From: a virus
Virus record (IMG/VR): IMGVR_UViG_3300023179_000353
Coordinates: 1-30,777 of that record
Direction: 5' to 3' (one strand)
Length of the DNA: 30,777 nucleotides
The notes below the pieces were generated by a model. That model had not been told where the DNA came from. It searched no databases and worked only from the letters and a program-made list of their open reading frames with translations. This document shows positions 1-30,777 of the stretch, piece by piece. The number at the start of each line of letters is the position of its first letter. Position 1 is the stretch's first letter. The position numbers and the translations under genes were made by a program.

Positions 1-401
1 GCTTCAAAAGTGTTTGAGGTTTGCGCCGACCACGAGCAGCCTTTAGTGTTCCAAGTGCCGAACTCTGTTAAACCGATTTTGACTGTGCCACCGTCATCGG
101 CTGCGACCATAAATTTGATTGTGTTGTTCGCAGGGATAGTGATGAAGCCTGTGTAGTGAACCATAAAATTATCGTTCGGGCAGTTACCGAACGGTTCACC
201 GTTAAAGTTTCGATTGATGTTGTTTTCTGTTTCGCTGTGGCAAACAGGATAAATGTCATCTGACCGTGTTGGTGGTATAGCGGAAACGCTATAGCCGACG
301 GCGTTTAAGCCTGCTATCGGTTCGGCTTGTGCTGTTGTTGAAAAGAAACTTAATGCGATTGCTGGTAACGGTATCAGCCAGCGTGTTAGACGAGTTCCCA
401 C
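1..401 (-). CDS. Secreted PA14/GLEYA-like domain protein (3' end outside window)
   Basis: The reading frame opens at a GTG at 401-399, just after the TAG of the kelch-like gene at 406-404, and runs off the left edge (about 133 residues seen). Residues 1-26 form a textbook signal peptide: Arg at 4 and 7, a hydrophobic run WLIPLPAIALSFF, then AQA before Glu27. The rest carries PA14/GLEYA-type features: VHYTGFITIP, followed by AADDGGTVKIG and later a Trp/Cys-rich GCSW. PA14 domains are carbohydrate-binding beta-barrels in adhesins and glycosidases, so binding of a surface glycan is inferred, either as a tail component or as a secreted factor. A competing ATG at 403-401 hits a stop after five codons, so GTG is preferred. 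A signal peptide is unusual for a virion protein. The domain call is from motif recognition only. Confidence 0.65.
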   Translation of the reverse strand, partial: MGTRLTRWLIPLPAIALSFFSTTAQAEPIAGLNAVGYSVSAIPPTRSDDIYPVCHSETENNINRNFNGEPFGNCPNDNFMVHYTGFITIPANNTIKFMVAADDGGTVKIGLTEFGTWNTKGCSWSAQTSNTFE

Positions 402-403
402 AT

Positions 404-1387
404 CTAGAACACACCACAATCAGCAAAACTAGCCATACCATATTTGGCTTGTGACAAAGTCGCAGACAAAGTAGATTTAGTATCAGCAGGAAAAGCAATC
501 TTATCAACACCCGAAAGAAATGTTCCGCCACCTGCTTCACCACCGCCACCAAAGTAACCTGCAACACCAGAATCAGCCATACCTGTAACCCATCCTCTTG
601 CAGAACTCAAAGTTGCACTTAAAGTAGTTTTAGTATCGGTAGGAAAAGCGATTTTGTCAATTACATTTAATTCTGCTGCACCCGTGTACCCTCCACCAAA
701 ATATCCTGCCGTTCCACTATTGGCTATACCAGCATTAGAATACGCAGCATTAGTCAAAGTTGCAGACAAAGTTGTTTTAGTATCGGCAGGAAAAGTTATT
801 TTGTCAATACCTGATGTGTAACCTCCACTGTGCTGACCACCACCAAAATATCCTGCAACACCATAATTAGCCATTCCGCTAGTGCCATAAAACGAAATAG
901 CGGTTGTCAAGGTTGCCGACAATGTAGTTTTGGTATCCGCAGGAAACGCAATTTTATCTATACCGCTTAAAGAAGATGAACCGTCATAACCGCCACCAAA
1001 ATAGCCTGCCACACCACTATTGCTAAATCCAGCAAGGGCTTGACGAGCAGAAGTCAAAGTCGCTGACAAAGTTGTTTTAGTGTCCGCTGGAAACGCAATT
1101 TTATCTATGCCTGATTGGTTTGTTCCGCTTGTACCGCCACCTACATAACCAGCAACACCGCTATCAGCGAATCCACCAGAATAACGACGACCCGTTGTCA
1201 AAGTTGCACTAAGCGTAGTTTTAGTATCGGCAGGGAAGGCGATTTTGTCTATTTCTGAAGTTGGTCCACCAGCAGTTGAACCACCAGCGAAATAGCCTGC
1301 GACAGATTGGCGTGTCTCGTCACCCGTCGGCATCCAAGCCGACACATAACTAGAAACCCTAGTGCGAGGAGTAAACGGTCTAGACAC
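404..1387 (-). CDS. Kelch-like six-repeat tail fibre/adhesin protein (copy B)
   Basis: 327 residues, starting at a GTG that overlaps the upstream TAG by one base (TAGTG). After a head of about 30 residues containing SAWMPTGDETRQS, it consists of six repeats of 47-51 residues. Each repeat begins VAGYFGGG, passes through a variable Gly/Ser-rich stretch, then IDKIAFPADTKTTLSATL, and ends near an Asn/Asp-Ser-Gly turn. Six glycine-doublet repeats resemble kelch motifs, which fold as beta-propellers, so a six-bladed propeller used as a receptor-binding head is inferred. It shares its head, repeat consensus and C-terminal GVF with the protein at 2183-3169, so the two are paralogues. The location among fibre-like genes supports a tail role. 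Function beyond that is unknown. Confidence 0.75.
   Translation of the reverse strand: MSRPFTPRTRVSSYVSAWMPTGDETRQSVAGYFAGGSTAGGPTSEIDKIAFPADTKTTLSATLTTGRRYSGGFADSGVAGYVGGGTSGTNQSGIDKIAFPADTKTTLSATLTSARQALAGFSNSGVAGYFGGGYDGSSSLSGIDKIAFPADTKTTLSATLTTAISFYGTSGMANYGVAGYFGGGQHSGGYTSGIDKITFPADTKTTLSATLTNAAYSNAGIANSGTAGYFGGGYTGAAELNVIDKIAFPTDTKTTLSATLSSARGWVTGMADSGVAGYFGGGGEAGGGTFLSGVDKIAFPADTKSTLSATLSQAKYGMASFADCGVF
430..1330. repeat. Six tandem coding repeats of about 145 bases (copy B)
   Basis: The DNA of the kelch-like gene is itself repetitive. A nearly constant segment of about 45 bases, containing the complement of the IDKIAFPADTKT codons, recurs every 141-153 bases and is separated by variable segments. 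Related units occur again at 2200-3100. Such near-identical DNA can support unequal or homologous recombination between units and between the two genes. Confidence 0.8.
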
Positions 1388-1662
1388 TACGGCAACTCAA
1401 CCTGTGGTGCTTGAATCGTGCCATCATCCCCAAAAAAACATTCAGGATTCACAGCCTGCGCCAACCCCAAAGCCTGCGTATAGGTTTTCTCAGTGAAACC
1501 CCATTTATCTAAACCTGACAAATCGACATCGTTCCACACATAACCCAAAACAGTTTCACTATCCAACATCAAACCACCCGAAGCCTGACCGCCACGAGAA
1601 CGAATCAACGGCTCAGGCGTAGAACCCTCAGGGCGACTAATAATCCAAGTTGCATATTTCAT
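1387..1662 (-). CDS. Small hypothetical protein between the kelch-like genes
   Basis: 91 residues. The start is the ATG at 1662-1660, which overlaps the stop of the upstream gene (TAATG); the frame stays open further upstream, but that part lies inside the upstream gene. The N-terminus reads MKYATWIISRPEGSTPEP and the C-terminus is acidic with FFGDDGT. No family is recognised. Its position, coupled on both sides (TAATG at its start, TAGTG at its end), places it in the fibre operon, where it could be a small fibre accessory, chaperone or attachment protein. No signal peptide or membrane segment is seen. Confidence 0.75.
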   Translation of the reverse strand: MKYATWIISRPEGSTPEPLIRSRGGQASGGLMLDSETVLGYVWNDVDLSGLDKWGFTEKTYTQALGLAQAVNPECFFGDDGTIQAPQVELP

Positions 1663-2183
1663 TATTGTTGTAACTCCTTGGCTTTCGCCTGTTGTGCTTC
1701 TATCATCGGCTGCAAAACACCTATCTGGTCTAGGGCTTCCAAATGTGCCCAGTTCGCTGAACCTGACATTACCTGTAGGTTTGCTTGTCTGCCAAGTCGT
1801 GCCTGCCAATAATCAGGTTGGCTGGCGTCTATTTGTTCACGGGTGAAATGCGGTATTGAATCATAGATTTCAACAAGTGTGTCGTATTCTCGGACAGCAC
1901 CGATAGCAACCAGCCGTGTGCGTTCTAAACCAAGTTCTTTGATGTCGGCTTCTATTTGTGAGATGCGGTCGCCTTTCTCACGCAAGTCCTCTATTTCGTA
2001 TTCCGTTTTGCGCACCTGCATAGCGACTTCTTTTATCGTGTAGTGCAGTGCTTCTAGTTCTCGGCAGACTTGCACGAATTGCATTTCGGGTGTGTCGTGT
2101 GCGCCGATAACGAAGTGTTCTAGTTGATATCGGGTGCGTGGCATCTGCACTTCTGTAAGCGATAGTTGGATATCTTCACGCAT
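1662..2183 (-). CDS. Hypothetical coiled-coil protein in the fibre operon
   Basis: 173 residues, start ATG at 2183-2181 coupled by TAATG to the end of the first kelch-like gene. Residues 40-95 are charged and heptad-like (a run around LEALHYTIKEVAMQVRKTE and further Glu/Lys/Arg/Leu) and are predicted by eye to be coiled coil. A second helical segment rich in Ala, Gln and Lys closes the protein. I do not recognise the family. Lying between two paralogous propeller proteins, it could act as a fibre trimerisation or assembly factor, but this is inference from position and helix content only. Confidence 0.75.
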   Translation of the reverse strand: MREDIQLSLTEVQMPRTRYQLEHFVIGAHDTPEMQFVQVCRELEALHYTIKEVAMQVRKTEYEIEDLREKGDRISQIEADIKELGLERTRLVAIGAVREYDTLVEIYDSIPHFTREQIDASQPDYWQARLGRQANLQVMSGSANWAHLEALDQIGVLQPMIEAQQAKAKELQQ

Positions 2184-3169
2184 TAGAACACACCTTGATC
2201 AGAGAAACCTGCTAAAGAATAACGAGCCGAAGTCAAAGTCGCAGACAAAGTAGATTTAGTGTCGGCAGGCAAAGCGATTTTGTCTATGTTGTTAAAAAAA
2301 TTTGTGCCAGTGGCGTTTTGACCACCACCTACATAACCTGCAAGACCCGAATTAGCAAAACCCGACAAACTATTAGCGGCATTTGTTAAAGTTGCCGACA
2401 AAGTAGTTTTAGTATCAGCAGGGAAAGCGATTTTGTCAATACTAGTAAAATTGCCACCAGAGCCATTAGAGGCATTAGCACTACCACCACAAATGTAGCC
2501 AGCAACACCGTTATCGGCAAAAGTGCCGTGAAGAGTTCTCACCGTTAAAGTTGCGGCAAGCGTTGTTGAAGAATCCGAAGTAAAACTAATTTTTTGGATA
2601 TTGTTTTGCCGTATATTATTAGCGTTTCCACCACAAAAATATCCTGCAACACCATTATTGCCAAAACCAGAGTGTTGTCTTCGTGCGCTTGTCAATGTTG
2701 TTGTCATTGTGCTTCTTGTTTCAGCAGGAAAAGCAAGTTTATCAATAAAACTATATTCTGTAGCACCAGCATTATCGCCACCACCGTAATAACCTGCAAC
2801 ACCAGAATCAGCAAAACCTGCGGGAAATCTAACAGCAGTTGATGCTGTTGCCGATAAAGTAGTTTTAGTATCAGCGGGAAAAGCGATTTTGTCAATTCCC
2901 GACAATACCGCAGTGTCGTAACCAGCAACAAAATATCCCGCAACACCGCTATTAGCCACACCTGTCAATGAACTACGAGCCGTAGTCAAAGTTGCTGACA
3001 AAGTAGATTTGCTGTCATTAGAAAAAGTTATTTTGTCAATACCTGACAAATTGGTTGAGCCGTCAGAACCGCCACCCAAATAGCCTGCAACACTCTGACG
3101 GGTCTCGTCACCTGTCGGCATCCAAGCAGAAATATATGTGCTAACCCGAGAACGGTTATCAAACCGCAT
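2183..3169 (-). CDS. Kelch-like six-repeat tail fibre/adhesin protein (copy A)
   Basis: 328 residues, ATG at 3169-3167, four bases after the upstream stop. Its build is the same as the protein at 404-1387: a short basic head with SAWMPTGDETRQS, then six repeats starting VAGY plus glycine-rich turns and ending in a GVF tail. Repeats 3 and 4 are the most diverged: repeat 4 carries QKISFTSDSSTT in place of the DKIAFPADTKTT core. The paralogues are separated by only two small genes, so a duplication of the gene, or of the gene with its helper, is likely. A role in receptor recognition is inferred from repeats and context; no enzymatic motif is seen. Confidence 0.75.
   Translation of the reverse strand: MRFDNRSRVSTYISAWMPTGDETRQSVAGYLGGGSDGSTNLSGIDKITFSNDSKSTLSATLTTARSSLTGVANSGVAGYFVAGYDTAVLSGIDKIAFPADTKTTLSATASTAVRFPAGFADSGVAGYYGGGDNAGATEYSFIDKLAFPAETRSTMTTTLTSARRQHSGFGNNGVAGYFCGGNANNIRQNNIQKISFTSDSSTTLAATLTVRTLHGTFADNGVAGYICGGSANASNGSGGNFTSIDKIAFPADTKTTLSATLTNAANSLSGFANSGLAGYVGGGQNATGTNFFNNIDKIALPADTKSTLSATLTSARYSLAGFSDQGVF
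2200..3100. repeat. Six tandem coding repeats of about 145 bases (copy A)
   Basis: Second block of the repeat found at 430-1330, with the same constant segment encoding IDKIAFPADTKT or variants between variable glycine-rich stretches. The units here are more diverged from one another than those in the left block, which suggests either older divergence or recent homogenisation of the left block. Confidence 0.75.
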
Positions 3170-3172
3170 AAC

Positions 3173-3544
3173 CTAGACCGTAATTCGGTTCACATACCCG
3201 TGCAAACAAACAACATTCGCAGTCGCAGCAAACGCCCGAACAACCTTCGCCGAAGCGTTACCTTGCAACAACAAACCAGGGATAACCAAAACTAAACCTG
3301 ACTCAGCCGTAACAGTCAATTCGATATTGCCGTCAGGTGCAGTAGCCTCACCCCACTCAATCGTCAATTTGACTGACGATGCAGATGAGTTCACCGCATA
3401 CAACCAAATCTCATCAATCGTCGTAGCCGTGCTAGAAGCAGTATGAATCGCTGTGCCAGCAGTAGCAGTCGCAGCAACCTTGATAGCCAAACCTGTGCCT
3501 GTAGTGCCTGCTGGCTGTAACGCTAATTTTGTGAATGTTGCCAT
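3173..3544 (-). CDS. Probable virion structural protein, beta-rich
   Basis: 123 residues, ATG at 3544-3542 with a strong ribosome binding site (AGGAGA seven bases upstream). The sequence is rich in Ala, Thr and Val with alternating hydrophobic pattern (LTIEWGEATAPDG, LVIPGLLLQG), as in small beta-sandwich decoration, tail-tip or fibre-base proteins of phages. The good ribosome binding site in an otherwise coupled operon suggests higher expression, which fits a structural protein. The family is not identified and the call rests on composition and neighbours. Confidence 0.65.
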   Translation of the reverse strand: MATFTKLALQPAGTTGTGLAIKVAATATAGTAIHTASSTATTIDEIWLYAVNSSASSVKLTIEWGEATAPDGNIELTVTAESGLVLVIPGLLLQGNASAKVVRAFAATANVVCLHGYVNRITV

Positions 3545-3577
3545 TATTTATCTCCTAATAAGTGGTTAAATCGTTCC

Positions 3578-4018
3578 CTACGAGAATACTGCGGCTTCAA
3601 CAGGGTTGAAAGCCGCCACAGGCGCACTATTAACCCACGCTGAACCATTGTAAGACAACAACTGTCCGTTAGAAACACTAGTTATCGTAACATCACTAAG
3701 GTTGTCTAGAGTGGCTGCACTAGTGGCAGCAGTAGCAGCCGCATCAGCATAAGCCGTAGTAGCAAGTTTTGTACTATTGTTGCCAGCGCTTTGAGTAACA
3801 CCAGTAGTTTCAGTAGGAAGTGACGGAGTACCAGTAAAAGTAGGACTAGCCAACGGAGCATAAGCACTCAAGTCTGGCGCAACAGCAGTTTTAAGATTGG
3901 CTACAGTAATCTTTTTGGTTTCAACAGCCGAAGTATCAACAATAGGCAAAACATCTGCGTCTGCATCAACACCAGCCGCAACAAGCGCTGTTAATTGAGA
4001 AATCTTTAAGTCTGCCAC
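3578..4018 (-). CDS. Tail-fibre-like virion protein
   Basis: 146 residues, GTG start at 4018-4016 overlapping the upstream TAG (TAGTG). The N-terminus, KISQLTALVAAGVDADADVL, is the type of short attachment segment seen at the start of many phage fibre proteins. It is followed by a PTFTGTPSLPT motif common in fibre repeats and an Ala/Thr-rich helical stretch. The C-terminus has SNGQLLSYNGSAWVN, a motif shared by many phage fibre and appendage proteins. Role: a likely fibre or fibre-base component. No chaperone or enzyme domain is visible. Confidence 0.7.
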   Translation of the reverse strand: MADLKISQLTALVAAGVDADADVLPIVDTSAVETKKITVANLKTAVAPDLSAYAPLASPTFTGTPSLPTETTGVTQSAGNNSTKLATTAYADAAATAATSAATLDNLSDVTITSVSNGQLLSYNGSAWVNSAPVAAFNPVEAAVFS

Positions 4019-4311
4019 TAGTTATTAGCCTCCATTAAAATAAATGAACCATTCTCCAATAACAAATCTGTTCCATCTTCCTGTTCTAAGTTATAGACAA
4101 CAAAATCGCCATCCGACCAAAACTCGTTAGCAACATCACCCAAAGTTATTCCAACAGCACCAGCATCTTTGTAATACTGATATTGCAAACTACCACGATA
4201 CTGCAACCCAACAGTAGACCAATGGGTGTACAACAAATCAGCCAATGTGTCACCAGCCTCAGGATACATCGCCATTAAAGCAACATACATTTGGTCATTA
4301 GTTTGTGCCAT
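4018..4311 (-). CDS. Small hypothetical phage protein
   Basis: 97 residues, ATG at 4311-4309. The sequence is acidic and aromatic (LADLLYTHWSTVGLQYRG, LGDVANEFW) and ends in a Glu/Leu-rich strand-like region (LLLENGSFILMEANN) resembling short beta repeats in appendage proteins. It ends by overlap with the GTG of the fibre-like gene, so the two are translationally coupled and may work together. I do not recognise the family and no upstream Shine-Dalgarno is obvious. Confidence 0.65.
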   Translation of the reverse strand: MAQTNDQMYVALMAMYPEAGDTLADLLYTHWSTVGLQYRGSLQYQYYKDAGAVGITLGDVANEFWSDGDFVVYNLEQEDGTDLLLENGSFILMEANN

Positions 4312-4324
4312 AACTATAAACTTT

Positions 4325-4762
4325 TCAGTTCCCTAGCAAGTCGGCAGTTTCCTGCCGAATATGTTTCTCACCCAAAGCAGCCCGAGCAATCAAAGCATCC
4401 AACTCAGCATCCGAAATCTCATCCAACTTTTGAGAATGCTCAACCTTAATCTGAGTAGGAGCCAACCTGTTCGTAGCCTGAAGATACAACTGAGCAGCCT
4501 TATTATCGCCATCCAATGCCTTAGCATATAATGCGTCCAACAATTTCTGTGACCTTTCAGGACTGCCTTGTAGGTCCTCAACCCGTTTAGCCCACTCAGC
4601 CTTAAAGGACGGTTTTTTTTGCCAGCGTCTAAGAGTCGTAGGGTCAATACCTTCCTGCTGAGCATACTTCTCCTGACTGGCAGGCACCCGTGCAGACGCT
4701 GGCGTACATAACCAGTTCAAATATTTTTCTTGCCGCACATCTAGGATGTTTTCTTTGTCCAT
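4325..4762 (-). CDS. Terminase small subunit-like DNA-binding protein
   Basis: 145 residues from the ATG at 4762-4760. A start 36 bases upstream is possible but lies inside a dyad. The N-terminal half holds a helix-turn-helix of the type found in phage small terminases (YAQQEGIDPTTLRRWQKKP), then an all-helical segment with SPERSQKLLDALYAKALDGD and AAQLYLQATNRLAP, which is typical of the phBC6A51-like small-terminase family. The C-terminus is acidic (ISDAELDALIARAA). Small terminases recognise the packaging site and load the large subunit. No large subunit follows in the window; fibre-like genes come next instead, an unusual order. The adjacent divergent intergenic region could hold the packaging site. 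Confidence 0.7.
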   Translation of the reverse strand: MDKENILDVRQEKYLNWLCTPASARVPASQEKYAQQEGIDPTTLRRWQKKPSFKAEWAKRVEDLQGSPERSQKLLDALYAKALDGDNKAAQLYLQATNRLAPTQIKVEHSQKLDEISDAELDALIARAALGEKHIRQETADLLGN

Positions 4763-4915
4763 GCTATTAGTGTAAAATTTGTTCCCGTTAGGGAACAACG
4801 GGGGGGATTATAGGGGGGGGTAAGGAATACTGGATACTGTAGTCACCGAGCCATAGCGAGGTGACAATACTTAAACAGTTTGTGCTGTTTACAATACAAG
4901 AAGCGTGGACAAAAA
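4763..4915. promoter_or_regulatory. Divergent control region with three dyads and two G runs
   Basis: This region separates minus-strand late genes from plus-strand genes. It holds GTTCCC-gtta-GGGAAC (4781-4796), GTCACC/GGTGAC (4842-4847 with 4860-4865) and TAAACAG/CTGTTTA (4872-4878 with 4885-4891). Two runs of seven and eight G (4800-4806 and 4813-4820) flank ATTATA. Divergent promoters and operators are expected here; the G runs and the adjoining small terminase gene also make a packaging site or a G-quadruplex possible. No -35/-10 pair is convincing. Confidence 0.55.
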
Positions 4916-5311
4916 ATGGCGTACAATAAACCAGAACTAAGAAAACGCATAGTTGCTTCTGTTAAGGCTGGGACTGCTGGTGGTAAAGCAGGGCAGTGGT
5001 CTGCTCGTAAAGCACAAATAGCAAACAAACGGTATCAGTCTGCAGGTGGCGGATTCAGTGGACCAAAAACTGCTGCACAATCATCCCTCAGTAAATGGTC
5101 AGACCAAAAATGGCGTACCAAATCAGGTAAACCATCCACTGTTGGACCTAAGGCTACTGGTGAACGGTATTTGCCGTCAGCAGCCATCAAATCTCTTAGC
5201 AGCAAAGAATATGCTGCAACCAGTGCAGCAAAACGCAAGGGCACCAAGGCTGGTAAACAGTTCGTTAAACAACCCAAAACCATAGCCCAAAAGACAAGGA
5301 AATACAGATAA
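4916..5311 (+). CDS. Basic conserved protein, resembles DUF5872 family
   Basis: 131 residues starting at the ATG at 4916 (MAYNKPELRKRIVASVKAG). The sequence is strongly basic with the segments GGKAGQWSARKAQ, KSGKPSTVGPKATGERYLP and a Lys-rich tail (AKRKGTKAGKQFVKQP). These match my memory of a family listed as DUF5872, found in phages and large DNA viruses, without a known function. High charge and small size suggest DNA or RNA binding, for example genome condensation or a virion-associated basic protein. It is the first gene of a three-gene block linked by TAATG overlaps. No strong Shine-Dalgarno is seen. Confidence 0.7.
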   Translation: MAYNKPELRKRIVASVKAGTAGGKAGQWSARKAQIANKRYQSAGGGFSGPKTAAQSSLSKWSDQKWRTKSGKPSTVGPKATGERYLPSAAIKSLSSKEYAATSAAKRKGTKAGKQFVKQPKTIAQKTRKYR

Positions 5312-5430
5312 TGCCATACAACAAATATAGCCCAAAACAAAAACGGTTAGCAGCAGTTGCTGCACCACACAAAAAAATAACACAAGCCGACATTATTGCT
5401 ATAAAACAAAAAAAGAAAAAGAAAAAATAA
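5311..5430 (+). CDS. Tiny lysine-rich protein
   Basis: 39 residues beginning MPYNKYSPKQKRLAAV and ending in a run of lysines (AIKQKKKKKK). Its ATG overlaps the stop of the previous gene (TAATG) and its own stop overlaps the next start in the same way, which strongly supports translation despite its size. The polylysine tail points to nucleic acid binding or an electrostatic role. Family unknown. Confidence 0.7.
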   Translation: MPYNKYSPKQKRLAAVAAPHKKITQADIIAIKQKKKKKK

Positions 5431-5693
5431 TGCCAAAAACAGCAGCATGGACAAGAAAAGAAGGCAAAAACCCTAAAGGCGGATTAAACGCCAAAGGACG
5501 AGCATCATACAAAGCCCAAACAGGAGGCACACTGAAACCACCTGTCAGCGCCAAACAAGCAGCCAAATCACCAAAAGCGGCAGCACGCCGCAAATCATTC
5601 TGCGCACGAATGGGCGGCATGGCAGGACCAATGAAAGACTCCAAAGGACGACCAACACGCAAAGCCCTAGCATTAAGAAAATGGGACTGCTAA
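5430..5693 (+). CDS. Basic conserved protein, DUF6321-like
   Basis: 87 residues. The signature segments AWTRKEGKNPKGGLNAKGR, KSFCARMGGM and the closing ALRKWDC match the widespread small family I know as DUF6321, whose function is unknown. Two conserved cysteines, one in FCARM and one at the C-terminus, could bind metal or form a disulfide. It is coupled by TAATG to the preceding tiny gene. Together with its two upstream neighbours it forms a cassette of small basic proteins placed between the packaging gene and the early region. Confidence 0.75.
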   Translation: MPKTAAWTRKEGKNPKGGLNAKGRASYKAQTGGTLKPPVSAKQAAKSPKAAARRKSFCARMGGMAGPMKDSKGRPTRKALALRKWDC

Positions 5694-5893
5694 AAATATA
5701 AAATTTTTATATATTATATTTAAGTCGGGGGACCCAAACAAATGACGGGGTGGGGTATCCGACTCTACAAAAATAGTGCTCCAACCCTAGGCTATAAGAA
5801 TCATACACGAGAGTGCATGCCGTACCCCCCCATGCTCCCCCACCCGAGGGATTTGACCTTGTGGATAAGTTGATATTTTGGTGATATATTAGA

Positions 5894-5908
5894 CCATAAT
5901 CATTATGG
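5894..5908. promoter_or_regulatory. Palindromic operator candidate
   Basis: Perfect dyad CCATAAT-c-ATTATGG with a one-base centre, lying directly beside the AT-rich TATATT at 5885-5890. This spacing would suit a dimeric repressor overlapping a promoter. No regulator gene that would bind it is obvious in the window. Confidence 0.45.
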
Positions 5909-5933
5909 GTTTTGATGGGTCGCCTGATGTGAG

Positions 5934-5972
5934 CATCATGCCCATCATGTGCCGATGATGCATGCCATGATG
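5934..5972. repeat. CATCATG/CATGATG nested inverted repeats
   Basis: Outer arms CATCATG (5934-5940) and CATGATG (5966-5972) enclose inner arms CATCAT (5943-5948) and ATGATG (5955-5960) with a GTGCCG loop. It could fold as one long interrupted hairpin in RNA or act as iterated binding sites in DNA. Confidence 0.55.
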
Positions 5973-6483
5973 AGCGCTATTCGGGCATGTGGCGGACTGT
6001 GAAACGGACTATCGGCAATAGATGGGGTTTTGCCAACCATGTGTTTAGCGTGTGAATTTCGGTGCGCATTATGCGTAGGGAAACAGGCGCAATAAAAGGC
6101 GTGGGGTTGGTGACTTGACTTTTGGTTTTGGGTGGCTCATAATAATGGGGTCGGCATTGGTGGCAACACTGAACGATAGAACACTCCATCGTGATTGGTG
6201 GCTCATAGGTGTTCGCTGTGATTGATGATGGCAGGTTGCCTCATTCAGTCAAGTGCTCAGATGGCTAGATGCTGAGCGGTTGCAATTTGGGTGCAGTGAT
6301 TTTGCATCGGCATTAGGTGAGTCGTGAGCGGTTCGGTTGCAACGATTGAGGCGATTCGTGCTGTGCACTTTTCGCCTTGCAGATTCGTGATTTCGGGCAG
6401 ATTAGCAAGTGTCCCGATTACTTGAGTGATGATGCAAGGACGACGGGATGTGGTGGGCACGATTTGCGGAGTGTGTCGGGGTG

Positions 6484-6492
6484 TGGTACCAT
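6484..6492 (+). promoter_or_regulatory. Extended -10 promoter candidate before the 6617 gene
   Basis: TGg-TACCAT at 6484-6492, with a weak -35 (TTGCGG, 6464-6469) at 17-base spacing. It agrees with the other TGn-TAnnnT sites at 6948, 9849 and 13291. Moderate to weak on its own; the recurrence upstream of structured leaders raises it. Confidence 0.4.
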
Positions 6493-6540
6493 TGTACCTT
6501 TACGAACGGCATGCGGTTTCAGGTGTGGCTAGTGTCCTTG

Positions 6541-6572
6541 CAACAGTGCGATTCTGTTGGCATCTACGATGC
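6541..6572 (+). other. Tandem hairpins in the leader of the 6617 gene
   Basis: Two abutting perfect stems: CAACAG/CTGTTG (6541-6546 with 6554-6559) and GCATC-tac-GATGC (6560-6572). They lie between the promoter-like site at 6484 and the ribosome binding site at 6603. Similar pairs precede the genes at 7049 and 9953, which suggests a common role such as mRNA protection or processing. Confidence 0.55.
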
Positions 6573-6616
6573 AATTATGCAGATTGAGTAGCGATTACGA
6601 ACTGGGAGGTTCATAT

Positions 6617-6937
6617 ATGAAATTAGCATTTATTAATCCGAATGAGTCGGGTCGTTGGTGGCGTTACGGTACTGAGCGTAAGTGTGGTCGTTGGAGTTAC
6701 GCTGATGACACTAGTACTGAGGGTAAGCGTGAACGGTTTGTGATTCATCACGGCACTGTCATGGGTTGTTTCACCGAGGTTTCGGAGAATGTTTGGAGTT
6801 TCACTCCGATTTCTATTGGTTGGGGTAGTGTTTCTGACCAGCAGGGCATGAATAAGATTATGCCTTCGGCATGGCGTTATCGCCGTAATGGTGGTCATGC
6901 CCGTTATGAGTTCAACGGAGTTGAATACAAGTTTTAA
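6617..6937 (+). CDS. Small hypothetical early protein, aromatic-rich
   Basis: 106 residues from the ATG at 6617, chosen because a strong ribosome binding site (ACTGGGAGGTT) ends just upstream; a longer frame to 6557 has none. The sequence is rich in Trp, Gly and Arg (ESGRWWRYGTERKCGRW, ENVWSFTPISIGWG), suggesting a compact beta protein. It is not recognised. It is the first gene behind the long gene-free region and so is probably expressed early, perhaps as a host-interaction protein, but nothing in the sequence shows this directly. Confidence 0.75.
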   Translation: MKLAFINPNESGRWWRYGTERKCGRWSYADDTSTEGKRERFVIHHGTVMGCFTEVSENVWSFTPISIGWGSVSDQQGMNKIMPSAWRYRRNGGHARYEFNGVEYKF

Positions 6938-6947
6938 GTTAGCGGTT

Positions 6948-6956
6948 TGCTATACT
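6948..6956 (+). promoter_or_regulatory. Extended -10 promoter candidate before the AAA+ gene
   Basis: TGc-TATACT at 6948-6956, just after the stop of the previous gene. The flanking TAGCGGTTTGCTATACTTA is very similar to TAGCGGTCTGTTATAGTTA at 9841-9859, upstream of another hairpin leader. No good -35 is visible, as is usual for extended -10 promoters. Confidence 0.5.
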
Positions 6957-6974
6957 TAATTGAATACGATGGTG

Positions 6975-7015
6975 GACAGGCATGGTGCTTGTCATTAGGT
7001 GTTCGTGAACGAACA
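6975..7015 (+). other. Tandem hairpins in the leader of the AAA+ gene
   Basis: First stem GACAGGC/GCTTGTC (6975-6981 with 6987-6993, one G-U pair, ATGGT loop). Second stem is the dyad TGTTCGT-ga-ACGAACA (7000-7015). The second is also a perfect palindrome in DNA and could be an operator instead. The ribosome binding site follows at 7037. Confidence 0.55.
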
Positions 7016-7048
7016 GCCATTAACACAACAATATAACTGGGAGGTTAT

Positions 7049-8305
7049 ATGTCAGCAGTCAAATCAAAGCAGGTCGTTGGTTACGACCAAGGCGGTCTAA
7101 TTGTCCACTTCGTGGATGGTTCTCGCAAGTCGTTAGCGTCTTGCACCAAGAATGAACTAATTGCAGTTTGCAATTATCGTGGCATCAAGTTCGTGGGTCG
7201 TCCACCGTTGCACTTTTCACCTTTGGTGATTGAGTCGGCGATTATGAACAATCAGGCTGAGATTCGCTATGTTGAATCTGCACCTTCGGTGCCATCAACG
7301 CCATCAGTGCCTCCAGTGATTCCGCAACCTGCGGTTGCTGGTTCGTTGGATGGTGCGATTCAACTTGTGGTGCATAATGCGGTGCAAGTTGCATTGGACA
7401 AGTTCAAGGCTGGTGTTGATGAGACACAAGTTGTTCAACTTGTTAATCAGGCTGTTGAGCCGTTGTTTACTGGCTTCAAGCATGAGGTCACCACTTTGGT
7501 GGATGAGATTCGTCCCAAGGTCACACAGGTTGTGATTGACTCTAAGCCTGCGAAAACTCTTGAGGGTGTACAGCACTTTCAGTTTGCTCAGGTGTTGCAA
7601 GCGGTTTCACGCCGAGTGAATATGTGGTTGGTTGGTTCGGCTGGCTCAGGTAAGACTGAGATTGCCCGACAGACTGCCGAGGCACTTGATTTGCCATTCG
7701 CTAGCATCAACTGTACATCTACGATGCAGGACTATCGCATCACTGGTTACAAGGATGCGAACCGTATCTATGATACGACACAGTTTCGTAACATATTTGA
7801 GAACGGTGGCGTGTTCGTGTTGGATGAGATTGACAATGCGAACCCGAATATTCTCGGCATATTGAACAGCGCTTTATCCAATGGATATATGGCGTTTCCC
7901 GACAAGCAGGTTGCCCGTCACAAGGATTTCGTGGCGATTGCTACAGCCAACACTTTCGGTGCTGGTGCGACAATGCAATATGTTGGTCGTAACCCGATTG
8001 ATGGTGCCACGATTGACCGCTTTGTACAGTTGCACATCAAGTATGATGAGGCGATTGAGCAATCCATGTTGGATGCTGTTGGTTTGGAACCTACGGTTTC
8101 AGCCAAGTGGCTCATCAATGTTCGCACTGCCCGTAAGAATGTTGAGACTGCTGGTCTCAAGATGATTATTTCGCCTAGGGCGACTAAGAATGGTGCGGAG
8201 TTGATTGCTGGCGGTTGGTCAGTGCGAGATGCGTGGGATGCTTCGGTGCTCAAGGGTGCCAAGGCTGACCAAGTGGACAAGGTAATGGTCGGTGTCTCCC
8301 TCTAG
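7049..8305 (+). CDS. MoxR/CobS-type AAA+ ATPase
   Basis: 418 residues, ATG at 7049 behind AACTGGGAGGTT. Residues 1-170 form a phage-specific N-terminal part with a Pro-rich linker (about 75-100). From residue 185 the protein is an AAA+ ATPase of the AAA_5/MoxR type: Walker A GSAGSGKT (196-203), Walker B VFVLDEID (255-262), sensor-1 Asn at 301 in ATANT, and an Asp-Arg-Phe at 323-325 that may supply the arginine finger. This branch includes CobS, CbbQ/NirQ and MoxR, which remodel or activate partner proteins, usually together with a VWA-domain protein. The next gene has features of such a partner. The substrate is unknown; a CobS-like role in cobalt chelation is possible but not shown. Confidence 0.85.
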   Translation: MSAVKSKQVVGYDQGGLIVHFVDGSRKSLASCTKNELIAVCNYRGIKFVGRPPLHFSPLVIESAIMNNQAEIRYVESAPSVPSTPSVPPVIPQPAVAGSLDGAIQLVVHNAVQVALDKFKAGVDETQVVQLVNQAVEPLFTGFKHEVTTLVDEIRPKVTQVVIDSKPAKTLEGVQHFQFAQVLQAVSRRVNMWLVGSAGSGKTEIARQTAEALDLPFASINCTSTMQDYRITGYKDANRIYDTTQFRNIFENGGVFVLDEIDNANPNILGILNSALSNGYMAFPDKQVARHKDFVAIATANTFGAGATMQYVGRNPIDGATIDRFVQLHIKYDEAIEQSMLDAVGLEPTVSAKWLINVRTARKNVETAGLKMIISPRATKNGAELIAGGWSVRDAWDASVLKGAKADQVDKVMVGVSL

Positions 8306-8358
8306 GGAGCCACTGGCTATTATCACCGAAACGATTATAGGAACTGGGAGGTTTCATC

Positions 8359-9207
8359 ATGCAAGTACATGTCACGAAGAACAGTCGGGGTTCCGAACTC
8401 TATATTGAAGAGTTTGAGTCGCTTGGCGAATTGTTGCGTCATGCTGGCGCTAATCAGGAGCCTAAGTCATCCAACAGCAACAACAGCAGTTTCACGCTGA
8501 CCGCATCTTTGCAGGATGCAGTTGATTTGGGTCTCAAGGGCTATACGGATGTGCGTCCCGATGTGGAGGCACAACTCAACGAACTTGAGTCGCATATCGC
8601 CGAGCATCTTGATGTTGCCTTTCAGGCTTGTCATTCGGTTGTTGGTGGGTCGGTTGATATCGCCCGATTCATCCAAGGCGAACCCGAGTGCATGGTTGAT
8701 TATGTTGCCGAACCTCAGGCTCGTATGGGTCGTGTGGTCAAGGTGCTGGTCAATATGGTGTTCTCGGCTCATGTGAACACTGCGGATATTGTTAAGCGTG
8801 GTGTTGTTGTGTGTGCCTTGATTGACACTTTGCACAAGTTGGGTGTCGGTGTTGAGGTTTGGTCGGAAGAGCCTACGGCTCACAGAGGCATAGACAAAGG
8901 TGATGTGTCATCGCATCTAGTCAAGTTGCATGATTCATCGGAGATGTTGGACATTGACAATTTGATGTTCGGTCTTTGCCATCCGTCAATGCTTAGGCGT
9001 ATCGGGTTCAGTGTTACTGAGCAGTCGGGTTGGAAGCATGCCAAAGAGGTTACTGCTGGTGGCTACGGCTATCCGAATAACCTTGAGTGTGTGGCTCGTA
9101 TCGGTGCTGATGTGACTGTCGGCAAGGTGCAGGATTGCAAAGGCGACATGTTGGCTGACCCTTGCAAGTGGGTGCTCGGTACGGTTGCAGGGTTGGGTTT
9201 GATTTAA
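8359..9207 (+). CDS. Putative VWA-like partner of the AAA+ ATPase
   Basis: 282 residues, ATG at 8359 behind AACTGGGAGGTTT, the same leader motif as the two genes before it. The N-terminus has EEFESLGELLRHAG, followed by a Ser/Asn linker (residues 35-45). The central part carries RGVVVCALIDTLHKLGVGVE followed by VWSEE, a helix-turn-strand arrangement much like a VWA (CobT/YehP-type) domain. A Ser-containing SEEP follows, but a clear MIDAS DxSxS is not seen. MoxR-type ATPases are generally encoded beside VWA proteins, so the pairing is inferred from gene order plus this fold resemblance. It ends right before a hammerhead ribozyme. The precise family is unknown. Confidence 0.55.
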   Translation: MQVHVTKNSRGSELYIEEFESLGELLRHAGANQEPKSSNSNNSSFTLTASLQDAVDLGLKGYTDVRPDVEAQLNELESHIAEHLDVAFQACHSVVGGSVDIARFIQGEPECMVDYVAEPQARMGRVVKVLVNMVFSAHVNTADIVKRGVVVCALIDTLHKLGVGVEVWSEEPTAHRGIDKGDVSSHLVKLHDSSEMLDIDNLMFGLCHPSMLRRIGFSVTEQSGWKHAKEVTAGGYGYPNNLECVARIGADVTVGKVQDCKGDMLADPCKWVLGTVAGLGLI

Positions 9208-9218
9208 CAAAGTTAGGA

Positions 9219-9285
9219 GGACGAAACACTCACAGCGTGTTGTGTGTTGTGGGTGTCTAACCGTGTTGCGGTTGCTGATGAGTCC
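9219..9285 (+). ncRNA. Type II hammerhead self-cleaving ribozyme
   Basis: All hammerhead core elements are present in circularly permuted (type II) order. Helix II strand GGAC (9219-9222), then GAA (9223-9225). Helix III: ACACTCAC (9226-9233) pairs with GTGGGTGT (9249-9256), eight pairs with one G-U. The cleavage nucleotide is C9257, in a GUC context. Helix I: TAACC (9258-9262) pairs with GGTTG (9270-9274). The core CTGATGA (9275-9281) is followed by GTCC (9282-9285), which closes helix II. Outside it, CAAA (9208-9211) can pair with TTTG (9288-9291) across an internal loop that could give the tertiary contact. Predicted cut: between 9257 and 9258, separating the VWA-like gene from the small gene at 9312. 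Confidence 0.93.
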
Positions 9286-9311
9286 AGTTTGACTTGATTA
9301 GGAGGTTGATT

Positions 9312-9530
9312 ATGGCTAGTCATTATGAAGTGGTTGTGAAGTGGATACCTGAGGACATACAGGGGTTACAGCCTGATTGGCATGAGTCCAAGTGTGAGTT
9401 TGTGTTGGATGAAATTTCGCACCAACTGCATGAGCGTGTTGTTGAATACGGCAACGAAGTTCTTGAGGGTTTGTTGTCCGATTGGATTGATGAAAGCGAA
9501 GAGCACTATTGTGAAGAAGAGGAGGCGTAA
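9312..9530 (+). CDS. Small acidic protein downstream of the ribozyme
   Basis: 72 residues from the ATG at 9312, with AGGAGG ten bases before it; an in-frame upstream start overlaps that site and is rejected. It is very acidic at the C-terminus (DESEEHYCEEEEA) and begins MASHYEVVVKWIPED, which suggests a small alpha/beta protein. Ribozyme cleavage at 9257 would leave a leader of 54 bases with a 5'-hydroxyl for this gene and the two after it. Its last codons double as the ribosome binding site for the next gene. Family unknown; acidic small phage proteins often mimic DNA or inhibit host enzymes, but that is speculation here. Confidence 0.8.
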   Translation: MASHYEVVVKWIPEDIQGLQPDWHESKCEFVLDEISHQLHERVVEYGNEVLEGLLSDWIDESEEHYCEEEEA

Positions 9531-9679
9531 TGACAACTACAGGGTTTAGTATTTTAGATAAAACAACGGGTGAAAAATTGGCGACACTACCGCTAACCAT
9601 TCCTATCGGTTCAACCGTAGATGGGTTTAAAGCGGCAGGGTATGAAGTTATTTGGGTTTGGGAAAAGGAGGAGGCGTAA
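9530..9679 (+). CDS. Tiny hypothetical protein
   Basis: 49 residues, MTTTGFSILDKTTGEKLAT at the start and EVIWVWEKEEA at the end. Its ATG overlaps the previous stop (TAATG) and sits behind GAGGAGG, and the same arrangement is repeated at its own end. It looks like a compact beta protein. The nearly identical gene-end sequences here and at 9519-9531 may be simple ribosome-binding-site reuse. Function unknown. Confidence 0.75.
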   Translation: MTTTGFSILDKTTGEKLATLPLTIPIGSTVDGFKAAGYEVIWVWEKEEA

Positions 9680-9825
9680 TGAGTTTCGGTGAATTACTGG
9701 TTGGTTTGATAGTTTTTCAGGCTGTTATGGTTTGGGTCAGTTATTTTATACTGACTAACGAATCAGGTTCACAGCGTCACCAGCATGGTCGTGACTATCC
9801 GTACGACCAAGACCTAGATTGGTGA
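9679..9825 (+). CDS. Small single-span membrane protein
   Basis: 48 residues. Residues 5-24 (around LLVGLIVFQAVMVWVSYFIL) form one hydrophobic transmembrane helix. The remaining half is hydrophilic with His, Arg, Asp and Tyr (QRHQHGRDYPYDQDLDW) and probably faces the cytoplasm or periplasm. It is coupled by TAATG to the preceding gene. It is too short and too early in the gene order for a confident holin call, but a membrane-active early protein or superinfection-exclusion protein is possible. The stop abuts the next promoter-like site. Confidence 0.75.
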   Translation: MSFGELLVGLIVFQAVMVWVSYFILTNESGSQRHQHGRDYPYDQDLDW

Positions 9826-9857
9826 TTGACAACACTGCACTAGCGGTCTGTTATAGT
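9826..9857 (+). promoter_or_regulatory. Promoter candidate before the DUF3846-like gene
   Basis: Consensus TTGACA at 9826-9831 and TATAGT at 9852-9857, with an extended -10 TG at 9849-9850. The spacing is 20 bases, longer than the usual 17. The same -35 neighbourhood, TGACAACACTGCAC, and the same 20-base spacing recur at 13268-13299. Confidence 0.55.
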
Positions 9858-9878
9858 TATAGTAATGGTTTAATGATT

Positions 9879-9922
9879 TGCCATCTGACGATGGCATCTA
9901 GTATGGATGATTTGTCCATGCT
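9879..9922 (+). other. Tandem hairpins in the leader of the 9953 gene
   Basis: First stem TGCCATC/GATGGCA (9879-9885 with 9890-9896, TGAC loop). Second stem AGTATGGA/TCCATGCT (9900-9907 with 9915-9922, one G-U pair). Both lie between the promoter candidate and the AGGAGG at 9942. Same layout as the leaders at 6541 and 6975. Confidence 0.6.
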
Positions 9923-9952
9923 AATTAGCAATATGCAACTTAGGAGGTTGTA

Positions 9953-10573
9953 ATGTTAGGCATAACAATGGGTGCCGTCATAGGCACAGAGGTAGGTAAG
10001 GAACCCGAACCCTGCATTATCGGTGATATCGCCGATATTCAGGCTAAGGTTGGCGGTCACTTTGATTGTGTCCGCATCAATGTGGGTAGTGACCCGTCAG
10101 CCGATGATGTGTTCACTTTGGTGGGCTATGTTCACGATGAGGGCAGGATTTTGAATCCTCCTTTGGAGATTAATCTCATGGCTTCCATGATTTTCAATCA
10201 AGAAATTCGTGGCAACTGTGTCATTCTCAGTGGCACCAATCCCGAAACCAAGGCGTATGACGGTGAGAATTATGATTTGCCTGCCGTGTTCTACGAATTT
10301 TTGTGCAAGCAGATGACTAAGGACATTGAGCAATCGGTTTCGTTTACTCGGTTGCTGGCTAGTTCGGTCAGTTTGTCATACAAAGCGAATCAAATTTCTA
10401 AAGAGGAATTTGATTATATTCATGAAACGATTGGCAAGTTGAATGGCAACGCTGTTGGTGGCAACCTAGACAGCATGCCTGCAAAACTTAAGTCGTTGCT
10501 TGAGAAGTGCATGCAATATATGGCTACCGAGGTTGGAACTTTGCTCGGTGTTGAAATTAAAGAGGAGGAATGA
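9953..10573 (+). CDS. DUF3846-like phage protein
   Basis: 206 residues, ATG at 9953 behind TAGGAGG. Residues 20-110 contain the recognisable DUF3846-type pattern: GDIADIQAKVGGHFDCVRI, then LVGYVHDEGRILNPPLEIN, MASMIF and a Gly-rich segment before YDLP. This family is frequent in phages of actinobacteria and others and has no established function. The C-terminal half is helical with Met, Lys and Glu and looks like a separate domain (KLNGNAVGGNLDSMPAKL). It is the first gene of a tightly packed run of small genes and its four-base ATGA overlap couples it to the next. Confidence 0.75.
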   Translation: MLGITMGAVIGTEVGKEPEPCIIGDIADIQAKVGGHFDCVRINVGSDPSADDVFTLVGYVHDEGRILNPPLEINLMASMIFNQEIRGNCVILSGTNPETKAYDGENYDLPAVFYEFLCKQMTKDIEQSVSFTRLLASSVSLSYKANQISKEEFDYIHETIGKLNGNAVGGNLDSMPAKLKSLLEKCMQYMATEVGTLLGVEIKEEE

Positions 10574-10812
10574 TGTCTAATTTGGATGTTTCGGATGGGT
10601 GTAATGCACCTGTTACGCCAGTTGTGTCTGCTCGTCCGAAGAAGGTGGTGGGGTGCAAGCCCCATCGCCGTGTGTTGTCACCTGCTGGCACCTATAGGTG
10701 TCCGAAGTGTGATAACGAGATAATTGTGTTTGTTCGCATGTCGGCTTTGCCGTTGTGCATTAATCATTCGGCATCCAGTGGGGGTGCCGTGTTTATGGAG
10801 GAGGTTAAATAA
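10570..10812 (+). CDS. Small zinc-ribbon-like protein
   Basis: 80 residues, ATG at 10570 overlapping the previous stop. A second ATG three bases later is equally possible. Residues 43-66 hold CPKC and, 17 residues later, CINH, a Cys/Cys...Cys/His arrangement typical of a small zinc ribbon. The N-terminus is basic (RPKKVVGCKPHRR). Such proteins in phages commonly bind nucleic acid or RNA polymerase; no specific family is identified. Confidence 0.7.
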   Translation: MMSNLDVSDGCNAPVTPVVSARPKKVVGCKPHRRVLSPAGTYRCPKCDNEIIVFVRMSALPLCINHSASSGGAVFMEEVK

Positions 10813-10985
10813 TGTTGAAACATAAATGGAATCCTGAAACTATGCGTAGCGGTTTTGATGCGATGCTACAGCATGCAGAACTGCAGGAGATTGAGCATGA
10901 AACCGATGTGGTTTTGGGTTCGTATTGGTCGGGCATTAAAGATGCTTTGTTGGTTGTTGTAAAAATATTGGAGGAGGAAAAATGA
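10812..10985 (+). CDS. Tiny hypothetical protein
   Basis: 57 residues, MLKHKWNPETMRSGFDAM through the C-terminal VVKILEEEK. Its ATG overlaps the stop of the zinc-ribbon gene (TAATG) and its end supplies GGAGGA for the next start, which overlaps by ATGA. The protein is probably all-helical and mixed charge. Both overlaps support translation. No family recognised. Confidence 0.7.
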   Translation: MLKHKWNPETMRSGFDAMLQHAELQEIEHETDVVLGSYWSGIKDALLVVVKILEEEK

Positions 10986-11173
10986 GCGCATTAGCAGAGA
11001 ACGAACTTGCATTACTTGCACGAATCGTGCATGGCGATAACGCTGTTGAATTTCTTGTTGGCGCATTGTCGTCAGTAACTACTGAAAGTCAAATACAGGC
11101 ATTGATAACAAGCCTAATAGAAATTGCGGTTACAAGATTAAAAGAGGAGCAAAATGAAATTGAAACATGTTGA
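10982..11173 (+). CDS. Small helical hypothetical protein
   Basis: 63 residues, ATG overlapping the previous stop. The composition (MSALAENELALLARI, LIEIAVTRLKEEQNEIE) points to two or three amphipathic helices, perhaps a small dimerising protein. Its last 20 bases overlap the next gene in another frame, including that gene's ribosome binding site. Function unknown. Confidence 0.7.
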   Translation: MSALAENELALLARIVHGDNAVEFLVGALSSVTTESQIQALITSLIEIAVTRLKEEQNEIETC

Positions 11174-11360
11174 AGTGCCATTCCCGAAGTGCCCTAGGTG
11201 TGATGGGTTTATTCCGAACGACAAGGATGCTGGCAAGTATGCTGGTGCCCTTAGTCGTTTGGATAACCGCACCGAGGTGTGTTCTAAGTGTGGGGAGATT
11301 GAGGCGTTGGAGCAGATGATGTACGGAAAAGTTTACAACTTTTTAGAAGGCAGGTCATAA
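11154..11360 (+). CDS. Zinc-ribbon protein with two CxxC motifs
   Basis: 68 residues. Two knuckles, CPRC (13-16) and CSKC (43-46), surround GFIPNDKDAGKYAGALSRL, matching a zinc-ribbon protein that is very common in phages of actinobacteria, where the middle segment reads GALSR. The role is unknown; zinc structure and nucleic-acid or protein binding are inferred. It overlaps the start of the following gene by one base (TAATG). Confidence 0.75.
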   Translation: MKLKHVEVPFPKCPRCDGFIPNDKDAGKYAGALSRLDNRTEVCSKCGEIEALEQMMYGKVYNFLEGRS

Positions 11361-12100
11361 TGGGACATGATGATTTAGCGGATGTGAAACCGTTGGGTGT
11401 GCGCATGCAGATATCTGATGGTGTGCATGGTATGTGGATGGGGCGACAGTTGTGCGAGGTGCGTGGCTATAGTGCGCCTTGGACTAACGACAAAATTTTG
11501 GATTATTTCCAAGATTTATGCACCTTTTATGATGCTTGGTCGGAATCTATTTCGCATGTTGCGTTACCTGATGCGATGTCCGAACTACAGGCGTTGGATT
11601 TGGATGGCGATACTTTCAACAAGTGGAAGTTGATTCGTGCGTATGTTGAGGGTGCTTATAGCAAGTTCCCGAACGAGTCGCTGGTTTCCATAATGGTTGC
11701 GTTGGGGATTACCCCAACACAATATCTACAGGCGTGTACTACTGGTGGGTTGCCGAAATGTTTTGAAGCGACCCCCGATTTTATTAGTCGGCTTGAAGAA
11801 TATTATTTGTCGCACGAAAAAATTGTGTGGGTTGAAATCGCCAAAAAGTTCGGTATCAGCGCCCATATCGCCAAGAATATTTGCCGAGTGTTTGATAAAC
11901 GGCATGTCGCCAAATATGGTGACCTTGCAGGTCGGCGTAAGTATGCCCGAGAACTGTTGAACGATTTGGCGTTGTGCACGGACGAAACACCAACGAATGT
12001 AACCAAAGAAGTGTTTGACCGTACTGGGGTGCAGTTTGATTTGTCTGCGGTTACGAAAATTCGTAAGCGTAAACGCAACACTCAACCACTAGAGTTATAA
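11360..12100 (+). CDS. Helical protein with HTH-like segment, possible DNA-binding protein
   Basis: 246 residues, ATG at 11360 coupled to the zinc-ribbon gene. It looks mainly alpha-helical. Residues 155-173 (WVEIAKKFGISAHIAKNIC) resemble a helix-turn-helix, and the C-terminus is strongly basic (TKIRKRKRN). A DNA-binding regulator or replication initiator is possible because it directly precedes the nuclease and replication genes. No named family recognised. Confidence 0.6.
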   Translation: MGHDDLADVKPLGVRMQISDGVHGMWMGRQLCEVRGYSAPWTNDKILDYFQDLCTFYDAWSESISHVALPDAMSELQALDLDGDTFNKWKLIRAYVEGAYSKFPNESLVSIMVALGITPTQYLQACTTGGLPKCFEATPDFISRLEEYYLSHEKIVWVEIAKKFGISAHIAKNICRVFDKRHVAKYGDLAGRRKYARELLNDLALCTDETPTNVTKEVFDRTGVQFDLSAVTKIRKRKRNTQPLEL

Positions 12101-12124
12101 TCACAAACTACCCATAGGAGCAAT

Positions 12125-12967
12125 ATGAAACTGGATACTGTAAACAAGCGCATTTATGTGCGCCAATCATGGTTGAACGATGTGTTGATGTGTCCCGAAC
12201 GGGCACGGCTCGCAACGAAGAATCCGCAGATGCGGATGGCTAGTGATGCGACCATCATTGGTACGGCTGTGCATCATGCGATTGAAACTTTTATTAACAC
12301 GGCTGACGAAGAAGGTATGGTTGGTCAAGAAGTTGAAGAGATGGTCAAGTGTGCCATCGCCGAGTATCAGCGTTTAGCGTTGGAACCGCACCGCAAAACT
12401 GGTATTGATGAAACCAAAATTTTGTCGTACATTGATGCGATGTGCGTTGCGTGGTACACAACGATTATGCCATTCGTGGAACTGGGTGGCAAAACCGAGC
12501 ACCGTTTCGTGTTGCCTATTGGTATCAATATTGGTGGCTACGATACCTATATTGAGGGCACGATAGATTACATTACGCCGTCTGGTGTTATCTGGGATTG
12601 GAAAACGGCTGGGCGCTCATATTCGGGTGCAGAGAAACAAAAGAACGCTGTGCAAGCATCCATGTATGCGATGGCGGCGTGCATTGAAGGCATGGTACCG
12701 AACGAGAACGACATTGAGTTCAAATATGGTGTAATGATTCGGCAAGAAACCCCGAAAGGGCAGGTTGTTTCGTTGCATCGTAATCAGGAGCATGTTGAGT
12801 GGATTCGTAATCAAATCATTTCGGCTTGCCGAATGGGTGTGTCTTTAGGTGTTGATACAGGCTGGTTGTTGAACGACCAAGGCAATCTGTGTTCATCCAA
12901 GTGGTGCGATTTTTGGTCAATGTGCAAAGGCGCAACAATCTCCGAGCAGTCGTTGTTGCTCAAATAG
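12125..12967 (+). CDS. RecB/Cas4-like PD-(D/E)XK nuclease with four-cysteine cluster
   Basis: 280 residues, ATG at 12125 with AGGAG upstream. Motif order is that of RecB-family nucleases: GTAVHHAIE (46-54), acidic Asp148 in EGTIDY, Asp158-x-Lys160 in the DWKT motif, and a Gln/Tyr motif in QASMYAMA (near 175-182). Cys23 plus Cys256, Cys261 and Cys267 match the four-cysteine iron-sulfur cluster seen in Cas4 and AddB-type nucleases. Expected role: exonuclease in phage recombination, DNA processing or host DNA degradation. The cofactor and direction are not visible. It precedes the helicase-primase module. Confidence 0.85.
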   Translation: MKLDTVNKRIYVRQSWLNDVLMCPERARLATKNPQMRMASDATIIGTAVHHAIETFINTADEEGMVGQEVEEMVKCAIAEYQRLALEPHRKTGIDETKILSYIDAMCVAWYTTIMPFVELGGKTEHRFVLPIGINIGGYDTYIEGTIDYITPSGVIWDWKTAGRSYSGAEKQKNAVQASMYAMAACIEGMVPNENDIEFKYGVMIRQETPKGQVVSLHRNQEHVEWIRNQIISACRMGVSLGVDTGWLLNDQGNLCSSKWCDFWSMCKGATISEQSLLLK

Positions 12968-12978
12968 CGAGGACGAAC

Positions 12979-13293
12979 ATGCGTGAACCGATTGAATTAA
13001 CGGTTGCTACTGCGGTAGCATCAGGTCAGCCGTTGTCCTTGCCTATTGTGGAGGTGCAGTGGATTGATGCTGTGGGTTCAGGTGACCGTTGGGATACACC
13101 TGAGAATGTTGATTCCATGATTCCGTCAAAAAGTTTTGCTGTCGGATATTTGTGGCATGAATCCCGAACACATGTAACATTGATTATGTTAGTGAACGAT
13201 GTTGGTACCGTAGGTCATTCGTTGGTGATTCCGAAAGGAATGGTTGTGAATGTGCGCACACTTGTGCGTGACAACACTGCACCATCAGAATGA
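12979..13293 (+). CDS. Small conserved phage protein of unknown function
   Basis: 104 residues, ATG at 12979 eleven bases after the nuclease stop, with GAGG upstream. It contains EVQWIDAVGSGDRWDTPENV, a segment SFAVGYLWHESRTHVTL and VGHSLVIPKGMVVNVR, reminiscent of small beta-rich phage proteins found near replication genes. No catalytic motif. The next promoter candidate begins inside its last 26 bases. Confidence 0.7.
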   Translation: MREPIELTVATAVASGQPLSLPIVEVQWIDAVGSGDRWDTPENVDSMIPSKSFAVGYLWHESRTHVTLIMLVNDVGTVGHSLVIPKGMVVNVRTLVRDNTAPSE

Positions 13294-13299
13294 TACAAT
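13268..13299 (+). promoter_or_regulatory. Promoter candidate for the replication genes
   Basis: GTGACA (13268-13273) and TACAAT (13294-13299), with TG at 13291-13292 forming an extended -10; spacing 20 bases. The stretch TGACAACACTGCAC is shared with the promoter candidate at 9826. Transcription would begin in the T-rich stretch and read through the structured leader. Confidence 0.55.
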
Positions 13300-13421
13300 G
13301 TTTTTTATTAAGGCTGATGGAGTGCCACATGGCAAGTGTGACAACCTCCCCTCCGTCAGCCGATTTGTAAGTAATAAAATAGGGAGAACAATAACAAACA
13401 AAACACCGAGGAGGTGCCGAA
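13300..13421 (+). promoter_or_regulatory. Structured 5' leader with built-in anti-Shine-Dalgarno
   Basis: Outer stem GGCTGATGGA (13312-13321) pairs with TCCGTCAGCC (13352-13361), ten pairs counting one U-G. It encloses a small hairpin TGCC-acat-GGCA (13323-13334) and a single-stranded ACCTCC (13344-13349), which is a perfect complement of GGAGGT (13410-13415), the ribosome binding site of the 13422 gene. It could switch translation between sequestered and open states. No known riboswitch class was recognised. Confidence 0.55.
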
Positions 13422-13892
13422 ATGAATACCATAAGTAAAGACCAATCCATAATCACTCAGGTCGCAGCGAAGATTGCTGCCGACTTGACACCGAAATCAG
13501 ATGATGTGCAAATCAACATCGCCAACTGGCTGTTGGCGTTTGATGCGACATCGGATGCGTTGCTGGAGAAACACGGCATGACACAACTGGACGACCAACA
13601 GGTTGCCGAGATTGTGCAACAAGTGTTCCCGAACTCAGTGACCGTCACACAAACACCAGCGCCACAGTGGGCGACACAGCAAACACAACCGCAAACCTCA
13701 GGGTTTCAGGTTCGTATCAAAGGCAAACAGCACGGAGACATCCCTGCATGGTTGCATGCTGAATGCGCCAAGAAAGGCGTGACCGAAGTGTGGGATAACC
13801 GTGATGGATTGTCCGCTAACCCGAAGCGTCCTTGGTTCAAATCAACGACATCTAACGATGCGTTTTGGGCACCGAGACCTGCTAGGTCATAA
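13422..13892 (+). CDS. Conserved replication-region protein
   Basis: 156 residues, ATG at 13422 after GAGGAGGTG. Residues 1-70 are helical; a Gln/Thr/Pro linker (75-92) leads to a conserved C-terminal domain with VRIKGKQHGDIPAWLHAEC, TEVWDNRDGL and NPKRPWFKS. That C-terminal domain is familiar from phage proteins next to helicase and primase genes. A role as a helicase loader, ssDNA-binding or replication accessory protein is inferred from position. It overlaps the next gene (TAATG). Confidence 0.65.
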   Translation: MNTISKDQSIITQVAAKIAADLTPKSDDVQINIANWLLAFDATSDALLEKHGMTQLDDQQVAEIVQQVFPNSVTVTQTPAPQWATQQTQPQTSGFQVRIKGKQHGDIPAWLHAECAKKGVTEVWDNRDGLSANPKRPWFKSTTSNDAFWAPRPARS

Positions 13893-14959
13893 TGCAAGAC
13901 CCCGACTTCAAGGGGCGATGGTCAGCGTTAGGGCGGGGAGAACAACTCCCCGCCTTTGACGCATCTAAGACCCCCGCACACTTTTTTAAACCACTAGCGC
14001 TTGCGGCTGACGAATATGTATATTGGGCACAAAACCCTGACGAACGAATCTATTTGGGGTTCCCTGACATTGATGGGCAGATGCGTGGCATCGCACCATC
14101 AGAAATGTGTTTGATAAACGGCTACAGCCATAGCGGTAAAACTTTGTTTCTGTTACAAATCTTGTTGGCGAACAAAACAAAACCCGTAATCTACTTTTGC
14201 CCTGACGAACCCCGAACATTGACGCTAATCAAATTGGCGTGTCTGACGCATGGCATTGACGCAAATTTGTTGGAGCAAGAAATCAGCCGAGGTGTACCCG
14301 AAGCGATTGAACTGCTACGCAAAACCTCAACCGAAGAGTTCCCGAACCTAGCGGTCTTTGACCAAATGCTGTCCTTAGCGGATATGGAACGGGCGTTGGG
14401 TGAAGTGCGTGACGCTTGGGGTCAGCCAGCGTTAATCGTGTTTGACTACTTGGAACTGTTGATGGGTGGCGGTGAAGATGTGCCATCCAAAGCGAACACA
14501 CTCAAAGGTTTTGGTAAACGCCATAATGTTCCATTATTGGTGTTGCATCAATCATCTAGGTCTGCTGGTGCGGATGGGCGAAAAATGACTATATCTTCAG
14601 GTGCATACGGTGGTGAGCAACAATCAGCGCATGTGATTGGTGTTCGCCGTAAACGCTTTGAGATAGAAGCACAGATTCGTGAAATTGAGGACAAACTAGA
14701 TAAGTCCAACAGCACAGAACGACTACTGGAACGCTTGGATTCTTTACGGTACGAACAGCGTATCCACATGAATACGGTGACAATCAACTTGGTGAAATGT
14801 AAACGCCCAGCATCAACATTATTGGATGACATGGATTACGAAATTGAACAAGGCACAGGCAGACTGATTCGGCTCACGAACCACAATCTGCCGTCATATA
14901 TCCATAATGAACCACAAGTTCCGCAACAACTGGAACTGGCGGTAATGGAGGACTGGTGA
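13892..14959 (+). CDS. RecA/DnaB-fold replicative helicase or ATPase
   Basis: 355 residues, start ATG overlapping the previous stop. Walker A GYSHSGKT at 77-84, Walker B with Asp185 in LIVFDYLELL, and a LHQ motif with Gln220, as in DnaB/RadB-type RecA folds. The N-terminal part is short and lacks the usual DnaB dimerisation domain. A charged coiled region (about 255-290) precedes the C-terminus. Expected role: 5'-3' helicase driving replication, coupled to the primase by a four-base GTGA overlap. It could instead be a RecA-type recombination ATPase. Confidence 0.8.
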   Translation: MQDPDFKGRWSALGRGEQLPAFDASKTPAHFFKPLALAADEYVYWAQNPDERIYLGFPDIDGQMRGIAPSEMCLINGYSHSGKTLFLLQILLANKTKPVIYFCPDEPRTLTLIKLACLTHGIDANLLEQEISRGVPEAIELLRKTSTEEFPNLAVFDQMLSLADMERALGEVRDAWGQPALIVFDYLELLMGGGEDVPSKANTLKGFGKRHNVPLLVLHQSSRSAGADGRKMTISSGAYGGEQQSAHVIGVRRKRFEIEAQIREIEDKLDKSNSTERLLERLDSLRYEQRIHMNTVTINLVKCKRPASTLLDDMDYEIEQGTGRLIRLTNHNLPSYIHNEPQVPQQLELAVMEDW

Positions 14960-15852
14960 TACCTGAACAAGTAGTCGGCATGTTCACCACACTGTTTCGT
15001 GGTCGTGGCGATGTGTACGGACATGAAGAAGGTAGATGCGTTAAAGAACCATTGACACACGATGTTTTTAAACAACACCTACAAGGTGTTCAAGCAATCG
15101 GTGTGTATCCGATGGTGCCCATCAACAATGTGCATCATGTTGTTTGGGGATGCTCCGACATTGACATAGAAGATTTGGCTGGTGCCCGAAAAATCCAGTC
15201 AGCGTTATCTGCCGTGAATGTCACCTCGTTCGTGGAGCGTTCACGCTCCAAAGGTTACCATGTTTGGGTATTCGCAGAACAAGTTGTCCCTGCGTCAGAT
15301 ATGCGAAGAATGCTGTTGTGCGCCCATCAGGTCGCAGAATATCCTGCACGAGAAGTAAACCCGAAACAAGAAACATTGAACTCAGGTCAATACGGCAACT
15401 ATGTTCGCTTACCGTATTTCAACGCCGAGGACATGACCGACTCGCACAGGCGCATATTGGATGCCGATAATCAGGCGATGCCGTTAAACGATTTTGTTTC
15501 ATCCGCTATGTCATCACGAACACCAACGAAACTTATTGCCGACCTAGCGAAGTTGTGGCAGGAACCTGTAGCGACATCTGCTGTGATTGACATGTCGCAA
15601 TCCGTCAGCGTTAAAGAAGCATTGATGCAACTCAGCCCCCTAGGTAAAGTGATATGGCGTGATGGTCCGCTACCAACAAAAGACCGTTCAACGACACTGG
15701 CACGCCTAGGGCACGAGTGTGTGCGGTCATGTATGTCGCCCAGTGAAACGAAAATTGTTTTGGTTGATGCAGATAAACGGTGGGGTAAATATCATTTGCG
15801 TCCCAACGGTGAACTAGAAATAGACAAATTGGTTGTACGGGTGTTCTCGTGA
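14956..15852 (+). CDS. Archaeo-eukaryotic-type primase (AEP)
   Basis: 298 residues, GTG start at 14956, overlapping the helicase stop and preceded by GGAGGA. Catalytic motifs of the AEP superfamily are visible: Asp68-Ile-Asp70 (in GCSDIDIED), an sxH-like SKGYHVW with His102, and NYVRLPYF (148-155). The last third (res 200-298) resembles a helical C-terminal domain. It would make RNA or DNA primers for the helicase. The family is similar to phage and TOTE-type primases. No zinc-binding domain and no separate DNA polymerase gene are present in the cluster, so host polymerase or a polymerase elsewhere is needed. Confidence 0.75.
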   Translation: MIPEQVVGMFTTLFRGRGDVYGHEEGRCVKEPLTHDVFKQHLQGVQAIGVYPMVPINNVHHVVWGCSDIDIEDLAGARKIQSALSAVNVTSFVERSRSKGYHVWVFAEQVVPASDMRRMLLCAHQVAEYPAREVNPKQETLNSGQYGNYVRLPYFNAEDMTDSHRRILDADNQAMPLNDFVSSAMSSRTPTKLIADLAKLWQEPVATSAVIDMSQSVSVKEALMQLSPLGKVIWRDGPLPTKDRSTTLARLGHECVRSCMSPSETKIVLVDADKRWGKYHLRPNGELEIDKLVVRVFS

Positions 15853-16307
15853 AAAAACCGTTTGACCAAAACTTGTATGACGCTGACGACCCAGCGAAAC
15901 AACAAATATTAGACTGGTTGATATCCCAAGGTTTTAACGGCGAAATCAACCCAAACCAATATGGCATAGACATAATCGGCGATTGGGATGGCAGCCCTTG
16001 GGCTGCCGAAGTGGAAGTGAAACATAATTGGAAAGACGACTATTTTCCTTTCAAAACAGTGCATTTTTCTGCCAGAAAACTAAAATTTCTGGAACACCCA
16101 GCAGACATCTGTTTCATAATGTTGAATCACGCTAGAACAACGGCGTTAATAGTGAGGAAACCGTATTTACAATCCGCTATAATCGTTACCAAAAATACTA
16201 TATACACAACCGAAGAACAATTTATTGAAGTACCACTTGCCTACTGTTCAATACATTCTTTAGAAAGTAAGCAAGATGACAACGGAACGCAACGCAGAAT
16301 CTTTTAG
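15849..16307 (+). CDS. PD-(D/E)XK nuclease-like protein
   Basis: 152 residues, GTG at 15849 overlapping the primase stop (GTGA). The core carries YGIDIIG with Asp41 and then EVEVK with Glu56 and Lys58, the Asp...Glu-x-Lys pattern of PD-(D/E)XK nucleases, followed by HNWKDDYFPF. Nucleases of this type cut branched or damaged DNA in phage replication. The last part (after residue 120) is unlike any motif I know. Its end overlaps the RusA start by 32 bases. Confidence 0.65.
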   Translation: MKKPFDQNLYDADDPAKQQILDWLISQGFNGEINPNQYGIDIIGDWDGSPWAAEVEVKHNWKDDYFPFKTVHFSARKLKFLEHPADICFIMLNHARTTALIVRKPYLQSAIIVTKNTIYTTEEQFIEVPLAYCSIHSLESKQDDNGTQRRIF

Positions 16308-16647
16308 CAACGAATCAATTTCAATATTTGTTCCCGTGAAACCCGTCCCCAAGGGACGACCCCGTATGACTAGGCGTGGGCGTGTATTCACACCGCAACG
16401 CACATTGGATGCCGAGGCTCTTGTCCGTGAAGCATACGGTGACCGACCAAAGTTTGAAGGTCCAGTGTCTTTGGTGTTGAACTTTGCCGAGGATGGCACA
16501 TTGATTGTAATATGTCCGTATTATGGCAGCGATTCTCGGCTGCGGGGCGACATAGATAACTATATTAAAACCATAATGGATGGCTTAAACGGTGTTGCTT
16601 GGGATGACGACAAGCAGGTATTTCATGTTGTGGCGGAAAAACAATGA
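16276..16647 (+). CDS. rusA: RusA-family Holliday junction resolvase
   Basis: 123 residues, ATG at 16276. Features of RusA: VPKGRPRMTRRGR (24-36) for DNA contact, then GDIDNYIKTIMDGLNG with Asp92, Asp94, Asn95, Lys98 and Asp102, and a DDD at 110-112. These acidic residues correspond to the metal-binding catalytic site of E. coli RusA. It resolves four-way junctions to prepare DNA for packaging. It overlaps the upstream nuclease by 32 bases and the next small gene by ATGA. Confidence 0.9.
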   Translation: MTTERNAESFSNESISIFVPVKPVPKGRPRMTRRGRVFTPQRTLDAEALVREAYGDRPKFEGPVSLVLNFAEDGTLIVICPYYGSDSRLRGDIDNYIKTIMDGLNGVAWDDDKQVFHVVAEKQ

Positions 16648-16817
16648 AGCGTGTAATGGTTTGGATGTGGGAACACAACATAGAAACAATTGACCCTAAA
16701 AGCGGTAAAAAAGTTTTTGTTTCAGCGCTCAGCGAGAAACCTATTGAGGGTGGTAAACGCAGGCGTGTAGCACATTACAGAGAAAAAGAACATCGCCGTA
16801 AGCCCAATGAAGTATGA
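16644..16817 (+). CDS. Small basic hypothetical protein
   Basis: 57 residues, MKRVMVWMWEHNIETID to HRRKPNEV. The ATG overlaps the RusA stop (ATGA) and the end overlaps the next gene by 11 bases. The C-terminal half is rich in Arg, Lys and His (GGKRRRVAHYREKEHRRKP), so nucleic acid binding is plausible. No family recognised. Confidence 0.65.
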   Translation: MKRVMVWMWEHNIETIDPKSGKKVFVSALSEKPIEGGKRRRVAHYREKEHRRKPNEV

Positions 16818-17145
16818 ACCAACCGCACGACAGGGAGCCTCGTTTTATGAAATCCTTATGCAACCGTTCGTGGATGATGACATGTCTGCGCCAACAGATT
16901 GGGAACTCATTGACCTCGTTCAAGAGGTGTTTGCTACACTTGATGACGCTGACAAAGAGATTTTAAACGAAATCTTTTTTCAACAAAACACTTATGAAGT
17001 TGCCAAAACAAACATAGGTATCAAAGCCAAATCGCATGCGTGGCGCAAGACACGCAGAGCGTTAAACAATCTTAAAAAAGCATTATTAGAAAACGAAACA
17101 TTCAGGAGTAAATATGCCAGCACCTTTACCGACAACTTGGGATGA
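16807..17145 (+). CDS. Sigma-factor region 4-like HTH protein
   Basis: 112 residues, ATG at 16807. Residues 40-95 resemble sigma-70 region 4: LDDADKEILNEIFFQQ followed by TYEVAKTNIGIKAKSHAWRK, an HTH-like segment, and RRALNNLKKALL. No region 2 is seen, so it is not a full sigma factor; it may be a co-regulator binding RNA polymerase or a late-gene activator. It overlaps the next gene by 32 bases. Family unsure. Confidence 0.55.
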   Translation: MKYEPTARQGASFYEILMQPFVDDDMSAPTDWELIDLVQEVFATLDDADKEILNEIFFQQNTYEVAKTNIGIKAKSHAWRKTRRALNNLKKALLENETFRSKYASTFTDNLG

Positions 17146-17665
17146 AGCCTCGTTACAAGCGTTAGAATATATCACGAACATTGTTTCCACCGTCAAATTT
17201 GAGGAACCTGTTTGGAAGAAATATAACGCCATTTTAGATAGTCTTGCGTCGTTTGTTTCGTGGCGTGAAGCCGCCAGCGAAGCGCAGGCGGTGTCTGTAA
17301 TGGTGGATGCAGGGTGTATGGCTATGCATTCGTTAGTGCCTTTAACTTTGGGCGTGGACAAAACGGAGATGCACAAACTGTTGTGCCGTAAACAGCACGA
17401 TTACGGGCATGGGAACATCAGCAAATTTGGTTTGGTGGGTGTGGCTGTGCGCATGTGCGACAAAATTGCCCGAGCAGAAAACATGACTTTAAAAGGTGGT
17501 GTATCCGCACAGGTGTCAGAACCTTTGAAGGATGCTTTTGAGGACATTATCGGCTATGCCGTGATAGCGGTAATGTTGTATCGCAACACTTTTATGTTGC
17601 CTTTGGATTCTTCTGAGTCCGCTAAACAAAAATATATGCCACAACAATTGGAGTTAAACATATGA
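17114..17665 (+). CDS. Nucleotide-modification-type (DUF1599/Nmad1-like) protein
   Basis: 183 residues, ATG at 17114 behind AGGAG. The C-terminal part, from about residue 90, carries KQHDYGHGNISKFG, then RMCDKIARAENM, and finally DAFEDIIGYAVIAVML, the pattern of a helical domain associated with nucleotide modification (DUF1599), distantly like MazG/dUTPase-type all-alpha NTP pyrophosphatases. It may act on a nucleotide pool or a modified base. The N-terminal half is unfamiliar. Confidence 0.65.
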   Translation: MPAPLPTTWDEASLQALEYITNIVSTVKFEEPVWKKYNAILDSLASFVSWREAASEAQAVSVMVDAGCMAMHSLVPLTLGVDKTEMHKLLCRKQHDYGHGNISKFGLVGVAVRMCDKIARAENMTLKGGVSAQVSEPLKDAFEDIIGYAVIAVMLYRNTFMLPLDSSESAKQKYMPQQLELNI

Positions 17666-17868
17666 GCGAACAAGAACCAATCAGTCTGTATGGTGCCCGA
17701 GGCAGAAAAATTGATATCGGTGGAACAGAACTGCAAATAGATGACGAATTTATGGTCGCAACATTGTTGGCTGTAATCGCCGTGTTAAATACCCTGCACC
17801 CTACGATTGACGAACACATTTCTACAGTAGGACAAAAAATTTATGACGAAATCACAAAAGCCAACTAA
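17662..17868 (+). CDS. Small hypothetical protein
   Basis: 68 residues, ATG at 17662 overlapping the previous stop by four bases (ATGA). The segment DIGGTELQIDDEFMVATLL contains alternating strand-helix pattern; the middle is a mildly hydrophobic helix (FMVATLLAVIAVLNTLHP) that could span or touch a membrane. Its end overlaps the next small gene by 26 bases. Function unknown. Confidence 0.65.
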   Translation: MSEQEPISLYGARGRKIDIGGTELQIDDEFMVATLLAVIAVLNTLHPTIDEHISTVGQKIYDEITKAN

Positions 17869-18007
17869 TCTAGAATTGTTTGAAGAGATGGTTGTTCAAC
17901 TTATTGCCGAAGCCCGAAGGCTGGGTTTACCGAACGCCCGTGTTCGTGACCTGCAAGAAACCAAAGTTGTTATCAAACAGATTCGTAAAGCACGGGAAAA
18001 ACTATAA
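17843..18007 (+). CDS. Tiny helical basic protein
   Basis: 54 residues, start ATG inside the end of the previous gene, no strong ribosome binding site. The sequence LFEEMVVQLIAEARRLG and KVVIKQIRKAREKL indicates two amphipathic helices with a basic C-terminus. It overlaps the following start by one base (TAATG). Real because of chained overlaps; function unknown. Confidence 0.6.
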   Translation: MTKSQKPTNLELFEEMVVQLIAEARRLGLPNARVRDLQETKVVIKQIRKAREKL

Positions 18008-18255
18008 TGGACCCCAAAGATTTTGACCCCGATGACCTGTCAGAAATGTCCACGATGTTTGCACGCATAATGTCCGACAGCGACCAAGGATACACAATGG
18101 AGTTCTCTATCAGCCGACTACAAGCCAAAGACCTGATGAACATGTGGACAAAAGCCTGTTTAGGTGACCCTATATCTACAGCCCAATGTTTGATTGAGTA
18201 CGGAAAAATAATGTTAGAACTGCAATATGCTCTAACCAATGACGAACGAGACTAA
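18007..18255 (+). CDS. Last plus-strand gene, small hypothetical protein
   Basis: 82 residues, MDPKDFDPDDLSEMSTMFA to ALTNDERD. Acidic at both ends, helical in the middle. It closes the plus-strand replication cluster and its stop overlaps the stop of the convergent minus-strand ORF at 18252-18350. No recognisable family. Confidence 0.65.
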   Translation: MDPKDFDPDDLSEMSTMFARIMSDSDQGYTMEFSISRLQAKDLMNMWTKACLGDPISTAQCLIEYGKIMLELQYALTNDERD

Positions 18256-18350
18256 TCCTCTTCGCTGTCATCCAGTTTTTCGCCACACACAGGATTCTGT
18301 GGCAACGGCTTTTGCCGTTCCAAACATGCACATAATTTTGCTTTAAACAT
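18252..18350 (-). CDS. Tiny cysteine-containing protein, convergent with the plus cluster
   Basis: 32 residues, MFKAKLCACLERQKPLP then NPVCGEKLDDSEED. The ATG overlaps the TAA of the giant virion gene (TAATG), a junction used throughout this phage. Three Cys residues could bind metal. It would be the last gene of the late operon and is weakly supported because of its size. A stem AACGGC-tttt-GCCGTT (18304-18319) lies inside it. Confidence 0.45.
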   Translation of the reverse strand: MFKAKLCACLERQKPLPQNPVCGEKLDDSEED

Positions 18351-21300
18351 TAACCCTCGGATGGAATAAGATTTCGTTCAATCATTTCTTTAGTAAAATC
18401 TTTCAAAGTAAACTGACGATTAATCAACTCACTACGAACATTATCATCCTTAATAATTGTAATCGGAATACCCAACTCATTCAACCACGATTGACCTGTT
18501 CGTGTAGCATAATTTTCTTTGCCACCCAAACTACCGCCAGACAATCTTTGTATTCTGGAAATCAACGGAATAGCGTTACCCAACGCATATTGAGTGAAAC
18601 CCTTAATAGTCTTATTACCCTGTTTGTCATAAATAGGGTCAAAGCCGATTGATTCTAAAATATTAACGGCGGCTAGTTCTAAACCACGAGCAGGTGTACG
18701 CTCAGGAAAAGGACCAACATCAATACCAAGTTGCTTGCCAGCAATATATTCAAAAGGCAACTTGTATATTGGATACGCTTGACCAACCAAACGGCGTGGG
18801 TCCAAAATAGAACGCAAACCTTCCTGCAATCTTTGTTGAGGCATATCAGGTTGAATTGTGTAATAACCTTCACCCAGTAACGGCACATTACCACGACCAA
18901 TACCTAGTGGCTCACGAGGTTCCTGCCATTCAGGAATAATTTGTTCGCTATCAACAGGCAAAGTCTGTTGAACTTTCTCATAAATGTTGTATGCGTTCGG
19001 ACGCATAAACTGGTTCGTTATCTGATTCGGAATGTTTCGTGTTGTCCAAATCCAAAACGGCACAAACTGCAACATCATTTCATCCAACTTGGACAAATCG
19101 CTATAATCAAAATGGTAGCGGGTCACCTTCGCAACAGCGTCATCATAACTACCACCCTTTAATATGGTGTCTAACGCCATTGGGAAACGCACGGCTGCTT
19201 CAACACGGGTGTTCGCACGGCGAACACCCCGAGTATAAGCATTAGTGGAGAACCCTTGCTTGCGAACAAACTCGGCTGCGTTCTCCGCAACAGGTTGCAT
19301 CCGAGTACCCAAACTAGTGGAATCCAAACCAGTTTTATTTAACAAATTGATTATACGCTCACCAAGCGTTCCAGCGATAACAGGTTCACGCAAATCCGTA
19401 AACGACCCCTGTAAGCCCGTAGCAATCGCCGCCTTCAACGCCTGCTCATATTGTCCACGCAACACAGGGTCCACAATACCCAACTTATCCAACCATCTAG
19501 CAGGACCATACTTGTTCAATGCGTTCATAGCCTTAACACCTTGCACGGCGGTCATACCATCAACACCAGCAACAGCATTCATAAACATAGACGAATACGA
19601 GTTACGAACAACAAAACCAAGACTGGTTACCGCATAAGTTTTAAACAAATCATTTGCGGCAAACAAAAACTGTCGCACCATACCAGCATTTGACTTAGCC
19701 AAAAGTTTCTGCAAATTAGGTTTCCACACAGACAACAACTGCTCAGGTGCCTGCACACCCAACCCCAAAATCGCTTCCCAACCCTCAAGCACCCGTTGCT
19801 CAACGGGTGCCATAATCTCACCAAATCTGCCAGCCCTAACAATATCTATTAGTTCCTTGTTGGCAACAACAGCGTCCTCGGCTTGCGCCAAACCAACCTC
19901 ACCAACATGCAACAACTGTGTTACACGCTCATACGCCGCTTTAACAGTTTGGTCTTTAATATATTTAGTTGATTCAACGCTGCGTTGTACGCTGCGCACC
20001 CATTCACGGGCAGCAACACCAGCCTCGCCTCGTGCTGGCATATTTAACATCGCCTGCCCAACAGCAGCGAGTTCGTTACGCAAAGCGTTACCCGTGCCAT
20101 CACTCCATTGTTTTAATGTTTTGGCTTGTTCAAACAAAACCTGTAAACGGTCTTGATAATTTAGTAATTGTCTTTCCGCACCTGCTATTGTTTGCGCTTT
20201 TGCGCTAGAAGTTCCCACACCTGTTCCGAGAACGCCCTGATTTCCTGCGGGGACATTTCTGCCAACGGCTTGGGTGGCTGTATCAACTCCACGAACTCCT
20301 GTTGCTTCTTCTCTACCACCAGTTCCTCCTGTCGGTATTTCTTGTTTGTTTTTAACATCCCAAATAGCCTGTTGGTTTCTTTCACGACCAGCCCTAACTG
20401 CTTCGTCTTGTTTCAGTATATTATCAACAACATCTAAAACAACTTCATCATTATTTTTATCATGCCAAATACCAAGATAGTTTTTGCCACCTAACTGTTC
20501 TTTTTTGCTGTTGAAATATGATTCCAATATATTGACACCACTTGATTTCTCAAAGAAATCTGATGCAGGAACAATGGTGCTGAACTCTTTGCGTGCCACC
20601 ATAAAACCACCTGTGGGTTCTTTGCCTGTCAGCATACGCACGGACAAACCTTCGTTAGCAGCAACTTTTTCTATAATGGATTCCAACTGTCTAGGTTTAG
20701 GAACAGCAATTTCTCCTGCCCGTCCACCAACACGAATCTCGCCAACAGCCTGAGCAATAGAACGCTCCAAATTCCTACGCAACTTCGCTTCCTGTTTAGT
20801 TGCTGTTTCCAACGCTTTGGTGATACCAGCACGGTCCAACACAACCTTCTGACCACCAACAATAACAGTTTGTTTCCTACCTTGAATTTCAGCAACCTGC
20901 GCCCGTGCACCAGCAACAACCTGCTGTCGTTGCACCTTCTGTTGCGCCAACATTTCTTTCTGAGCAGTCAGTTCACGAATACGAGCACCAATAGCACTAC
21001 GAGCAACATCAACTTCTTGGCGTGCACCAGCAGCCTCAGCCAACCGACCCGCAGCAGCCTCACTGGCGGTCGTATAATCGGAACGCAATATAGAACCCAA
21101 CACAGGATTGTCGGCACCCTGAACAGGTGCCGTAGTAGAATTAGACGGCGTAACCATATAATCTTGCGGTTTAACAACAACAATCGCAGTATCTTCAGCC
21201 GTGTCATCAAACAACTTCGCAGGCAACAACAACCCATCCATCTGTCTCTCTAGGTCGGCAGCCAAAGCCACATCACCCAATGCCGAATCTATAATCATTC

Positions 21301-24300
21301 TGCCAGTTTGTTCCGCAGCAGGGTCGCCCGACATGTGCGCAATACCAACCATAGTTGCAACAAAATCATCATAAATACCTTTAACAACATCAGGGTCACC
21401 ACCAGCAGGCATCTCACGACCAGCGTTATCCAATATGTCATCAATCAAATTCACCAAATCTGGATAACCACGCTCAATCTCTGGGTCCAATGGCAAACCC
21501 TGTTTCAAATCATAATAGGTTTTAATAAACACCCTGTTGGCATCCAAACCAGCGTCTTGCAATTGTGTATCAATGCTTTTAACAAAATTATCTGACCCAA
21601 AAATTTCTTGAATACCATCCGATGTCCGTGAATCAACAACCTTGCTGTCAGGGAAAGCATGGACACCAATGACATCTGGAGCGCCTTGGAATATTGTTGG
21701 TTCACTATGAAGCAACTGAAACGGTGCATCGGGCGAACCTAAATCTGTTTGACTGGTATATAGAAAACCGTTATCAGGTGCATAGGTTTGTGCGGAACGC
21801 ACCTCACCCATAATGCGATAACCATTCAACAAATCTTTATAGTAACCTTCTTGTTGTACCAGCGCAGCATACTCGGGGCTGTTCGGGTCCACCAAATCTA
21901 GTTGTGTGTTAATTTTGCGCAACTCTGCTTGTACGGCTCGTGCTTCACGAGAAGCAGGAGCGCCTCGTGCAGCCATAATGCGGTCAGCCAAAATGTTTAT
22001 ATCATCAGGAATCCGTTTAGCGTTCGGGAACATCGCCATATATGTTTGTTGCAAAGTGGTACGCACTTCGGACAAACCGCCGTCACCAATTTCAATGGCT
22101 CGGCGTAACTCTTTAATTTCCGACAACAACACCGAATGTGCGGCATCAAAATTTTCACGCATAGACACCTCAACGGTGCTTGCCATCGTGCGTGCACGAC
22201 TTAAATCAAACTCTAGTTGCTTAAGCCGTGCTACTGTTGTTCTGATTTCACGCTCGGTAAGTTTGCGTTGTTTTAAGTTTTCTTTAATCAAATCGTCAGC
22301 ATATTTCATGCCCCGATTAACAATGTCACGCAAAGTTTGACGCTGATTAGCGGCACCTTGACGCAACGAATTACGAACAGCCAACAAACTCTTGTGGGAT
22401 TTGATTAACTCTGATGCAAGCGCTTTATTAGGGATTTCATTATCTAACAATTTTTGCGCAGCATCCTCACCATAAGCCATCAGCCTTCTGGTAAACACTT
22501 CACGGCTTTTTTGTTTAGCCAAAGAATACGCATACGAATCAGCAATATTGCCGATATCGGTTTCAAAGAAGTTTATGTTGGTGCCTGAAACTTCTTTAAA
22601 AATTTTGTTGATTTCGTCAATGCCACCTTTTTCCAATATGCGACCCATAAACTCTTCGCCAGCCTTCAGGCTGCGATACTTCAAAGGCGCACCAACAGTA
22701 ACAATTTCGTTGTAACTAAGATTGTTTGTGTTAAAAACAACATTTTTGCCAGTCTTAATATCTTTAAATGTTATTCCTTTGTCATTAAAAGCATTAATGG
22801 AACGCAACCAGTTTTTTGCATCTTTACTGATTGTGTGATGCACATAGTTATTAATAAAACTAAAATCAGGAATATCAGTTCCATAATCAAGACCAAACCG
22901 TTTATATTGTTGTTCAACAGCCTTATAGGCATCATCTTGCCAAGTCTTGTAGCGTTTAACTAAACCGTCCTCAATAGCCGTTCTAGGCAAATCAGGGTTT
23001 TCAATAAGACTGATTAGTTTGCCAGCAACACCTTGTTCACGGGCTTCATTAATAATTGTTTCAACACCATCCTTAAAGGTTGTGTATGCAAAACCTGTTT
23101 CGCCTTTACCAGCATTTGCAGCCGACCATCCAGCCAACCCACGAATAACGCCAGCGTTGTTCAATATGTATTCGCCACCCAAAGTTTTTCTTCCAGCCCC
23201 AGCCAACAACGCCCTGCTAGCAGGAGCAAGAACAGGGACAACATCCAAACCTTTTGCTTTCAAAGGCAGCGAAGCGGTTGCACGAGCAACATCACCAATT
23301 TGTGCACGGGTCAAAGCCCAACCTTTACCAATAACATCGGCAACAGGTTCAGTCCACTGAACAGGTTTACCAGCCAAACGCAAACCAGTATTAATACCTT
23401 CAGCCAAACGAATCTCTCTAGGAATAGCCCACATACCAACACGAGCAATTTCGTTTGCTTTACCAGCCAAAACAGGATATTTTTCCAACATTTCTGTTGT
23501 CATAAATTTTGCCGCTAATGCGGTGCGTCCAGCCTTGCCAACAAACTTAACTTCACCAACACCCGTAACATAGTTCAACGGTTTAGTAACTTCTTCGGCA
23601 ATAAGGTTTTGAACGGCACCAACATATTTGTTGCGTTCAATGTTGCGTTTGGCAATAATGGTTTTTTTCAAACCCCAATCAGGGTCTTTGGCTTGATTAA
23701 CTAAATCAATAACACTGAACTGAATTTTGTCCCCGCCAATGTCAGGTCGTTTCAATAACTCTTCTTTAGTGTTGCCCATACTGATAATGTCGGCACCAAC
23801 TTGAAAAAGCGGATTTGAAATAAAACCCGCAGTTTTTACAACGGATTTTAATACAGGGTTTTTAACGCTGAGTTGCAAATCCGATAACTCTTTACTGGCA
23901 GACTGACCAATACGATTAACAGGATTGATAATTCCGCCAAGCAAACCAGCCCAAGCCTTGCCTTGGGATTCTAAAGAAAAATCTCCACCAGCCGTAGCCA
24001 CAGTTTTATAACTAGACTTAAACGGAGACAAAATTTTTGAATACGCTACATCTTGTAGTTTTTTAAACAATGATGGTGCTGGACCGCCAGTAGAAACCTG
24101 TCGTCTTTCACCAGCCGCAATACGGTCCGCTTCGGCAATTAACTCTTGTTTCTGTTTAGGGGTTAAACTAGGAGAAAGATTAATTCGTGCTTTAGTGGTT
24201 TGAGCACCTGTATAGAGTTTTTGTTCTTCTTCAGCAACAGTTGATTTAGGTTTATCATAATTGGATTTGGCATCTGGTTTTGTATACAGTTTTTTAAAAA

Positions 24301-24385
24301 CATCAGATTCCCACAAAGACGGCGGTTTAGGCGGTGTTTTACCGCTTTTACGAAAAGCAGTTACTGGATTTGGTGTAATCGCCAT
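18350..24385 (-). CDS. Giant internal virion-type protein
   Basis: 2011 residues from the ATG at 24385 (a TTG three bases upstream is less likely). N-terminus is Lys/Pro-rich (TPPKPPSLWESD). Long helical and coiled-coil regions occupy about 650-760 and 1150-1220 (rich in Arg, Gln and Glu). A distinctive C-terminal part near residues 1755-1790 reads RYHFDYSDL then QFVPFWIWTTRNIPNQI, a motif I associate with very large phage proteins that are ejected or polyvalent. It is preceded by a helical region containing FVVRNSYSSMF. Position after the tail nozzle and two Ala-rich proteins fits a podovirus internal core or ejection protein. No lytic transglycosylase motif was identified. Confidence 0.7.
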   Translation of the reverse strand: MAITPNPVTAFRKSGKTPPKPPSLWESDVFKKLYTKPDAKSNYDKPKSTVAEEEQKLYTGAQTTKARINLSPSLTPKQKQELIAEADRIAAGERRQVSTGGPAPSLFKKLQDVAYSKILSPFKSSYKTVATAGGDFSLESQGKAWAGLLGGIINPVNRIGQSASKELSDLQLSVKNPVLKSVVKTAGFISNPLFQVGADIISMGNTKEELLKRPDIGGDKIQFSVIDLVNQAKDPDWGLKKTIIAKRNIERNKYVGAVQNLIAEEVTKPLNYVTGVGEVKFVGKAGRTALAAKFMTTEMLEKYPVLAGKANEIARVGMWAIPREIRLAEGINTGLRLAGKPVQWTEPVADVIGKGWALTRAQIGDVARATASLPLKAKGLDVVPVLAPASRALLAGAGRKTLGGEYILNNAGVIRGLAGWSAANAGKGETGFAYTTFKDGVETIINEAREQGVAGKLISLIENPDLPRTAIEDGLVKRYKTWQDDAYKAVEQQYKRFGLDYGTDIPDFSFINNYVHHTISKDAKNWLRSINAFNDKGITFKDIKTGKNVVFNTNNLSYNEIVTVGAPLKYRSLKAGEEFMGRILEKGGIDEINKIFKEVSGTNINFFETDIGNIADSYAYSLAKQKSREVFTRRLMAYGEDAAQKLLDNEIPNKALASELIKSHKSLLAVRNSLRQGAANQRQTLRDIVNRGMKYADDLIKENLKQRKLTEREIRTTVARLKQLEFDLSRARTMASTVEVSMRENFDAAHSVLLSEIKELRRAIEIGDGGLSEVRTTLQQTYMAMFPNAKRIPDDINILADRIMAARGAPASREARAVQAELRKINTQLDLVDPNSPEYAALVQQEGYYKDLLNGYRIMGEVRSAQTYAPDNGFLYTSQTDLGSPDAPFQLLHSEPTIFQGAPDVIGVHAFPDSKVVDSRTSDGIQEIFGSDNFVKSIDTQLQDAGLDANRVFIKTYYDLKQGLPLDPEIERGYPDLVNLIDDILDNAGREMPAGGDPDVVKGIYDDFVATMVGIAHMSGDPAAEQTGRMIIDSALGDVALAADLERQMDGLLLPAKLFDDTAEDTAIVVVKPQDYMVTPSNSTTAPVQGADNPVLGSILRSDYTTASEAAAGRLAEAAGARQEVDVARSAIGARIRELTAQKEMLAQQKVQRQQVVAGARAQVAEIQGRKQTVIVGGQKVVLDRAGITKALETATKQEAKLRRNLERSIAQAVGEIRVGGRAGEIAVPKPRQLESIIEKVAANEGLSVRMLTGKEPTGGFMVARKEFSTIVPASDFFEKSSGVNILESYFNSKKEQLGGKNYLGIWHDKNNDEVVLDVVDNILKQDEAVRAGRERNQQAIWDVKNKQEIPTGGTGGREEATGVRGVDTATQAVGRNVPAGNQGVLGTGVGTSSAKAQTIAGAERQLLNYQDRLQVLFEQAKTLKQWSDGTGNALRNELAAVGQAMLNMPARGEAGVAAREWVRSVQRSVESTKYIKDQTVKAAYERVTQLLHVGEVGLAQAEDAVVANKELIDIVRAGRFGEIMAPVEQRVLEGWEAILGLGVQAPEQLLSVWKPNLQKLLAKSNAGMVRQFLFAANDLFKTYAVTSLGFVVRNSYSSMFMNAVAGVDGMTAVQGVKAMNALNKYGPARWLDKLGIVDPVLRGQYEQALKAAIATGLQGSFTDLREPVIAGTLGERIINLLNKTGLDSTSLGTRMQPVAENAAEFVRKQGFSTNAYTRGVRRANTRVEAAVRFPMALDTILKGGSYDDAVAKVTRYHFDYSDLSKLDEMMLQFVPFWIWTTRNIPNQITNQFMRPNAYNIYEKVQQTLPVDSEQIIPEWQEPREPLGIGRGNVPLLGEGYYTIQPDMPQQRLQEGLRSILDPRRLVGQAYPIYKLPFEYIAGKQLGIDVGPFPERTPARGLELAAVNILESIGFDPIYDKQGNKTIKGFTQYALGNAIPLISRIQRLSGGSLGGKENYATRTGQSWLNELGIPITIIKDDNVRSELINRQFTLKDFTKEMIERNLIPSEG

Positions 24386-24418
24386 CAATTATGCTTAGTT
24401 TGTTCCTATTACAAGAAA

Positions 24419-25702
24419 TTAACGGTAAGCGGCTCGTTCCTCATTAATTGCTGCCCTTCGTGCGGCTTCTTCTGCTGCTTTACGGCGGCGTTGTTCTTCC
24501 TCTTGCGCAGCAATTGCCGCAGCATATGCTTCTGGATTAAAACCGCCCGTTTTATATGCTGCTTCTTTAGACGCATAACCAGTATCAATTTTTCGTGGTG
24601 TGAAAGCAGTATCCACAAACTCCGTAGGTGATGTGGATGTTGTAGATGTTGTAGATGTTGTAGGTGTTGTAGGTGTTTCACCATATTGCGCTGCTTCAGC
24701 CCGAGCCTGAGCAGCACGAATATCAGCCTCCTGCTGTGCCTGTAAGCGTTGCATAGCCAACTGGTTAGCCAAATCAGAATACTTGGCGTTAATTTGGTTT
24801 TGATACGCTGTTTGACCTGTAGCCAACTGTTGCCGTCCTGCTGCCGCAGCACCTATACCAGCGTTACGCAAAGCGTTCATATAGTTTTGTGCACCAACAT
24901 TTAACTGACCAGCAGTGTTGCGTGCCAACTGTGCATATTGTGCGGCTAAAGCCGCATCCATAGCAGACTGACCAGTAACACCAGCCGTGCTAGCACCCTC
25001 AGCACCCAAAGCACCCATCAACGGATTCGTAGGTTGAGTCGTGGACAAATCCACCAAAGGCACATCAGAATACGCTGTAGGTGTAACCAACGAGGACAAG
25101 AACTGGTTTTCAGCACCACTAATTTGACCTTGACCAGCAGATACCGCTTGTAGCAACGCATCTAAATCTGCTTGTCGGCGTGACGGCAAATCCTTTAATT
25201 GTGTACCATAAAGCACATCAGTTTGCGCACCTTGACCAGCATAAATATCTGCAATTTTACTATAGGCAGCAAATTTGCGTTGCCGTTCGGCAACCGCTTC
25301 TGCTTTTTCTTGTGCCGATGCTTCACGGTCATCTAATACTTTTTGTGCTTCACGTTCAGCCTTGTCATATTCGGCTTGAATTTTTAGTCGTGCAAGTTCA
25401 TTAGCCAAACGCTGAGCCTCAGTCAAAGCACCACTAGAACCGCTACCAGTTCTATTGGTTTTGGGACCAAATTTTTTTTCTGATTTTTGTTGTGCTAAAA
25501 TAAAATTTGCTTGAGCCTTAGCACGCTCAGCCGCAGCCTCAGCAGCACGCTTTCTAGCCGCAGCAGATTCACCCAAACCAGCAACCGCACCACCAACACC
25601 ACCAATACCCCTGCCCGAAGCATCTACCCCATAAGCCCGAGCAATAGCAGAAAGACGGTCAGCCTCAGACTGTTTACCTTTTTTCTTATCATCTTTAGCC
25701 AT
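24419..25702 (-). CDS. Ala/Gln-rich internal virion-type protein
   Basis: 427 residues, ATG at 25702-25700 with AGGAG upstream. It starts Lys-rich (MAKDDKKKGKQ) and has several Ala/Arg/Glu coiled-coil segments (around 50-75, 90-150, 380-425) and a Thr/Ser/Pro repeat (TPTTPTTSTTSTTS) near residue 345. This composition matches podovirus internal core proteins, which form a channel during DNA ejection. It precedes the giant gene by 33 bases. Specific family not recognised. Confidence 0.65.
   Translation of the reverse strand: MAKDDKKKGKQSEADRLSAIARAYGVDASGRGIGGVGGAVAGLGESAAARKRAAEAAAERAKAQANFILAQQKSEKKFGPKTNRTGSGSSGALTEAQRLANELARLKIQAEYDKAEREAQKVLDDREASAQEKAEAVAERQRKFAAYSKIADIYAGQGAQTDVLYGTQLKDLPSRRQADLDALLQAVSAGQGQISGAENQFLSSLVTPTAYSDVPLVDLSTTQPTNPLMGALGAEGASTAGVTGQSAMDAALAAQYAQLARNTAGQLNVGAQNYMNALRNAGIGAAAAGRQQLATGQTAYQNQINAKYSDLANQLAMQRLQAQQEADIRAAQARAEAAQYGETPTTPTTSTTSTTSTSPTEFVDTAFTPRKIDTGYASKEAAYKTGGFNPEAYAAAIAAQEEEQRRRKAAEEAARRAAINEERAAYR
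24630..24676. repeat. Nine-base microsatellite in the internal virion gene
   Basis: About five copies of GATGTTGTA or close variants in tandem, encoding the Thr/Ser/Pro linker of the protein at 24419-25702. Length variation between related phages would be expected here by slippage. Confidence 0.7.
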
Positions 25703-25721
25703 AATAATCTCCTATATGTTC

Positions 25722-26156
25722 CTAGTAGGAGGCATACTGCTGCAAACTAGCAGCCGTAGCCATAATTTGTTGAGCCTTCTGCAAACGCAACTGAGCAATA
25801 TAATCCTCAAGTTCTGCTTGAGCATCAGCCTCCTGCATCGCAATATTATTCAAATCATCCTGAATTGCTTGTGTTTCCGTACCCAAATCCCGTTGAAACT
25901 TCTCCGCATACCTACTAAGACCCGAACGGCGAATACCCGACTTAACATTCGGACCACCCAAACCACGCTGACCAAAACTAGAAGCCAACGGCTGATAACC
26001 CTCAGAATAAACACGGCTAACATCCTCAAGACGGCGCTTACCTCGCTTCTGTCCTTGAAACGCCGCAGCCTGATTAGCAAGACTGGCACGCTGACGGCGG
26101 CGCAAAGCGCCCGCCTCAGCCACCCCATAATCGCCATAATAATCTGTCATGCTCAT
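25722..26156 (-). CDS. Small helical virion-associated protein
   Basis: 144 residues, ATG at 26156. N-terminus Tyr-rich (MTDYYGDYGVAEAGALRRR) and basic, then Gly-rich (SFGQRGLGGPNVKSGIRRSG), finishing with a Gln/Ala helix (EADAQAELEDYIAQLRLQK). Placed just before two internal-core-like proteins, in the position of small core or scaffold subunits in podoviruses. Family unknown. Confidence 0.65.
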   Translation of the reverse strand: MSMTDYYGDYGVAEAGALRRRQRASLANQAAAFQGQKRGKRRLEDVSRVYSEGYQPLASSFGQRGLGGPNVKSGIRRSGLSRYAEKFQRDLGTETQAIQDDLNNIAMQEADAQAELEDYIAQLRLQKAQQIMATAASLQQYASY

Positions 26157-26162
26157 AATGAA

Positions 26163-26300
26163 CTAACCCTGTTTCAATGTTTTTAACTCGTTATTCATTT
26201 CATTTATTTGCTTAGTGATATCAGTAAAAATTTGACGCAACACATTCGCATCAACACTAGTAAGAATGTTAATCAGAGGCAGATTTAAATTTTCAGCCAT
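26163..26300 (-). CDS. Tiny hypothetical protein
   Basis: 45 residues, MAENLNLPLINILTSVDAN to LKTLKQG. The ATG overlaps the previous stop (TAATG). Helical, with a coiled-coil-like C-terminal half. Probably a small assembly factor; function unknown. Confidence 0.65.
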   Translation of the reverse strand: MAENLNLPLINILTSVDANVLRQIFTDITKQINEMNNELKTLKQG

Positions 26301-26596
26301 TATCCAAACACCTGTGAACCCAACACAACTTGGTCACTATCACCAGTAACGCTTGTGCCCGATGACGCTGCCGTTAAACGACCCTGCGAATCAACCGTAA
26401 TATTTGCTGTTGTATAAGACCCAGCCGTAACACCAGTCGCAGACAAAGAACCGCTAGTGATAGCACCAGCATCAATGTTCGTACCAGCCGCCAACGCTTC
26501 GCAAAAAGTTTTAATATTAGAAAAGTTGTTATTAACTTCAGCAGCAACCGCAGTAGTGCCATTAACAAAACTGTAAGGAATAGTAAGTGTAGCCAT
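26300..26596 (-). CDS. Fibre-like or tail-tip protein, beta-rich
   Basis: 98 residues, ATG overlapping the nozzle gene stop (TAATG). N-terminal IPYSFVNGTTAVAAEVNNNF and the middle NIDAGAITSGSLSATG are typical of the collar of phage fibre proteins; the C-terminus is Gly/Ser/Thr-rich. Likely attaches to the tail nozzle. No enzyme motif. Confidence 0.65.
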   Translation of the reverse strand: MATLTIPYSFVNGTTAVAAEVNNNFSNIKTFCEALAAGTNIDAGAITSGSLSATGVTAGSYTTANITVDSQGRLTAASSGTSVTGDSDQVVLGSQVFG

Positions 26597-28197
26597 TAAC
26601 CTTTAACCCTTCGTGATTGAAATTTGTAACCAATACTATTAATACCCCATTTTTTACCTAACTCACCAGAGAATTGTAATTGAACACATCTGGCAAGACC
26701 CAAATTAGAACCAGTAACAACAACAGCGCTAGCGGCACCAGCACCCCACAAACCAGTACCCCACACACCTGTACCCCACGCCATAGCCGTAGCATCAGGG
26801 GTTAAAGTCAAGTTAAAAGTACGACGCTGATTACCATCCGCTTCATCAAAATTGTGGTAAACATCAACCGTAATTGTTGTAGAAGCACTAGGTTCTTTCA
26901 AAACAAAATCGGGGCGGCGAAACATTTTCTTTTGAATATATGAACCAGCATCAAACCATTTAGTCCGATAATAAGTAGTAAAACTAGAAGCAGTCCCATC
27001 CAAATTATCCTGCTCCTCATCAAAGTTGTCCACCGAAACAACACGCCCAATGTTCGCATGACACAACAAACCAAACGCCTTACCGCTAGAGTTCTCCCAA
27101 TTTATCCCACCGATAAGCCCATACGAATCTGATGACTGAAACATCGTATAAGTACCAGCATCACTAATGGATGGGTCATAAACAAAATTGACTGTTGCTT
27201 TTGTAGCGGCAACACCAGTTGTAGAATATGGCACAGCAAACCACACACGATTATTAACCCAAGAAACATCAACAGGTTTAGTGGTCACATCCAAATAATT
27301 TAAATCTATAATTGGTTGCAACTGATTAAAAATGTTTTTAATACTAGAACCATTATAATAATGAAAACCCTCAGGGTAAGAAAAGAAATATAAACCAACA
27401 TCGGACTGAGCAGCATTCCGAGGTGTATTAATACCCAAATGGTTAGATAACTCAACAATAGTAAAACTGTTGGAGTCGTAACCAAACAACACAAAAATGG
27501 CTCTAGGTTTAAAAATAACTAACTGACCTGAAACAACAGCCAAACCAGTAATACCGTTACCGCCACCCTCAACATCCAAATAGTCATCAGTCATCCAATC
27601 CTCAGGCAAAGAATCGTGCGACCAACGCACACGATTCGGATACGAAGTACCATTCTCAATAGTGTTAGCAACAAACATTTTGTTAGCGTGGACAGCCAAC
27701 AACTTTGCGCACGGCATAAACCCACCCGTAGGAGAAACATATGGCTGCCAAGTAGGACCACTAGCAGTCAAAGCACTAGCATAAGTATTAGCAGTCTCCC
27801 ACTTGTAACCGCCATTACCACTAGTGCCAGTAGAAATATAAAGAACCTTATTCCATTGAGCAAACCCAGCACCCCAACTAGAACCAATAGCAATATCGTT
27901 ACCAGACGAATACTGTAACACAGAAAAATTTGCCCCAGTAGAACGATAAACCTTAGTGCTATTGGACAGCATTATTTGTGGTGCATCACCATCAAACCGA
28001 AACAACCTATGAGGATTCCAACTAGGGATAACCGTACTATTTATAGCCGTATAGCCGCCACGAGAAAACACCCCACCTCTAGGGTCTACATCAACATTCA
28101 ACATCTTAGGCGACTCATTTTCAGCCAACTGAAACTGGTCAGCACGCAAATTTAGCCCACCAGTAAAATCCTGTTGCTCATAAATACCAACAGTCAT
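26596..28197 (-). CDS. Tail nozzle-like protein
   Basis: 533 residues, ATG at 28197-28195 overlapping the adaptor stop (TAATG). A longer start at 28233 lies inside the upstream gene and is rejected. The protein begins EQQDFTGGLNLRADQ, then NVDVDPRGGVFSRGGY, and has many Gly, Trp and Tyr residues with repeated strands (VRWSHDSLPEDW, GLAVVSGQLVIFK), a pattern of the podovirus nozzle or stabilisation proteins. Function inferred: extends the short tail and contacts fibres. Follows the adaptor directly. Confidence 0.7.
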   Translation of the reverse strand: MTVGIYEQQDFTGGLNLRADQFQLAENESPKMLNVDVDPRGGVFSRGGYTAINSTVIPSWNPHRLFRFDGDAPQIMLSNSTKVYRSTGANFSVLQYSSGNDIAIGSSWGAGFAQWNKVLYISTGTSGNGGYKWETANTYASALTASGPTWQPYVSPTGGFMPCAKLLAVHANKMFVANTIENGTSYPNRVRWSHDSLPEDWMTDDYLDVEGGGNGITGLAVVSGQLVIFKPRAIFVLFGYDSNSFTIVELSNHLGINTPRNAAQSDVGLYFFSYPEGFHYYNGSSIKNIFNQLQPIIDLNYLDVTTKPVDVSWVNNRVWFAVPYSTTGVAATKATVNFVYDPSISDAGTYTMFQSSDSYGLIGGINWENSSGKAFGLLCHANIGRVVSVDNFDEEQDNLDGTASSFTTYYRTKWFDAGSYIQKKMFRRPDFVLKEPSASTTITVDVYHNFDEADGNQRRTFNLTLTPDATAMAWGTGVWGTGLWGAGAASAVVVTGSNLGLARCVQLQFSGELGKKWGINSIGYKFQSRRVKG

Positions 28198-28907
28198 TAG
28201 TTCCCGAGCGTCCTTCCAAGTTCCTGCATCCAACCCTTAAAGGTTGGTCTGCCACGAGTTTGTCCATGCGACAACACCAAATGCGCATGACTAGTTGGTT
28301 TAATTTCGGCGTTTCGTGCCAACGAAACACCCTCATCAAAAGCACGCTTATACTCAGCCGACATACCAGTATCCTCAAGACGCTGATAAATACGACTGCA
28401 CGCATAATACACCAACGGCAAATGCAAATTCTTAGACGCATCAACATTACCTGCGCTAGTAATCCAATCCGTAGGCTCACGATAACCACGACAAGTCAAA
28501 GTCCGAACATTGTTTGGTTTCGGATACAAATGAATCTGACCATCCCAAACAGCATAAAACAACGGATTAGAAGAAGTATCATAAGTACCGATATAGGTTT
28601 CTTCAGCCATATCGTAACCAATCATGTCCAAACGGGCACCAACAGCCGTATTATCCACAATAGAAATAACTTCACGCATCGGGTCAGCAGTAAAGTTTGC
28701 AATCGTATAAGCCCGTTGCTCCGCAACAGTATTAAAAGTAAAAGTTTCCTCCAAAAACTTCCATCTTTTCTCTAAGTCCAATATGCGGTAATAGCCGTCA
28801 CGAATATACATATTCAACAAACTGTCAGGCAAATCAGCAGTATCCAAATCCGTGATATCACGAACAAACTGGCGGATAGTGGCGGCGGTCTGGGCTACAT
28901 AAGCCAT
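28197..28907 (-). CDS. Head-tail adaptor-like protein
   Basis: 236 residues, ATG at 28907. N-terminal part (TIRQFVRDITDLD, LLNMYIRDGYYRILDLEKRW) resembles adaptor or tail-tube-A-like proteins of short-tailed phages, followed by beta strands including IHLYPKPNN and a helical C-terminus. It would sit between the portal and the nozzle. Coupled to both neighbours by TAATG. Confidence 0.65.
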   Translation of the reverse strand: MAYVAQTAATIRQFVRDITDLDTADLPDSLLNMYIRDGYYRILDLEKRWKFLEETFTFNTVAEQRAYTIANFTADPMREVISIVDNTAVGARLDMIGYDMAEETYIGTYDTSSNPLFYAVWDGQIHLYPKPNNVRTLTCRGYREPTDWITSAGNVDASKNLHLPLVYYACSRIYQRLEDTGMSAEYKRAFDEGVSLARNAEIKPTSHAHLVLSHGQTRGRPTFKGWMQELGRTLGN

Positions 28908-29146
28908 TATGAAACCTTCTTAGTTTTCCCAACCTTACGGTTATGCCCCACACAAAACTGCGAATCCTTAACAGCGAACCCTTCACAGGTGTCCTCGTTA
29001 GCGGCACATTTGCCCTCACGACCCAAATACGGGGCGCTAGGAGGTGCCAGACGGGCACCATCAGTATGCGCTAGACGGTATCCATCAACTTTAGTTCCAT
29101 AATAAGATTGGAACGGAACTGCTTGAGATTGGGCGTTTGTAGTCAT
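28907..29146 (-). CDS. Small cysteine/histidine protein
   Basis: 79 residues from the ATG at 29146; a TTG at 29170 could add eight residues. The C-terminal part has Cys, Cys, Cys and His in CAANEDTCEGF and FCVGH, a likely small zinc site, then a basic tail (NRKVGKTKKVS). N-terminus has YYGTKVDGYRLAH. Perhaps a capsid or completion protein; family unknown. No good ribosome binding site decides the start. Confidence 0.6.
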   Translation of the reverse strand: MTTNAQSQAVPFQSYYGTKVDGYRLAHTDGARLAPPSAPYLGREGKCAANEDTCEGFAVKDSQFCVGHNRKVGKTKKVS

Positions 29147-29179
29147 CACAAATGCCGTATCTGTTCCCAAATATGGGTT

Positions 29180-29593
29180 TTATTCGCCACCCAACAACAT
29201 ATTTAACAAACGCAACTGTTTAGCAGCATTCGTCGCCGACCTAACAGTTTTATATGTTGGACCACCAAGTTTAGCAAGTTTACCCATAGGCAAAAAATTT
29301 ACTGCACCCCAACCAGCATTACTAGCAACAGTACCAGCAGTCATAGGTTTACCAGTAGCCAAATCATAACCTAAAGAACCCAAACCGCCAGTAATCCAAG
29401 AATCCGCTTCACGAACTAACTTGGGACCAAGTTTACCTACAGCCTTGGTAGCGGCAGCGTTCGCTGCCGAACCATAACTTGCACGACCAGTACCTTTAAT
29501 TTGACCAGTGGACTTACCTAAAAACTCCAACAAATCATCAAGGTCAAAACCACCTTGAACCTTGGAGGCACGACTTTTAGGCTGTTTAGCCAT
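29180..29593 (-). CDS. Small hypothetical virion-region protein
   Basis: 137 residues, MAKQPKSRASKVQGGFDLD to LLNMLLGGE. The middle contains Gly/Ala-rich helix segments (ASYGSAANAAATKAVGKLG, ASNAGWGAVNFLPMG). A basic N-terminus and one hydrophobic patch suggest a membrane- or DNA-interacting virion protein. Five bases follow the previous stop. Not recognised. Confidence 0.6.
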   Translation of the reverse strand: MAKQPKSRASKVQGGFDLDDLLEFLGKSTGQIKGTGRASYGSAANAAATKAVGKLGPKLVREADSWITGGLGSLGYDLATGKPMTAGTVASNAGWGAVNFLPMGKLAKLGGPTYKTVRSATNAAKQLRLLNMLLGGE

Positions 29594-29598
29594 AATCG

Positions 29599-30129
29599 TT
29601 ACTTCTTTTTGTTGTTTTTATTGCGCATCTCAGCACGCTTTTGCTGACGCTTTGCAATATTCTCAGGCGAATTTTTGCCACCCTTAGCCTTGTATGCTTC
29701 TTTGCGTTCGGCACGGCGAGCAGCCTCAGCAATCTGCTGACTCTCAGATTTTTTGGCTTCTCTTTTAGCAACATTAGGCAAATTCTTTTTTAAACCCCTA
29801 TCGGCACCCTTAGCGTCACGAATCTGTTTCTTCGTAACAGGCTTACCCATTTTTTCACGAATAGCCAACAAACTAGGGTCTTTCTTAGCAAGACGCTTAT
29901 TAACTTGGTCTGCTTTCAATCTGCGGTCCCATTCACGCATCAACTGCTGTGTACCTTTTTGGCGTTGTTCAGCAGACAATGATGGACCTCGTGCAGCACG
30001 CTTAGCGGCACGCTGAGCAGCCGTAAGTCGTGGTGCCTTATTGGTTATTGCAGGAGCGCCATCTTTCATGGCTTTGTTTATAACTTTTTTTAATAAGTTT
30101 TTTAAAAAGTCGTCTTTACCTTTAGACAT
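29599..30129 (-). CDS. Strongly basic helical protein
   Basis: 176 residues, ATG at 30129 with AGAAGGGG upstream. Very rich in Lys, Arg and Ala throughout (RAAKRAARGPSLS, AKREAKKSES, EARNKNNKKK-like tail). Such proteins may bind the genome inside the capsid or act as scaffold-like assembly factors. Low sequence complexity prevents family assignment. Confidence 0.65.
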   Translation of the reverse strand: MSKGKDDFLKNLLKKVINKAMKDGAPAITNKAPRLTAAQRAAKRAARGPSLSAEQRQKGTQQLMREWDRRLKADQVNKRLAKKDPSLLAIREKMGKPVTKKQIRDAKGADRGLKKNLPNVAKREAKKSESQQIAEAARRAERKEAYKAKGGKNSPENIAKRQQKRAEMRNKNNKKK

Positions 30130-30147
30130 TATATTCCCCTTCTTGGT

Positions 30148-30348
30148 TTACTTGCCATAAAAGTTTTTAGCCATCTGCTCAGTCTTAGCCATAGCACGGC
30201 GCTTAACCTTGCTACGAGCAACCTGCTGCTGAACCTTAGAGGACATAACCTTTTTGGTTGCCGCTTTAGCAAGCGGCTCCACAATGTCATCTATAATGCC
30301 CTTAGGACGAGCAATACCATCAAATGCTTTACGAGGCTTACCAGACAT
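30148..30348 (-). CDS. Small basic protein
   Basis: 66 residues, ATG overlapping the previous stop (TAATG). MSGKPRKAFDGIARPKG to AKTEQMAKNFYGK, Lys/Arg-rich with helical character (PLAKAATKKVMSSKVQQQ). Presumably a virion-associated DNA-binding protein, like its neighbours. Family unknown. Confidence 0.65.
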   Translation of the reverse strand: MSGKPRKAFDGIARPKGIIDDIVEPLAKAATKKVMSSKVQQQVARSKVKRRAMAKTEQMAKNFYGK

Positions 30349-30473
30349 TAGTAACCCTTCTTAACCGACTTCTTAGAACTGCCACTTTTACCCTTAGGGT
30401 AGTTAGATGTTTTTGTCCCAACCTTCGGCTTAGCGTCAGCATGCGAGGACAAAATACGGTATTTAACTGGCAT
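30348..30473 (-). CDS. Tiny basic protein
   Basis: 41 residues, ATG at 30473 behind AGGAG, MPVKYRILSSHADAKPKV to SKKSVKKGY. Lys/Ser-rich low-complexity tail. The strong ribosome binding site and coupling to the next gene support translation. It follows the stem-loop at 30497-30522. Function unknown. Confidence 0.65.
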   Translation of the reverse strand: MPVKYRILSSHADAKPKVGTKTSNYPKGKSGSSKKSVKKGY

Positions 30474-30496
30474 AATCAACTCCTAGAGATGTGCGG

Positions 30497-30522
30497 TTGG
30501 ATGGGGGTTGCCCCCCATCCAA
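30497..30522 (-). terminator. Strong stem-loop after the partial structural gene
   Basis: TTGGATGGGGG and CCCCCATCCAA form eleven uninterrupted pairs around a TTGC loop, 12 bases beyond the stop of the gene at 30534. No T run follows on the minus strand, so it may be an attenuator or mRNA-stabilising hairpin rather than a full terminator. Confidence 0.6.
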
Positions 30523-30533
30523 ACCATTATGGA

Positions 30534-30777
30534 TTATTTACGGTAGATGCTAACTGTGTCTGCTGCGGTAAAAACACCAACAAACGAAGCTGAACTAGCA
30601 GCTGCAATTGTTGCACTACCTACAAGCGTCACACCAGAAGCGCCAGCTGTAAGGGTAATTGCGTGTGTAGCACCCGCAAGGTTCACAACCGAGAATCGGA
30701 AAGAAGTTCCAACTGCTTCGTCTGTGAAAGCTGCACCCAATTGGGCACCTGTTGGTGTCGTGAGGGCACGACCTGCA
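30534..30777 (-). CDS. Virion protein C-terminal domain, probably capsid-related (5' end outside window)
   Basis: Open from the window edge for about 80 residues to TAA at 30536. Composition is Ala/Thr/Ser/Gly/Val-rich beta (FRFSVVNLAGATHAITL, GVTLVGSATI, DTVSIYRK). This resembles the C-terminal domain of phage virion decoration or capsid proteins I have seen in environmental phages. The strong hairpin after it also suits an abundant structural product. The start and any head domains are missing, so identity is unsure. Confidence 0.5.
   Translation of the reverse strand, partial: AGRALTTPTGAQLGAAFTDEAVGTSFRFSVVNLAGATHAITLTAGASGVTLVGSATIAAASSASFVGVFTAADTVSIYRK

Follow-up and report, generated by a model that had tools for sequence, protein, structure and literature searches.

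Type II hammerhead ribozyme at a predicted early operon junction

Sequence analysis confirmed that positions 9219-9285 (plus strand) of IMGVR_UViG_3300023179_000353, a 30,777-base virus record analyzed over its full length (the window), constitute a complete canonical type II hammerhead ribozyme, which probably cuts a polycistronic early transcript once to give separate hairpin-ended mRNAs. The ribozyme occupies the gap that follows the end of one gene at 9207 and precedes the start of the next at 9312, and its core elements follow the order GGAC-GAA-helix III-C-helix I-CTGATGA-GTCC. All of the invariant hammerhead elements are present (CUGANGA as CTGATGA, GAA, and UH at the cleavage site as T16.1-C17), and three helices that show covariation surround the core. 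Loops close helices I and III while helix II opens to the flanks, as defines type II. As in an operon-processing element, the motif is on the sense strand between co-directional genes; the window record, which may be a fragment, has a single copy, which does not fit a retrozyme or circular-RNA element. The features of the region are as follows.

7049-8305, plus strand: AAA_5 (MoxR-like) ATPase gene, two genes upstream (Pfam match)
8359-9207, plus strand: upstream gene, DUF7192 (PF23822), predicted VWA/MIDAS-like fold (family match, structure model)
9210-9217, plus strand: outer extension of helix II, predicted 5' arm, AAGUUAGG (minimum free energy fold; not kept in the related locus L124)
9219-9222, plus strand: helix II 3' strand, GGAC (sequence; invariant in all seven ribozymes of the junction)
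9223-9225, plus strand: core G12 A13 A14, GAA (sequence; invariant in alignment)
9226-9256, plus strand: helix III hairpin (fold; paired substitutions in related phages, same junction)
9257, plus strand: C17, predicted cleavage 9257/9258 (core homology)
9258-9274, plus strand: helix I hairpin, UAACCG/CGGUUG (fold; paired substitutions)
9275-9281, plus strand: core CUGAUGA, C3-A9 (sequence; invariant except N7)
9282-9285, plus strand: helix II 5' strand, GUCC (sequence; junction alignment)
9288-9295, plus strand: outer extension of helix II, predicted 3' arm, UUUGACUU (minimum free energy fold only)
9300-9305, plus strand: Shine-Dalgarno sequence AGGAGG of the downstream gene (sequence)
9312-9530, plus strand: downstream gene, 72-aa acidic protein (open reading frame)

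When 9205-9300 is folded, the minimum free energy structure matches the hammerhead exactly (z score of -2.5). A first-pass annotation of this DNA had described a complete type II hammerhead here, and the sequence, the fold, and a covariance model place every core element where it had put them. It was also right that the predicted cut falls between a VWA-like gene and a small acidic gene and leaves a 54-nt leader (9258-9311). Its account of the helices needed revision. Helix III, described as 8 bp, has 12 bp (9226-9237 with 9245-9256) around a 7-nt loop, with a stability of -14.6 kcal/mol compared to a median of -12.8 kcal/mol across the hammerheads that we retrieved. Helix I does contain the proposed five Watson-Crick pairs, but a terminal U.G adds to them and the predicted fold gives seven pairs. 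Pairing of an outer CAAA (9208-9211) with TTTG, which had been suggested to allow docking on the helix I loop, is possible, but the predicted outer helix joins 9210-9217 to 9288-9295, and neither version is kept in L124.

Covariance models and pair conservation

At the Rfam gathering threshold (37 bits), no match was found at the window locus. The first-pass annotation had proposed this search and named the lack of a score against hammerhead models as grounds for refutation, so by its own criterion the null result at the curated threshold could look like one. With a relaxed threshold, the same search aligned the ribozyme along the full length of RF02276 (Hammerhead_II; model positions 1-66) with the core matched, at 19.9 bits (E of 0.1), a score below the 37 bits required for RF02276 membership. 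The threshold itself is stringent for such elements: applied to 68.6 kb made up mostly of the array loci described below (L129-L136), which hold dozens of clear type II hammerheads, it returned two matches. The Rfam type II threshold thus misses nearly all phage array copies, and these are undercounted wherever annotation relies on it. An independent covariance model, built from 54 other phage hammerheads with the window's sequence group left out, scored the window at 58.5 bits, with an E value of 1.4e-15 (the calibration is rough).

A motif finder with relaxed helices gave no comparable matches and 26 weak ones on both strands of 12.3 Mb of Markov-1 sequence. We also used a core pattern search that specified only the core and GGAC/GTCC and did not demand helices III and I. 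Among the matches listed, 106 of the 113 distinct sequences form both of these helices, compared to 5 of 2,260 with shuffled interiors. In an alignment of 56 sequences, standard pairs fill 97.6% of pair cells versus 61% in shuffles, and both-side changes occur at 17 of 19 pairs, including three of the four in helix II, far above the shuffled and slid controls. The aligned sequences were picked by a helix-seeking finder, a bias from which the core pattern test is free. C17 is present in 228 of 230 hammerhead matches.

The same junction in related phages

The window belongs to a family of related phages with a common operon (AAA ATPase - DUF7192 - ... - DUF3846 - exonuclease - DnaB - primase), in which hammerheads occur after DUF7192, before AAA, or before DUF3846, always in the sense orientation. 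The junction after DUF7192 carries a hammerhead in the window and in L002, L124, L003, L029, L033, and L097, with DUF7192 proteins 38 to 94% identical to that of the window. In all seven ribozymes the core is intact and none of the 15 pairs in helices III and I is lost; most of these pairs show more than one pair type, indicating paired substitutions. The nearest relative, L002, has two base differences in helix III, both of which preserve pairing.

A further relative, L127 (IMGVR_UViG_3300020183_000226), shares these genes but lacks a hammerhead at the junction, and a cut there is therefore not indispensable. Where near relatives have the hammerhead, L127 has a different structured spacer (4888-4980) made up of a closing helix plus two hairpins. 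This spacer may be a further element for cleavage or processing; a search of it for other known ribozymes gave no credible Rfam match. The more distant MW202803 has a strong two-hairpin spacer at the same junction. We infer that selection at this junction favors messages with hairpin-bounded ends, which self-cleavage is one means of producing.

Abundance and placement of phage hammerheads

The first-pass annotation had called the type II permutation rare-looking, which is incorrect for phages: core pattern matches occur in at least 119 IMG/VR stretches, compared to 8 in 257 Gb of cellular genomes. Whole-record searches found 13, 13, 12, 10, 9, 8, and 7 copies within individual phage records. 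These array phages (L129, a 41-kb record; the 45-kb L051 record; L130, L131, and L133-L135) carry their copies on one strand, in a gene-ribozyme-gene-ribozyme order according to a simple open reading frame caller, and many copies begin exactly at a gene's stop codon. One-strand orientation holds in all 48 multicopy loci. Stem II starts -3 to 12 nt from the stop codon in 136 of the 165 hammerheads with a detectable upstream stop, and a Shine-Dalgarno sequence and start codon lie within 60 nt in 167 of 188 nonredundant hammerheads; this placement is far rarer in antisense and shifted controls. The window ribozyme likewise lies in sense between a stop codon, 11 nt before helix II, and a ribosome binding site.

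Among cultured Streptomyces phages, Yara has 8 copies, and Dryad and Gibson have 7 each. Their records (MH019215.1, MT498037.1, and MK305891.1; L146-L148), with 7 to 8 hammerheads each, have no hammerhead annotated in the stretches shown. According to the deposited annotation, 20 of the 22 copies lie strictly between genes, and the same number end 10 to 16 nt before a start codon; in most other phages the start codon is 10 to 33 nt after the ribozyme. Yara gene 88 overlaps one hammerhead and may be a wrong gene call. Separately, NZ_JOEE01000015.1 and NZ_JNXI01000031.1 (L137 and L139; Phycicoccus and Streptomyces) contain three hammerheads at nearly equal spacing, which suggests a shared integrated element.

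Proposed function and alternative explanations

Hammerhead cleavage yields a 2',3'-cyclic phosphate and a 5'-hydroxyl. In the window, the predicted cut between C9257 and U9258 would separate the AAA/DUF7192 message from a message starting with the small acidic gene. The upstream 3' end would consist of the 12-bp helix III with a one-base overhang bearing the 2',3'-cyclic phosphate, and the downstream 5' end would be helix I with its 5'-hydroxyl flush. Because helix II is the open helix in type II, hairpins would close both new ends after the cut, whereas types I and III, as deduced from the permutation, would leave one of the two unpaired. Judging from anatomy alone, such ends would be expected to withstand 3' exonucleases and decay that depends on the 5' end, which would allow each gene block to persist and be translated on a schedule of its own. 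It is this closure on both sides, along with the stability of helix III, that leads us to propose cutting of the operon into hairpin-ended messages. We infer that the cut occurs in vivo, that the transcript is early and polycistronic, that the new ends are protected, and that the phage benefits. More tentatively, a large and mostly unannotated group of tailed phages may punctuate its early operons with type II hammerheads, up to 13 per genome, making separate mRNAs hairpin-closed at both ends, and may use type II because no other permutation places a hairpin on either side of the cut at once. Phage operons also contain RNase III and RNase E signals and intercistronic hairpins, which provide intercistronic cutting and hairpin-closed mRNA ends. 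The hammerhead would work similarly, but it needs no protein enzyme and, unlike those signals, encodes the cut site and both end structures in about 67 nt.

Folding in longer context leaves a real uncertainty for the window copy. When 9150-9330 is folded, predicted helix I probability is 0.46, compared to 0.99 for 9205-9300, because other pairings compete, and helix II probability is 0.10. For a nascent chain ending near 9300, helix II returns to 0.76 and helix I to 0.84. Weak helix II in silico is typical of the whole hammerhead set (mean of 0.19), but losing helix I when more flanking sequence is folded is specific to the window and not general (set mean of 0.81). This loss could be expected if cutting were regulated, with helix I competing against the end of the upstream coding sequence and either translation of DUF7192 or a ligand deciding the outcome; by inspection, ACGGUU at the 3' end of the DUF7192 coding sequence is complementary to AACCGU in helix I, and stem II often begins directly at the upstream stop codon. 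Considering that the effect is not general, that the upstream sequence differs in L124, and that no aptamer-like domain was found, we regard such regulation as quite unlikely. It is also unlikely, though somewhat less so, that the ribozyme is a translation switch that blocks the downstream ribosome binding site when folded and turns the gene on when cutting releases it. The spacing between ribozymes and start codons is short enough that a 30S footprint would overlap helix II, and an ACCUUU in the upstream flank of the L124 ribozyme could base-pair with the Shine-Dalgarno sequence. This pairing is absent in the window and L002, however, and mean predicted accessibility of the Shine-Dalgarno/start region does not rise on cutting (0.505 to 0.518 over 167 cases) and drops in the window (0.313 to 0.245). 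Release of the Shine-Dalgarno sequence on cleavage was thus not supported in silico and was set aside.

If hammerheads arise easily and persist at junctions through doing little harm, the element could instead be a selfish or neutral passenger of no benefit to the phage. The turnover of positions among related phages, with three junctions variably occupied, and the L127 junction without a hammerhead are consistent with this, but the core and all helices are kept at the junction across phages that are only 38 to 53% identical in DUF7192, and one-strand arrays of up to 13 copies are hard to explain in this way, making a mere passenger improbable. The most remote of the alternatives is that the motif arose by chance or serves simply as a hairpin spacer, a terminator, or an attenuator. 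This would account for the score below the Rfam threshold, and simple double-hairpin spacers do occur at the same junction in related phages. A chance origin of the window motif is already refuted by the random-sequence search, the independent covariance model, and the conserved core. As for a terminator or attenuator, 14 terminator-like sites were called in window 6400-12200 versus 5.1 expected, but none at the ribozyme junction, and a terminator there was rejected.

Relationship to known hammerheads

Cutting of phage operons into separate messages by hammerheads has been proposed before. Perreault et al. (2011; PMC3088659), in the study that discovered type II hammerheads, saw clusters of them flanking genes in prophages and proposed that they process phage operons. 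Tandem hammerheads within native polycistronic RNAs have been shown to cleave (in vitro for the Agrobacterium ardA, Clostridium scindens, and Azorhizobium tandems, and also in Escherichia coli for Agrobacterium), and HHphage of haloviruses HF1 and HF2 lies in an early transcript, 13 nt upstream of a start codon; the 5' end of that transcript maps within 3 nt of the hammerhead cleavage site (PMC3088659). The window ribozyme is a new member of this already known kind of phage type II hammerhead, sharing with RF02276 and the Perreault et al. examples the core, the permutation, and intergenic phage placement, often with several per operon. It differs in having a 4-bp rather than a 2-bp helix II (the latter in the RF02276 model) and in lacking the pseudoknot between loop I and the 3' tail that appears in the published type II consensus for the majority, not all, of the sequences (PMC3088659); the pseudoknot was rejected for the window, in which the longest Watson-Crick run is 2, and the run reaches 4 in 20 of the 188 retrieved phage hammerheads. 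HHphage resembles the window in being a hammerhead in an early phage transcript shortly before a start codon, but it is a variant hammerhead, discussed in connection with a high-salt host, whereas the window core is canonical. The Agrobacterium, C. scindens, and Azorhizobium tandems similarly separate genes of one polycistronic RNA; the published tandems are few copies tested, compared to up to 13 in phages related to the window and one in the window itself.

A search of the open-access literature on phage hammerhead arrays found nothing beyond Perreault et al. and reviews. Within the papers searchable, the array size, the presence in cultured Streptomyces phages, the tight stop/start spacing, the conservation at an orthologous junction, and the near blindness of the Rfam threshold are new. 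As a single secure example, backed by comparison across phages at one orthologous junction, the window opened the way to the arrays of 7 to 13 copies. The purpose of hammerheads in bacteria and phages has been a standing question since 2011. Since some array phages are cultured (Yara, Dryad, and Gibson), it is now testable, and knockouts and RNA end mapping are feasible.

Neighboring genes

The upstream gene matches the DUF7192 family and not Pfam VWA, and a sequence search against solved structures found nothing convincing. A structure model from 14 homologues (mean pLDDT of 81), which replaced a poor 3-sequence model, has as its best matches the VWA domains of NorD from NorQ-NorD complexes (Z up to 9.6). 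This match makes a MoxR/VWA reading of the upstream pair plausible and, together with the AAA_5 match, supports the MoxR and VWA-like genes of the first-pass annotation. The further suggestion that a position beside this pair is informative fared less well. Hammerheads do recur in that operon among related phages, yet the junctions they occupy are of three kinds, and the genes downstream of hammerheads across all loci fall into 144 families among 194 proteins. Hammerheads thus adjoin many unrelated genes, indicating that the MoxR/VWA pair is not the key, and we rejected a specific association with it. The 72-aa acidic protein has no PHROG or Pfam family match and has homologues in seven related viral loci. 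Elsewhere in the window, a 2012-aa open reading frame (18350-24388, minus strand) has weak similarity to one PHROG family of unknown function, and a primase gene (14956-15852, plus strand) matches the TOTE conflict-system AEP primase domain (PF22548).
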